NCBI GenBank assembly: GCA_019915015.1
Contig: JAHBBC010000025.1
Span: forward strand, 310,001-374,000
DNA length: 64,000 nt
Direction: 5' to 3'
From: Auriscalpium vulgare
Lineage: Eukaryota > Basidiomycota > Agaricomycetes > Russulales > Auriscalpiaceae
This document shows, in pieces, positions 1 through 64,000 of this stretch. Under the pieces are notes generated by a model, which did not search any database, had not been told where the DNA came from, and saw only the letters and a program-made list of their open reading frames with translations. How positions within the stretch are numbered: position 1 is the stretch's first letter; every line of letters begins with the position of its first letter. Both the position numbers and the translations under genes were made by a program.

Positions 1-150
1 GCCGAGGTGAAAGACGCGGGTATAGATTCCAGAGCCGTAGCTGTTCTCTTCGTGGAGCTGGGCGGCTCGTACGACGGCGCGCTGGAGCACGGATTCAGAA
101 TCCATGCCAGGCATAGAAGGAGGTATGGTGAGGATGTCGGGTTGGTCCAT
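1..150 (-). CDS. APH-like kinase-fold protein, 5' end only (runs off window)
   Basis: The reverse strand opens with an ATG at 150 and reads without a stop to the window edge. The N-terminus (MDQPD..., then ESVLQRAVVRAAQLHEENSY) matches the paralogues at 633, 45093 and 51535. The intact paralogue is about 340 residues long and has an APH-like catalytic loop, so this is probably the first 50 residues of the same kind of protein. It lies head to head with the broken copy starting at 633. Whether it is functional cannot be judged from this piece. The kinase-fold assignment rests on the paralogue, not on residues visible here. Confidence 0.6.
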   Translation of the reverse strand, partial: MDQPDILTIPPSMPGMDSESVLQRAVVRAAQLHEENSYGSGIYTRVFHLG

Positions 151-632
151 GGGCTTAGAAAGGGACATGGTAAGGAAGTGGCCTGGACTGCTTCGACGGT
201 GTCAAGCAAGTGATGACAAGATATAGGAGTGTCACGTGCAGAGAATCGCGATGATGTCTAGGGCGAACAGAGGAAAGATGCGGGCGGGTCAGTTGCCGAA
301 AGACTACGCAGAACATAAGAGGAACTACCCAACGCGATAGAGTGAATCGGCAAGCTACTTTGTGATGGCTCAGACTAGAGACTCGGAACTTGGGCCGGGC
401 AGGACTGGGCGGGCCGGCGCGGGGCGGGTGCCCATGACTAAGCGGCTGCGCCGGCGCGGCCGCAGTGCCCCTCACCGCGCCCGCGCTATCTTTCTCCGTC
501 ACACAGTATCGCGCTAGGTAATTCCTACTGGACGTGATATTTTGGCGACTGAAATACACATATTGTGTCTCCTCGTCACAGACCCTCATCTCTGTTGCTT
601 AACACTTCCAGGCCACTTCCCCACCATATCCC
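151..632. other. GC-rich spacer between head-to-head APH-like copies
   Basis: No gene is visible. The stretch 385-500 is very GC-rich and rich in short CCGGC/GCCGG palindromes. The part just before 633 (gaccctcatctctg...cacttcc) resembles the upstream sequence of the APH-like copies at 45093 and 51535, so it is probably an inherited promoter. The GC-rich block has a counterpart at about 45280-45400, upstream of the 45093 copy. Confidence 0.4.
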
Positions 633-1066
633 ATGGACCAATCCGACTTCCCCGCCATATCGCCTCCTATGCCCACAGATCCTGAATCCGTGTTCCAGCG
701 CGCCGCCGTACGAGCCGCCCAGCTCCACGAAGAGAACAGCTACGGCTCTGGTATCTATACCCGCGTCTCCCACCTCGGCGACTACGACGACTCCGATGTT
801 TCGTACCACCAATTCGTACCACCACCTAGTAGTCAATCACACCGACCACCTAACCTTGGAGGCCGAGAGCGTGGCACGCAAGATCCTATACGTCCTCTCC
901 TGCAATGACGGGGACACCGCCCCACTCGTGCTCCAGGTAGTCCAGTACTTCTATCGCCCACATAGCTCGAGGTACATCGTCATGAAGCGCATCGAGCTGT
1001 GCACCGTCCCGGACCATGAGCTGTACGTCAAGGCCGCAGAGGCTGTCCTGTGCCTGCGCGCGAGTC
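633..1066 (+). pseudogene. APH-like kinase-fold protein, broken and truncated
   Basis: The start MDQSDFPAISPPMP and the next 50 residues align with the intact copy at 50516-51535. At 800-825 a 13-bp direct duplication (ttcgtaccaccaa twice) shifts the frame. In the next frame the protein resumes as HHLVVNHTDHLTLEAESVA and continues through YIVMKRIELCTVPD to AAEAVLCLRA. Similarity to the family ends at about 1066, before the catalytic loop, and F-box sequence in the opposite orientation follows at once. The gene therefore has a frameshift and lacks its 3' half. What is seen is decay. The kinase-fold label comes from the intact paralogue. Confidence 0.75.
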
Positions 1067-1109
1067 ACGAAAAAATGTATGCCTGTGTTTTCTTTGGGTC
1101 AGATTGCCA

Positions 1110-1662
1110 CTAGCGCAAAGATCGAGTCCACATACCTACAAGTCGAGCGCCGGCGGTGTAAATCTTGGTGAGGCCTAAATCAAATGCGCCTCTGTCACAG
1201 TCTGCGGATGGGTCAGAACAAAGGTTTGAGAGCGTAGCAGCGTTGTCACCCACGCTAAATGTGCTCCAGTGGTAAACCGCAAACTCGACACGCATGTCTT
1301 GACATTGGTGCAGAAGCACAGCACGGACGGAAGTAGGCGTGTCTCGTGTTACCGTCACCAAGCGCAATGCTTGAAGCGCACGCAGAGCATGCACTAGATA
1401 TCGCACAGACACGCGTGCGTGCGTCCTCATCTCTGCATGGTAGCCGACATGGTGGAGAGTCCGCGGCAGCGTGAGCGCTCCGTCGAGCCACTCCGAGAAA
1501 ATGAGCGTCTCGAGCTGCACGCAGCTGTCGAGGACGTGCTGCGGGGGAGCCGCGCCGGTGACCTTCAATATCGTGAGACCGCCGAGTGCGGAGGCCAGCG
1601 CGTGCAGACCATGAGGGCGCACAGGAGCATAACCGTAGAGCAGGTGCAGCTCGCGCAGCCCG
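1110..1662 (-). pseudogene. F-box-family protein, C-terminal half of a gene split by a transposon
   Basis: The reverse strand reads LGLRELHLLYGYAPV, then VQLETLIFSEW, LPRTLHHVGYH and LRLVTVTRDTP, ending near FAVYHWSTF. This is the C-terminal half of the F-box family seen intact at 53660-54906, whose matching motifs are VRLETLVFALYPPED, LPRTLRHVGYH and LSLFTVTREL. The N-terminal half lies at 6285-7015 on the same strand. The two halves meet across a 9-bp sequence (cgcagcccg on the plus strand) that is present at both junctions, so the gene was one unit before insertion of the 1663-6284 element. The usual terminal exon (..VDWI stop) is not clear here. Confidence 0.8.
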
Positions 1663-1668
1663 AGGGAC

Positions 1669-1720
1669 TTCAGTTGGCGGAATACATTTGGCGTGTCAAT
1701 TGACACAAACCAAATACATT
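1669..1720 (+). repeat. Left terminal inverted repeat of the transposon
   Basis: It is 52 bp and pairs with 6227-6278 in reverse orientation. The outer 11 bases and the inner 22 bases are identical apart from single changes, and most mismatches fall in the middle. A second copy of this TIR lies at 3733-3784, because the tandem duplication begins at the element's left end. Confidence 0.85.
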
Positions 1721-1774
1721 CGGCCCTGTGTCTGAGCGCAGTCAGTGGTCGTACATGATAGCTGCGTACATGCG

Positions 1775-1852
1775 AATGCATTGGTCATGCCAAATGCATT
1801 GGTCGTGCCAGATGCGTTGGTCGTGCCAAATGCATTGGTCGTGCACAATGCA
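1775..1852. repeat. ATGCAT-core minisatellite, ggtcgtgcc type (copy at 3839-3916)
   Basis: About four and a half units of 18 bp with the form aatgcattggtcgtgcca. The core aatgcatt is palindromic. The repeat is subterminal to the left TIR, and the duplicate is in the second 2,064-bp unit. Confidence 0.8.
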
Positions 1853-1887
1853 ATAGGCATTGAACGAGTCATCAAAATAAGACAACA

Positions 1888-1962
1888 AGCGGGAATCGAA
1901 CCAAGAGCACGAGAAATATGAATCTCATATTCTATCGCTAAGCATAACCACTTCGGCACAGA
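1888..1962 (-). repeat. tRNA-derived segment, SINE-like (copy at 3952-4026)
   Basis: Reverse-strand sequence has an A-box-like tgccgaagtgg, an anticodon-like arm aatat/atatt with a 7-nt loop, and a B box ggttcgattcc followed by cgc. Spacing fits a tRNA with a longer variable arm (Leu/Ser type). The acceptor stem does not pair convincingly, so I read it as a tRNA-derived repeat and not as a working tRNA gene. Confidence 0.5.
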
Positions 1963-2257
1963 GCAGATACTACTTTGTAGAGCGCATAGAATATATTCAG
2001 TATTTACGGTCCGTATACAACAATTTCTCGAAAATTGTCCAAGTCGTGCATGCTATCACCTGATCTGCCAGTTGCTGCACCAGCAGGTCTAGCACAGCTA
2101 CAAAGTATTCTATGTTGGATTGATATTGATGGAGCACTCTTTGTTGGCAGATAGCTGCTGCAAAGAACGGAAGCCGGGTTCACAATAATAGCAATGGTTT
2201 AGTAAACTGAGGAGAACATATGTACATATACTGCCCTCCTCGAGGGTAACATAAAGT

Positions 2258-2335
2258 CCTTGTAGTTAAGTGGTTACGCATACACATTCCTTATCGTCTT
2301 GTATACAGAAGCTCGGGGTTTGACCCCCGATCTCA
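2258..2335 (+). repeat. tRNA-derived segment, SINE-like (copy at 4322-4399)
   Basis: The plus strand shows tagttaagtggttacgc (A-box-like D arm) and gctcggggtttgacccccga (a T arm with five-base stem; B box ggtttgacccc). The acceptor stem is absent. It lies opposite in orientation to the 1888-1962 segment. Confidence 0.45.
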
Positions 2336-2992
2336 CTGATATTTTGTCATAACCGCAAATTTGGATTGTAGGGACCGTGCAGCGTGCGCTCGAGAAGCTG
2401 CGGCATGGTGAGTCTGTACCTCAATTTGTGCAGAGTCTCGCTCATTTTCCCGTAGTATTAGAACTGCACGTCCAAGAAGACAAACTTCATTCTCGAATCT
2501 CGCCTCCATCCTCACATTCGCCCTTGCGTGACCTACTCAATGTCTCGGCATTCTCTGCCACAATGCCACGAAGCGGCCCACAAGTCACCGTCGTCTCTGG
2601 AAGTACGCCCTCGCCGTGTACTTGTGGCCGATGCTGACGTTGGAGTCGGGCGATGCGCTCGACGAGCGCTGTGCTCTCTGCCGCGACCGCTGCTACTCGA
2701 CGCTGATCGCACGAACAACGGCCGAGACCATCAGCGCGCCGCGAAGGCTTCAAGACAAGACAAGTTGCTTACGCCGCAACATCAACGCCAGCCCTGTCAT
2801 GTACCTCTGCTACGTCGTCACGAAGCCACAAGATGAGCAATGTGCGTACCTTCCGTGTTCGTTTCGCGTTGAAAGCGCTCACCGTGTTGCGTTTCTGGGG
2901 TTGCTGTGCAGAACAATCTCATGGTTACAGAGGCCTCGAACACGGAGGCGGACGTCGCGATGCGCGAGGCATCGGATGCGCTAGGCTCAGGT

Positions 2993-3087
2993 AAATGCAT
3001 CTGGCGCAGGCAAATGCATCTGGCGCGGGCAAATGCATCTGGCGCGGGCAAATGCATCTGGCGCGGGCAAATGCATCTGGCGCGGTG
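2993..3087. repeat. ATGCAT-core minisatellite, ctggcgcgggc type (copy at 5057-5151)
   Basis: Five 19-bp units of the form aaatgcatctggcgcgggc. The first unit has caggc in place of cgggc. The flanks on both sides are unrelated GC-rich sequence. Confidence 0.9.
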
Positions 3088-3724
3088 ATAGGTTCAGGCC
3101 GCGGGCAAGCGTGTAGCGAGACGTCGCGAGACGGGGAAGCAGCATGCGAGGCGCAGGGTCGCGGGAGCGGGGGTGATGGGAACGTGGTCCGGCGACCCAG
3201 GAGCAACCGGGACTGGCGACGGAACGGATCACCGGCACGGGCTAGATCGGGAGGGCTTAGCGACGTAGGTAGAGCCACTACTTAGGGAGCTGCGCGAGAC
3301 GTAGCAACCCAATCAACCTGTGGGCGGCGCAAGCCACCCACACCCTTTACCTCACAGAAACTGTAGCCTGAGGCGCTACCAGACTTAGGAAGGAAGGACC
3401 CCACCGATGTGGGAACAGGTAGGCAGGCGGACAGGCAAGAGGGGGTGCGACGGCCCATAGGCGGACGCTTCGCACACGGGTGCGAAGCACTCGGAGGAGG
3501 ATCCCGTAGAGGGCATCCCCAGGCAGGTGAGTGTTTAGTTTGGTGTTTAGGCGGTAGGAGGTGGCCCCGCACGACCGCGGGGAGGGCACGAAGCGCAACA
3601 GCGACACGAACACCTTCCCCCCTCAGCAAGACTAGTCACCCGGACTGGATCGCGACGTATAGGAGGCAGTGTTGGTGGTTGTTGTCCTGTGAGGCACTCG
3701 CCGCACGCCCCGCTAGGGTCCGTT

Positions 3725-5788
3725 CGAGGGACTTCAGTTGGCGGAATACATTTGGCGTGTCAATTGACACAAACCAAATACATTCGGCCCTGTGTCTGAG
3801 CGCAGTCAGTGGTCGTACATGATAGCTGCGTACATGCGAATGCATTGGTCATGCCAAATGCATTGGTCGTGCCAGATGCGTTGGTCGTGCCAAATGCATT
3901 GGTCGTGCACAATGCAATAGGCATTGAACGAGTCATCAAAATAAGACAACAAGCGGGAATCGAACCAAGAGCACGAGAAATATGAATCTCATATTCTATC
4001 GCTAAGCATAACCACTTCGGCACAGAGCAGATACTACTTTGTAGAGCGCATAGAATATATTCAGTATTTACGGTCCGTATACAACAATTTCTCGAAAATT
4101 GTCCAAGTCGTGCATGCTATCACCTGATCTGCCAGTTGCTGCACCAGCAGGTCTAGCACAGCTACAAAGTATTCTATGTTGGATTGATATTGATGGAGCA
4201 CTCTTTGTTGGCAGATAGCTGCTGCAAAGAACGGAAGCCGGGTTCACAATAATAGCAATGGTTTAGTAAACTGAGGAGAACATATGTACATATACTGCCC
4301 TCCTCGAGGGTAACATAAAGTCCTTGTAGTTAAGTGGTTACGCATACACATTCCTTATCGTCTTGTATACAGAAGCTCGGGGTTTGACCCCCGATCTCAC
4401 TGATATTTTGTCATAACCGCAAATTTGGATTGTAGGGACCGTGCAGCGTGCGCTCGAGAAGCTGCGGCATGGTGAGTCTGTACCTCAATTTGTGCAGAGT
4501 CTCGCTCATTTTCCCGTAGTATTAGAACTGCACGTCCAAGAAGACAAACTTCATTCTCGAATCTCGCCTCCATCCTCACATTCGCCCTTGCGTGACCTAC
4601 TCAATGTCTCGGCATTCTCTGCCACAATGCCACGAAGCGGCCCACAAGTCACCGTCGTCTCTGGAAGTACGCCCTCGCCGTGTACTTGTGGCCGATGCTG
4701 ACGTTGGAGTCGGGCGATGCGCTCGACGAGCGCTGTGCTCTCTGCCGCGACCGCTGCTACTCGACGCTGATCGCACGAACAACGGCCGAGACCATCAGCG
4801 CGCCGCGAAGGCTTCAAGACAAGACAAGTTGCTTACGCCGCAACATCAACGCCAGCCCTGTCATGTACCTCTGCTACGTCGTCACGAAGCCACAAGATGA
4901 GCAATGTGCGTACCTTCCGTGTTCGTTTCGCGTTGAAAGCGCTCACCGTGTTGCGTTTCTGGGGTTGCTGTGCAGAACAATCTCATGGTTACAGAGGCCT
5001 CGAACACGGAGGCGGACGTCGCGATGCGCGAGGCATCGGATGCGCTAGGCTCAGGTAAATGCATCTGGCGCAGGCAAATGCATCTGGCGCGGGCAAATGC
5101 ATCTGGCGCGGGCAAATGCATCTGGCGCGGGCAAATGCATCTGGCGCGGTGATAGGTTCAGGCCGCGGGCAAGCGTGTAGCGAGACGTCGCGAGACGGGG
5201 AAGCAGCATGCGAGGCGCAGGGTCGCGGGAGCGGGGGTGATGGGAACGTGGTCCGGCGACCCAGGAGCAACCGGGACTGGCGACGGAACGGATCACCGGC
5301 ACGGGCTAGATCGGGAGGGCTTAGCGACGTAGGTAGAGCCACTACTTAGGGAGCTGCGCGAGACGTAGCAACCCAATCAACCTGTGGGCGGCGCAAGCCA
5401 CCCACACCCTTTACCTCACAGAAACTGTAGCCTGAGGCGCTACCAGACTTAGGAAGGAAGGACCCCACCGATGTGGGAACAGGTAGGCAGGCGGACAGGC
5501 AAGAGGGGGTGCGACGGCCCATAGGCGGACGCTTCGCACACGGGTGCGAAGCACTCGGAGGAGGATCCCGTAGAGGGCATCCCCAGGCAGGTGAGTGTTT
5601 AGTTTGGTGTTTAGGCGGTAGGAGGTGGCCCCGCACGACCGCGGGGAGGGCACGAAGCGCAACAGCGACACGAACACCTTCCCCCCTCAGCAAGACTAGT
5701 CACCCGGACTGGATCGCGACGTATAGGAGGCAGTGTTGGTGGTTGTTGTCCTGTGAGGCACTCGCCGCACGCCCCGCTAGGGTCCGTT
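3725..5788. repeat. 2,064-bp tandem repeat, unit 2
   Basis: The second copy of the 1661-3724 unit, directly adjoining it. Homology ends at 5789, where unique sequence (gggtgatagcg) begins. Identity with unit 1 appears complete, which means a very recent duplication, gene conversion or an assembly artefact. Confidence 0.9.
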
Positions 5789-5812
5789 CCGGGTGATAGC
5801 GTATCAGCGGGC

Positions 5813-5900
5813 AAATGCATTGGGCGCGGGCAAATGCATTGGGCGCGGGCAAATGCATTGGGCGCGGGCAAATGCATCTGGCAGCGGGCAAATGCATCTA
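5813..5900. repeat. ATGCAT-core minisatellite, ttgggcgcgggc type
   Basis: Three units of aaatgcattgggcgcgggc followed by a ctggcagcgggc variant and a final partial unit. It lies just after the end of the second 2,064-bp unit. Confidence 0.9.
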
Positions 5901-5987
5901 GATGAAGGTGAGGGCTCTTGTGGGATAACAGCGTATGTGGGAAGGTCTGCTTGAGGTGGATATGGCTAATTAAAAGCCTCATATAAT

Positions 5988-6070
5988 ATCTGCCCAGTGG
6001 CTAACCGGTTACTGCGTCTCGAAGTCATTTGCATGACGTGTGTCGTGGGTTCGAATCCCGCTCTTTGCAC
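5988..6070 (+). repeat. tRNA-derived segment, SINE-like
   Basis: It contains tgcccagtggctaacc (A-box-like) and gtgggttcgaatcccgc (a perfect B box with paired T stem), separated by about 45 nt. The 3' side continues ctctttgcac. There is no clear acceptor stem, so it is more likely a tRNA-derived repeat or relic than an active tRNA. Confidence 0.5.
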
Positions 6071-6096
6071 TTATTTTGCGATCACGTGGGTGAGAG

Positions 6097-6168
6097 CCAA
6101 ATGCATTGATCACGGCCAAATGCATTGATCACGGCCAAATGCATTGATCGCGGACAAATGCATTAGCC
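6097..6168. repeat. ATGCAT-core minisatellite, ttgatcacggcc type
   Basis: Four units of 19 bp (ccaaatgcattgatcacgg), the last one variant. Subterminal to the right TIR, mirroring the repeat near the left TIR. Confidence 0.85.
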
Positions 6169-6226
6169 CACTGCTTCGCACAGTGTCTGTTGCTGGTAAA
6201 TGGGCTTGTGTGTGTTGACACGACAT

Positions 6227-6278
6227 AATGTATTTGGTTTGTGTCAAAACACAGGTGCAATGCATTGCGCCAACTGAA
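6227..6278 (-). repeat. Right terminal inverted repeat of the transposon
   Basis: The reverse complement of the left TIR with the same 52-bp length. It abuts the split point of the F-box gene, and reading from the gene the coding frame runs ..DLSGLR, then enters the repeat. Confidence 0.85.
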
Positions 6279-6284
6279 TATCTA

Positions 6285-7015
6285 CGCAGCCCGGATAAAT
6301 CGGATCCCCGTAGCATCCAATCGGCGTATGCCATCGTGTCGTCGTGGAGGGACATTCTGAGCCTTCGTAGGGACTTCAGCTGCACGGGAGGGACGGCTTT
6401 ATCGAACTTGGCGTCGTCCGGACAGAGAAATTCGAGGCTCTGCAGGTCGGGCCAGAGACGGATGAAAGGAGCCATGGCCCCGAGGACGCCTTGAACGTGC
6501 AGGCATGGAAGCCGTAGATTCAGCGCACGCAGACCATCCACAACGCCGTGTATCAAGGACAGATCGCCATCGTCATCGATGGAGATTTGGAGGACGGTGA
6601 CGTGCGGACAGAGTGCAAGGATGGAGAGGAAGTCTGGGACCTTGGTAGCGAGGAGTTCGGGGTCGTTGTATATGGACAGGCTGACTTTGCGTACGTATGT
6701 CTTGAGAAGCGGGTTTGCGCGCAGGACAGAAAGGAGCCGGTCAAAGGGCGGGTTCGATATGGTGGGGGTTTTCCGGAAGAGGAATCGCTGGGAGGGTCCT
6801 GTCCAGGCTTTGCAGACGAGGGAACACGCACGGAGCGTGCGGAAATCGACCAAGCCGTGCTGGAAATAGCGGTATACCCAGTCAATAATCTTCATCTGGA
6901 TGTCATATGGGACATTGGGCGGCTGCGCGGACTTCAACCGGCGCGAGCGAAGAAGCGCGTGAGCCAGGCTGGTCGGCGCGTGGAAGATAGAACGTGGTGC
7001 GAATGGTATTGACAT
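6285..7015 (-). pseudogene. F-box-family protein, N-terminal half of the transposon-split gene
   Basis: ATG at 7015 begins MSIPFAPRSIFHAPT. The F-box-like part follows: PYDIQMKIIDWVYRYFQ, FRTLRACSLVCKAWTG and PSQRFLFRKTP. A leucine-rich-repeat-like region comes next (LALCPHVTVLQISID, LPCLHVQGVLG, FIRLWPDLQSLEFLCPDD). At DLSGLR the frame runs into the transposon's right TIR and continues into repeat-encoded residues. The continuation is at 1110-1662. F-box proteins act as substrate receptors of SCF ubiquitin ligases, but the target of this family is unknown. Confidence 0.8.
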
Positions 7016-7888
7016 AGGCTGGGAAAGAACGCGACGGGACGTGAGGAACGAGTCGAGTTCCGCGCGCAGCGGCGGGTACTATGAGAGGGGATTGAAGGAG
7101 CGCACAGGTCACCAGGGATGAGGCTGAGGCACATAAGTAAGATCAAGTATGCTCACATAAGCGCATTAGCCGCGACTTCGCTGTCGTCGTTTGCGGTTTC
7201 AACTTTTGTTGGCTCATTTCCTATACTTATGATAGCATGGGATAGGATACCATCGTGGGAGTGCATACGGCGTACCGTTACCGCACTCGCCGCTCAAGCC
7301 CGGCGTGGGTTTGTGCTGAGACGGATGCAAATGAGTTGCTGGCAGTCTCCCGCGAGATCCACCTGCAACATTCAGTACGCCTCACGATGTGGAACCGATT
7401 ACTTAGCAGGGACAAGGTGATCTTGGATACTAAGATTTCGTAGAGTGCCGAGCGGGTAGGGGCAGTGTTGGAGGTGGCTATATTGCGCATCATTAATATA
7501 GTACTTCCCAACTTCTTGACAACGGCAACCGTATGGCGCACGGAACCGGTTTTCATAGCAAGCTGGGCCTAGACTGCGTGAACACTTCGGAGGCTCGAAG
7601 GCATGTTCCTATACCCAGCTGAAGGTGTCCGTCTGTCCGGCGACAACGAGATGGCAGGTGTTGTCGCCAGAGTTTGAAGCGCGGCCGCGGCGTGCTACCG
7701 GAAGTACCCGGCCCGGGACCGGGCCGGAGGTTGCCACGCGTCGCATCCAGTATGCACCTGCACCCAACCTGCACCACCTCTCTCAGCACCGCTAAACCGA
7801 ATCTCATACAACATGAGTAGAAGCTATGTACAACTTCCCAGACTCGACTGCAGACGGCGCTATTGTTTTGGGAAGTGAGGACCAGTGA
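7016..7888. other. No gene recognised
   Basis: Only short overlapping open frames on both strands. A motif of about 55 bp at 7548-7604 (ggttttcat..gggcctagactgcgtg..gaggctcg) recurs at 9972-10024. Confidence 0.4.
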
Positions 7889-8677
7889 GTGTTGGCGCGT
7901 ATCTTTCACAATGCGTCTGATGTCCAGATACATCCGCAGGAAGAACTACACCCTGTGCCTCCGAGCTCTGTAACATTTGATGTATGTATTACAAGCACCA
8001 GCATCAGAACGTACCCTGACATCCTACCTACTCAGCGAGACCTCGGCACCGCTGCCGCTATCTTCGTCCCCGCGCTCGTCGTCGCTCATTCCACCCTCAC
8101 CTCCGTGCGCACATGCGTCGTGATGTCGCTCCTCACGCGGACACAGACCGTCTCGTTCTTCAAGGCCTCTGCAAACATTAGCTCCAACGACCACGGCTGT
8201 TTCGCCAGTGCCCAGGCGTGCGTGACGTATGTACGGGGAGACGGTGGTGAGGGGCTGCGCGGCATTGTTGCGGATGCGGCCGTATGCGCGCGTCGCGGAC
8301 GTGGGCGAGATGAAGGAAAGAGCGCGGGAGATCGTGGATTCACGCGCCGTCAAAGCTGTCCCTGCGACCAAAATAGGCCCGGGTGCGCTGCGGCTTCTCT
8401 GCTCATTGTTAGTGGACTAAACTACGTCTCGGTTTTTCTGTAGGAGGCAACGCCTACCAAAGTCTCCCAGGCCCTTGCAGTCGCGTGCAAGGTGGATTCG
8501 ACATGCGCAGCCTACTCGCCCGGCGCGGTTGCTTTTGCAGCTCTGCTGGAAGCGAACGCGCCGCATACCGGGCTGTCGCTGTCGCAGCTCGGCCGCGTCC
8601 TGCGGTCGTGGACGAGAGAGCGTGGGGCGCTGGGCGCGGGCTTGCAGAGAGTGTCCACGTTAGTGGTGGACTGCTAA
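7889..8677 (+). pseudogene. Gene X family member, truncated and frameshifted
   Basis: This copy matches the 3' two thirds of the 46157-47844 gene. Shared stretches are SLLTRTQTV.FFKASAN, RVADVGEMKERA.EIVDSRAV, ALRLLCSLLVD and, at the end, LLEANAPHTGLSLSQL...RSWTRERGALGAGLQRVS.LVVDC stop (8677). The coiled-coil N-terminal part is missing. Relative to the fuller copy there is a 4-bp insertion near 8226 (gtatgtac), and the pieces fall in different frames beyond what introns explain. The function of the family is unknown. Confidence 0.65.
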
Positions 8678-10721
8678 TTCATCCATCGCGTTTTCATCGT
8701 TCTCTCCTGCAACGTCGGCCCAGGGCGAGTCAAACCCATGTCTGATGATGAATATATGACCCGCCACTCGCGTTTTGGACAAGTTCCGGCCCGTGCTCAG
8801 GGCGTTGAACAGTTGTGTCAGGAGGTGTCGTCGCCGACGGCAACCTGTACGGACGAGTTTCAAGCCAGGCTGTTGGATATTGCGCCGACCTGCTGCGCGA
8901 AGCCCATGCGTAAACCGGAGGACACCGGCGCGATGGTCCGCGCTGTCTCTCAACTGCACGCGCGCGCGGGCATGACACTTGGTGGGTCCACTGTGTTTCG
9001 CATACACAGTATTGAATCTGGCTTTTACTGTCTCAACATTTTCTGGGGCACCTGGCGCAGTCAAAAGCTCGCACCGTGCGGAGCAGGCATGTATCTTCAC
9101 AGCGCGCTTTACGAATCTGCGCTCTGGATGAGCGTCTTCAGGCACGGCGCTCGGATATCTTGCCTTAGAAATGCACCACCTAACAATAGACTCTAAAAAG
9201 CCCGAGCTCGGCACACTTGGAGGAGTTGTGGTGAGTCGTGACGAAGCTGCGGTTGCTGTCTCGCGTTTGTGCCACCATTTATAATTTGTACGATAACGGA
9301 TAGCGCGCCGGGCGCGCTCATCGTCTCATATAATTTCAGAAACCAGGCACTCTGTACGGCTCACCGATATCCTCTGAAGCAATCGGACATGATTGCAGTG
9401 AGGAAGCGCAGCTAGGCGAGCATTGGTGTAATACAAGCTCCCCAAATATTCGTTATTAGACCCCACCGGCACTTGGGCCTGGCGCCGGGAGGCCTAAACA
9501 TCCGTCTGGTATTCTTGGGTGCGTCGACTCCAGAGCATTTGTAGTCTGCCAGGCCTAGGAGCGTGAATATCGACTCAAATCTCAAGAACACCGGGTGAAG
9601 TGTGGTCACGCGGTCACGTGGTACACATATGCGACCGGCATCTCCCGGCCGTAGTGACCGGCGTGTGACGGTGCTGCAGTTGAACCGACTTGCCTCGTCC
9701 CGACACCCACAGCACTCCCGTCGCCGCCGCAAATGACAGATACGAACACGGAAGCTGGGAATTGACGAGCAGACACCGGGAGAAACAGGAGAACATATCA
9801 TAGGGAATGGCGAGCATTTTCTTTGGCTACTAAGGTGCGTCGCGGTGGCATCATTACACCCTCCGAAACGCTAATCAGATTTTTATGGCATTTACGCAGC
9901 ATCGCTCTATTATGCCGTCCTGGCTGCCGTTTACGCCCAGAGCAACCGGGCTGGCCCTCTCCAGGACACCAGGTTTTATACCAAGTTGGGCCTAGACTGT
10001 GTGAGCACGGAGGCTCGGAGGCATCATTGCCGATTCCTGCACGGAGTCTGGCCTCCTCAATTCCGTTGCCGCTTCTCGGCTCAAGACCTGGTCGCGTTGG
10101 ATGGGAACCTTCACATGGAAATACAGCTGCCCAACATCACGGCGTTCAGGGTTGCGCGTCATTTGCGGCTACTGTCATCAGGTACAGTTCGCCCTGTGGT
10201 GTTGGCGGGATGTATGCTACAACTGTGCTTACAGCTGAAACGGCGGCGTCGGTCGTACACGGAAGCACGCAGGACTTCAAGACGGTGAGCACATTTTCTC
10301 AATTTCGTCCAACTTTGTGTGCTGTTAGTTGACGCCGGTGTTGACCCGCTGCCTTGTATGCTGTTTTTAGCCTTTATCGGGAGTTTCTTTCCCTGCCCCC
10401 TGGGCTACATACTATGGGCAACAATCTCCCGAACCCATGCCGTCGGCACGCTCAATAATGGTCGTTCCTGCTGCCGTGTCGGCGCCGGTGCTCATGATCA
10501 CTCAAGTACTCATGACACACTCGCCTAGTACAGTCCTTTATGTGCGACGGTCGCGCTCATCAGCGGGGGGCACAGAGTCTTGCCGACGATCTATCTCCAG
10601 CAAGCTTGGTGCGATCGGCGTGGCCTCCTGAGGTACCGCTTATGAACTCCCTTCTCCCTGCTCTATATCTTGCTCACCACCAGTCTGAGGCACAGAAGTC
10701 TCACCGCGCAAACGGCCTGCC
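8678..10721. other. No confident gene; old repeats and a possible secreted-protein relic
   Basis: 9205-9430 is an inverted, diverged copy of about 51880-52030 (shared core cagaggatatc, gccgtacagagtgcc). Around 9895-10030 the plus strand reads ALYYAVLAAVYAQSNRAG then LQDTRFYTKLGLDCVSTEAR, which resembles a signal peptide followed by a mature start, but the frame does not continue and I do not recognise it. The sequence around gggcctagactg also occurs at 7548. The last 80 bases are the likely promoter of the GMC gene. Confidence 0.4.
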
Positions 10722-13034
10722 ATGCGTTTCTTTACCCTCTCGTTTTGCGTATTCTCCGCCGTCCAGGCATCGCTTGCTGCTCTCTACACGAATGTAGCCG
10801 CGCTTCCCAAGTCGACGTACGACTTCATCGTAGTGGGAGGTGAGTCGAACGCTGTCCGCCGCATACCTGGACGGAACCGTCAACTGACTTCTTCGGGCTT
10901 TAGCTGGTACCGCAGGCAGCGTCATCGCAAACCGATTGTCCGCAAACCCTCGTTTCTCCATACTCGTTGTTGAGGCGGGGGGCAGGTACGTATCCACGTA
11001 TCCATCAGGTATGAGCGCTGACGCATTGTCTCCCAGTGATGCGAATATCGAAGCCATGCAGATACCTTTTTTGGCGGGAACCATCTTGAGCAATGCGTCG
11101 TTGATATGGAATTACACGACCACTCCACAGCGAGGCCTGGGAAATCGAATTATTCCGTATCAGCGTGGGCGCGTGCTCGGAGGAAGCAGCAGCGTCAGTG
11201 AGTCCTCACGTCGCTCACGTATCTGCCAGCGCGTCTCACAAATATCGTACTCCCATAGACTCTTTGGTATTCACGCGGGGCTCCCGCGACGACTTCGACC
11301 GCTTTGCAAGAGTTACAGGCGACGTCGGCTGGTCATGGGATTCTCTCTTCCCATTGATGCTCAAGGTGAGCTACCGCCCGCCCCTCGTGTGCCTCGGCGC
11401 TGACTCCCGTTGGATGCAGGCTGAAGGCTTCGTCGACCCGGTGGACAATCATGACATAACTGGGCAGTACAACGCAAGCGCGCATGGTCGTAATGGGCCT
11501 GTGCGGACCACTTTGCCGGGCTTCCCCTCTGCGCTCGACCCGCTGGTCCTGGCGACGACGCAGGCGGACCCGGCCCGATTTCCCTTCAACTTGGACACCA
11601 ACGACGGAGACACCATCGGTCTTAGTGCGTGCATCGGGTCTAGAAGACTAGGGTTGTGCCTCACCTTTGACTTACTCCAGGTTGGACGCAATCAACCGGT
11701 GGTAACGGCGTGCGCAGCAGCGCTGCCACGGCGTACCTGTGGCCCGCGCTGCGGAATGCAAATCTGGACGTGCTCATTGACACGCGCGTGACCCGACTGG
11801 TCAATTCCGCGTCAAGGCAAGGCCTACAGGAGTTTCGTAGCGTCGAATTGGCGCAGAACGCCTCTAGTGAGTCGTGCCTGGGCTGTATACGGCAGAGCAG
11901 GTTGAACATGACTCGAACATAGGCACACGTACGATTGTCAGCGCGTCGAAGGAAGTTATTTTGTCTGCTGGGGCTGTCAACACGCCACAGCTGCTGCTTC
12001 TCAGCGGCATCGGGGATCAGCACACCCTGTCTGCGCTCGGGATCAAGACGCTGGTGAAGTCCACGGGCGTGGGCGGCAACTTGCAGGACCACCCGCTTCT
12101 CGCCAACCAGTGGTCCGTCAACTCGACGAGCACTTTGGATGATATATCTAGAAATGCGACGTTGGCGGAGAGCCTGCTCGTTCAGTGGCAGCAAACGAAG
12201 ACGGGTCAATTTGTCGACGTCGGAGGGAACCAATTTGCATGGCTTCGCTTGCCGGCCAACTCGACGGCGCTCGGTGGCCATGCTGACCCTTCCGCAGGGA
12301 AGACGTCCGCACACATGGAGTTGTTCATTGGGGTGAGTTCATATCCGTCTACGCTGATACAAAATTGAAACGGACTCGTCTGTTTCAGAACACGTTTGCT
12401 TCGTTCATCGAGCCCGCCCCTGCGGCCGGTAATTTCATCAGCGTCATAACTGGTGTTAGCTCTCCCATTTCACGTACGTCTACCCTGGTGCACTCCAAAT
12501 TTGCACTGACACGTCCACGCGTTCGCCATAGGCGGCAGTATCACCCTGGCTTCCAACCATCCTTTCGATTTCCCCATCATTGATCCCGGCTTCCTGACGC
12601 ATCCTGCGGACGTCGCCGTCATGGTCGAAGCCTTGCATACGGCGACGGCCATGATCTCCACAGCCCCGTGGCTGAGTTTCATCCTCGGGCCATATGGCAC
12701 GCTAGCCAACGCAACAACTGACATCGCACTAGCGGCGTATGCGCGCAGCGGGGTGACGAGCTACTGGCACCCATGCTGCACAGCCAAGATGGGCACATCG
12801 AACGACGAAGCTGCTGTTGTCGACTCAAAGCTGTTGGTGAAAGGCGCCGCAGGGTTGCGCATCGTGGATGCATCTGTATTCGTACGTGCCATCCCTTGCT
12901 TCGCGAACTTCCGAGCGGCGCTCATACACAGCTCTCGGCAGCCCTACATTCCTGCAGCACATCTCCAAGCTCCGGTGTATGCCATCGCTGAGCGTGCGGC
13001 TCAACTGATTGAGCACGCTTGGTCTACGGGATGA
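10722..13034 (+). CDS. GMC oxidoreductase (AA3-type, aryl-alcohol-oxidase-like)
   Basis: This is a flavoprotein of the glucose-methanol-choline family, about 590 residues, probably secreted. ATG at 10722 starts a signal peptide (MRFFTLSFCVFSAVQASLA). The dinucleotide-binding motif is VVGGAGTAGSVIANRLS across the first intron. GMC signature 1 is GRVLGGSSSVN and signature 2 is GAVNTPQLLLLSGIG. The catalytic His regions are SYWHPCCTAKMG and IPAAHLQAPVYAIAERAAQL, with stop at 13034. Nine introns restore one frame: about 10840-10904, 10987-11036, 11200-11259, 11367-11420, 11623-11679, 11871-11921, 12334-12388, 12474-12531 and 12883-12949. Family members oxidise aryl alcohols, glucose or other alcohols with O2 or quinones. 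The substrate here is unknown. It could act in the adjoining terpenoid cluster or in lignocellulose decay. Confidence 0.88.
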
Positions 13035-13899
13035 ACCTTCGTATACTCACTGTTCCCTTAGCGTATTTTTTCTGATGTCGCCGCAGTAACTGCGGTCGTC
13101 AGCTACTGGTAGAAATTTTCAACTTCTTCGTTTCCGCACTTCCTCGGTGCAGGGTAATCTCCTCAGGCACGGGGAACGACATTTTGTACGGCCATGCCGT
13201 CCACTGGAAAGTACCAATGGTCGTAAACACGCGCCGGCCGGCGTTATCTGAAACTAGCGCGGAGATGAAGTGGCGCCGCCGCTTGACTCCAAGCGCCTGC
13301 GGTCCGGCGGCGAGCTGCTGATCGACGTCAGATGGGCAGTGGCTGCTCAAGAGGTGAGCGATCAGTCACCGGTGAGCCACTGATCATGAGCGATGTCTTC
13401 TCTTCCTCTTCCCTGACAGCAGAAAAAGTCTGTTCTTGTGATGTCGCCGATGTGTCATATCGTCTGGGTTACGAATGCAACGTTCCTCAGCCCCATCTTC
13501 CATGCTCCAAGCGCTCAATATAGGGGGCCTTTGTTCTTACGAGTCCCTGCGACGACAGAGACTGGCAGGGATCGTAGGTCTTCATTTTTCCTGCGGATCA
13601 TGGTTACCTAACCTCCGTTATGGCCACTGCATGAAATGCATCACCGCTGACACAAGACTGCAGCATGCGAGCCGCCGCGTGTACGTACCACCGCCACAGT
13701 TGCATACGGGGCATAACATGTCGTTCTCAAACGCCCGATCAGCACACTTCTTCTGTTCTAGCGCGGTGGTCAGGGTGAGTAGGGACCGGAATGCTGCGCC
13801 TTAAGATCTATTCTCATCCGGTCGCCGTCTCTTCGACCCTGTCCCTCTTTCCTTCGTGCTATCTCGCCGTCCTCGATCTACACGGGCGCCTTTTCAGCG
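13035..13899. other. No recognised gene
   Basis: The only frame with a protein-like look is 13099-13350 on the minus strand (83 residues, with ISALVSDNAGRRVFTTIGTF and TAWPYKMSFPVPEEI). I do not recognise it and it could be a gene relic. Confidence 0.3.
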
Positions 13900-15695
13900 A
13901 TGTCGGCGACGAACGCTACCGTTCCCCAGGGTCCACCCCCAGTCTTGACCCAGGATGCTGCCACTGTGTATGTTTCATCCGGCATCCTTCCTCACCCGAT
14001 ACTTACTGCAGTATGTGCAGAATAGGGCCGATCGTGCGTTGTTTCGAGTTGTGAAGGCGTTCGTGCTTGCTGATGCGTCCGCGGTGCTAGTTCGTAGGCA
14101 ACGTCATCAACTGGCTGCTCATGGGTAGTTTGATTGTTCAAGTCTGTGAGTACAGCAGTCCGTTCGGAGCTCAGATGACGGACATTAATACGGGAGCGTC
14201 CTACTTAGACATGTTCCACATCAGCTACCCGTCCGAGAGAATACGAATACGGCTCCTTGGTATGTCTACTCCTCCCCCGGCTGATCTTCTTCGTCCTCAC
14301 ATTCGGCTGTTTCACTTGCTCAGTATATATCGTATTCCTACTCGACGTCGTGCAAACATTCTTCGGGACACACCAAGCCTGGTTCTATATGATCGCAAAT
14401 TGGAGTAAACCTGGAACTCTCGATGCTGAGCCCTGGTCAGCTGCGACCATCCCGATCATGTGCGGATTGAGTAAGTAGTTGACGGCGCAGTTAGTTTACT
14501 ATTCACCTGACAGACTCTACCTACAGTTGCGGCTATCGTGCAAATATTCTACGCATGGTAAGCCCCGCCGGTCGGGAAGGAGGGATTTTGACTCATGTTT
14601 TTGTATCGCAGGCGGATCTGGAGGATGAAGGACTCTGTCGTCATGCACGTCTTTTCCCTTATGATTGCTGCAGTATGTCCTCTCACGAACACCTTCGCTC
14701 CTCCGTCCTTACGTTAGCGTCAGATAGCGCTGGCTCAAGGCGTGACTGCCGTCGTCGCTTCTTCCATCGTAAGTCAAAGACGACTCACTGGATCTAATTG
14801 CAGTCCTGACCAGCGTCGTAGATCCAAGAGAGACCGACCCAGCAGAACCTTTTGCATCTGCATCCCGCTTTCGAGGTGGGTCAGCCGTACAGAATGATGA
14901 CGAAATTCCGTGCTGACCGGTAGCGCTCAGTTCTGGTTGGCGGGCAGTTTCGTAGCTGATGTCCTTATCTGTGGTTGCATGATCTGGATCGTGCGTACCT
15001 CTCGCGACTCTCGTACATGCCGAAACTGACCGCCAGCAGTTATATGATGCGAAGACCCAAACGATGTGGACTGAGTCGGGGTCGCTCTTTAACAAACTCA
15101 TACTCAACGCCATTCAAACGGGGTTGGTGACTGTGATATGCGCGACGGTTGATCTTGCTCTGTTTGTGCACTTTGAAAACGCCAATTACCACCTTACGCC
15201 GTGCGTGCTCGTTTCCACCCTGCTTTCTCGTTGTCCTTATGTCCAATTTCCACCGCAGAGCATACATATTGGGTAAACTGTGAGTCTCGGCGTGCCTCGG
15301 TTTTAACTGCTAGCTCATGATCTCTGTTCAGATACTCGAACAGTCTCATGGTCACTCTCAACGCGCGCAGGCGCCGCACCCCGCGAAACACGGATCTGGA
15401 GACGGCGGAGTCGCTCGGGATGCGTGTCATGGTATCACAGCAAACGGAGCAAAGCCGCGACAAGAGTGCTCGGAGTACGACGGTGTGGACAATACCTCAC
15501 GACGTCACGGCGCATTCTACCACCGTGGCCTCCGTTGTGCGTCTCTCTCCCGTTCCTTACGATGTTACTGCTGACGGCGATGTCACGCAGGGCGATGGGC
15601 ACTCCAAGAAAGTGGACCTTAGCGAAACATCTTCCCAGTCGGTCATTTCCTTCAGATCCGAGAAGCTTGGAGCCACGCAGTCCTGTCCTGTATAG
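13900..15695 (+). CDS. DUF6534-like multipass membrane protein
   Basis: Agaricomycete-type integral membrane protein of unknown function, usually about 300-350 residues. Recognisable exons are INWLLMGSLIVQV, LLVYIVFLLDVVQTFFG, WFYMIANWSKPG, AAIVQIFYAW, FWLAGSFVADVLICGCMIW, TESGSLFNKLILNAIQTGLV, ATVDLALFVHFENANYHLTP and ILGKLYSNSLMVTLNAR. The last four are the conserved DUF6534 block. The hydrophilic tail ends at 15695 (TQSCPV stop). The start at 13900 (MSATNATVPQGPPPVLTQ) is the best candidate, but the second exon between 13960 and 14100 is not clean. The gene lies between a GMC oxidase and a P450. The family is often found beside secondary-metabolite genes but has no proven role that I can name. 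Confidence 0.72.
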
Positions 15696-16046
15696 ACGAC
15701 GGGCAGCACGTAGCTGTCTGTAAAGTTCTTCATAGGCCGCTGCCCAGAACCCCTCCATGCACACTCGGACAGCACCACCGGCAGAAGCACCTGTATCAAA
15801 TACCATCATGCTACTGTATTCGAATCGTCTACTACATCTCGTCCCATCTAGCATTTGGGCTAATTCTACCAAGACGTTTTCGGGCAAAGCCCAAGTTCAA
15901 CTAGTACTACTCGGTCAGACTACGACTGATCGTCCGCACTCATCAGCACCTGCTCGAGCAGCACGCGAGCGGCTTCCGACCGAGGACGTATGAGACATTT
16001 GTACGGGCATGGGAATCTGCTCGCCGCAGTCAGTAAATGCGAGAAT

Positions 16047-18058
16047 TTAAGGCAACCATTCTACGCACGAAACACCACCGGACGTCATATCAACAGGTGG
16101 CGGGGGGCCTCCGTCTACTGTGGTGATAGAGAAGACGGCGAGGAACTGAGCGACCAAAAGGTACAGCGTCTCTTGCGCGAAGTGCTCGCCGGCACAGACT
16201 CTGAAAAAAAAGTGTGAGCTCGGCAGGCATTCGGGTGCAGTAGTATACCTTCTGCCGAATCCGAAGACGACGCTGGCCGGGTCGCGGCCGGTAAAATCAA
16301 GCTTTCCGTCGCGGAAGAAACGATCGGGGTAGAACCGTGCAGGGTCGGGGTATATGACAGGGTCGTGTAGAATGCCCCTGAAAAAGACGTCGGACGTAAA
16401 TTTGACGATGCTGGGAGAGCGGCGCAGACATACCAGACGTTCGGTACGATCATGGAGCCGGATGGAAGGTGCCAGCCCTTGTATTCGTCGTCGACCGTCA
16501 GTCTATGAGCGATTCCTGGAGATACTCAGAAGACTGCGCGAGATGATCAGAAGGAAGCCAGACCTTGAGGCGCAGCGGCATGCCAGCGCAGACTCTCTTT
16601 CATGACGGCTGTGATGTAGGGCAGATCTGGCTGGTCGGCATAGTCGGGCAAGCGCCCATGTCCGACGACGCGGTCAATCTCTTCCTGGGCCTTCCGCTGC
16701 ACCTCAGGGTTCTGGAACATGGCGAGGAAAAATATAGTGTAGGCGGCGAGCGCCTGGAAGAGGTCAGCATCGGCGAGGGATGGCCAGAAGGAATGATTGT
16801 CGCACTGTGTCAGCTCCGGCTGACGGAGAGAGGCCATTAGTCGCCGTTAGTGAAATCTTATCAAGGTAGAGCTACCTCCGTATGCGACCGCAGACGTGTC
16901 GCGGATCAGAATCTCCTCCTGGGAGCCGGCCTCCGGTCGCAAGTCCTCAAGTAACGACGACGTGTACGAAGGTCTTGCCGTTCCGTTGTCCTGTGCCAAC
17001 AGAATAAGCGCTCTTCCTGCATATTTTTCTACGCCGTACCAAAGACAATTTCACTTGTTCAAACGCTTCATCACGAAGCCGTCTGTCATTGTGCTGCCAC
17101 GTTTTAATCGTTCGTGCGAGCCAACCCCCGGTCGTCCAGTTGGGGAGCTTTCGGACTGTCAAAGTCGGTCTGGCGTGAGCCTAACGGGGCCCCGGATCGG
17201 CAATGAGCAACTGCTTACGCAGAGGGACTGGGTTGAACACCCAGAAAACCGGCGTGAGACCAATGGTGATGCTGTCCATGACCTCCTCCGCGAGATGTAT
17301 GAGCTTGTGTTTTCGGGACTTGATAGATATCCCATAGGTGACGTCAACTATCAACTGTCCGGAATGCCTGGGCACAATTAGTGCGAAAACGGGACGAAGA
17401 GGAAGGTAGGGAACCTACAGTCTGAGGTGCTCCGTGAAGTTCTCGGGGTCGTCGCGGAGATTTCTCAATAGCGTCCGCATGGCGCTCCGCTGAGCGGGAC
17501 GGTACGCAGGCACCTCGGCTTTCGTGTACTTGCCCAGGATCATGCGCTTACGGGCGTGCCAAGGTTTTCCATAGGTCATGAATCCCACGTTCCACTCCTG
17601 GCCGATCCTATTCGCCGAGGACGGACTCTGTCAGCAAGTCGGTACAATCGTGCATCAAGGGAGATAGGCTCGTACAGATCGACAAGCGGGAAACGCGGCC
17701 GGTCCGAGTAGATGGAAGATCTCTTGTCCATGAGATCCATAGCAGCCTCGGCTGAGTTGAGGATGATCAGCGGTCGCCCCAGGACCGAGACGTACACAAC
17801 GTCACCTGCATGCGGGGTACGCTAAAGTCAATATTGACGCGGGGGATATAAGATGATGTTAGGATTTGCGTTACCGTATGTGTCGCGCCATGCAGTGAAT
17901 GTCTTCCATTCGTGTTTGCGAGGAAGATCGAGTAGGTTCCCGATGACGGGGAGGCCGCTGGGTCCCGGCGGGTAGCGAGAGCGCCTGCGGGCCCAAGCAG
18001 ACCATGCGATTGAGCCTGCGCAGAAGGAAAGAATGACACAGAGAGCTGCAGTTGACAT
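16047..18058 (-). CDS. Cytochrome P450 (microsomal, fungal CYP64/OrdA-like)
   Basis: Membrane-anchored haem monooxygenase in the terpenoid cluster. ATG at 18058 gives MSTAALCVILSFCAGSIAW (anchor), then the proline-rich hinge YPPGPSGLPVIGNLLDLPRK. Other landmarks are DLMDKRSSIYSDRP, IVDVTYGISIKSR, the I-helix AGADT on a 14-nt microexon (16806-16819), the K-helix ESLRWHAAAP (ExxR) and the haem loop FGFGRRVCAG with its Cys ligand, across an intron. Two doubts remain. Around 17015-17045 the frame before (FEQVK) and after (LILLAQDNGTARPSY) does not join by an ordinary intron. The C-terminus differs from the usual HPxPFxCxIxPR ending, so a further small exon to about 15918 is possible. It may therefore be slightly damaged. 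A paralogue lies at 21334. Confidence 0.8.
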
Positions 18059-18834
18059 CGCAAGTCGAGTGGAAGTAGGTGCTATGTCGCGACACACCTC
18101 GAAGAGGCGCGCGTGGGATACTTACTCCGCCTTGAGGGATACTTAAGTATGATCTGGGAGGCGCACAGATTGGCAGCTGCATGGATAAGGTTAGATTTGG
18201 CATTCTCCTTGAAGATGTTGCATTACTCACAAGGCGAGTTTGAACTGAGCCCAACCGACAGCAGAGTGATGCGACCCGGTCGTAGCGCGCGGCGAGTACC
18301 ATGCGCGCTTGTGTACTTGCGCATTTTTCCTGGCGCGCACCGTGCGCGTCTTCCAGGAAGAACCAAAACGGCATTGCAAAGAGGGGCTGCTGAGCTCCCC
18401 GGACAGCGCACGGAACTCGCTAGACCACCTGTTCGCACATCGGAAGCTGTAGACGACCTGGTCGCATTTCGGAAGCTCTGATACATCGTCGTGGATTGAT
18501 ATCGCCGTGACCGCAGCGCTCGTCGTCCCAGGAAGTGCGGTGAGCCCGGGAGGCGCCCAAGTCAGTACAATCTGTCGTCGGCAATTCCCAGCTCTGTGCG
18601 AGGATGGGCTTTGCAAGTCGGTTCACGGCCGCGATGGTCACCGTTCAGCGTTCGCATACGTTCCCGTCCCCGCTCTTCGCATACCGATCAACAATGGAGT
18701 TTAATTGCATACAAATTCGAGCTAAGTCATTTCGGAGCTGCAGTACTTGTAAGAAAACGTGCGACTCTTTGAGGTATGTCGTACGGACGGTCTAGGGCCT
18801 GTATAGAACGACCCGGAACTTTGAGATGTACTAA
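18059..18834. other. Spacer between the UbiA and P450 genes, no gene seen
   Basis: It holds the P450 upstream region (near 18060-18200) and about 600 bp with only overlapping short frames. I see no convincing coding exons. Confidence 0.4.
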
Positions 18835-19922
18835 TCATATACCACGGAAGAGCCTGTAGTACCCCGGGAGAGAGTGCGCAGCCGACAGCCAAACCTGGGC
18901 AATCTGAGTCAGCAGACTATATCTTGGATCACCGCCCGTACTCACATTATACCAGTAAAAGGACACCTGATCTTCTGGGATAGACGTGTGTCCTAGGAAG
19001 CGGACGCCCACGAAAGTAGCCAGGGCTACAAACGTGCAGCCGGCTACGGCGTCAAGGCGCCACAGGACGGAAAGTCCGGTCGACCAGAGAAGGAGCGGGA
19101 TGATGACGGTGTAGCGTGCAATGGATGGGAGAACGAGCGGAATCGTCTGGCGACCAATGGCCCCGTCGCCATCCCGGTCCTTGAAGTCTTGCGCCTGGAT
19201 AGTCGTCGCGAATATCCCTGCGCTGATGGCAATTGCCAGTATGCCGACGCCGTCCAATGAGTGGCGGTCGGATCCTACAGCACGCCGTCAGGAAGAAGCT
19301 CGGGTTGCGCAGTCACGACACGTACCTGCAATGAGAGTGGAGCCAGCTTCGAACGACGCAAAGCCTCCTGCGTTGACGAGATTCCGCACGATATAGTGGC
19401 CCGCATGGGCTCCCATCTCGTCGTAGATCACCGTCAAGGCGACGAGCGCAATGCTCGCGTAGACCACCTCTACACTGTAGAATGCAGAGTAGATCCAGCA
19501 CACCGGGACCAGGAGCCATCGCAGGATGAGCGCACTGCGGAGCGTCATGCGGCCCGAAGGCAGCGGCCTATCGGTCTTGTTCATCCCGTCTTCATCCTCA
19601 GAGAGGGTCTGGTTCGAGACGTCGAACTGCAGGAGGTGCAGCCATATCCACGCCATGACATGAACCAGGCGGCTCAGTTCGAAGTCGGTGGCGGAAGCCA
19701 CCGCGAAGAACGTCTGTTAAAACAAGTTGAGCGACCTCCTCACGAAGCAATGGTAGAGGAACGCACGACGGGGATCAACGTTGTCTTGATGTCAGATTTC
19801 GTGAACAGGAAGCCAGTGACGATGGCATCGCGGATGAACGCAAAGGGCTGCGGGAGTATCGTCGATGTCTGGGCTTTGGTCGCCATCTGGACTTGGGTCG
19901 CCGTCTGGACTTTGGTCGCCAT
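18835..19922 (-). CDS. UbiA-type membrane prenyltransferase / terpene cyclase
   Basis: Integral membrane enzyme of 310 residues predicted from four exons (introns 19714-19766, 19275-19325 and 18895-18945). The first Asp-rich region reads NQTLSEDEDGMNKTDRPLPS and the second DFKDRDGDGAIGRQTIP, the two diphosphate/Mg-binding motifs of the UbiA superfamily. Hydrophobic helices follow each, and the tail is WLSAAHSLPGYYRLFRGI. The NQ..SED..NK..RP form resembles the fungal UbiA-type cyclases such as the fumagillin cyclase (Fma-TC) more than ubiquinone-pathway UbiA. In that family farnesyl diphosphate is cyclised in the membrane. Start at 19922 is chosen because the protein then begins with an in-frame 18-bp triple repeat ((M/T)AT(K/Q)(V/A)Q). 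An upstream in-frame ATG at 19985 is possible. Flanked by two P450s, which suggests scaffold formation. Confidence 0.82.
19869..19922 (-). repeat. In-frame 18-bp triple repeat at the UbiA gene's 5' end
   Basis: Three units of 18 bp, consensus atggcgaccaaagtccag, encoding MATKVQ, TATQVQ and MATKAQ. The first unit supplies the chosen start codon and the third has an internal Met, so several starts are possible. Confidence 0.8.
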
Positions 19923-21333
19923 CTGGATGTCTGTCAGAAAGTGACTCGGGTCGTCAGCTTTTATACATACAGCAGGGCCCTGCACTTGCTACAGAAGACC
20001 GGACCTTATGGGTTTATTTTCTGCGGAAAACACAAAAGTCTCCGACACGCGCTTCAACTTGATGCAGGGTGAGTATTCGATCGGCGCTCACAGCAGCACC
20101 GACGCGACGGCCCTGTACTCCTACTGCCCGGAGTGTTGCTTTGTGGTAATGCGACTCGCTGAGATTGGCCGATAACGTGGGGCTGCGTTCACACTGAGGC
20201 CATTCATCAGCATCGCAATATTACAGCAATTGTATGGAGCCGGGGAATCCTGCTGTACTCACTCTTGACAAAGACACGCAGATGCAATAGATGGAAAGCC
20301 TGCGGAAAACAAGGCATCCATTTGCGCCCCTTTAGCGTTACGAGCCTCTAGAGCGCATATGGCCTCATCAACAAACACGGTATGAATGTATAGAGTCGGG
20401 GAATCTTGCTGTACTCACTCTTGACAAACAGGCGATTTTACGAGAGGGAAGGCCTCCGACCGTCCCGAGGTGCAGATATTGAGCGCGCTCCGCATCGGGC
20501 AGATAGGGCAGGTGGGCTCGGGCAGTCGACGATGGCTTGGAAGATAAACACATGCAGTTGTGTTGTAGCCTGCACGTCATGGGAAGTTGACGTACATCGA
20601 GAGAGTAGCTCAGCAGCGAGAAAGCCGGAGGATAGTGAACGCCACGCTGGTCGACCACGGCGAGATGAAGGTGAAGGTTGGAAGCAGGCGGCGACGCTCA
20701 TGATTTGCGCGCCATGATTGGCTTCGGCTGTGCCCGACTCCGCTGTGGCGCTACGGACTCGGACTTACGTAATACGTGAGTTGCGACTTGGCGTGACACT
20801 CTCAGTCTCGCCTGATTTCCTCCTCTCAACTCAAGCCCACAGTCAGCGGGTCACATCAGGACTTGCAGCGAGGAAGCGGGTAATGGTCGAAGGAACTGCA
20901 GCTGTGAGTCTGGCCCTTAGTCGCTCGAGTCTCACCGTCAAGAGCGCTCGTAATTTACATCCGAGGATCTCTTCTAGCCTTTCAACACCTCGAAGCATCT
21001 TTCTCCTTCTAGGTATCTGTACAACGGCGGCGCTCAAGGCGGGAGCATGAGATAAGGCATCGGACCGGCTATCCAGGCGCCTGTCTCATGGACGCCATGA
21101 TCGGGCGCAACATGTCACTGAGTCTCTTGTCAGCTCTCGCTGACTTCTGATCTTAGAACACGACTCAGACTTGACCAAAGTTTCCGGACTCATGTAATGA
21201 GTCCGAATGCCAGCGATTAGTACTGTTACCTTACCCGGTGCTCCGGATAAAGATGCGGAAAAGGACTCGGAGCGGCTGGGCAGCGGCAGTCTTCAAAAGC
21301 ATAATGGGCCCCAGGTGATTCTCGAAGGACGCC
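19923..21333. other. Gap in the cluster with a duplicated exon-like segment; no complete gene
   Basis: A 45-bp sequence ending in a reverse-strand splice donor (tttgtcaagagtgagtacagc) occurs twice, at about 20228-20276 and 20386-20432. Upstream on the minus strand the frames AHLPYLPDAERAQYLHLGTV (20450-20530) and VVDQRGVHYPPAFSLL (20610-20660) look protein-like. They may be exons of a small decayed gene that I cannot identify. 20718-21060 has a 110-residue plus frame of unknown meaning. The rest shows nothing. Confidence 0.35.
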
Positions 21334-23448
21334 ATGGACTTTCAACCCATCATCCGCGGGATCCATACCTGGGATGCGGTCGTTGCTGGCGTCGTCATCA
21401 TATGCCTCGCCAGTGTTTTCAGCTCCCGCATGTTCACCCGCAGGGGTGGACTTCCGCTTCCCCCTGGCCCGAGACCTTTACCCTTCCTCGGAAATGTGCT
21501 TGATATGCCCAGGAAACACGAATGGAAGACATTCACTCGGTGGCGAGAGGTATATGGTGTGTATCATTTACTCATCGACGAAATCCTATCCTGACGCTGC
21601 CCAGGCGATGTGACATACGTGACTATCTTCGGCCGTCCCATGGTTTTCTTGAGTTCTGCGGAAGCCGCGAGCGATCTCCTAGACAAGCGATCGGCGAGGT
21701 ATTCCGACCGCCCGTCGTTCCCTCTCACGGATCTGTGAGTCATCCATAACTGACAGTACTCACGGTCAAACACATGAACGCCTGACGCCTCTAACCGTGC
21801 CTCCTCATAGAATCGGACATAACGAGTTTAACTTCGGATTCATGCCGTACGGCAAGCGGTGGCAGGCTAGCCGGCGACTCTTTGCCCGTCGATTTGGCAA
21901 GAATGCGCTGCCTGAGAGCCACGATGCTCACCGTGCTGCCGTGGGTGTGCTGCTCAGCAACTTGCTGCACAAGCCCGATGAATTCCCCAGCCATCTTCGA
22001 CTGTGAGCTCTGTCATTGCCATCTTTATTCCAGAGGCCCTTACTCGCACCGTTACAGCCATTCCGGCCAACTCATCATGGATGTTGTGTACGGGATCACA
22101 GTCAAGAACCGTCAGGACAAGTGGGTGCAGACCGCCGAAGACGTCATGGAGACCATCGCTATGGCAGTCAGTCCGGTGATGTGGGTTGTGAACCCGGTCC
22201 CTCTGCGTAGGATTTTTGCTTTTTCTTACGCGAGCCTCAGTTGAACTGGGTTGAATTCTCTAGTTCAATTGCTCCCGCGATGGCTCGGAGGCAAAAACTT
22301 TGCGGAACAGTTAGGGCGCTGGCGGTCCGACGTGCACAAGCTCCAGCACGTTCCATTTGAAAGTGTCAAGGCGTCGGTGGCGCACGGAGATGCTAGGCCA
22401 TCGTTTACGTCCACAATGCTTCAAGACCTCGGAAGCGATTCCGGAGACGAGCAAGAATCGCTCATTCGCGACTGCGCGGCGATTGCGTACGGTGGTAAGT
22501 CTATCTTCTAATTGACTTTATTGACAATCATATTAACATTGACTCAGGCGCGTCTGATACAGTGCGTACTAGCGCCGCAATATCGCACTTAACGCCTCAT
22601 CTTCTGCTCTAGACCGTGTCGTCCGCCACCATATTCATCCTGGCCATGCTGATCAACCGCGGCGCTCAGCAAGCTGCGCAGGACGAGATCGACCGCGTCG
22701 TTGGGCCCCATCGCCTTCCGGACTTCAATGACAGAGCGCAACTTCCGTATGTCACGGCCATCATGAAAGAAGTGCTGCGCTGGCACCCACCGGCTCCGCA
22801 AGGTACGTCGATGATTCCTCGCCATTGGACACTTTCCCTTGACAGCCTTTTCGCAGGTATCCCTCACCTGGTCGCCGATGACGATGTCTATCGTGGATAT
22901 TGCATCCCAGCTGGGTCCATGGTCGTTGGATGCGTCTGGTACGTGCTACTGCACATGCCATGCTCGATGCGCGATCTCATATTGCAACAGGAGTATTCTT
23001 CACGACCCGGCTGTTTATCCTAACCCCTCAGCGTTCATTCCGGAGAGATATATTGTTGATGGCCATCTGGACTTCTCCGTCAATGACCCGTCTCGCTATG
23101 CGTTTGGCTTCGGTCGACGGTTTGTTCACGATTTCTCTCAAACGCAGCGGTATGACTGACTCACCGTACGAGCAGCATTTGTCCCGGGAAGGACTTCGCC
23201 GAGGACGCGCTGTGGCTCCTCATAGCGCGTCTTCTGGCAGTCTACCATTTTGAGACTGCCGATGCGGGTGTCCCCGATGTGTCCGAATTCTCATCTGGCG
23301 CCCTCTCGTTCGTGCAATTTCTGTCAGCTCTGCGTTGCTGAACTGACCTCGATATTGCAGGCACCCGCCACCTTTTTCTTGCAGTATCAAGCCTCGATCA
23401 GAGAGCTATGGGAAGCTCGTTCTTGCCTTAGAAATTGGCGATACCTGA
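21334..23448 (+). CDS. Cytochrome P450 (paralogue of the 16047-18058 gene)
   Basis: ATG at 21334 starts [19 protein letters not shown] (membrane anchor), then [20 protein letters not shown] and [15 protein letters not shown], very close to the first P450. Further landmarks are [48 protein letters not shown], the I-helix GASDTT on a 14-nt microexon (22547-22560), the K-helix [13 protein letters not shown] (ExxR) and [12 protein letters not shown]. The haem loop [16 protein letters not shown] carries the Cys ligand. The tail [14 protein letters not shown] ends at 23448. About a dozen introns are needed and all have GT..AG borders. The protein is about 510 residues and looks intact. It is expected to sit in the ER membrane and hydroxylate or epoxidise the product of the adjacent UbiA-type enzyme. 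That link is an inference from position. Confidence 0.87.
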
Positions 23449-23862
23449 TTATTAGAGACTGCGTCTGCCTTAGTTACAGTACATGCTTCTCTGTATGCTG
23501 TACCACATACATGTGAGTACTATGGAAGAGTTGTTGACCGCGTCGGCAAGTCCGGCATTGTTTCGAGCGGAGCTCAAATGACTGCCTGTACGCGAATCGA
23601 CTGCAACCTCATACAGCTTGCTCTGATTCTGAACAGCACGAACTCATCCTCTACTTGGGCCTGTATGTAAGTAACGTATTTGGCTGAACACGTTTCGTCC
23701 CAATCCCGCTGTTCTTTATATGCCGTCGGTGACTCGACAAGTGCAGTCGCGATCGCGGTTCCGCAGCATTTTCATTCAACGATATTAGGGTCTTTCCTGG
23801 AAAACCATTTGAACTCTTTCTCCTTTAGAGACAATTCTACGTGTTGTGGACGAACGTGACAT
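23449..23862. promoter_or_regulatory. Spacer and probable promoter of the acyltransferase
   Basis: No coding signal. Both neighbours point to the right, so this should contain the P450 3' end and the acyltransferase promoter. No specific element was identified. Confidence 0.35.
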
Positions 23863-25297
23863 ATGGCTGAAGCTCCTCTTGAGCAGCTCCGAGCGCCAGG
23901 TAAGTATACCCATGATTTTCTCTCGATAAACAGTCTAACAAATGTTTCATTATCAAGGCATTTTGGAACAATGGTCTACCACCCGTCATGATATTGGCTT
24001 CTACTGGTCTGTTGGAATGACGGGCAGATACCATTTTCCCGCGTCTTCCCCCTTCGACTCGGCGATTCTATTTGGCGCTCTGCAAACTCTCATATCGAGT
24101 CACGCGCCTCTAGGCGTCTCCCTCGTTGGGGAGAACACTGCTGCTGCGCATTTCGTGCACCTCCAGCGCATTGATCTTAGAGAAATCGTTGAGTTTGTCC
24201 GGGTGAAAGGCCTCTCCGAGCGCGACGATGTTCTCGGCGAAATAATCAGCAAACGGCACTCTGGGCCTTTCAACGACTTGGGAAAGCTCCCGCTCTGGCG
24301 TTTGTACGTGGTACTACCTCCGGACGAGGAAATAGCCGACGCTGGCATCGACATAGCCCTTTTCATGCACCACGGTGTCGCCGACGGCACCAGTGCCCTC
24401 ATATTCCACCGGGATCTTCTCGCGGCTCTCAATGATTCTTCGGCGTCATCGTCTTCACCCATCATTGATGTGCCCAGCCTTCCCTTCCCGGCACCTCTTG
24501 AATCACGGCTTTCGCTCTCGCTTTCATGGTGGACAATTGCTCGTGCGCTCTACCAAGACATATTCCCCCCGTCGACCAAAGGGCTATGGACAGGCGGCGC
24601 TGTCACCAATACGCCTGCATTACAAACCCACCACATCCCCCTCGTATTCCCTCCATCCAAGCTCTCTGCCCTCTTGTCCGCGTGCCGCAAGAATGGGGCT
24701 ACGGTGACCGCAGTCACGGAGACCGCGATTGCGAAGGCCCTTTTCGGCGCACTGCCAGCGGATGGCAACGCCGACGACCTCACCTGCTCGGTCCCGATAA
24801 GCCTCCGCCGGTTCATATCCGACTCGGACTCTGTAATGGGCGACTTCTACACGGGAGAAGAGCACCACTTTGCCCGAGCCGACGCAGACGATTCGTGGGC
24901 CGTTGCGCGGCGTATCAAGAAAGAGTTGGTCGACAAGGTCGCCGCGGGGAGCAAGAACCTGAATATTGGGCTTCTTCGCTACGTCTCCGACCTGCGCAAG
25001 TACTTTACGGAGAAGGTGGGGAAAGCACGGACAACGTCGTTCGAGGTGTCCAATGCGGGCGTCATGGACGGCAAGATTGACGCACAGTCGGGCTGGAGGG
25101 TCACGCGGCTGGCGATGTCGCAAAGCGCGGCGGTGGTTGGGTCTGCGATTGAGTTCAGCGTGTGCAGCGTGAAGGGCGGGGACCTGTCGATTTCGGTCAA
25201 TTGGCAGGAGGGTGTCGTGGAGCGTGGATTTGTCGAGCAGGTGGTGGCGCTGCTGCGCGCTGAGATTGACAGCCTGTGCTCGTCCTCTTGGGATTAG
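23863..25297 (+). CDS. Alcohol O-acyltransferase-like protein (condensation/BAHD fold)
   Basis: Two exons: a 37-nt first exon (MAEAPLEQLRAP) and one long exon after an intron at 23900-23957. The total is about 458 residues. The catalytic motif HHxxxDG is present as MHHGVADGTSALIFHRDLL near residue 145. A second landmark is DFYTGEEHHF. This arrangement fits the fungal alcohol acetyltransferase (AATase) branch of CoA-dependent acyltransferases, which transfer an acyl group to an alcohol. Soluble, with no signal peptide. Placed between P450 and GMC genes on the same strand, it probably esterifies a hydroxyl installed by the P450s. The acyl donor and acceptor cannot be read from sequence. The start at 23863 is preferred over the internal ATG at 23942, which lies in the intron. 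Confidence 0.82.
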
Positions 25298-25752
25298 ATG
25301 ATTTTTCGTACCTCCGTGATAGATTAGCTGTCGCATTGTCGCATTATAATGATTGTACGCTTCCGATGCGGAGCTGCGGCGGGCGGCTAGATTAGCGCCG
25401 AAGGCTCGGCATTTTCCGTACTGGCGGCTATCGAGTTGTAGGCGGGCGGCCGCGCGCTCACCAAGTCCTTCCAGCTACGATGCAGCAGATCGACAAGAGC
25501 AGCCTTGAACTTGCCACGCTGAGTGACCATCCGATGAACCGTCTCGCTACCGACGACCTCGCACAAGTCCGGGGCGCGCAACATCCGCCGGCGTGATGCG
25601 GTCCTGGCGTGACCGGCGAGACCAGCCGAGGCTGCACGCTTCGACAACGCGCTCAAGCACTTCTCACATGCCCGAAGGTTCGCAGACGCGCACATATAAA
25701 TACATGTCAGCATCATCATTGCGCCAAGGTACGAGTTACAGTGTACCATATC
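25298..25752. other. Spacer, no gene recognised
   Basis: A 120-residue minus frame (25387-25749) begins at the upstream edge of the GMC gene and has no recognisable motif, so I treat it as chance. The last 100 bases are presumably the GMC promoter. Confidence 0.35.
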
Positions 25753-28700
25753 ATGGTGGCATCGGTTGAGCAGGTCTCCTCGAAGACGTTCGACTACGTC
25801 GTCATCGGTAGGACATATTCACTATGCTCAACCCACGCTTGTCATCCTCATCAATTTTCTAGGCGGTGGGGTGCGCTATACACCACATATTGACGGCAGG
25901 ACCACTTACTAGCCTTCAGACTGCCGGCCTCGTTGTGGCGTCACGTTTGTCTGAAGACCCTGATGTTGCCGTGCTTGTCCTCGAAGCCGGGCCTGCGAAC
26001 CTGCAAGATCCAGCCATACGTATTTCGTCTACCCACTGCATGTCGATTGCATCTCTCTGAAATCATTCCATCAGTGACCCCGGCCTCCTTTGGCAGTCAT
26101 TTTATGAAGCCGCAGTATGACTGGGCATTCAGCACCGTTCGTTCCTGCTCTTTCATTGACACGACGATTCTTATCGGATCCCATCAGGTTGCCCAAAAGC
26201 ATGCGAAGGACCGTGAGTTTTACTGGCCTCGGTACGCAGACTTGTCATCTCCACGAGTCTCTGCTCACCGTTTGTTGCGGACAGTGGAAAGGGCCTCGGC
26301 GGCAGCTCTGCGATAAATTTCTTCCAATATCACCTCCCCGCAAAGTCGGACATCAACGGTGAGCTCCATAATTCACTGCACATATATCGATGCTGAAGCG
26401 TCGATCATAGCATTCGAAGAACTGGGAAACGCTGGATGGAATTGGGATCTACTGAAGAAGTACTACAAGAAGTCGGAGCGGTTTATCCCTCCAAAGGTCA
26501 CGATCGAGGAGATGAACTATAAGCTGGAGGAGCACGGGACTGACGGTACAAATAAGCAGAAGATATGACAATGCAGCGCGACTGATTAATTGCATACTAC
26601 TAGGACCTCTGCACGTTGGCTACCCCGTCACCCTGTCGGGGCTCGAGGGACCGTATCAAGAAGCCCTTCGCAGCCTTGGTATCCCGCACGTTGAGGAACC
26701 CGTACGCCCTTTCCATAATAGTTTCTGCTGCCCTTTTGACAAGGTTTGTAGTTCTCCGGGAATGTAAGTTGCTTCGAGCGCCATGGGACGCGACGAAGCT
26801 GCTGATGGCCGATTTAGACCAACGGGACGTGGCTTACACCGGTTACGATTCATCCAATCGAGCGTGTTCGGTCATATTCAGCTAATGTTCGTCACTCTTT
26901 TTCGTCTTCTGTCCGATTGCTGTCTGACATTGACTCATAGATGTATTACGAGCCGAACTCTCCTCGCGTCAACCTCACAGTTCTTGCGTCAGCATTGGTG
27001 ACAAAAATTATTCTACGGAAGGACTTCAGCGGCGTTTCGACAGCAACGGCGGTTGAGTTTCTTCACGAGGGGGCCACGTGCCAGGTTAGGGTAGGCAAAG
27101 AAGTCGTCCTGTCCGCTGGGTGTGTCCGTTCTACTTCAATCTCTTCCTAGCACATTCTCACGGCGACCTCCGCTGCCACAGGGCTATCAAGTCGCCACAG
27201 GTGAGGTCATCCGCATTCATCGCAGATGTCTGACGTCCTGACGAATCGCACAGATTCTGGAGCTGTCCGGCATTGGCAACGAGGACGTGCTTCAAAGAGC
27301 GGGAATCGAAGTAACAGTCATTGTTCCTGGGGTAGGAAACAACGTCCAAGAGCACGTCTACAGTGGTGCTAGCTACGGTACGAGTTGTCCCCCAGTATAA
27401 AGGCTGGATGTTTGACACAGGTTCAGAAATCAGAGACGATAGAGCCGACGAGTTCTTGACATTTGATTGCCTGCGCGATCCGGACGAGGCCGTCAAACAG
27501 CTTGAGCTGTAGTACGTTCTTCGAGTCTTTCCTTGACTTTCTGTATGACACCTTGCTATCCTGCAGCAAATCCGGCCAAGGCGTCTTCGGCATGTCATCT
27601 ATCTGTATGACGTTTGTACCCCTTTCTTCCATCTCGCAGGACTACCAGGCCTTACAGCGCGAGCTCACGGAGTCCATCGAATCCGGCATTCGAGAAGGGA
27701 AATACTCTCCGGCGCTGCAGAAACAATTCGTCATCCAGTTGGAGCACATCAAACTGCAGGAGCCAAGCTGTGAGATTGTGCTCACCCAGTCGTTTTCTTC
27801 GAAGCCAAGTCAGTATCTTTTGTCAAAGGCTAATGGTTTGACGGAGGTTAACGGCATTTTTTGAAGAGCTCCCGGAGCCTAACAAGAAGTACATTACCCT
27901 GTCTGGCCTCATCAACCACCCGTTCTCCCGCGGCACGATCGTAATACACATCCGAGTCGTCTCAATCTCTCGCAGGAACCTCACACGACTCTCTTCCAGC
28001 ACGTGAAGTCCAGTGATCCGACGGAAGACCCGGAGATTGATCCTCATTACTTCGAGGAGCCATACGGTGCGTACTTTGGCGTGTGTTGTCGACGGACCAC
28101 GAAGCTTGTTGGAAGGGCTGATCCTCAACTAGACATACGCACTTTCGTCGAGCTCATCAAGTTCAATCGTCAACTTGCACAGCAGGAGCCGCTCAAGAGC
28201 ATTCTGTCAGGTACGCTGATCGTGCACGTCTGAGCGGACGCAGGTGCTCATGGCCGTGTGTAGGGAAGGAGGTCAACCCGGGCCCAGAGTATGAGACAGA
28301 CGAACAGATCGCCGGTATGTCTCCCCGTAGATTAGTGGGGGTTTCCCTCTCGCTCATCGTTTTCTCACCTTAGATTTCCTGAAGACGACCTGCAGCACAA
28401 CTTTCCGTAAGCCCTCGGCTGCGCATCCGTCAAACGACAGCCTCATCGTGTCCGTTTCCAGACACTATCGGCTCATGCTCGATGCTACCTTTCGAGGACG
28501 GCGGCGTCGTCGACACGAATCTCAAGGCGCGTTTCTCAGGTGGAAGCCTAGATATACTCCGCTGACGCGCTTGTGTGCAGGTTTACAACACGGCGAACAT
28601 TCGCGTCGTGGATCTGTCGGTCTTGCCGCTTCACATCGGGGCTCATATGCAGGGTACGTCTTCGGTTCCCCTTTGTACGCAGGTTGTATGGAATTGAACT

Positions 28701-28839
28701 AATGCGCACATACTTCCAGCGACGGCCTATGCGATTGGAGAGCTTGGTGAGCTGCTCTGGCCCACCACTGTCTTTCGATTGATTTGCTCATGAGTTCCCT
28801 TGATTCCCAGGCGCCGACATCATCAAGGGCGTGGTGTAA
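25753..28839 (+). CDS. GMC oxidoreductase (AA3-type), second copy in cluster
   Basis: ATG at 25753 gives MVASVEQVSSKTFDYVVIGGG with no signal peptide, so it is probably intracellular, unlike the 10722 gene. The FAD motif continues TAGLVVASRLSEDPDVAVLV across intron 1. Signature 1 is GKGLGGSSAINFFQYHLPAK. The mid part reads YYEPNSPRVNLTVLAS, and signature 2 is ILELSGIGNEDVLQRAGIE. The active-site His regions are TFHTIGSCSM (across an intron) and LHIGAHMQATAYAIGELGAD, ending IIKGVV at 28839. Well over ten introns are needed. Between about 26700 and 26940 I could not reconstruct a clean reading, so some decay there is possible. The role is presumably oxidation of an alcohol in the same pathway. 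Confidence 0.75.
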
Positions 28840-29111
28840 ACTCGGGTACATTCCGCACGGCCCGCTCAAGCCTAGACCTACTCAGGAACTATCTGCCATC
28901 CTACATGTATTCTGGGTTTTCTTTTTCCTTTTTCAATCACCCCAACGTCCGATAACTTCATAAGAAATACAAGGCCTCGCTGTTGACGACATACTACTCG
29001 TCCGATAATTGCATGGGAAGTGCAGGGCTCTCACTGTCGACGACATTAGTAATGCTCTCATTGACATTGCTGATAACCAGACTGACCGTAAGCTGCCATT
29101 GAGTGCTCGTC

Positions 29112-29304
29112 CTAGAACCACTGGCCATCGTAGGGCTGGACACCAACGGCCTCCGCTGAGGACGATAATCAGTCAATGCCACTTCTAATGGCGAGAACGC
29201 GGGACAAGTGTACCTTCGACAACGCTAGCCGGCGTGACCGCCGCGCTCGCGGTCTGAGCAAGCATGAAGGCAGCGGCGATGAGTGAGCAGATGTAGAAGT
29301 TCAT
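29112..29304 (-). CDS. Mini secreted peptide A (44 aa), RiPP-precursor-like
   Basis: Two exons: 29214-29304 (91 nt, 30 codons plus one base) and 29112-29155 (44 nt), joined over a 58-nt GT..AG intron with a ctgac branch site. The product begins MNFYICSLIAAAFMLAQ, a clear signal peptide ending TASA. The short middle is AVTPASVVE, and the C-terminal exon encodes AEAVGVQPYDGQWF followed by a stop. Peptides B, C and D have the same plan. There is no Lys-Arg processing site and no CaaX box. A UstYa pair lies 8 kb away and a terpenoid cluster ends 0.3 kb away. The function is unknown. A cyclised or otherwise modified C-terminal core is an inference. Confidence 0.68.
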
Positions 29305-29370
29305 GGTGGATGATTGCTGTTGTCGAGTGCGCTGAAGTGCGATGCGATGGGGACCTGTCGTCAACTGGAC

Positions 29371-29390
29371 CGCAGTATTTATTGGGCCAG
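29371..29390 (-). promoter_or_regulatory. TATA-like promoter box of peptide A
   Basis: The sequence cgcagtatttattgggccag lies about 70 bp upstream of the ATG. Peptide B has nearly the same box at 31389-31408. On the coding strand it reads as an AATAAATAC TATA-like box. Confidence 0.45.
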
Positions 29391-29799
29391 TATAGCCAGA
29401 TGCCGCCACGGCACTTCAAGGTGCTACAGCACCAGACGTAGGGTTTTGCGCCGTGCCGCTGGGCGGTGATTTAGCGCCTGGCACCAGCGCGCCGGGGGCA
29501 TCCTGGAGGAATGGACATCAGCATGCAATATCTAACGAAGACATCCCGGGCTCCGAGACAATACCTGTGATGGAAAAAGGGCGAGCCGCTGGTGTACTCG
29601 CTATCATTGAGCTGAGAACAATCGCTGTTGTGTCTCCACGCCGCTGCCCAGGACGTGAGCGGCTTCTTGTTCACTTCACGAGGGTGACATATGATAGAAG
29701 CTGAAGATACGCACATTGTTCAGTAGGTGTGGTTCACGAACCCGTAGTCACGGCTCAAGCGATTTTGTGTGGTAAATATGCCACGATGAGCGCAGAGCA

Positions 29800-30460
29800 A
29801 TTAAGGCAAGCCTAGAGTATCGCAGGAATTTGCTGGGTAGGCTCGAAACATATCGGTCAGATCGGTCCGCAACGAGCTGACTCCTCGGAGACAGAGTCTG
29901 GTCCGCTGTGAAACACCCGGCCGTACACTATACCGGTCTCCAAATCCACGCACAAAAAAAATCCTCTCCCAGCAAAAGGCACGAGCCAAAAGATCCGCGA
30001 GACTCCCAGCAAACCCGAGCTAGGATTGAGCGCAAAGACATCAGCGCCGGGAACAGCATTGGGCACACTAGCGTCTACCTCGAACGCCGGAAACAAGGGC
30101 ACCTTCTCTAGCAGTCTTGGTGTTCCAGTTTCAAAGGAGGTCTGAGGGCCACGAAAGACGCAAGATGATTGGGCCTCGGGCTAGGTGACGCACCGAGATC
30201 ACCAGCCTCACTCGAAGACACTCGGCGTCATCTGTAGCATCATTTCGCTCACCCGAAGTGTGTATGCGCTGGATCGGAGAGCGGCTGAAGACTGCCGACC
30301 CGGACAATATTCATGTTGCAAATTGAGTCAAGGTCGTTATTGTGAGCGCTGTTGCCTGTCTTTTTCAAAACTGATACAAACGAACCATGGTCACAGGAGT
30401 AGCACTCGGTAGTCGAGCGCTGTGGCGCTGGCCTAACCGCACAGGACAAGGCTGCACATT
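29800..30460 (-). repeat. Duplicated block flanking peptide A (partner at 31990-32460)
   Basis: Together with peptide A this stretch forms a block of about 1.3 kb that recurs with peptide B about 2.03-2.09 kb further right. On the minus strand parallel frames exist (PLFPAFEVDASVPNAVPGAD here, PLFPTREPEVLAPAAISALL in the partner), interrupted by stops. This looks like a relic of a duplicated gene whose family I do not recognise. Confidence 0.5.
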
Positions 30461-31133
30461 CCGGAGCATACCCTGAAAGGCCGTCGAGCCACGCTGTGAA
30501 CCCTAGAAGAAGTTAATTGAGCGTATACATGCATATCATAGAGGTCACTGCACAGAAATGTTGTCGGCACGTTCCGGCACGGAGCCTCAGCCGGAGATAG
30601 CCGGACTCACGTGAGAGCTCTGGGTATTGACTCGACTTCAGACTCGGAGCTCGAGAGCTACTAGTACTCAGCTATCACTTCTCCACTATGTCTGAGTCCC
30701 TCCCGCCCTCTACTTTTCGCCAGCCCTCCTTCACGTCCGGGGAAATGTTGTTTCTTCAGCAGGGAGCCGCATTTGACGAGTCCGAGGGGCTCGCACTTGA
30801 CGTGTACATAGGTATACCGTATACGATAAGCGTTGACATATGTGACCGCGATGCAGTTCTGGAAATCACATATTGCTAGCCCTGCCGGTGGAAATTCGGG
30901 GACGCTTTTGCGGCTGCGTTTTGCAGATGTCATAGCACGACCTCGACATGAAATGCGAAATGTAAACAGAGACTCGTTCTTACAGCATGTGAGCTACATA
31001 ATTATATAAACCAACGAATTCGATAATCGCATGAGAGATACAAAGCTCTGTTGACGGCATCATGAGCGAGAGCCCTCATCGACGAAGTCGAGGACATAAC
31101 TTACCAGGAGCTGGGTGTGTATAGCGTCTTGAT
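30461..31133. other. Spacer with a short open frame, no gene recognised
   Basis: The 63-residue plus frame at 30688-30879 (MSESLPPSTFRQPSF...) is unrecognised. 31010-31075 holds repeated sequence of the form tcgataatcgcatgagagatacaa..ctctgttgacggcat, which matches two imperfect copies at about 28950-29045 in the 3' region of peptide A. Confidence 0.35.
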
Positions 31134-31331
31134 TTACGCCTTGAACCACAAGTCGGGGGAGGGATCGACCGCAATGGCCTCCACTGAAGATTAACGTGAG
31201 CCAATGCCATCGGCTCTGCCGAGAGCACAGCCAAGCGTACCTTCGTCCGTGCGGGCCGGAGTGACCGCCGCGCTCGCGGTTTGAATGAGCAAGAAGACGG
31301 CGGCGAGGAACGAGGGCGTATAGAAGTTCAT
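31134..31331 (-). CDS. Mini secreted peptide B (46 aa), RiPP-precursor-like
   Basis: Two exons: 31241-31331 (91 nt) and 31134-31183 (50 nt), with a 57-nt intron in the same phase-1 position as in peptide A. The signal peptide starts MNFYTPSFLAAVFLLIQ and ends TASA, followed by AVTPARTDE and then VEAIAVDPSPDLWFKA and a stop. The first exon is highly similar to A, while the last residues differ (QWF in A, WFKA here), the pattern expected if only the C-terminal core diversifies. Upstream and downstream flanks are also duplicated from A. It has no dibasic site. The direction of change (A to B or B to A) is not visible. Confidence 0.68.
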
Positions 31332-31388
31332 GGTGGTGGCAGATGCTGTCGAGTGTGTGCGACGTGATGGAGAGCTCGTCGGCTGAAC

Positions 31389-31408
31389 CGCGGTATTTAT
31401 TGTGCCAG
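31389..31408 (-). promoter_or_regulatory. TATA-like promoter box of peptide B
   Basis: cgcggtatttattgtgccag, about 60 bp upstream of the ATG, is nearly identical to the peptide A box at 29371-29390. Confidence 0.45.
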
Positions 31409-31989
31409 CCCAGCCCGATGCCGTAACGCGCCCTTCGTGGGGTTTTTAATTTTATCTCCAGAGCCGCATACCATGTGAGTGGGCGGTGATCAATACTCAG
31501 CACTAGTGCGACCGGAAAATACACTGGAGGAATGGACATCAGTATGCAATATCCAAAGAAGAAGACTCAGGCTTCGCGCTCATCGTGATGGAGAAGCGCG
31601 CACCGATTTGTATCTCGCCATCATGGAGCTGAGAATTATCGCCACTTCAATATCATGACTCGGGCTCCGAACCGCTGCGCAAGACGTTCTGTTCTTCTTG
31701 TTCACTTCATCAGCGTGACATATTCGATAACACGCATGAAGAAGTCGCGCTTGTGATGCCCTTCAAACAAAGCATGGGAGTATAAATCCAACGCAAGAGA
31801 CTAGAATAGGACATACAATGACGAATAATTGTATGTCACGGCAGCTGATGAAAGTCGCAGAATTGCAAACCGCGGTCTAGTTTCCTCGAAAGATAAAATG
31901 AGCCGGCAGCTGTTAAGCTGACTCGAGCCCCAGGCGGTCTACCAATGATTATGAGCGTCCGGCGTCATACGATGCGCAGTGAGAAAAAA

Positions 31990-32460
31990 GGACGCAACTC
32001 ACATAGCTCCGGTCATCAACGCCTCGCATCCATGCGCATCCGCGCGTGAAAGAACATCCTCTCCCCGCGAAAGGCGCCTAAGGTGATGTTCAAGAGCTTT
32101 CCTAATAACCAAGTTAGGATTGAGCCAGAACGCAATAGCGCCGAGATCGCGGCGGGCGCAAGGACCTCCGGTTCGCGCGTGGGGAACAAGGGCATGGGCA
32201 TGTGGATCCATGTCAAAAGGGATCCGTACGCCACGACAGATGGCGCCTCGGGCGGGGTGGCGCATCGAGATCCACAAATTGTTCGGACTACCATTGAAAC
32301 TCGCAGCATCATCTGTGTAAGTTACTCCGCACATCTGGAGTATGTTGCGTGTGCGTGATCGGAGGCAGGTGCGCCAAACCCTTATAGACGGCGTCCGATT
32401 ACGTCCACGAGTGGGTTGAAACAAACGGCGGTTGTTTTGAGTACATATCCTTGTCATCAG
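31990..32460 (-). repeat. Duplicated block flanking peptide B (partner at 29800-30460)
   Basis: This is the counterpart of the block beside peptide A. The minus strand keeps longer open frames here (31999-32457, with DDAASFNGSPNNLWISMRHP matching DDAECL...ISVRHL in the partner). It may be the better preserved copy of an unknown gene. I cannot name a family. Confidence 0.45.
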
Positions 32461-33386
32461 TTAGTTCCGAAAGGCATATGGCCATCAAGGTGCGACGAAC
32501 CGTGGCGAGAGGCCGATAAGTCCTGCTCAGAGCGTCGTGGCTCTGGCGTTGGCGACATCGGCGCAGCGTACTTTTATCTCGACGGCCCTGCTTTTCCCAT
32601 ACACCCAGATTTCCCCGCAGGGAGCTCAGAAAGATACTGCGATGTAGTTATGCAAGACCTCGCTCGTGTGCCACTGGCAGTCTTCGTTTCGTGTGACGGA
32701 GGCGTAAGTCTCGAGCCAAACATCAACCGAACACGCACCGGAACCTGAAGTTAATCATCGTGATATCCCTTGTTCACAACCCCAAATCCGTGTCTTTGGC
32801 AGCCATAGATCTTGAAGGTCGTCGTGATGCCGCTGCGAGTCACCGTTGGGAGAAAGCCGCAGCGGGCCGACGAGTACGCGCGTAACGCCGGGGATACTCC
32901 GACTAGATTGTGTGACGCGTGAGCGTTAGCCGTGACTGTGACACCACGTTTTCCTCCCATCGTTCATCTTTCGAAGAGCAACACTTGAGCAGTACGCTGC
33001 TTATCTGACCGGGTACAGTATCAAATTTTGACTCTAAATTTATGTGACGCACATGCGGCGAAAAAGACTGGACGCGAAAATCTTTTCGCCCGGAATGCTT
33101 CCGAGGTGACTTGGCCATGGGGAGAATCAGGCCTGGCAAGCCGGAATGTAGTCTCCGTTGCCGACCTTGCGCGGAAGGAATGGTCACTTATTGGTTTTAA
33201 ATTTATGTCACTCATGCTGAATTTGTAGGTACTAGCAGCCTTGAATTACGATCGCAGAACAATGCTCGTCACATGCATCAGGAACAAACGACTCGGAAAC
33301 TAGCTCTCTGGATGTGGCACCCTGCGTACTATAGCCGCTGAATTCAGTGCTAGCAAATATCCCCATCTGTAAGGCACTCACGTCTC
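32461..33386. other. No gene recognised
   Basis: Only short overlapping frames. The GC content falls compared with the cluster genes. Nothing repeated or structured stood out. Confidence 0.35.
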
Positions 33387-33687
33387 ATATGATGCTTCAC
33401 ATTTTGAACCAGTGGTTGGCTGCCACCGCGTTCACAGGGCTGAGCGTGTCGGCTGCAATTATACTGTTATGGTGCTGCGCTCGCAATATAAGGTCGGCAT
33501 ACCTTCAAGCTCGTTGGCGGGAATCACCGTCGCGATGGAAGCTTGGGCCATCACTAACAGCAGGAGGGTCAAAGAAGTCGTGGACGACAACTTCATGTTG
33601 GGTGCGAATGCGGAGAAGAAGTTGGGCGCGAAATGGCATCGTGACGCGAACGTCTACCCTATCTATGTACTTCACGCCGTGTTGTAG
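33387..33687 (+). CDS. Possible small membrane protein, unknown
   Basis: ATG at 33387 or 33390 gives MMLHILNQWLAATAFTGLSV followed by SAAIILLWCCARNI, one transmembrane helix. A candidate intron (gtcggc..aacag, 58 nt) joins it to SRRVKEVVDDNFMLGANAEK and ends at HAVL stop (33687), about 80 residues in all. It could be the start of a lost P450 or other membrane enzyme. The exon junction is only a proposal, and no family is recognised. Confidence 0.3.
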
Positions 33688-33948
33688 TGAAACGATCGTA
33701 ACAAGATGGGCTGGTGTGGCGCCTCAGACCTGACATGATGGCGCGGATTGACATGTCGAATGCCGGCGCCTCGACGCTCTCCTCACTCCCATGTAGCTTT
33801 ACAATTTCTCTATTATTGTCCACTTTCCCTCGTCAATAGCCATCCACATCGCCTCAGTGTGGCCCAACAATGCATCCTGTCAATTGCATCATCAACCATC
33901 AGCAAGGTGTCCGACTTCCACAAAGGAGCGCATCGTACCCTCCCAGTG

Positions 33949-34142
33949 CTAGAACCACTGATTGGGTGCCGCCGCAGCGTCGACTGCCAGGGCATCGACT
34001 GCGATGCATCTATCAGATCGCGTTCTGGCAAGATAGATACGATGCGCTGACCTTCAACGGTATTCGTGGGAACGATGGCTGCTGCGGTCGCATGTGCGAG
34101 GGCGGCGAGAGCGAGGGCGACGGGTGCGAGGTAAAATCTCAT
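33949..34142 (-). CDS. Mini secreted peptide C (46 aa), RiPP-precursor-like
   Basis: Two exons: 34052-34142 (91 nt) and 33949-33998 (50 nt), with a 53-nt intron in the same phase and codon position as A and B. The signal peptide is MRFYLAPVALALAALAHATA. It continues AAIVPTNTVE and the second exon encodes VDALAVDAAAAPNQWF and a stop. The QWF ending is shared with peptide A, but the sequence is more diverged, so this is an older paralogue. The acceptor chosen (gcatcgcag) keeps the exon length of 50 nt seen in B. An alternative acceptor (gatag) would give a different, longer tail. Confidence 0.62.
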
Positions 34143-35215
34143 GTTGATGTCCAGCGAGGTGAGCAGCGACTTCGTCTCCTGTGGCCATATTCTGAGTCGA
34201 GTCTAGTATTTGACTGCGGAGCGTAGGGCTATGTATAGCACGGCGTCAACGTGCGGTGGGGAGGTGTCAGAGACCGATTATCCTTCACCGCGTACGGGTT
34301 CCGCGGGCCAGGTTCTCTCTGAATCAGAAGATCGCGAATGGCAAGCTGTCAGATATGCTTTTGAGCGGCGCGTGCATTGTCACTAGTGTACAACAGCGAG
34401 AATTCACCTGCGTGCGGACTTTGGACTGGGCTTGCGTCCCTTATCTTCGAATTAAAGCGGCGGAGAGCGTACCTAATCCGTGGGGTATTCATGTTGGTGG
34501 TCGGCCCTGTCCACAGAGCACGCAAAAAGCACGGCGCTTGGTGTCCTCTGACCATGCGGAGAGTTGGACCTGGGGGGAGCGGACAAGGTTTGACAGGTCT
34601 GGTTGCAGGGACCTGTGCTCGTGTGCAGTGCAGTGTATAAATTCTAACTTCCTGGCACGCCGTGAGTACATATCGAGGAATTGTCAACCGAGTACTGCTC
34701 ACATCAAGGAAGCCAACATCATCTGACCTTCGGGAGCTATACCGTATTATATACCCACGCATGCATATAAGCGAGCGAGAGAAATGACCAGGTCAATTCC
34801 AGAGACATCGACATCTGCGAAATCATACTGCGGAACAACGGAGCAGCGCGACGCCGCCACGATGGTATCACGTCAAGCCTCAGGCCCAGGACCGCCGCCG
34901 ACCTCACAGGCACGGCGATTGACGACGGGCACAATTCAAGATGCGAGGGGCAGTGGTAAGTACTGCCCCCGCCGGCTTGTCTGATGGAATCAATTAGCGA
35001 TAACGAAAAGCAGAGATTTCCCGTGCGAGGGGCTCGACAGATAGAAGATCTGTCAGACGTTGATGAAGCTGGACCCCGTGAGTAGGATCTCGCCGAGTCA
35101 CTAGTCACCACGCCCGCCAATACGTTTTCATCATCATTTCATTCGGCGGCCGTGGACCAACTGTTGAGTCCACCGGCGTAGGGACTGCGCGGCAGCGTAC
35201 AGATACACAGGCGCA
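34143..35215. other. Promoter side of peptide C and unassigned sequence
   Basis: A TATA-like stretch (gtatttgactgcgg) lies near 34206, about 65 bp upstream of the peptide C start. Beyond that, open frames at 34256-34762 and 34737-35120 overlap on both strands and carry no motif I recognise. Confidence 0.35.
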
Positions 35216-36273
35216 TCATGCCGAGGGCGGCTTGCGAATGAACATGTTCCCTGTGAACACGCCCCACGGCGTAGGCTCGTCCATGCGCCCTACCTCCGTG
35301 AACCCACGATTGCGGTAGAATACAGCCTAGGCACAGAAAAGCTCCGCATCAGCATCATCGCGCAAGTGCACACGACTTGTCGTGGAACATACGTTCTCCT
35401 CATTCTGCGTGCCAAGCACAACGTTCTTATTGTCGGCTGCGGCCTGCAGGGGTCATTTTGAGGAGCTGGTGTTTGCACAGCAAACACGAGAACGTACGAT
35501 CTGGCAAGCGGTCTTCAGGATCTCAGACGCGAGCCCGCGGCCCTGGTAATTCGGGTGTGTCGCAATGAGGTTGGCATACCACGCATCGCGCTCGGTCTGC
35601 GATCCAGCCATCAGTGAATGGTTTACGCTAAGAGACAGGTAACGCACGTTCTCGCCGAGGACGCGCAGCTTGAACTCACGGGTCTTGCGTGAGTACTGCG
35701 CGAGCTCGAGTCAATTCGAGGTCCTCTCCTCTAGAAGCAACCGGAAACTGACATCGTTCAAGAACCAATCGCGATGCGCTGGTGGCATCGCGTTGATGAA
35801 GTCAAGGAACCCGAGCTCGCGCTGTTCTGGGCTGTTGACCATCATTCAATAGTCAGCACAGGGAAAACCAACACCTCCAGTACTTACGTCGAGAACACCG
35901 TTTGACCAGGTGGAAACCAAATTCCAATGGACTGGATTTCGTCAGAGCCGTCAGAGGACGCCACAAAGACGACACCACTGTGATTGCCAGCCCGCACGAG
36001 CGCGCGCCAGGCGGGGTCTGCGAGGGCGGGGTCACCGCCAGTGAGAATATTGTTGGCGATGTCTAATTCGTGGGAAGAGCTCAATCACAATGGCGAGCGG
36101 GAGTTGAACGGCCACATACCACCGTCGTATGCCTTCAGGCACAGTGCGACAGCCTCGTCGACTTGGGCATCTGCAGAGACCGGCGCGTCTGAGCAACGTA
36201 ACTGGCATTGAGCAGAGATACACTTTCCTGTGAGTCGTTCAACCCAAACCCGACGGACGATACCGGCAGACAT
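35216..36273 (-). CDS. GNAT-family N-acetyltransferase
   Basis: ATG at 36273 reads MSAGIVRRVWVERLTGK, and after introns ANNILTGGDPALADPAWRAL, SDEIQSIGIWFPPGQTVFST, QRELGFLDFINAMPPAHRDW and RYLSLSVNHSLMAGS. The acetyl-CoA-binding motif A is HPNYQGRGLASEILKTAC (Q-x-x-G-x-G/A type). The C-terminal exon is AVFYRNRGFTEVGRMDEPTP, then GVFTGNMFIRKPPSA and a stop. The Tyr of AVFYRNRGF sits where GNAT enzymes keep their general acid. About 230 residues, cytosolic. It lies between peptide C and the UstYa pair, so it could modify a peptide or metabolite from the cluster, or be a bystander. Confidence 0.72.
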
Positions 36274-36991
36274 GGCGATGGGGTCGAACAGCGCTCTGGC
36301 AGTTTCTTCTGAGATAAAAGGGAGCGCGAGAAGCCGAAGCCTACGTAGCCGGCTGGCTACTTATGATTCCAAAAGCGAGCGCTTTCGCGTGTACTTCTGC
36401 CTCTTCTGATGTGGGGATATGAGGGATACATTTGCAGTGAAGGGATTCAATCTTGGATGGTGGTTCAATGGGAATTGACTCCGTCACAGTGTGACAGACC
36501 AACTGCGCGGCCGTTTCCGTTGATGATTCACACGCTCTGCCACGTCGTCCGCCTTCGACCGTCGCTCGACTCGCCTCGACACCGACGTCGACTGCGTCCT
36601 CCTCACCTCTCGCGAGTCAACGAAGGCTTGGAAAACTTGTCTAACCCTCTTCGACCTCTCATCTATCCCCACTGAAGAATATGCAAGAAATTCTGATCGC
36701 CAACTCTGCGCGCGGGCGGACGTTTTGGGACTGCTGTCGGTCTGGCCGCTCCCTCAGGCTGCCTTGTGACAATTTCCTCTCAACATCAAGCTCCGGATTG
36801 CCTTCTTGCAGATGTATTTGATTGATGAGAAGGCGCAGGACCACAAGGACAGTGTTGCCCGGATTAACAGCGCCCATCCATCCGCGCCGTTCTCATCAGT
36901 CACTAGTCACACGAGGTCTGACTAAACGCTCGCAGCTTCGTATAGAATCGCCGTACGTGAAGACCACTCTCCATCTCCTGGAGCGCAGCGC
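36274..36991. other. No recognised gene
   Basis: A plus-strand stretch near 36535-36670 (STRLDTDVDCVLLTSRESTK) looks partly protein-like but is broken by stops. The last 100 bases are the likely promoter of the UstYa-type gene. Confidence 0.35.
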
Positions 36992-37639
36992 ATGATGCAG
37001 TCGAAGCCGATGAACCAGCGGCGCACACTCCTTCTCATCGCGCTTATCATCTTGAAATCACTCAGCATCTGGTGGATGCGACGGAGGCTGTATCCAGCTC
37101 ACACCGAGGCGGATTTGGACTGTACGTTGCCCTTCGTATTCCGGTATGTATGCGTACTGACGCTGTTGATTGCAGTTGCCCTCGGCGACGACACGCCGCG
37201 AAGATGGGACATCGGGGAGCTGGATAGCGTCATCATGCCCTCCGAAGAGACTATCCACTACGAGGTCTACGGATCGACATCCAACGCTGAATGGCACTCG
37301 CTGTTCCCTGACCACGGCACTCTTCACCTGGGCCCCCAGCGTCGCCCATACAGCATCGCCATGTTTCACCAGCTCCGGTGTCTCGGCATCTACCGCCACG
37401 AGCTCGTGCGCACGCACTCGCCAAACGCAACGTACATCGCCAAAGGGGAGGAGCTCACGCGGCACTGCCTCAATTACTTGCGCCAGATGGCGCTGTGCAG
37501 GCTGGACACCACGCTGCTCCCACTTGTGGGACATCCCAAGCCGCATCCGGCGCCATACATGCACGTGTGCAAGGACTGGGAAAAGGTCTATGCGGAGGTG
37601 GAGAAGAACCAGAGAGAGTATGCGCGGTCCCTGTCATAG
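36992..37639 (+). CDS. UstYa-type (DUF3328) oxidase-like protein 1
   Basis: 197 residues from two exons (intron 37122-37175). MMQSKPMNQRRTLLLIALII leads into one transmembrane helix, as is usual for UstYa proteins. Next come SNAEWHSLFPDHGTLHLGP, the first motif MFHQLRCLG and the second motif RHCLNYLRQMALC. The family's HxxHC appears here as HQLRC, so one His is replaced by Arg, while the second HC motif is intact. UstYa-family proteins install macrocycles or other oxidative changes in fungal ribosomal peptides (ustiloxin, asperipin, phomopsin) and also act in cyclochlorotine formation. It is convergent with the second UstYa gene, only 113 bp away. The altered motif could mean a non-catalytic partner. 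Confidence 0.83.
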   Translation: MMQSKPMNQRRTLLLIALIILKSLSIWWMRRRLYPAHTEADLDCTLPFVFRYVCVLTLLIAVALGDDTPRRWDIGELDSVIMPSEETIHYEVYGSTSNAEWHSLFPDHGTLHLGPQRRPYSIAMFHQLRCLGIYRHELVRTHSPNATYIAKGEELTRHCLNYLRQMALCRLDTTLLPLVGHPKPHPAPYMHVCKDWEKVYAEVEKNQREYARSLS

Positions 37640-37752
37640 AAAGGGTACGTTTTGAGGCTGCTAGTCTCCGCCGCTACTCACGTCCACTCAGTTTAGTTCG
37701 CTCTTTACGCTGTCTTGGCTATCTCTAGGCACTCAATGACAAAACCTGCTAT

Positions 37753-38590
37753 TTACGATGCTGCATGTTCGCGTGCCTCAGCCTCAGCTATCAAGTCAAC
37801 CACTGTCCGGCGTGACCGCATCAGTTTTCTGACAGAAGAACAACAGATAGGACTCACAAGATATGCCATTGGCCTTCGCGTACACCCACCAGTCGATCCA
37901 ACTCCGGGTCGCGTCGTCGTACACCGCCTCCCAGTTGCCGCACTCGTGCGCGACGCCCACACGCTCCACCGTGTAATTCCTCTGCGTAAAGTCGCCCGGC
38001 TCGAGCGTCACGTCCGCCTGGCACAAAATCGCATTGCGCAGCAGGCTGAGACAGTGCTGGATGTGCTTGTAGTCGGGCTGTGCGGGGCTCGCGTACTCAC
38101 CGCGCATGTAGCGCAGGCAGTGGATCTCGTGGTACATCGCGATGCCGAACGCGCGCTGGTGAGGCCCATAGCGCAGTGTGCCGGCGCCGGGCGGGAGGTA
38201 GTGCTGCCACTCGTTGGCGGCCTCGGGGTCGGTGAGCGCGTAGTGGACGCTCTCCTCCTCGAGGAGCTGAACGCGCTGCGAGTGCGCGGGCTTCCGAGGC
38301 AGGTGCGAGGGGAAGTCGTCCCCTTCCATCGCTGCGACGGAGGTGAGTGCTGTATTTGGACTGCAGGGGCATATGTACTCACAGTACGCAGGGAGCGGTT
38401 TCTGCGGGCGCAGCGCGGCGGTGTCGAGGCTGCCGATGAATGCGATGAGGTGCGCCGTCCAGACGACGGACACGATGCTTGCTACGACGAGCAGGAGCAT
38501 CGTGCCTGCCCCCGTCCGCTGCGATGCCATCTGCGTATGCATGCTGGGATCAATACGCCTTGCGGGCGCCTCTGCGTCGACTTCCGTCAA
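37753..38590 (-). CDS. UstYa-type (DUF3328) oxidase-like protein 2
   Basis: 243 residues from three exons (introns 38332-38382 and 37803-37857). The cytosolic N-terminus is followed by a TM helix (MLLLVVASIVSVVWTAHLIA). Then come AANEWQHYLPPGAGTLRYGP, the canonical first motif AMYHEIHCLRYM (HxxHC) and the second motif IQHCLSLLRNAILC. The last part is HECGNWEAVYDDATRSWIDW and, after the last intron, LVDLIAEAEAREHAAS and a stop. Both copper-type motifs are complete, so this is the likelier catalytic member of the pair. The tail-to-tail arrangement with UstYa 1 and the four mini peptides around it point to peptide modification. Confidence 0.85.
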
Positions 38591-38935
38591 ATACTTCCAC
38601 GAGGGCGAAGTGATCTCCGGCGCGCATTCCTCGCCCGGCGGCAGATCCCCCTCCGCTCTGCCGGCGCCTTCCCAGGCCTGCCAGGACCATCAAATACCGC
38701 GGGTTCCACGATCCGCTCTTCGGAGTCTCATGGTGCTGCACCGCGTGATGGGCCCCAGGCAGACATATTGACGTGCATTATCTCCCCCGCATCGTCCTCG
38801 AAAAAGGGCGAGTGCCTCGCGACGACAGGCGCGCGGGTACGGCGGCGGGTTGCGAGATAAGGCTTCTGCGGGTGATGATATATGGGCTGTCCTTCGCGCA
38901 GCTGAAGACTAGCAGCTCAGCGCCGCCCCGCAGTC

Positions 38936-40242
38936 ATGTCGAGCGTCGTCGCCCCGAACACCGCCCCCATCGACGTCTCCTTTGAACGCTCCATCTACAT
39001 CGGGAACTTCTTCCGCGGGATCCTCTATGGTAGGTCGCAGCCACCTGGGACCAGCTACATTACTGATAGGCTACGCACGCAGGGATCGAGATGTTCACAT
39101 TCTTCGCGGCGGTGTATTGCCTCTGGGGGCGCTCAAGCCGCGAGACGCGTGGACGCAAGTTCTACGTCGTGTACGGCGGTGTCTTGCTCTCGCTCGTCAC
39201 CATCGCGGTGACGACAGACGCCCTCGCAGGCCAGCGCATGTGGATCGACCACCGGAACTTCGTGGGCGGGCCGGGCGGGCCGCTGGGGTACTTCGGCTCG
39301 ACGTCGGCCTCGTGGGTCAATGTGTTCGGCTCGTCGGCGGACGCGGTCGCGAACATCATGGGCGACGGTCTTCTGGTTTGTCTCCTCGCTGCATCGCATG
39401 CGCTGCGTACTAATGGGAGTGTTGTAGGTGTACCGCGCCTACATGATATGGAACTCGCAGTTGTGGGTCGTGGCGTTCCCCATCCTCATGTACATCGGCT
39501 CCTCCGGTAAGCCCCAGCGCACTTCATCCATTCGCGGCCGACCTCATACGTTTCCGTGCAGTGATGGTCATCCTGACCGTCGTGCAGAGCGCGCTGCCGA
39601 ACGCGTTCCTCTTCGACGGGCACACTGCGCAGCTCGGTGTGCCCTGGGTCTCGCTCTCCGTGAGCGTCAACATCGTCGTCACCACGCTCATCTGCGGGCG
39701 CCTGCTGTACATGCGCCGCGCGATGCACGCCGCGCGCGCGCCGGAGCTCGCGGAGATGTACACGAGCATCATCGCGATCCTCATCGAGTCCGCGATGCCG
39801 TTCAGCGTGATTGGCATCGGCCTCATCGTGACATACGCAAAGAACGACGAGTTCGACATCGCGTTCGCGTTCGTGTGGGGCATGTTCTGCGTGCGTCCTT
39901 CCGTCCATCTTCCTGTCTTCCTGCCCTGATTGTCTGCGTTCTCTTGCTTCTTCCGCGTTCGTCGCAATGCCTATTCAGTCGCTATCACCGCAGATGATCA
40001 TCCTGCGAGTTGCCATGGGCCGTGGCTGGACTAGGGATACAGGGGCGCAGTTCTCTGAGTCCCTTGTCTTCGCAACAAGACCCGCGCCCGTTGGCGCCGA
40101 AAAGTCTGGGAGCAGCTCAGATGACACAGACGTCGACGAGCGGCGGCGGACAAACGTACTTGGCGCGTCTGCGTTCTCGACGGACCGCTCAGTGTCCTTC
40201 CTGGGTAAAAAGGCTACCGACTCTGGTGATATGAATGTCTAG
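38936..40242 (+). CDS. Seven-TM-like membrane protein (Agaricomycete family)
   Basis: ATG at 38936 starts MSSVVAPNTAPIDVSFERSI. Exons then give FRGILYG, IEMFTFFAAVYCLWGRSS, VVYGGVLLSLVTIAVTT, MWIDHRNFVGGPGGPLGYF, NIMGDGLLVYRAYMIWNS, VMVILTVVQSALPNAFLFDG, VVTTLICGRLLYMRRAMH and VIGIGLIVTYAKNDEFDIAF, then a Ser/Asp-rich tail ending at 40242. The helix pattern, the D-GLL-YR-Y-IW motif and the polar C-terminus match a widespread basidiomycete membrane family of unknown role. Four introns. It has no demonstrated link to the peptide cluster but could be a transporter-like or receptor-like accessory. Confidence 0.75.
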
Positions 40243-40591
40243 GTGCAGATGGTGGAGATTGTCGGCGCCGGGCGTGGCCACGGGGTTGATGTGTTTGGGC
40301 TGTGTACTTACTTATCCACGTGTAGTTGCTCTATATGTCCTGCTTGGGAGAATTGAATGGCTTGGGTGGTCGTCACATGTGGTTGAAGAAGCAGATTGGT
40401 TGGGAGTAGTGGCCGTTGAAGACAGGTTGCACGAGGAACACGGAAGACTCCGACTCGAAGACGAACAGCGCAGCCCCATGATTCGTAGGCACCATCGCCC
40501 AGCTTCGATCTCAGGTCCAAGAAGGCACGAAGGAACGTCTAACTCGTATGCACCACAGAGGTATTATTACATGCGACATTCTGGCCAACCA
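40243..40591. other. Short convergent spacer
   Basis: This is the 3' ends of two converging genes. No additional gene is seen. Confidence 0.4.
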
Positions 40592-41626
40592 TCATATCGT
40601 CTGGTGCTGCAGCATGTATATCTCTGTACATCACCCAAGTGAGAACGCGCTCATCATGGACAAAAAATAGAGTAGACACGCACCAAGCTCATCATCGTCC
40701 GCACCAGACATGACAAAATCGACATCGCAGTCAGAGCCCGCGGCGCACGCCATCTCGAACGTGTGATACGATCCCGAGGGGCAGTCGAATGGCGGCAGTA
40801 CGGTCTTGCCCCCAAGATGGCGTTCCGCGAGGGAGGCCGATGCGTGCCGTGTGACGGAGCCAACCAACTCTGCTCGCCGGGGGCGCGAGGAATACGTCAG
40901 CGACCGCATGTCGAGCCGCGCCGGGGCATCGAGCCGCCAGACGTCGAGCGTGAGTGCGGGCGGCGCAGGCGGGAAGTCCACGACGAGCGTGCAGTTCTCC
41001 ATCCCATAGTCGATTACGCGGAACTGCACCACCGTCGACACCTATCCCCAACGCACATCAGGCCCTATTACCTCCTATGCGGAGACGGAGCTCACCTGCG
41101 GTGTTACCGAGATCCACATCCCCGCGGGCGGGACGTTCCCGTTGACGTTCGTCAGGTACTCGCGGTCGTCGCGCAGCACCTCGCGCGGCTTCGCCATCGA
41201 CACCCACCCTATCGCGCGCGCGCGGTTCGGAATCGGTGCGTAGCGCGTCGTCGGGCGCGTCCCGTTGCCGTAGATCTTGTCGAAGTTGATGTAGGGGCTC
41301 TTGACCTTGAGCGCGGGCAGGCGTGCGGTGGCGAACTCTGGGCGGGAGAGGACCACGCCGAGGTAGAGGACGGCGAGCGCGTCGAGCAGCGTGCAGGCGA
41401 TGAGGAGCGCTGTGGGCCAGTGCGCGATGAAGCCGAGGCGTTTGTGGGATGTAGGCGGCACTGGTGGTCGGGACGTATGCGGGTCAGTGGGGCAGGGAGG
41501 GCAGGGAGGGCGGGTAAGCGTACAGTTTAGGGCATCGCGCTCCTCGTCTAGGCTTTCTCTTTTGTCGGAGTCATCCTGGGGGAGAGTGGAATATTGCGAT
41601 GTGTAGGGTACACGAGGGAGAGACAT
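40592..41626 (-). CDS. Single-pass membrane protein with extracytoplasmic domain, unknown function
   Basis: ATG at 41626: MSLPRVPYTSQYSTLPQDDS, then a Pro/Thr-rich segment. One TM helix follows (WPTALLIACTLLDALAVLYL), then NFDKIYGNGTRP, AIGWVSMAKPREVL, YGMENCTLVVDFPPAPP, FDCPSGSYHTFEMACAAGS and DVDFVMSGADDDEL. The last exon EIYMLQHQTI stop ends at 40592 after an intron that starts gtgcgtg. About 300 residues. I recognise the layout as a common Agaricomycete type II membrane protein, with Cys pairs in the C-terminal beta-rich domain that may form disulphides. No enzymatic motif is visible. Confidence 0.65.
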
Positions 41627-43103
41627 TGGGAAAGAGGGACTTCTGGGGGACGACGAAGATGCGTCGCAAGGCCTTCGAGAGTCAAGCTTCGAGATTCAGG
41701 CTTCAAGCTGTGCTCCAGGCTCAGGCTCAAGTGGATGTCCAGTGAGTCATCTGACGCCGTGAGACCACCACGAAGCCGTCGACAGATACATCATAACATC
41801 AGATGTTTGAGCGCCGAAAGCAGCCTCCATCCCGCCCGAGTGAGGATGACCGCGTATCTCGGCAGAAGACTGCCAAAAATGAGTGCGCGCGAGCCCAGAA
41901 TGCGAAGGATTATTGTGCTGGAAAGCCGGCTTCAGTGGACCAGAAGGATGCGGTCGGTGCGCACGGGCATACGGGCGGTGATCTAGGATCATCAGCGAGG
42001 GTATCCGTCGCAGAAATGGAACCAGTATTGCGCGCGCTCTATGCGCGCATGAGCGGAATGGGGTAGATGTCGTCCCGAGCTGTCTCCATTTCCCATGTGC
42101 GCGCAGCGTACTCCGTGCGGGCGGATGATTGCTTTGCCGAGTATCCCAGCCATGCAGGAAGGGAACTTGATGGGGACAAGAGAGAAGCAGATGGCCGCAT
42201 GGGAAAAATCACGGAGCTATATGTAGGACCATAGGCATATGCTACTACAGATATGAATAGTGAGTTCTTGATATCCACTGACAAAGGAAACGAACGTACT
42301 CGTTGGAGCTTGCTCTATGGCGCTTTCAGGTCTCTAGACTAAGATTCTGCAGACCCACGATGCCAGCGGGGCCGCTGGCGATACAGGCTGGATGCCACAG
42401 AGGAACATCTGCTGCAGTCTGGATTTTCTGATGAGCATCCTGACAGACTGGAACTGTGGTTGGCAGATGCGATACCTGGTCGTTCTCGTTCCGTTCGTGT
42501 CGGCGAAGACTTGAAAGGACTGAAAAAGCCTGCGCCACGATGCGTCACACACGTAGCCTTGTGACTTTCTTTCGTCACAATGGTGACGGTCACCTCGCCG
42601 GGGGTCGGCCGAGTCACCGCGACCACGACTCTCTTTCTCAACTCTTTCTTCTCGACGAACTTTACTTAGCAAACCTCGGACTAGTACGCGATCTGTGTAG
42701 TGATCCCTGGAGGCTACAGACTGTGACGCTGCTTCTACACATCTGACACTATGCTCCTTCTCCCGTTCATCCCGCAGGCAGTGAAGCCTACTCAGGGCCG
42801 CCTGCTGTCCTTCTAAGGCGAGAAAGCGCGCATTCGCCGCCATCTGTACCTGGAAGCGTGGCTTCTCAGTGGTAAATAGTCCCTGGGGAGCTAAAATTCG
42901 CAGGTGTTGGAGAGGACAGTCCCAGGCCTCGTGAACAGCGCGCAACAGCGCAACTCCCCGCGTTCGAGGTCGACTTGATGCTGATCCTGGCGAAGACGTC
43001 TATCGGAATCTGACCTCCTTAAGTGTGCCTTGTGATACGGCGAATTGAGGGCTCTGGTGGCATATAAGCAATCACACTCAAGCTAGAGCTACACCAGCAA
43101 ATC
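41627..43103. other. Unassigned region with an open frame at 42334-42945
   Basis: The minus frame (203 residues) holds MAANARFLALEGQQAALSRL and charged sequence, and an overlapping minus frame reads VVVAVTRPTPGEVTVTIVT. Neither has a motif I know, so they may be pieces of one spliced gene or chance. The bases before 43104 (gcatataagcaatcacac) contain a TATA-like box for peptide D. Confidence 0.35.
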
Positions 43104-43292
43104 ATGCAGCTCTTTGCGCCCTTCGTACTCTCTCTCGTCGTCTTCATACAACTCGCGCATGCCGGCGTGCTCCCACCTCGCGATATAATAGGTATGTTTA
43201 TTCATCCCCATGCTCGAAAAGGTGATCTGAGGCTACGCCCCCTTACAGACGAAGCTCTACGCGCCGAAACCGACCCTCCGTTCAAAGCTTAA
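43104..43292 (+). CDS. Mini secreted peptide D (43 aa), RiPP-precursor-like
   Basis: Two exons: 43104-43191 (88 nt, 29 codons plus one base) and 43249-43292 (44 nt), with a 57-nt intron in the same phase as A-C. The signal peptide is MQLFAPFVLSLVVFIQLAHA, then GVLPPRDII and the second exon DEALRAETDPPFKA and a stop. The FKA ending recalls peptide B (WFKA). It is on the opposite strand and on the far side of the UstYa pair. It is the most diverged member, but exon sizes, intron phase and total length agree closely, which supports common origin. A broken relative lies at 55757. Confidence 0.62.
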   Translation: MQLFAPFVLSLVVFIQLAHAGVLPPRDIIGMFIHPHARKGDLRLRPLTDEALRAETDPPFKA

Positions 43293-44057
43293 GTAGCGCT
43301 TTGCGCGTCCCGTGAGTTGGATCGTACTATTTCTGCTTCAGAGTTGAACTCATGTCTGTGGTATATCTGGCGATTCGCAGAGCACGCCCAACATATCATC
43401 ATTCAGTACCAGCGGCCTGGCGGTGGAACGCGTTGACAATGCGAAACAGGTTGTCAGTTTGAGGATACCGAGACAAATAAATCTCCCATGCCATTATCCT
43501 AGACACGGCAGAGATGGTCCTCGTTAACATCTGATGAAACGCTGCAGATGCATCAGTGCACCAACCCACGTTTGAACATCACGGTGCGGACAGCGTTCTT
43601 TCCGGACGCCTCTGCGCAGCTCAGAGCTCCGGGAGCCGTCCTTCTTGAGTGACTTGGACGCCATATCGTCGTCTACTTGTGCTCGAACGCGTCGTCGGCG
43701 GCATCGAGGTTGGTACATGGTCACACGCCCGATCTCAGGAGCTAAGTGTGGCATGCGGCTGGCTGCCTGAGCGCGGTGAGGCCCGTCGGTGAGCGCTCGC
43801 TTCCAAGATGCACTCAAACTCTTCACAATAGCATGGATTCCACGATCGCTCCGCGAAGACGCGGAAGAGTGAGAAAGTCTGCCCTCCGCCAGCTGGTAGG
43901 GACATATTTAAGACGGCTGCATCATGCAGCAAGGCAGTTCTGGAGTTCCGACGGAAAACACTCAGTAATTTGAACTGAAAAGCCAGAATTTTTTGCATGA
44001 ACGGAAAAATATCATACGCATAGCAAATATACCAGAAGAGTAACGGGACTAGGATAT
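43293..44057. other. No gene recognised
   Basis: A 108-residue minus frame (43735-44061) ends with no known motif. AT content rises near 43950-44050. Nothing else is seen. Confidence 0.35.
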
Positions 44058-45093
44058 TCATCGACCTGTAGGCCCGGGGTTACCGTCGTCGTCAACATCT
44101 AGGTGTTTCATCAGCACGGCAAACCCAGACATATAACGGAAGCCAAACGTACTAAGGCTGGCATCAGCGGCCATGACTAGGAGCCTCATCACCTCGGCTA
44201 GAGACGCTATGTTTGGTGACGCTAAACGCGCAGCCCTCTCGTTGCCGAACACGTGTTCTGACACGGCCGTAGCAAAAGGCGTGGTGCGGAGCAGGGTGAA
44301 GTCGGCAAGCGACTCGGGCAGCGCTTGGATGGTGGCGGCGTCGAAGATAACAGCGCGCCCGTCGGTGCTGACACGGAAGTTTGCATGTCGGACTGGGTTA
44401 GGACGACTTCCTCGCCCTCGAAAGAGACATCGGCGATTGTGCGCCGCCGGATCCGGACAATATTGACAACCTGCGGGTTGGAAGGAGTCAGCCGCGTGGA
44501 ACGATATGCGCGCGACAAATGAACGATGGAAGAGAAAGGCGCACCGTGTTGAAGTACCGCTGAGCCGCGGCGACGCTTCTGAACTTGCGGGGCGCCTCCC
44601 CGTACTTGAAGACGGTGTGGCGGGCATATGATGCGCCGAGAGAGCCGAATAATTCCATGTGGGGTGTGCGCTGTGCGCGCAGCCACAGGACCGCCTCGGC
44701 GGCCTTGGCGAAGAGCTCGTCGTCCGGGACCGTACACAGCTCGATGCGCTTCATGACGATGTACCCCAAGCTATATGGGCGATAGAAGTACTGGACTACC
44801 TGGGGCACGTGCGGGGCTGCGTCCCCATCTTTGCAGGCGAGGGCGTATAGGAGCTTGAGCGCTACGCTTTCGGCCTCCAAGGTTACGTGGTCGGTGTATT
44901 TGACTACTAGGTGGTGGTACGAGGCATCGGAGTCGTCATAGTCGCCGAGAGGAAAGACGCGGCTATAGACACCGTCGGGGCGGTAGCTCTTGTCTTCGTG
45001 GAGCTCGGCGGCTCGTACGACGGCGCGCTGGAACACGGATTCAGGGTCCATGGGCATAGAAGGCGATATGGCGGGGAAGTCGGATTGGTCCAT
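44058..45093 (-). pseudogene. APH-like kinase-fold protein with catalytic-loop frameshift
   Basis: The start at 45093 gives MDQSDFPAISPSMPMDPESV, and the gene follows the intact 51535 copy closely: VTLEAESVALKLLYAL, YIVMKRIELCTVPDDEL and RSVAAAQRYFNT, then an intron to VVNIVRIRRR and VSFEGEEVVLTQSDM. There the intact copy has ATG GACGCGAGC AAC, and this one has ATG CA AAC. Seven bases are lost at about 44384, which throws the frame just at the APH-like loop SDM-DASNF. The 3' part continues in another frame (NFRVSTDGRAVIFDAAT to the end at 44058). A recent pseudogene, otherwise complete. Confidence 0.78.
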
Positions 45094-45586
45094 GGGATCT
45101 GGCGGGGAAGTGACCTGGAAGTGTTAAGGAAGCGATGAGAAGAGAAAGGAGTGTCACGTACAGAGATGTGTGTCTGTGACGAAGAGACACAAGATTTGTA
45201 GGTCAGTTGCCAAAATATTACGTCCAGCATAAGAGGATTTACCTAGCGCGATAACTGTGTGACGGAGAGAAAGATAGCGCGAGCGCGGTGGCCACAGGGG
45301 CACTGCCACGCCGCTTAGTCACGGGCGCCCGCCGCCCCGCGCCGGCCCGCCTGCAGGCGCGCTGAGCACGGGCTTGTTCTCGACGCGCACACGCTGCCAA
45401 CAACGACGACACGGGACACGAGCGCAGCCCGCCCGCTGGCAATGTTATGCAGGCTGTCACGGCGCGCGCACGACGAGTGCACGCCGCACCAAATGCACGC
45501 ACGCCAGACTTGGACCGCAGACAAATAACTCGATCTATGCAGCACAAATAAAGATTATGAGGTCGCATTCTGACGACGTTCTGCCT
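45094..45586. other. Upstream region of the APH-like pseudogene with a GC-rich block
   Basis: 45094-45240 resembles the bases upstream of the 633 and 51535 copies. 45280-45400 is strongly GC-rich, with a local match (gcggctgcgcc type) to 385-500. No gene. Confidence 0.4.
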
Positions 45587-46137
45587 TGAGCTAGATCCAA
45601 TCAACATGCCGCGGGCGCTGTCGCCGTAGTCAGCCCACATCCTATTACCCTCGTCAAGTTTGCTACTTACAGGAAAGCACGCCGGCTCCGGTTATGCCAC
45701 AAACTCAAACCCGCCCTCTCGACACCACCCCTCTATTTTCTCCAGCACCACCTGCGACGATTGGCGCGTCGCGGTGAACATTTTGAGCTTCGGCAACGTG
45801 CGCGCGGCGTCCAGAAGGATGTGCAACTTCTCGCTGCGCTCGTGGCCGATGCCGTGGAAGTGGTACCCAAGATGACGCAGGTTTTTCGGGAGCCCGCACC
45901 ACTCTGTTGGGAGGCGGTCAAGCACGAAGCTCTCCACCGCCTCCAGCTCTTCGAGCACCGCTGGTGGCGGCACCTCGGCCCCGTGGCCGGAAGCGCTTGC
46001 AGCTCGCGAGGCATGCGGACATGCATGTATGAGATAGCTATCGCCCCCATGTCCAGTATGCGGATGCTTGGCCAGATCTGCATGATGCCGTCGACGAACG
46101 AGTCCCGACCGGACACGCTCAGGAAGGAGGGGCGCAT
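45587..46137 (-). pseudogene. F-box-family protein, 3' fragment
   Basis: The minus strand reads SVSGRDSFVDGIMQIWPSIR, MHVRMPRELQALPAT, then in another frame VLEELEAVESFVLDRLP, LRHLGYHFHGIGHERSEKLH and KLKMFTATRQSSQVVLEKI. An in-frame TAA interrupts the region before PACFP. The terminal exon CGCCCGCGGCATGTTGATTG.. (RPRHVDWI stop) ends at 45587. The N-terminal F-box is missing, and gene X 3' sequence abuts at 46157. This copy is closest to the 59957-61033 one. Confidence 0.7.
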
Positions 46138-46156
46138 GGGGAGAATAATGGGTGAA

Positions 46157-47844
46157 TTAGCAGTCCACCACTAACATTGACACCCTCTGCAAGCCCGCAC
46201 CCAGCGCCCCACGCTCTCTCGTCCATGACCGCAGGAGGCGGCTGAGGTGCGTCAGCGACAGCCCGGTATGCGGCGCGTTCGCTTCCAGCAGAGCCGCAAA
46301 AGCAGTACCTCGCCGGGCGAGCAGGCTGCGCCATGTCGAATCCACCTTGCGCGCGACTGCAAGAGCCTGCGAGAGGACCCTTTGGTAAGACTTGCCACCT
46401 GGAGAAGAACCGGAAAATGATTGAGTCCACTAACAATGAGCAGAGAAGCCGCAACGCACCCATTTTCGTCGTAGGGACAGCTTCGACGGCGCGCGACTCC
46501 ACTATGCCCCGCGCTCTTTCCTTCATCTCGCCAACGTCGGCGACGCGCGCATACCGCCGCATCCGCAACAACCCCGCGCAGCCCGCCACGAGCGTTTCTC
46601 CGTACCTCACGCACGCCCTGAGCACTGTGAAACAGCCGTGCTCGTTGGAGCGAAGGTTCGCAGAGGCCTTGAAGAACGCCACGGTCTGTGTCCGCGTGAG
46701 GAGCGACATTGCGACGCATGTGCGCATGAACGTGAGGGTGGATTGAGCGGCGAAGAGCGCGGCGACGAGGATGGTCGCGGTGGTACCGAGGTCGCGCTGG
46801 GTAGGGTGTCAGGGTACGTGCTGGTGCTGGTGGTTGTGATACATACGTCAGCTTTTCCAGAACTCGGAGGCACATGGTGTAGTTCTTCCTGCGGATGACC
46901 CTGGACATCAACGGTCAGCGACGCATTGTGAACGATACGGCCAACACTCACTTCCCATAGGGACAGCGCCTTCTGCAGTCCCTGCTCCGCTTCCGTCCAC
47001 CGTTCGACGTCCTCCTGCTCAACACGACGCTTGCTGAGCGCACGGGTGACGCGCCCGACCTCTCCCACCCAAAACCTGTCCAGATCCTAAAATGCTGCAC
47101 GGATAGTGCGCAGAAGACGCTCTAGCTCCTCAAACAACCCCTCGTCTTCGGGGAACGGCATTTTCGTCGCTGCAATGCCAACACTATTCAGCCAAATACG
47201 CATATAGTCTGAAGGCGACATACCAACAGCGCAGATGTCCTTCAATCCACCGCACGTCCCCTCATCAAACGACTTCCGCAGCGCTGCCACCTCTGCATGC
47301 AGCTCGCGCGCCGCCCCCAGCCGGCGCTCCAGCACACCGAGCAGCGCGTGCTGCGCCTGGATATCCGCGGAGATGTCGCGCAGGTACCGGTCCGCATACT
47401 CCTGCGCGAGCTGCAGGAATGCTATACAGCGCGCCTGCTGCTTCTTGAGCATTGCGCGGAGCACAGCGACCTGTTGTAAGAGCGCGCGCTGCTGCTGTTG
47501 CGGCCCCGCGAGCGCGAGCGCGTGGAGGCGCTCGACGAGGGCCGCGAGGCGCTGCATGTTGGCGAGCCAGGCGGAGAGGGTGGGGTCGAGGGGCTCGGGG
47601 GAGGTATTGAGGAATAAACCGACGCCGATGAATCCACCCAAGGAAAATTCGAATGTCATATATAGCGTAGGGAGTGCTCGTGGACGAAGACCGATATTCC
47701 TATGGACTTGGAGCGTTGCGGCGTAGGTGTCGTGCGAGCAGTAGAGTACGACGGCACGCTGCGTTCTGAGAAGGAGTTGAGAGGAGAGTTTGAAGGCAGC
47801 AAGGGACGACGTACCTGAGGCCTGAGGTGCTGCTGGCACAGCAT
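46157..47844 (-). CDS. Gene X: unknown coiled-coil protein (fuller copy)
   Basis: The first block (47087-47839) contains GGFIGVGLFLNTSPEPLDP, then a helical, Ala/Leu/Gln-rich stretch (ALLQQVAVLRAMLKKQQ, LLGVLERRLGAARELHAEV) likely to form a coiled coil, then GMSPSDYMRIWLNSVG. The following exons read VTRALSKRRVEQEDVERWTE, YTMCLRVLEKLT, MSLLTRTQTVAFFKASAN, YARVADVGEMKERARGIVES, ALRLLCSLLVD and LLRSWTRERGALGAGLQRVS, ending LVVDC stop at 46157. A stop near 47087 separates the first block from the second without an evident intron, so the gene may carry a disruption. The start (MPAAPQ or MLCQQH near 47840) is unsure. No domain of known function was recognised. It is head to head with an F-box gene. 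Confidence 0.55.
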
Positions 47845-48246
47845 GTCCGCGAAGCGATGTCAGCGAGCTGTAGGAATGTCCACTGGGATGTATTGAACTA
47901 TGAGCCCAGCGGTAGCACTGGTACTACGCTCATGAGATAAATGGGAAGAAGTCGATGCGAGGATAGGATAGGATTGGTAGGGAGGGAGTAGGGAGTAGGA
48001 GGCAAGTACTGTGGCCCGGGCGTGTGACAGTTGGATTATCCGAGATATCACCTCAGCGGTGGCCGCCTGGTGGCCGCCACCTCCTTCTTGTCTCCTTCTC
48101 TTCACTGTGCGGCCACTTTCTTTCCCCGAAGTTGTCGTTGCAATTCGCCAGGATATTCAAGACTAGGTACGTGGTTCACCGCGTCTGCCGGGGTCTGGTG
48201 CGCGCTCATCCACGTCACAGCAGGGCAATCTCAAATTCATCACATT
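47845..48246. promoter_or_regulatory. Divergent promoter region between gene X and F-box gene
   Basis: It is shared in order and partly in sequence with 61650-62157 (for example ccgagatatc, and gtgcggccactttctttcccc against gtgcagccactttctttcccc). Conservation of this spacer supports duplication of the two-gene cassette as one block. Confidence 0.5.
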
Positions 48247-49400
48247 ATGGCAACAGTCCATTTTGACGTTCAGGCGATTGTCATCGACTGGGTGTACCGG
48301 TCTTCGCAACATCAAAATTCCATTGACTACAAAACCCTTCGTGCATGCGCGCTGGTATGTCGAAGTTGGACACCTGTCGCACAGCGCCTCCTCTTCCGCC
48401 GTATATCAGTCGCTCTACTCCCATACTTCAAGCATGAGGCGGAATCCTTTTTCATTCTCCTTCGCACTCTCCGCGCGGCGCCGCACGTGGCCGCGTATGT
48501 CCGTTCACTCACTCTCAACACCAAACCATTCGACAGAGACGCTGCTTTCGAAAACAACACATTTTCCCTGCTCGAACTGTGCACCAACGTCGACGACATC
48601 GTCATGTATCCCGAAATTGATATCGACGCAGGACAAGCCTCCTTTGTCGCACGGTTGCTAGCCGCCCCTGTGCGCCCCGTTTTCCTCACCGTCTACGGCG
48701 GCGACTCTGCGCTCGTCGAGCAAGTCATCAATAATTGGCCCAGCGTCCGCGTTCTAGATCTTCGTCTGCACTTATCGCGCACACATGACGCGACACGAGT
48801 GCGCATGCCCCGCACACTGCAGTCGCTGGCGGTACACGTCTTTCACGCGCACCCGGGCCAGCGTTGGGAGACACCTAGCGCCGCCATGTTACCCGCGCTG
48901 CGCGACCTCGAGTTGGACAATTTCAATTGGACGAACACTGCGCAATTTGAGGCGCTGATTGCGTCCGGCGTTCTCCCACAGCTCCGCACTCTTAGCTTGC
49001 TAGTAGGCGGTCCGTACGCTCCGCCGCGCGCATTCACCGACGCGCTCGCGGGCCTCGAAACACTCATAATCTCGACGCTACCGGAGAAGGCTTGCGTGCT
49101 ACCACCGGGTCTCTGGCATCTCGGGTTCCACAACCCGTGCTTCTCGTCCGAGAATCAGGTCGCGCGTGCGCAGCTACTCCTGGACGCCGCGCGCGCTCTT
49201 CCTGAGCTGCGACTCGTCACCGCGACACGTCTGTTGTCCAAGGAGGTACTGGACGCCTTCAAAAGGGTGTGCAGGGATCGCAAGGTAGACTTTGCAGTGT
49301 ATGAGAAGTTGGAGTGCTTTCCGGTCAGTGGAAATTCCTCATGTGTTTAGAGTGGTGCTGATGGAAGCGACAGCGTCCACGGCACGCCGACTGGATATGA
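48247..49400 (+). CDS. F-box-family protein, apparently intact
   Basis: ATG at 48247: MATVHFDVQAIVIDWVYRSS, then the F-box-like region (IDYKTLRACALVCRSWTP, AQRLLFRRISVALLP). LRR-like segments follow: LLELCTNVDDIVMYPEID, RPVFLTVYGGDSALVEQVI, LRDLELDNFNW, GLETLIISTLPEKACVLPPG and LRLVTATRLLSKEVLDAF. The main exon ends YEKLECFP with a donor at 49324, and a 27-nt last exon (49374-49400) encodes RPRHADWI and a stop. About 367 residues. F-box proteins recruit substrates to SCF E3 ligases. The target is unknown. The nearest relative is the 62158-63278 gene. Confidence 0.82.
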
Positions 49401-49789
49401 CAGATCCCGACGCATCGACAAGAAAGCCAAAAACACTGCGAAAATAGAAGGCATTGACTCAGTCACTGGTTGAAAAGTATTATCGCCAAGCACAAGTCGT
49501 GTGGTTAAGTGTATGCGTCTAATCATTACATGTACCGTAGAGGTGGAAGTCCACAATTTGAGGCCCTTACATGCCATACGCCTCCATGAGTTGTGCGCAT
49601 GTGCTCACTCCATCAGCGCGAGATACTATGCCCGGGCCGCCGCGAGCTGGCAGTGCTCGAGGCGAGTGGTTAGGCACCGCCGCAGGAACGTCGAGGCGAC
49701 CACGATCCGCGTCGTACTGGTCTTGGAGCACATGTAGCCCATGGTGAACGAGCCTGCGGAAGCTGTCCTAGAACTAACTCAGCATTAAC

Positions 49790-50150
49790 GCGCGTCTCGT
49801 TGGGCGTGATCGGGCAGCTGCGCTCGCTCTGTCTCTTCGAGTACGAGGCGGAGGCGCCGCCACCCGCAGTGCTCGAAATGCTGGCGGCGCTGGAGATCTT
49901 CGTGCTCGACATCCTCCAGACGGAGGTGTCCGGGCCCCCGCAAAACCTGCCTCATCTCGGGTATCACTTCCACGGCATCGGCCTCAGCGCAGCGCGAAGT
50001 TACAGACCCTTCTGGAGGCTGCACGCGCCCTGCTGAAGCTCAATCTGCTCACCGCGCCGCTTGCCGCTGGAGGCTTGTGTGAGTCGCCAATCTGACGAGA
50101 CTACTCCGAGTACTCGGATGTGGGCTGACGATGCCGACGGCCACGGCACG
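49790..50150 (+). pseudogene. F-box-family protein, 3' relic
   Basis: The plus strand reads GVIGQLRSLCLFEYEAEAPP, AVLEMLAALEIFVLDILQ and LPHLGYHFHGIGLSAARS, then loses frame. A degraded terminal exon (ccacggcacgtcgattggatcc, PRHVDWI) is visible at about 50138-50160. It matches the C-terminal part of the copy at 59957-61033. The upstream part is gone. Confidence 0.6.
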
Positions 50151-50515
50151 TCGATTGGATCCTACCAAAGTCACGTCGTCGGAATGAAACATTTTCATAG
50201 AGGTCTATTTATAAACGTAAATCAAGTCAACGATGCCTGCTCAGAGTCCTCGCCACCGGCCACCTGTCCATCCGGGTAAATTGGTTGCACCGAACTCTCA
50301 ACGCTCCGAATGATGTGCGGACCAAGTGTCGCGTGGACTCCACGTGTTAGGTTACAGCCGGTGACGAGGTTCTCTGGTTGTGTCAGAAGAAAAAGGGATG
50401 AATTGCATATACAGTATGAGTTCCCCGGGCCCTGTCGCCTCCGTATCGCACGCATACTAGGAGATTCAGGCGCGGCGCCGACGTTGAGGACTAGGGTTAC
50501 CGTCCTCATCGAGTT
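50151..50515. other. Spacer, no gene
   Basis: Shares short stretches with the spacers downstream of other F-box copies (ttctctggttgtgtcagaag here, ctctctggtcgtgtcagaag near 52130). Confidence 0.4.
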
Positions 50516-51535
50516 CTAGGAGTGTTTCATCAGCACGGCAAACCCAGACATATAATGGAAGAAGGTTGAGCTGAACGTACCAAGGGTGGCATCGGCGATC
50601 ATAAACAGGACCCTCCTCACCTCGGCTAGAGACGCTATGTTGGCCGACGCTAAACGCCGCGCAGCCCTTTCTTCGCCGAACACGTGTTTGGACACGGCCG
50701 TGGCAAAGGGCGTGGTGCGGAGCAGGGTGAAGTCGGCGAGCGACTCGGGCAGTGCCTGGATGGTGGCGGCGTCGAAGATAACAGCGCGCCCGTCGGAGCT
50801 GACACCGAAGTTGCTCGCGTCCATGTCGGACTGGGTGAGGACCACTTCCTCGCCCTCGAAAGAGACATCGGAGATCTGAGGCAACCAACGCCGCCGGATA
50901 TCGACCGCCTGCAGGTTGGGAGGAGTCAGCCGCGTGGAAATGCGATGTGCGCGCGAGGACAAAAACGATGGAAGAGAAAGGCGCACCGCGTTGAAGTACC
51001 GCTGAGCCGCGGCGACGCCTCTGAACTTGAGGGGCGCCTCGTCGGAATTGAACACGGTGTGGTAGGCGTATGACGCACCCAGGGATCCGAATACTTCCAT
51101 GTGGGGCGGGCGCTGTGAGCGCAGCCACAGGACCGCATCGGCGGCCTTTGCGTAGAGCTCGTCGTCCGGGACCGTGTACAGCTCGATGCGCTTCATGACG
51201 ATATACCCCCAGTCCGTTGGGTCATAGAAGTAGAGGACTACCTGGGGAACATGCGGGGCGGCGTCTCCGTCTTTGCAGGCGAGGGCGTATAGGATCTTGA
51301 GCGCCACACTCTCGGCCTCCAAGGTAACGTGGTCGGTGTACTTGATTACTAGCTGGCGGTACGAGGCATCGGAGTTGTCGTAGTCGCCGAGATGAAATAC
51401 ACGGCTATATTTACCGTTGCCACGGATGCTTTCCTTTTCGTGGAGGGCGGCGGCTCGTACGACGGCGCGCTGGAACGCGGATTCGGGGTCCATGGGTATG
51501 GAAGGGGATATGGTGAGGAAGTCTGATTGATCCAT
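50516..51535 (-). CDS. APH-like kinase-fold protein, best preserved copy
   Basis: ATG at 51535 gives MDQSDFLTISPSIPMDPESA, and a continuous frame of 339 residues follows. Segments: VTLEAESVALKILYALACK, VPQVVLYFYDPTDWGYIVMK (adenine-pocket and hinge-like), ELYTVPDDELYAKAADAVL, then VSFEGEEVVLTQSDMDASNF with the Asp and Asn spacing of the APH/choline-kinase catalytic loop. A short RAVIFDAATIQALPESLADF comes where the metal-binding region would be, with no clear DWE. A 78-nt stop-free stretch (50909-50986) with GT..AG borders is probably an intron, since the paralogue needs it. The protein would then be about 313 residues. The substrate is unknown, and the family may be degenerate. Four copies are in the window. 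Confidence 0.68.
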   Translation of the reverse strand: MDQSDFLTISPSIPMDPESAFQRAVVRAAALHEKESIRGNGKYSRVFHLGDYDNSDASYRQLVIKYTDHVTLEAESVALKILYALACKDGDAAPHVPQVVLYFYDPTDWGYIVMKRIELYTVPDDELYAKAADAVLWLRSQRPPHMEVFGSLGASYAYHTVFNSDEAPLKFRGVAAAQRYFNAVRLSLPSFLSSRAHRISTRLTPPNLQAVDIRRRWLPQISDVSFEGEEVVLTQSDMDASNFGVSSDGRAVIFDAATIQALPESLADFTLLRTTPFATAVSKHVFGEERAARRLASANIASLAEVRRVLFMIADATLGTFSSTFFHYMSGFAVLMKHS

Positions 51536-52170
51536 TGGAATAGAAGGGGATATGGTGGGGAAGTGGCCTGGACAGGTTCGACGTGGTCAATCAAGCGATA
51601 GGAAGAGAAAGGAGTGCCACGTACAGAGATGCGTGTCTGGGACGTAGAGGCAAGAGACTCCGTGTCCAGGTCAGTGGCCGGAAGATTACGTAGAGACAAG
51701 GAGTCAGTGCCAAGCGCGATAGAGTCAGCAAGCTATTGTTACGGAAAGAAAGAGCAGGGCAAGAGGAAATGTCGTCGATAGGCAAGCGCGGGCGCAGATA
51801 CTTGCTGGCACGGGCGTGGACGCTTAGTCACGGGCGCCTTGAGCATCAAGTTCATCTGGCGCCTGGCGGCCTACGAATTGAGATGCTGGCCTAGCTGCGC
51901 TTCCTCACTGCACTCACGCCCGATTGCTTCAGAGGATATCAGTGAGCACTGAGCCGTACAGAGTGCCTGTGAGAGAGCAACCGCAGCTTCATCATCACAA
52001 CTCCTCCGACTGTGCCGAGCCCGGGCCGCCGGGCATCTTAGAGTCGATTGCTAGGTGACTGAGAAGGGGTTGAAATGAGAAATTCAACGGGTGGATTGCA
52101 CATGACGAGGTTGCGGACGGGGACGAGGCTCTCTGGTCGTGTCAGAAGGAAGCAAGAGGGCAAATGCATT
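51536..52170. other. Spacer with old repeat sequence
   Basis: 51536-51650 keeps the APH-like upstream sequence, including an internal near-repeat of about 40 bp around 51530-51560 (atggaaggggatatggtgaggaag). 51880-52030 is homologous, inverted, to 9205-9430. No gene is seen. Confidence 0.45.
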
Positions 52171-53217
52171 TCATATCCAGTCGACGTTCCCCGGGCGCTG
52201 TTGCCTCCGTCAACCCCACATCACACACATACAGAATTTTTGACTCACCGGAAAGCACCACGGCTTCTCATACACAACAAGCTCAACCCCAATATCCTCG
52301 CACGTTCTCTCAAACTCCTTCAGCACCTCCGGCGACGAGCAGCGCGTCGCAGTCACGCGCCTCACCTCGGGCAGCGCGCGCGCGGCATCCATGAGCAGCT
52401 GCGCACCCGCGATCGGCTCCTTGCCGATGCCGTAGGAATGGTACCCCAGATGGCGCAGCGTTTTCGGGAGTGGAATCGCCTCCGCCGGCAGCCACGCGAG
52501 CACGAGGCTGTCGATGCGCGCGAGGTGCTCGAACACCGCGCGTGGCACAGGTGCAGCGACAAAGCTCCCCGTGATGCATAGAGAGTGCAGACGGGGAAAC
52601 ACACTGGACGACACGAGGTGCCGCAAGAACGCCTCGTTGATCCAGTCCGTGTGGATTGACAGTGCCTCCACAGAGGGTTGTGTGCGCATGGTGGCGAGCT
52701 CCGCGTCGTACCACGCCTCGACTTCCAGCGCACGTGCACTCGGCCAGACATGCAGGAGGGCACTGACAACCGTGGGTCTGCCTGACACGCTAAGAAAGAC
52801 GGGGCGAATGCGTATGGTGCGCAGGCGCTCTGCGAGTGCAGAAAGGGAGTCAGCTGGGACCCTGTCGGCCACGATGAAGACGCCCTCGACGTGTGAGCAG
52901 AGCCCGAGCACCTCGAGGTCCTCAGACCAACCGCGCTCTTGGTCAAGGATGATGGTGATGGAGCGAACGTGCAAGGCGAGGTGGGGTGCTGCTCTGAGTG
53001 TGCGCAGGAGGCGGGCGGATTTGGATTTATTGGTATGGATGAGCTTGGGCTTGGAGATGGGCACGCGGCGGAAGAGGAGGCACTGTGCGACGCGTTTCCA
53101 CGCCCGGCATACGAGGGCGCACGTACGGAGGGTGCTATAGTCGATGGCCTCGTGTTGACAAGACATGTACACCAATTCGATAACGAGGCTTTGGATGTCT
53201 AAGGGGACCCTCGCCAT
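52171..53217 (-). CDS. F-box-family protein, apparently intact
   Basis: ATG at 53217: MARVPLDIQSLVIELVYMSC, then YSTLRTCALVCRAWKRVAQC and LLFRRVPISK (F-box-like). LRR-like parts follow: LEVLGLCSHVEGVFIVAD, RIRPVFLSVSGRPTVVSALL, VFPRLHSLCITGSFV, ARIDSLVLAWLPAEAIPLP and VRRVTATRCSSPEVLKEF. The main exon ends YEKPWCFP (52249), and the 27-nt last exon (52171-52197) encodes RPGNVDWI and a stop. About 331 residues. It is divergent from the 53660 F-box gene. The N-terminal DWVYRSSQ signature is changed to ELVYMSCQ. Confidence 0.8.
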
Positions 53218-53659
53218 GAGATTGAGTAAGGGGAAGAACGTTGTGGGGTGGGGTGATGAGGAATTAAAGGCGCTTCCATGGCTTTGAGAGTGCGATCAGC
53301 CGGAAAGCAAAATACACAACGCACCCAGAAATCCAACGCAAGGGGTGTAGAATTGTCCTTTGAATCGATCAGAGACCTCCCGAGCTGAACGACAGACGAG
53401 GTTCGCACCAGGATATGCTCGCGAGAACTGTATTTTTTGAATTTTATCACGGGGGAGATATCTAATGGGTGGGCGAGCAGCTTGGAACTGGGATGCAGTG
53501 AGCGAGACGAGAAGAAAAATATTGGTAGATAAGGAGAACAAGATTAGATAACCGCCGTGCCAGTTCCCGGTTGGGTCGGCAAAGCGGGCCGTGGGATACT
53601 AGTACTCAATGATCAACTGCTCTCACCGTCTCCCTCCATCTAGCTGTGCATCAAGCTCA
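53218..53659. promoter_or_regulatory. Divergent promoter between two F-box genes
   Basis: 442 bp with no coding signal, between starts at 53217 (minus) and 53660 (plus). No specific binding site was identified. Confidence 0.45.
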
Positions 53660-54906
53660 ATGCACGCAGTCAAGAGCTTTCGAATTCGTCTACGACGCAA
53701 GGTATGTCTGTTGCGCCATCTGCCTTGCTCTTAGTCGTCAACTGAGCGTCACCAGCGCCGCGTGCCAGTGCCAACGGTGGTTAGCCTGCCATACGACGTC
53801 CATGTCGAGATCCTCGACTGGGTCTACCGCAGCTCCCAGCACCTCACGGTCGACTACGAGGCGTTCCGCGCCTGCGCCCTTGTCTGCAAAGCATGGACAG
53901 CTCCCGCCCAGCGTCTCCTCTTCCGCGTCATCTACTCCCTAAACCTCACACCCGCCCTGCTGGACGTGCTCCAACATAATGCCCTTCTCGGGACGTACGT
54001 ACGGTTCATCGAAATCTCTATATGCGGGTCCACGTTATCCACCTGGCCCTTCACGAACGACGCAGAATTTTCCCTGCTCGCGCTCTGTCCGAAACTGAGC
54101 GCGCTCTCTCTTCACCTCAACGGCGAGCCATTCGACATCGGCGAGCCATTCGACACGATGAGTCTAGTGGAGCGCATGCGCGGGCTCTGCCCGCTGCTCA
54201 AGCACCTAGAACTTCACGTCGACCAGCTCCAATCCACTGTTCCCTTCGTCGGTCTCTGGCCAGACCTACAGTCCATCAAGCTATATAATCCGTCTGACGA
54301 GCCCGGCGTCTCCGAAACTACACCACCGCTGAAGACACCGGGACGCGCTGCGGTAAATTTAAGATTCCATGAAACTGCAAGATGGTTACTGGAGGCGGCC
54401 GACACGTCAGCGCTACGCGAGCTCGAGGTGTCTGACACCGACTGGGGCAATCCGCTATATTTGGGTGCATTCAAGAGAACGCCCGCGCTCAAAAATCTCA
54501 CGTCACTCCTCCTTGACTGGGCGCTGCCTCCTCAGGACGTCATCGACTGCCTCGTGCGACTGGAGACGCTGGTGTTTGCCCTGTACCCCCCGGAGGATGT
54601 GGTTCTGCCGCGCACCCTACGTCATGTGGGCTACCACGCGACCACGAGGAACGACTTCTGGCGCGATCCCATCCCGTACCTGCTAAGAGCACTGCAGGAG
54701 TTGCCGGTTTTGAGTCTGTTCACGGTGACACGGGAACTCATCTGGAGGGACCTGGAAAGGTTGGAGCGTGTGTGTGAGGACATGCATGTGGATTTCGAGC
54801 TGTATAGGGATCCCCGTATGCACCGGGTAAGTTCAGGCGGTCATTCTCTCCGGCTAGACTTTACTGACATCTTCTCTAGCGCATGCATAATGTCGACTGG
54901 ATTTAA
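53660..54906 (+). CDS. F-box-family protein, apparently intact
   Basis: The short first exon (53660-53701) encodes MHAVKSFRIRLRRK. The intron at 53702-53755 leads to RRVPVPTVVSLPYDVHVEIL and DWVYRSSQHLTVDYEAF. The F-box-like part is RACALVCKAWTAPAQRLLFR. LRR-like repeats follow (LLALCPKLSALSLHLNGE, LLKHLELHVDQL, LWPDLQSIKLYNP, LRELEVSDTDWGNPLYLG, LPRTLRHVGYH, LSLFTVTREL). Donor at 54827 and last exon 54880-54906 give RMHNVDWI and a stop. About 379 residues. An ATG-less reading that runs on to 55393 ignores both introns and is not adopted. This is the best guide to the transposon-split gene at 1110/7015. Confidence 0.82.
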
Positions 54907-56883
54907 AGGAAGGCGGAAGAATGCTCTATTTATCAAGACACATAAATTGTTTTATATTGAACGTCATGAACTCTCCACGAGCCGGGCTACATCCAACACC
55001 TTTTTTGTCTTCCATCGTCTACACTCGATCCCTTTGACTGAGTTTCTATCCCGTGGGCCCTACATCGGTCCCGTGCTCGACTGGGCTTTCGGCGCGCTCA
55101 CAGCCATCGCGGACGACGTCACGGTTCATCGCGCCAGTCACCAGCGGTACCTCGTCGCCCACCAAGTACTTCATGCTCCACATCCTCCGTTTTCACGCTC
55201 TAGCTCCGACACATACCCCAGCGCGCCCAGCCGCCGCAACCTCTTCCGGTCTTTCCCAACTGCCAACTTCTCTCGGTCTTCAGATTCCGTTCTTCGGTGT
55301 CCGTTCATCCCCACGATTGCCACCATCCTTGATTGCCCCCGGTTGACGTCGGCGCGGCACACAATATTGGGGACATCAAAGTCGACAGACTGAGTTGCCC
55401 GGAGCGCGCGGCAAATGCCGGACCGCCTTCTTCACTACCCTCACCATCGACCATTCAATATCTCATCTTCACACGTCTTCGGCAAAACAGATGGCATCCT
55501 AGGAAGGCCTGTGCTCCCCAAAGACGTATTGCGGCCCGCAAATTGCAGAACAGCTTGAAGACTAGTACTGTCAGCTTCCATCCGCACGCTTCATACAACC
55601 CACCTTCCCCCACCCAGCCGTTGAGCCCGAGTCCACGCAAATGACGGGCAGAGCATTCCGAAGGCCAGCGGCGAGTCGTACTCCCAGCCTGCTACGTCCA
55701 GAAGGCACGCGTACTACAGAGCGACCGCCGACTTGGCACGTCTTTTTCTTCTATTCATGCATCTTCTTGCGCCTTCCGTTTTCGCTCTCGTCGTATTCAT
55801 ACTCGCGTTCTTCTTAAACTCTTGCGAGAAATAGTCAGGTACTGGCTAGCCACCGAGCTCTTCGTGGGCAGACCAGAAGCTGCCGCCCGCTGCGCTGCAC
55901 TGCTCCGGCATGTCAGCTGATATCCATCGAGCACGCCTTAAAATACGACTCTTTGCTGTACAGCGCTTCATTGTGTATCGATGCACATGTGGCCGCTTCG
56001 CGTTGTGGCAACATATGTCATGTCTTCTGACGCTGGCCCTTGGCCTTCTTCACCATGAATTCGCCGATTCCCTACACGCCCGCGCCACTTGCACCAGAAT
56101 CACTCCATTTGAATCAGCGCAGAAGACATAGTTCACACAGATTTGGCGCGTGATGATAGGAGCACATTCGCCCTCTGGGATAGAGGGTTTACAGCAAACC
56201 ATCATTCCAGTTATTGCCCGAGCGTGCGGTCGGACCCTATCATGGGGAAGGAGATAACGGCAGGACGCTCGTCACGGCGGCATCGACGCAATGCGGGATT
56301 CCTCGTGCCGCAGCATCAATAGCCCCAGTGATGCTGGGCCCGCGCAGTGCGCGCGGCCCGTGTACCGTGCGGGGTCAGTAGTCCTAACTGGTCGATAGGG
56401 CATGTACCGCCGGTGGTCGGGCAGCGTGAGCGCATCAGCAAAACCACATGCCGGCCCTCTGCGGTAATCGTTGCACTGCGGCTTTGGAGTGGTTATTCTG
56501 AGGTAATGTTCTTCGGCGCTGGACAAGGGGTTTGCGATAGATCTTCTCGTCAATAAAAGCCTCTTGCTCGGCAATAAATTCTTATCATAACAAACATATT
56601 TACGATGAGAAATTGAGACGGCGACACCTGCCATGCCGCCGGAGAGGTCTTCACGCAGCTTGGCTAACTACGGAAATATATGACTGTCGGCCGAATGTCA
56701 GGCTGCGCTAACAGTGTCGTTCTCCTTCCGGTCGTTGAAATCTAAGACTGCAAAACTCAGCGAGAGCATGACAACACGTCGGCAACAACGCACTGATATC
56801 CTTGTTTGTATCACCGTCATTGTATGTCGTCGTATCGATTCTGATTGCGAAGTTGTTCGCTTGAGACCGCTATAAAACACATT
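54907..56883. other. Unassigned region, contains a peptide-D relic
   Basis: At 55050-55380 both forward frames are Pro/Ser/Arg-rich (LDWAFGALTAIADDVTVHRA in one) and unrecognised. 55757-55834 is a broken copy of the mini-peptide gene. 55860-56880 shows only short frames. I see no gene I can support. Confidence 0.35.
55757..55834 (+). pseudogene. Relic of a mini secreted peptide gene (D-like)
   Basis: ATG at 55757 reads MHLLAPSVFALVVFILAF and stops at 55834 (SCEK stop). The DNA is close to peptide D over its first 50 bases: atgca.ct.ttgcgcc, then ctctcgtcgt.ttcata. Similarity fades at the signal-peptide end, and a frame change leads to the stop. No second exon could be matched. Confidence 0.5.
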
Positions 56884-58793
56884 TCACCTGGGTACGTCGC
56901 AGGCATGGACTGTAGAACTCACTATTCCCAGGGGATCAAAAGGAGGCGCCGCGGAAGCGGCACTCTGCTGAGCAACTTGAATTGCCGAGAGAGAGATTAT
57001 ACCATCAGGGTCGATCTGGTTCCGCAGATATTTCCGCACGTTCAGGCTTGCCATCAAAGAGTTGGAGTAGACTGCGGAAGGTGAGGTATCAGTCCCAGGA
57101 TAGTAGTCACGAAGAAGGAGTAACACACGGCGACTCGTGCAGATCCAGAAACCCACGTAAACGAGTGTCTTTGGCAGTGCAGCAACCTTGTGAAAGCTGG
57201 CTTCAGGCGGGTCAGGGCGCAAGTACGATCCACGTACGGTCACGAGGGAGCAAACGGCGTTGATGCTGTTTGTAACGTCAGTCGCTCATTCGCATCCTAT
57301 CGGGTGGCGGAGAAAGTACCTCGTAATTAACCCGGTGCTAACAGCAAAAATAATCTGCAATGCGGACTCAGAAACACCGACTCGGAGTACCTGAGATGGA
57401 TAAGAATACAGACAAGCTTGGTGATTACTGTATCACTCCTGAAAGCTGCCATCAGCAGAGCAGGCGCGGACGAACACGCTACGCACCGTCTAAATCCTGT
57501 GCGGGATTTTCGAAGATAATAACAAAGCACCAGAGCAATAGTGGTGTCCGCGACCGCCGTTATTGTGTTAGTTGCAATTGACAGACCCTGGATAGCGACA
57601 ATGAGGACTATGGCCACGGAAAACAGGCTGACCGCGTGATAAGTATACTACTTACCTCGATCTTCTTGAGCTCGATGTAGGTGAATGCAAGCCATTCGCT
57701 CTGAGCGGATAATTCGCATGCCCTTGGTAAGTATGCTGCCGACAGACCCATCGTCAGGAGGGACCTCTTCGAAGACATAGATATCACAAACCTGTGGTCC
57801 CGACTATCACAGGATGACGAAGTGAGTAGATAAGGACGTCGCTGCAGAGATACTTACGAAGCTGAGCCAAAGCAAGGGCCGACTGCGCAGATGTGAGCGA
57901 TAGATATCCTCGAGCAAGTATGACAGCTCACCAGAATGCCAACCACAATCAGGTTCTTCATGCCAACTGCACGACAATCCTATCATTTCAGTGTGGATGA
58001 GAGATGTGGATAAGATCTCACGCACGTTTCCAGATTCGCTGGATGTAGAAGCTCGAATAACGTGTCAGTCAAGTGGAGTAGAGAGACGACATTGTGCCGT
58101 GCGCACCATTGAACGATAAAGGACACTACCGCCTTGTAATATGTTAATACAACAACACGATGAAGCAGTTATTTATTGCATACCGTGAGGGGCGAAAGAG
58201 CAAGAAAACTCCTATTAGGATGTAAGTAATTGTACTTGTCAAATGAACGTCGGACGAGCGTACCACACCATACGGCCGAGGAACTGCGGCTCGGAATAAT
58301 GTGTTATCAGGTACCAATATCCTGGACAGTGGAATCTCTGAGTGTACATTCAATCTATAGCTCTGAGCTTACCGGTATGTGCGATGAATATTTGTTGCAG
58401 AGTGTCGAGAACGAACACTACCGCAACCTGTCATTTATGAGAGGGTGACGACAGAGAAGGACTAGAACACCGTACAAGAGTCTTGGGATGCCAGCGATCT
58501 TGAGGGTAGCTGATGTAGTAGTGCCACGTCTGTACCGCCGTAACTGCAACAGAACGAGTTAGTCGCAGGTTCGACCCGCACACGATGACGCCATCCGGCA
58601 CCACGCACCTCCCCACAGGCTAAACGGGCGCAAGAGGTTGGCGATAAGCGTTTCGAATCGAGGGAACAGGGTACTTACGCTGCGCTAACCAAAATACCGA
58701 TGTACAGTGCGCCAATGCTACAGCAGTAGCTTGATTCAGAAATACATCCGGGCACTCGTCAAGGTAAAGTACTCACGTTGAATCAGCGGACAT
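56884..58793 (-). CDS. DUF6534-like multipass membrane protein
   Basis: ATG at 58793 and a short first exon (MSADST) lead to IGALYIGILVSAA, then GVTAVQTWHYYISYPQDRW. Later exons read VAVVFVLDTLQQIFIAHTG, YWYLITHYSEPQFLGRMVW, FYIQRIWK, VGMKNLIVVGIL, ITAVADTTIALVLCYYLRKS and VYSNSLMASLNVRKYLR, which is the KLYSNSLLATLNAR block of the family. The tail is SAASAAPPFDPLGIVSS. At least nine introns are needed. The exact acceptors between 57050 and 57330 are uncertain and the end (56884) could move by one small exon. It is a relative of the 13900-15695 gene but not a close one. Confidence 0.68.
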
Positions 58794-59956
58794 GGCTGCG
58801 GTGGTTCTGGCTCCCGTACTGATCAGGCGGAAGGAAAGGAAGTAGAGGGGGACGTTGCTGGCCGGCCCTCATATGCTGTACGGTGGGTTCGATGACTGCG
58901 GATCCGGTGACCGCTACGAGCTGTGAGCATACAATCCAACACGCGTGCATCAGATCAAGGAGGATATTGTGAGATGCGCCCGGTGTGTTGTTGCATAACC
59001 TCAATCAGCCGATAGAACAGAGCAATGTGAACTCCATCCGCCAACTTTGCGCAAAGAAGCATATGGTGGGAAGTGAGAAGTGCTGAAGTACAGTACTACT
59101 GATCGAGGCCGCCACCGGCGCCGGCGGCCGGCGACGCAGCGCTCGCCAACCATCCCCGCTTGATCCCCGCTGCCCTCTCATTCTTTACTTGCTTCCTTCA
59201 AGCTTCAATGTTCACCCCCAGTGAAAACGCCGTCGATTGGGCTCTGAGCGAGCGACCGGCCGTGTAGTTCTCACGGCGCCTGTCGACTGATGTCAGGTTG
59301 ATAGGATAGCGCGTCGCTTACCACCGTCATCCCTCTCTCACTCCTTCGTGTCCTCGCTTCCAACTCGATGTCCGCATTCACATGTTCAGCCTGCTCGCAT
59401 CGATAGCACTCTTCGATGGACATCGCTGGCGTCCACCATTCCTCCGCACGCGCACGCTCCCCATCTCTGCTGGCTATCAGGAACTCCCTGCGGGATATGG
59501 AGGAGATTTGACAGATTCTATCTGGTCTATTTTGGCGAGACTCAGGCGTACTCACACGCACGAGTTCTTCATCGATCATCAATAAATGGTTGCGCCACTT
59601 GCAGGCGGTACACATGGTGGGAAGATCTCTCTGGCCCTGTGCTAATTGTGTCCAGGCTTGCATATGTCCAGTGGCTCGCAACAGCCGACTCTTCAACCAA
59701 ATGTAGAGAGAAGGAAGGAGACGGAGATCTGAACGCACGGAAATTCAGGTAACCACAGCACCTCAGCAGCCCCAGTCGAGACACCATCTAAGCTTCGCCA
59801 ACAGAAGGCCATGGCGCGTAGTCTCCGACATCAGACAGTCGTTCTGGCGACTTTCTCTGGTAGATCCGAGTGGCCTGGAAGCATTTGGTGCGTAGTCTGT
59901 GTGTTGTTAGATGCACAGATCCTACAGCACCGTACAACACTTCAATCCATTTAAAT
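58794..59956. other. No gene recognised
   Basis: A 155-residue minus frame (59271-59738) and overlapping plus frames lie here without known motifs. 59110-59150 is a short GCCGGCG-rich palindromic stretch. Confidence 0.35.
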
Positions 59957-61033
59957 ATGGCGACGACTTCTTTCGACATCCACGTCGTCGTCATAGAATG
60001 GGTCTACCGGACATCCCAACACACGGCCATCAATTACGCCACTCTACGTGCGTGCTCCCTCATATGCCGGGACTGGACACCCATCGCGCAACGCCTCCTT
60101 TTCCGCCGCGTGCCCATCCCCAAAAACAGCTTCCGACAATTCACTCGGACTTCGTGGCCCGCTTTGTACGTACACTGCGCACCGCACGGCACCTCGCTGC
60201 ACACGTCCGCTCTTTCCATTTTGATCTCGTAAAGACTATGTCTACAGTTTCGGATGCCATGGAGGCGCTCGCGTCGACGGCATCACCATCAACCTTTTCG
60301 GTGCCGATTCCTCATTCGCTGCGCTCATTGCACACTTGGACAGTATCCCCGTGCGCCCCTCCTTCCTGAACGTGTCCGGTCGGGACTCGTTCGTCGACCG
60401 CGTCATGCAGATCTGGCCAAGCATCCGCATACTGGACATGGGGGCGGTAGCTAGCTCAGACATGCATGTCCGCATGCCTCGCGAGCTGCAAGCGCTCTCC
60501 ACCCGTAGTTCGCCCACGAGGACCTACGGGTTCGGGCCCAAATCTGTAGCGCCCATGCTGCGCGACCTCGAGCTGGGAATGCCACAACGGGATGTCCAGC
60601 CTGGTATATGCGGCTCTCGTCTCGTCTGGCATGGCGCCGCAGCTACGCTCGCTGTGCCTTCTCGGCCACGGGGCCGAGGTGCTCGAAGAGCTGGCGGCGC
60701 TGGAGAGCTTCGTGCTTGACCGCCTCCCAACAGACGCGCACGGGCTCCCGGAAAACCTGCGTCATCTTGGGTACCACTTCCACGGCATCGGCCACGAGCG
60801 CAGCGAGAAGTTGCAAATCCTCCTGGACGCCGCGCGCACGCTGCCTAAGCTCAACATGTTCACCGTGACGCGCCACTCGTCGCAGGCGGTGCTGGAGGAG
60901 ATAGAGAGGTGGTGTCGAGAGTGCAAGGTTGAGTTTATGGATAGCTGGAGCCTCGTGTGAGTGGCGAACTTGACGAGAGTACTGGGATGGCTGACGATGG
61001 CGATAGCGCCCGCGGCACGTTGATTGGATCTAA
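59957..61033 (+). pseudogene. F-box-family protein with several frameshifts
   Basis: The start MATTSFDIHVVVIEWVYRTS and TLRACSLICRDWTPIAQRLL are intact. The frame changes near 60130 (then DFVARFVRTLRTARHLAAHV), again near 60265 (then LDSIPVRPSFLNVSGRDSF) and near 60600 (then APQLRSLCLLGHGAEVLEEL, RHLGYHFHGIGHERSEKLQ). The body ends near 60960, and a family-type terminal exon RPRHVDWI stop sits at 61007-61033. Three frame changes without splice borders indicate a pseudogene. The fragments at 45587 and 49790 are its nearest relatives. Confidence 0.75.
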
Positions 61034-61268
61034 CTCAAGTCAGAACGTCGTCAGAGCGACCTCATAATACTTAATTTGAGCTCCATAAATCAAGCTATGT
61101 GTCTGCTCAGAACCTTTCGTCCTCGCTGCCACCCACCTGTCCATCCGGGTGAAGTGAATAACCCTCCACGCTGCGGATGCGGACCAAGCGGCGTGTGGAT
61201 TTGACTTGACGAGGTTGCGGCCGGCGACGCGGTTCTATGGTTGCGTCAGAATAACATTCCAGTGCATT

Positions 61269-61500
61269 TCAGATCCAGTCGACGTTCTCCGGGCGCTGTC
61301 GCGGCCTTCAGCCGGTTTCTGCCATTCGTGGACAACTACAGCGCCCTTTTTGAGAACCCGAATCTGAAGCCCCGGGGTGTTCTGCGAGTCCGTGGGATGA
61401 TCACACATACCAAATTCGTGACTCACCGGAAAGTATTTCGGCTGGAGCTCCTCATACACTACAAGCTCAACCCCAGCATGCTGAGACGTTATCTCGAGCT
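61269..61500 (-). pseudogene. F-box-family protein, 3' end relic
   Basis: The minus strand shows a degraded end of the main exon, a donor (gtgagtcacgaatttggt) and an acceptor followed by CGC CCG GAG AAC GTC GAC TGG ATC TGA (RPENVDWI stop, ending 61269). It resembles the end of the 52171-53217 gene (RPGNVDWI). About 90 bp of unrelated sequence (from about 61310) has entered the intron region. Confidence 0.55.
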
Positions 61501-61650
61501 CTGAGAAGGGGATAAAAGGAGAGGTTGAAGGCAGTGAGAGGACGACGGACCTGGGTTACGTCGCTGGTGCACTGCTGGCACAGCATGTCTGCGAAGCGAT
61601 GTCAGTCAGTTGTAGGAATGTCCTCCGGGATACATTGAAATATAAGACGT
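61501..61650 (-). pseudogene. Gene X family, 5' relic
   Basis: The sequence from gagaagggg..gaggttgaaggcag through ggcacagcatgtctgcgaag to gtaggaatgtcc matches the 5' end of gene X (47760-47890), including the cluster around its start codons. Everything downstream is missing. It still sits head to head with an F-box gene, as gene X does. Confidence 0.6.
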
Positions 61651-62157
61651 GCGGTGCATGGGAGGGGAGGATGGGGAGAGTACTTGGTGAAGACGTTACG
61701 GGTTTTCTCCAGGATGAGGACGACCGTGACGTCAACGCGCCTGTGGCGTGTGACATTCGGTTTGTCCGAGATATCGCCCCAGTCGCCTTGTTCTGACTCG
61801 CGACTGCCAGCAGGCCCCGCCGAGTCTATCCAAGAAGAAGAAGATACCAGAACGGTCGTCTTCCGCACACGAAGGTTGGAAACACAAAGCCTTTTGGTAA
61901 CACTGTGCAGCCACTTTCTTTCCCCGGCTTTGTATCGATCTTGGCATCTTGATCAGGGGACTTGGTGAGTAGCTGTACTTTCCTGGTGCGCAGTAAACAC
62001 CCCTAATTCACAGGTCCAGGTATACATTCATATCATAGTATCGCTCTGTACACTTTGCTAGGATATCTAAGACTAGGTTTGTCGTTCACCGTGTCTGCCC
62101 GTGTCTGGTGCGCTCATCCAAGGCGCAGCAGGCCGGCGATCTCAACTTCACCACCTT
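61651..62157. promoter_or_regulatory. Upstream region of the F-box gene, duplicated from 47845-48246
   Basis: It keeps ttgtccgagatatcgcc and gtgcagccactttctttcccc in the same order as the other cassette. An insertion of about 100 bp (61965-62050) separates the blocks. No gene. Confidence 0.5.
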
Positions 62158-63278
62158 ATGGCGGCAATCCCTTTCGATGTCCAAGTGGTTATCATCGACT
62201 GGGTGTACCGGTCCTCGCAACAACATTCCATTGACTACGAGACCCTCCATGCATGCGCGCTGGTATGTCAAAGTTGGACACCTGTCGCACAGCGGCTCCT
62301 CTACCGCCGGATATCAGTCTTCCTACTTTCGTACTTCAAGCATGGGGCAGACTCTATCGTCTTCCTCCTTCGCACTCTTCGCGCGGCGCCGCACCTGGCC
62401 GCACATATCCGCTCGATCACTCTCGACGTCAAACCATTCCACAGGGACCCTGCTTTCGAAATCAACACCATCTCCCTGCTCGAGCTGTGTACCAACATCG
62501 AGGGCATGGAATTAGAGCCCGACATCGGTTTAAACGCAGGGCAAGACGTCTTCGTCGCACGGTTGCTCGCCGTGCCTGTGCGTCCCGTCTTCCTCAGAGT
62601 AGCCGGCGACGCTGCGCTCGTCGACAGGGTTATCAATAATTGGCCCACCGTCCGCGTCATTCAAGTGCGCATATGGGCCACGAATGAGGCAGTGCACATC
62701 CCCAGCTCACTGCACGCGCTCACGACACCCGTGTCCCAGCGTTGGAAGACACCTCGCGCCATGTTACCCGCGCTGCGCGCCCTCGAGTTGCTGAACATCA
62801 AATGGTCGGATACCGCGCAATGCACGGCGCTGGTCGCACCAGGCGTACTCCCACAGCTCCGCACTCTCAGCGTGCTAGGTGGTCCATACGCGCCGCCGCG
62901 CGTATTCACCGACGCGCTCGCGGGCCTCGAGACACTCATCATTTCGGCGCTACCGGAGAAGGCGTGCGTGCTCCCCCCGGGGATCTGGCATCTTGGGTAC
63001 CACTCCCATGACTTGGGGCGCACTGATCAGGTCGCGGGCGCTCAGCTGCTCTTGGACGCCGCGCGCGCTCTTCCCAACCTGCGACTCGTCACCGTGACCC
63101 GCCAGTCGTCCGTGGAGGTGTTGGAGGCCTTTGAAAGGGTGTGTCGGGATTGTGGGGTTGATTTTGCAGTGTATTGGAGGCCGGAGTGCTTTCCGGTCAG
63201 TGACAATTCCGTATGCACATGTGTGTGAGGTGGGACTGACAAATGCGACAGCTCCCGAGGCACGTCGACTGGATCTGA
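62158..63278 (+). CDS. F-box-family protein, apparently intact
   Basis: ATG at 62158: MAAIPFDVQVVIIDWVYRSS, then YETLHACALVCQSWTPVAQR and LLYRRISVFLL. It follows the 48247 gene almost throughout: LLELCTNIEGMELEPDIG, RPVFLRVAGDAALVDRVI, LRALELLNIKWSD, GLETLIISALPEKACVLPPG and LRLVTVTRQSSVEVLEAFER. The main exon ends YWRPECFP (63195), and the 27-nt last exon (63252-63278) encodes LPRHVDWI and a stop. About 354 residues. With the relic of gene X it forms a duplicate of the 46-49 kb cassette. Confidence 0.82.
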
Positions 63279-63701
63279 TGCAAGCACGGCCTCGAAGCAA
63301 TATGACGGCGCCCTCGGCCAAAGGCGTGTTTCTGGAGCCCAGCGTCTAGTGATTGAACTGTTCCGACTCGGAGTCGAGGAGACCTTCTTCAATGCCGTAG
63401 CGATGTTTAGTAATTTGCTCGGTTACAACAGCCGCTACGTCTTCTCACTGACCGCGACCTACCAAGCCCAAGGTCGCCACCATCACGCCTTCAATCACGC
63501 GGAAGCTTTCTGCGCGTGATGTGGAACAACTGTATCGCCCAGAAGTCAATCCGGTCTTACTAAGCCCTCTGATCTACTCCGTGCTCGTCTGGTACGTAGC
63601 GATCACCTGTTTTTGGAAAATACGTGCTCAATCGCTTTACAGCCACAACGGTGATTAACTCATCTTTACTTTACCGCAAAAAGAATTTCGGAGGCCCCAT
63701 C
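63279..63701. other. Spacer, no gene
   Basis: No coding signal is recognised between the two F-box copies. Confidence 0.4.
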
Positions 63702-64000
63702 ATGACGAAGATCCCTTTGGATATTTAAGTCATCGTCCTCGAGTGGGTGTACCGGTCCTCGCAGCACAATAGCATTGACTACCGTACTCTCCTCGCAAGC
63801 GCCGTCGTATGCCGAGCGTGGACACACCTCACGCATTGCCTCCTCTTCCGTAGAGCTACCTATGCCAGCATCGATTTAAGTGACCCAAACAATGCAGCAA
63901 GAACCGTCCTCTTCCTCCGGACGCTCCGCGCGGCGTCGGCGATAACAACACCTTCGAGGTGCTCGAGCTGTGCAAGAATCTCAACGGCATATATGTCAAC
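63702..64000 (+). pseudogene. F-box-family protein, broken (runs off window)
   Basis: ATG at 63702 gives MTKIPLDI and then TAA at 63726, where paralogues have a Gln codon. Beyond it the frame continues VIVLEWVYRSSQHNSIDYRT, VVCRAWTHLTHCLLFRRAT and VLFLRTLRAAS. Near 63945 a deletion joins AAS to sequence that resumes in another frame as DNNTFEVLELCKNL. Both the stop and the frame break point to a pseudogene. Confidence 0.72.

Follow-up and report, generated by a model that had tools for sequence, protein, structure and literature searches.

Do the very short genes for secreted peptides found near two UstYa-family genes of the basidiomycete Auriscalpium vulgare encode the substrates of those two proteins? 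Published work has UstYa-family proteins acting on ribosomally made, secreted precursors (PMC7329392, PMC12048977). Genes of this family are numerous in mushroom-forming fungi; for Pleurotus ostreatus, 16 are described, 6 of them developmentally expressed (PMC8893723). The survey in PMC7329392 detects precursors by a signal peptide plus Kex2-cut repeats, so that single-core mini genes like those described here would escape it.

Peptide genes and UstYa genes in the window

The analysed stretch of 64,000 nucleotides (the window) does contain the peptide genes as well as the UstYa pair:

29112..29304, minus strand: peptide gene g1, 44 aa, predicted signal peptide, 58-nt phase-1 intron, C-terminal GQWF
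31134..31331, minus strand: peptide gene g2, 46 aa, C-terminal LWFKA
33397..33596, minus strand: peptide gene g2b, 49 aa, C-terminal HWFKM; additional to the original prediction
33949..34142, minus strand: peptide gene g3, 46 aa, C-terminal NQWF
35456..35710, minus strand: piece of a GNAT-type acetyltransferase gene (Acetyltransf_1, E 5e-06, over the cut-off)
36992..37639, plus strand: U1, UstYa-family, altered-motif (RC) type, HQLRC...LTRHC
37753..38590, minus strand: U2, UstYa-family, canonical (HC) type, HEIHC...HIQHC
43104..43292, plus strand: candidate peptide gene g4, 43 aa, C-terminal PPFKA, two-exon plan as in g1-g3

Genes g1, g2, g2b and g3 (the WF genes) form a tandem minus-strand cluster at 29.1-34.1 kb and encode 44-49 residues with a C-terminus of WF or WF plus two residues. 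The original prediction comprised g1, g2, g3 and g4, with two exons each (44, 46, 46 and 43 codons, respectively) and GT-AG introns of 53-58 nt; its coordinates, introns and endings hold, while g2b had been missed and the kinship of g4 proved doubtful. In all five genes the signal-peptide/pro region is followed by a phase-1 intron, the signal-peptide calls being those of a home-made hydropathy rule only. Exon 2 is single and short, no protein contains repeated cores, and dibasic KR, RR, KK or RK sites are absent from the sequences of all five peptides. After the signal peptide, the WF family has no cysteine, and X-A dipeptides occur in all four genes, including EAEA in g1. WF is fixed in 4/4 members; in an alignment judged by eye, the WF end and the pro region look conserved and the stretch preceding WF is variable.

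All four WF genes are located on one side of U1, 2.8-7.9 kb away, with the GNAT-type gene in between. The peptide genes had been described as lying around the UstYa pair; only the doubtful g4 is found on the opposite side, past a 7TM-like and a But2-like gene. The 7TM-like gene (38.9-40.2 kb) matches no Pfam family. An Rfam scan of the window gave no match at gathering scores.

Kinship and conservation of the peptide genes

The four WF genes are homologous: in shuffle tests on residues 20 to the end, 6/6 pairs gave p values of 0.0002-0.007. In the four pairs of g4 with the WF genes p was 0.04-0.35, and g4 has no W; it was therefore rejected as a proven family member. A copy of the g4 exon with an interrupting stop is present at 55755-55802. 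Genes g1 and g2 are a tandem duplicate that includes upstream sequence (67% identity over 608 aligned bases). Their exon 1 is identical at 69/91 aligned bases, compared with 41/54 in the intron and 136/180 in the 200 bases upstream; as exon 1 does not exceed the intron or the upstream DNA, this pair alone gives no sign of coding constraint. Divergence in exon 1 is moderate (dN 0.233, dS 0.533).

The WF-ended architecture was found four times in the window and not once in 60 first-order Markov resamplings. A genome-wide pattern built on the four WF genes matched one place only in 51.6 Mb, with no fifth copy. Searching a protein database with the five peptides returned 85 candidates, none at E<=10. 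Such short genes often go unpredicted, and the empty homolog search is thus weak evidence. The peptides matched nothing in NCBIfam at E<=0.01, and their single Pfam match (E 0.21) is meaningless.

The UstYa pair

The claim that the window holds two UstYa (DUF3328) genes was borne out by Pfam PF11807, with E values of 3.1e-18 and 3.1e-16 and scores of 66.9 and 60.3 bits against a curated cut-off of 25; it needs amending in that U1 is of the altered-motif type. Two HxxHC motifs are given as the criterion for RiPP-type UstYa proteins (PMC12048977): U2 has both (HEIHC, HIQHC), whereas U1 differs (HQLRC, LTRHC). The arginine of the U1 HQLRC motif is present in 81/86 homologs, and U1 and U2 belong to two separate clades. 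The U1 intron (approximately 37122-37175) was inferred from comparison with A. vulgare protein P0001; the outer limits of U2 are those of the original prediction, and its domain lies within the open frame 37799-38689. No solved structure matched U1 or the HC-type profile at E<=1, and Foldseek with the RC-type model found no PDB match at E<=0.001. The AlphaFold model of the RC type has a pLDDT of 81.5 and that of the HC type 62, too poor a model for comparing the active sites of the two types.

Proteins of both types, judged to share a contig from equal contig sizes among the matches listed, occur together in A. vulgare (two pairs), Lactarius sanguifluus and Cerrena zonata. By the same measure and among the same matches, three of the five species named in both the RC and HC lists have a shared contig, and Artomyces pyxidatus and Amylostereum chailletii have none. 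In the L. sanguifluus pair one protein groups beside U1 (support 87/81) and the other beside U2 (95/80). With contig sharing in several species, the RC/HC pair looks like an older unit.

UstYa loci elsewhere in the genome

UstYa matches are found at approximately 11 separate places in the genome. With this number, a random single place would lie within 2.85 kb of one about 0.3% of the time (our own arithmetic), an estimate that is post hoc, since the case had been picked by the original prediction. Three other loci (C4, C9 and C1) have candidates for small secreted peptides in the neighbourhood of UstYa genes; UstYa gene C4:1881916 is without an RC or HC assignment. The two candidates at C4 have D.AH..WL.R in common (exon 2: p 0.001; from residue 20 to the end: p 0.003) and are separated from an RC-type gene by roughly 0.5 and 2 kb; one of them fails both the neutral and the stricter scan rules. 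The single C9 candidate, whose distance to an HC-type gene is roughly 0.7 kb, has KR and RR sites and an exon 2 without W, F or Y, and passes the neutral rule only. At C1, 5/5 matches of a secreted exon are 1.7-3.1 kb from a UstYa match, the one near the fifth being weak (E 0.001). This family spreads by duplication together with its UstYa genes; its exon 2 is provisional and is interrupted in some copies.

The sister pair at C15 likewise combines an RC and an HC type, and no comparable peptide occurs in its surroundings (about 7 kb to either side, 16.5 kb in all): the neutral scan gave 0 phase-1 matches there, and another listing gave two phase-1 candidates only, which overlap each other and lie 6.4 kb off. 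An open frame of 68 residues (C15:170110), 0.5 kb from this pair and containing an RR site, was not retained as a peptide gene: it occurs once in the genome, matches no Pfam family and comes with a donor site and open frames farther downstream, which suggests that it opens a longer secreted gene of several exons.

In phase 1, the neutral scan of UstYa flank (108,319 bases) gave 6 matches, one of them the start of a UstYa gene itself, as against 7 for other loci (169,650 bases). For phases 0 and 2, the counts were 10 and 8 in UstYa flank versus 6 and 7 in other loci; phase 1 is thus nothing special near UstYa genes. The stricter rule gave 2 matches in flank and 0 in other loci. As the controls show no specific enrichment, the C4, C9 and C1 candidates are a lead only, and the argument from recurrence is further weakened by the strict-rule failures of two of them. 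The idea that the WF family accompanies all UstYa loci was rejected, the flank containing 0 strict WF-type genes in its 108,319 bases.

Possible roles of the peptide genes

Our tentative preference, held at somewhat less than even confidence, is that the WF genes encode single-core precursors modified by the UstYa pair. We infer the following scheme for substrates, chemistry, protease and division of labour. The signal peptide would carry each precursor (g1, g2, g2b, g3) into the ER, where membrane-anchored U1 and U2 would modify the conserved Trp-Phe region at the C-terminus or the variable stretch that precedes it; canonical U2 would be the oxidase and altered U1 either its obligate partner or an enzyme tuned differently, and a protease other than Kex2 would release a short C-terminal product. 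The sole WF-family place in 51.6 Mb lies 2.85 kb from a UstYa pair, which speaks for this reading, as do the pro region and WF end that look conserved, the contig sharing of the pair in A. vulgare and L. sanguifluus, and the leads at C4, C9 and C1; against it, the GNAT-type gene parts the peptides from the oxidases, the 16.5 kb around the C15 sister pair contain no comparable gene, and exon 1 of g1/g2 is no more conserved than non-coding DNA around it. The original proposal of single-core precursors acting with a UstYa pair thus fits the anatomy and finds an echo in the C4, C9 and C1 candidates, but not in the C15 pair or in any specific enrichment.

The main rival, a possible though less probable explanation, is that the peptides are linear secreted signals and the pair serves another substrate. 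After removal of the signal peptide, an Ala/Pro-rich pro segment would be shortened step by step to leave a short WF-ended product, with a Ste13-type dipeptidyl aminopeptidase acting on X-A/X-P as one candidate. The X-A dipeptides of all four WF genes and EAEA of g1 fit such trimming, X-A/X-P dipeptides being described in fungal pheromone-like precursors (PMC7329392), and a DUF3328 neighbour is compatible with it, as that survey reports one for 17/76 KEPs with homology to putative pheromones of basidiomycetes. The nearby 7TM-like gene, though without a Pfam family, and the C15 pair without comparable peptides point the same way, whereas the finding of the WF family in one place only, near a UstYa pair, does not, nor do the small secreted candidates at other UstYa loci, though these are not enriched over controls. 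Tandemly duplicated antimicrobial or effector-like peptides unrelated to the oxidases are unlikely: the duplication of g1/g2 with its upstream sequence, their moderate dN and dS, and the stop-interrupted g4 exon copy, a sign of birth and decay, would suit them, but the lack of cysteine and the invariant WF would not. Chance open reading frames are very improbable. The genes are short and g1/g2 have no exon-specific conservation; however, 0/60 resamplings gave even one WF-ended gene, and four diverged copies retain reading frame, intron position and phase.

If the preferred reading of pair-modified precursors is true, it shows where missing UstYa substrates could be sought and defines a two-type oxidase pair with a directly testable division of labour.

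Comparison with known systems

In dikaritins (ustiloxin, phomopsin, asperipin-2a; UstYa/UstYb), as here, a precursor with a signal peptide (called here by the hydropathy rule) adjoins two UstYa-family genes and has aromatic residues in its putative core. Unlike dikaritins, the WF genes are several single-core genes without repeated cores or dibasic sites, one member of the pair is of the altered RC type, and a Pfam scan of 42 window proteins (part of the open frames) gave no tyrosinase or methyltransferase match. Without a Kex2 site or repeat, the WF peptides fall outside the definition of dikaritin precursors. Kex2-processed repeat proteins (KEPs), including those of basidiomycetes, are likewise small secreted precursors, and 103/1680 basidiomycete KEPs are reported with a DUF3328 gene nearby (PMC7329392); that survey demands repeats and Kex2 sites, both absent from all four WF genes. 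Ascomycete alpha-pheromone precursors share secretion, X-A dipeptide stretches and a short product with the WF genes; of their KR-separated repeats with X-A/X-P, only X-A is present here, repeats and KR sites being absent, and their genes are described as having no neighbouring DUF3328 genes (PMC7329392). It is doubtful that the locus represents a separate Agaricomycete class of UstYa-based RiPPs, which would combine a conserved RC/HC heteropair, one-core-per-gene mini precursors, leader and core parted by a phase-1 intron, and Kex2-free release. The four WF genes next to the pair suggest, without proving it, that a fungal peptide-making system already known has here a version with one peptide per gene.

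Peptide genes and their neighbourhood

Four two-exon secreted-peptide genes had been predicted around two UstYa genes, and all four coordinates do encode such genes; the prediction overlooked a fifth (g2b), and shuffle tests did not tie g4 to the others.

29112-29304 (-), peptide gene g1, end GQWF
31134-31331 (-), peptide gene g2, end LWFKA
33397-33596 (-), peptide gene g2b, end HWFKM
33949-34142 (-), peptide gene g3, end NQWF
36992-37639 (+), UstYa gene U1
37753-38590 (-), UstYa gene U2
43104-43292 (+), peptide gene g4, no Trp

The introns of all five peptide genes are GT-AG, in phase 1 and 50-58 nt long. The four minus-strand genes (the WF family) are related in 6/6 pairs (p 0.0002-0.007, shuffle test, residues 20 to the end), and the WF-ended architecture occurs four times in the window versus none in 60 Markov resamplings. 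g4 has the same plan, its four pairs giving p 0.04-0.35 in the shuffle test; a copy of its first exon with a stop lies at 55755-55802 (81% identical over 48 bases). g1 and g2 represent a tandem duplication that reaches into the upstream DNA (67% identity across 608 aligned bases), with dN 0.233 and dS 0.533 in exon 1. As exon 1 (69/91 identical), the intron (41/54) and the upstream 200 bases (136/180) are equally conserved, this pair alone does not demonstrate coding constraint.

The genes nearby may have a tailoring role or just be ordinary neighbours:

22.6-23.2 kb, P450 pieces
23.9-25.3 kb, alcohol-acetyltransferase-like gene
~26-27 kb, GMC-oxidoreductase pieces (best E 0.00056, below cut-off)
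35.5-35.7 kb, GNAT piece
38.9-40.2 kb, 7TM-like gene, no Pfam match
40.7-41.0 kb, But2-like piece (below cut-off)

Elsewhere in the window, tandem arrays at 1775-5150 are repeated 2064 bases apart (1775/3839 and 2993/5057), as are open frames, pointing to direct duplication of ~2 kb. The segments 44077-44500 and 50494-50938 (83% identity, 446 aligned bases), whose tested open frames had no Pfam match, are probably paralogous genes, judging by sequence.

Two types of UstYa protein

U1 and U2 were confirmed as members of the UstYa family. Among the matches listed, the best for both came from Auriscalpium vulgare (88% over 99% of the query for U1, 98% over 71% for U2), which places this genome close to that species, in the Russulales. 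In 81 of the 86 U1 homologs listed the first motif carries Arg instead of its second His, and His is found at the first position of the second motif in 0/80 scored Arg-bearing ones (RC type), whereas 44 of the 46 U2 homologs listed keep both HxxHC motifs (HC type). The types are split with support 99/96 in a 31-row tree built on 13 proteins of this genome and 18 chosen matches. All 37 U1 homologs bearing an organism name come from mushroom-forming fungi; one of the 37 is of the HC type.

Of 14 UstYa matches in the genome, 13 were typed: three are RC type (U1, C15:167823-168260 and C4:1544278-1544625) and ten lack the Arg, one of these having Asn where the second motif normally ends in its last His. 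An HC-type neighbour accompanies two of the three RC-type genes (window, C15); the one on C4 is solitary. With equal size in bases standing in for contig identity, which gives no distances, both types share a contig among the matches listed twice in Auriscalpium vulgare (63,383 and 422,403 bases), and in Lactarius sanguifluus (102,592) and Cerrena zonata (1,052,860); Artomyces pyxidatus and Amylostereum chailletii showed no such sharing. The Lactarius proteins group with U1 (87/81, Artomyces included) and with U2 (95/80) in the tree.

Search for further peptide genes

The pattern of the exon 1 end had 32 matches in 51.6 Mb versus 53 for the reversed control; among the 30 of 32 that came with surrounding loci, the gene structure was found only at the four window genes. 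A structure scan of 68 loci gave further, unrelated-looking matches in L020 and L054. A genome search with the g2 exon 1 protein recovered g2 and g1, overlooking g2b and g3, which means that divergent members at other places might go unnoticed; the g4 exon found itself alone, without the degraded copy at 55755. A search of the large protein set gave no peptide homologs, though homologs of U1 and U2 from annotated mushroom genomes were present there.

At other UstYa loci the following were found:

C15:170110-170313 (+), 68-residue secreted open frame, single-copy, 0.5 kb from the UstYa pair, no Pfam match
L078 166-383 (+), mini-peptide candidate, AHxxWL[RK]R, adjoining the solitary RC-type gene of C4
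L080 ~3711 (-), mini-peptide candidate, AHxxWL[RK]R, adjoining the same gene
C9:771380-771604, L001 ~819 (-), 58-residue secreted candidate, phase-1 intron, KR and RR sites
C1:712264, 723249, 736576, 785704, 789488, five-copy secreted-peptide family (matches to one copy's exon 1)

No comparable peptide gene was present in 16.5 kb at the C15 pair, with no phase-1 matches in the neutral scan; a separate listing held two overlapping phase-1 candidates 6.4 kb off. The C15 open frame probably forms the 5' portion of a longer gene for a secreted protein. Both C4 candidates have a phase-1 intron and share D.AH..WL.R, with p 0.001 for exon 2 and 0.003 for residues 20 to the end, values that are flattering because both were scan-picked, one solely by scans requiring an aromatic residue near the end: L078:166 was caught by the strict, Trp-end and neutral rules, L080:3711 by the looser and Trp-end rules only. 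Their end pattern is itself not rare, since it had 9 genomic matches (two being these candidates) versus 12 in the control. The C9 candidate, ~0.7 kb from an HC-type gene, was caught by the neutral scan only and has no W, F or Y in exon 2. The five matches to the C1 exon all fall on C1, 1.7-3.1 kb from UstYa matches (for the fifth, from a weak one only), and all retain exon 1 with its phase-1 donor site; exon 2 is unsettled, some copies being interrupted. These copies move with their UstYa genes by duplication, and in the three copies followed further downstream, LFTDHVHEEA-like stretches hint that units of exon size are repeated.

Phase-1 matches in the neutral scan numbered 6 in 64,000 bases of the window, 6 in 108,319 bases of UstYa flanks (one being where a UstYa gene itself begins) and 7 across other loci totalling 169,650 bases, a non-random sample picked up by pattern search, the flank pieces partly overlapping. 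Phases 0 and 2 gave 10 and 8 in flanks and 6 and 7 in other loci; therefore, phase 1 is not special in UstYa flanks. Flanks and other loci gave 2 and 0 by the strict rule (3 in the window, g2b and g4 not caught), 5 and 2 by the looser rule, and 8 and 8 by the Trp-end rule. Recurrence of mini peptides at UstYa loci is a lead and no proof.

Comparison with known systems

The anatomy of the peptide genes, as read from sequence, is consistent with a secreted leader followed by a core at the C-terminus, on which the oxidase pair U1/U2 would act in the secretory pathway. A linear signal peptide trimmed by a dipeptidase is a serious rival to such a modified core. The literature basis comprised PMC7329392, PMC12048977, PMC9233826, PMC8893723 and PMC6339444. 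Single-core UstYa substrates in mushrooms and the RC/HC pair were not found in titles and opening abstract lines, most subscription journals being outside this scope, which is no proof that such systems are absent from print. For lichen UstYa clusters, PMC12048977 itself suggests that there may be just one core peptide. Dikaritin precursors are defined by Kex2 sites and repeats; because the WF-family system has neither, it is not classed among the dikaritins and is treated here as a candidate peptide/UstYa system that may work like a dikaritin.
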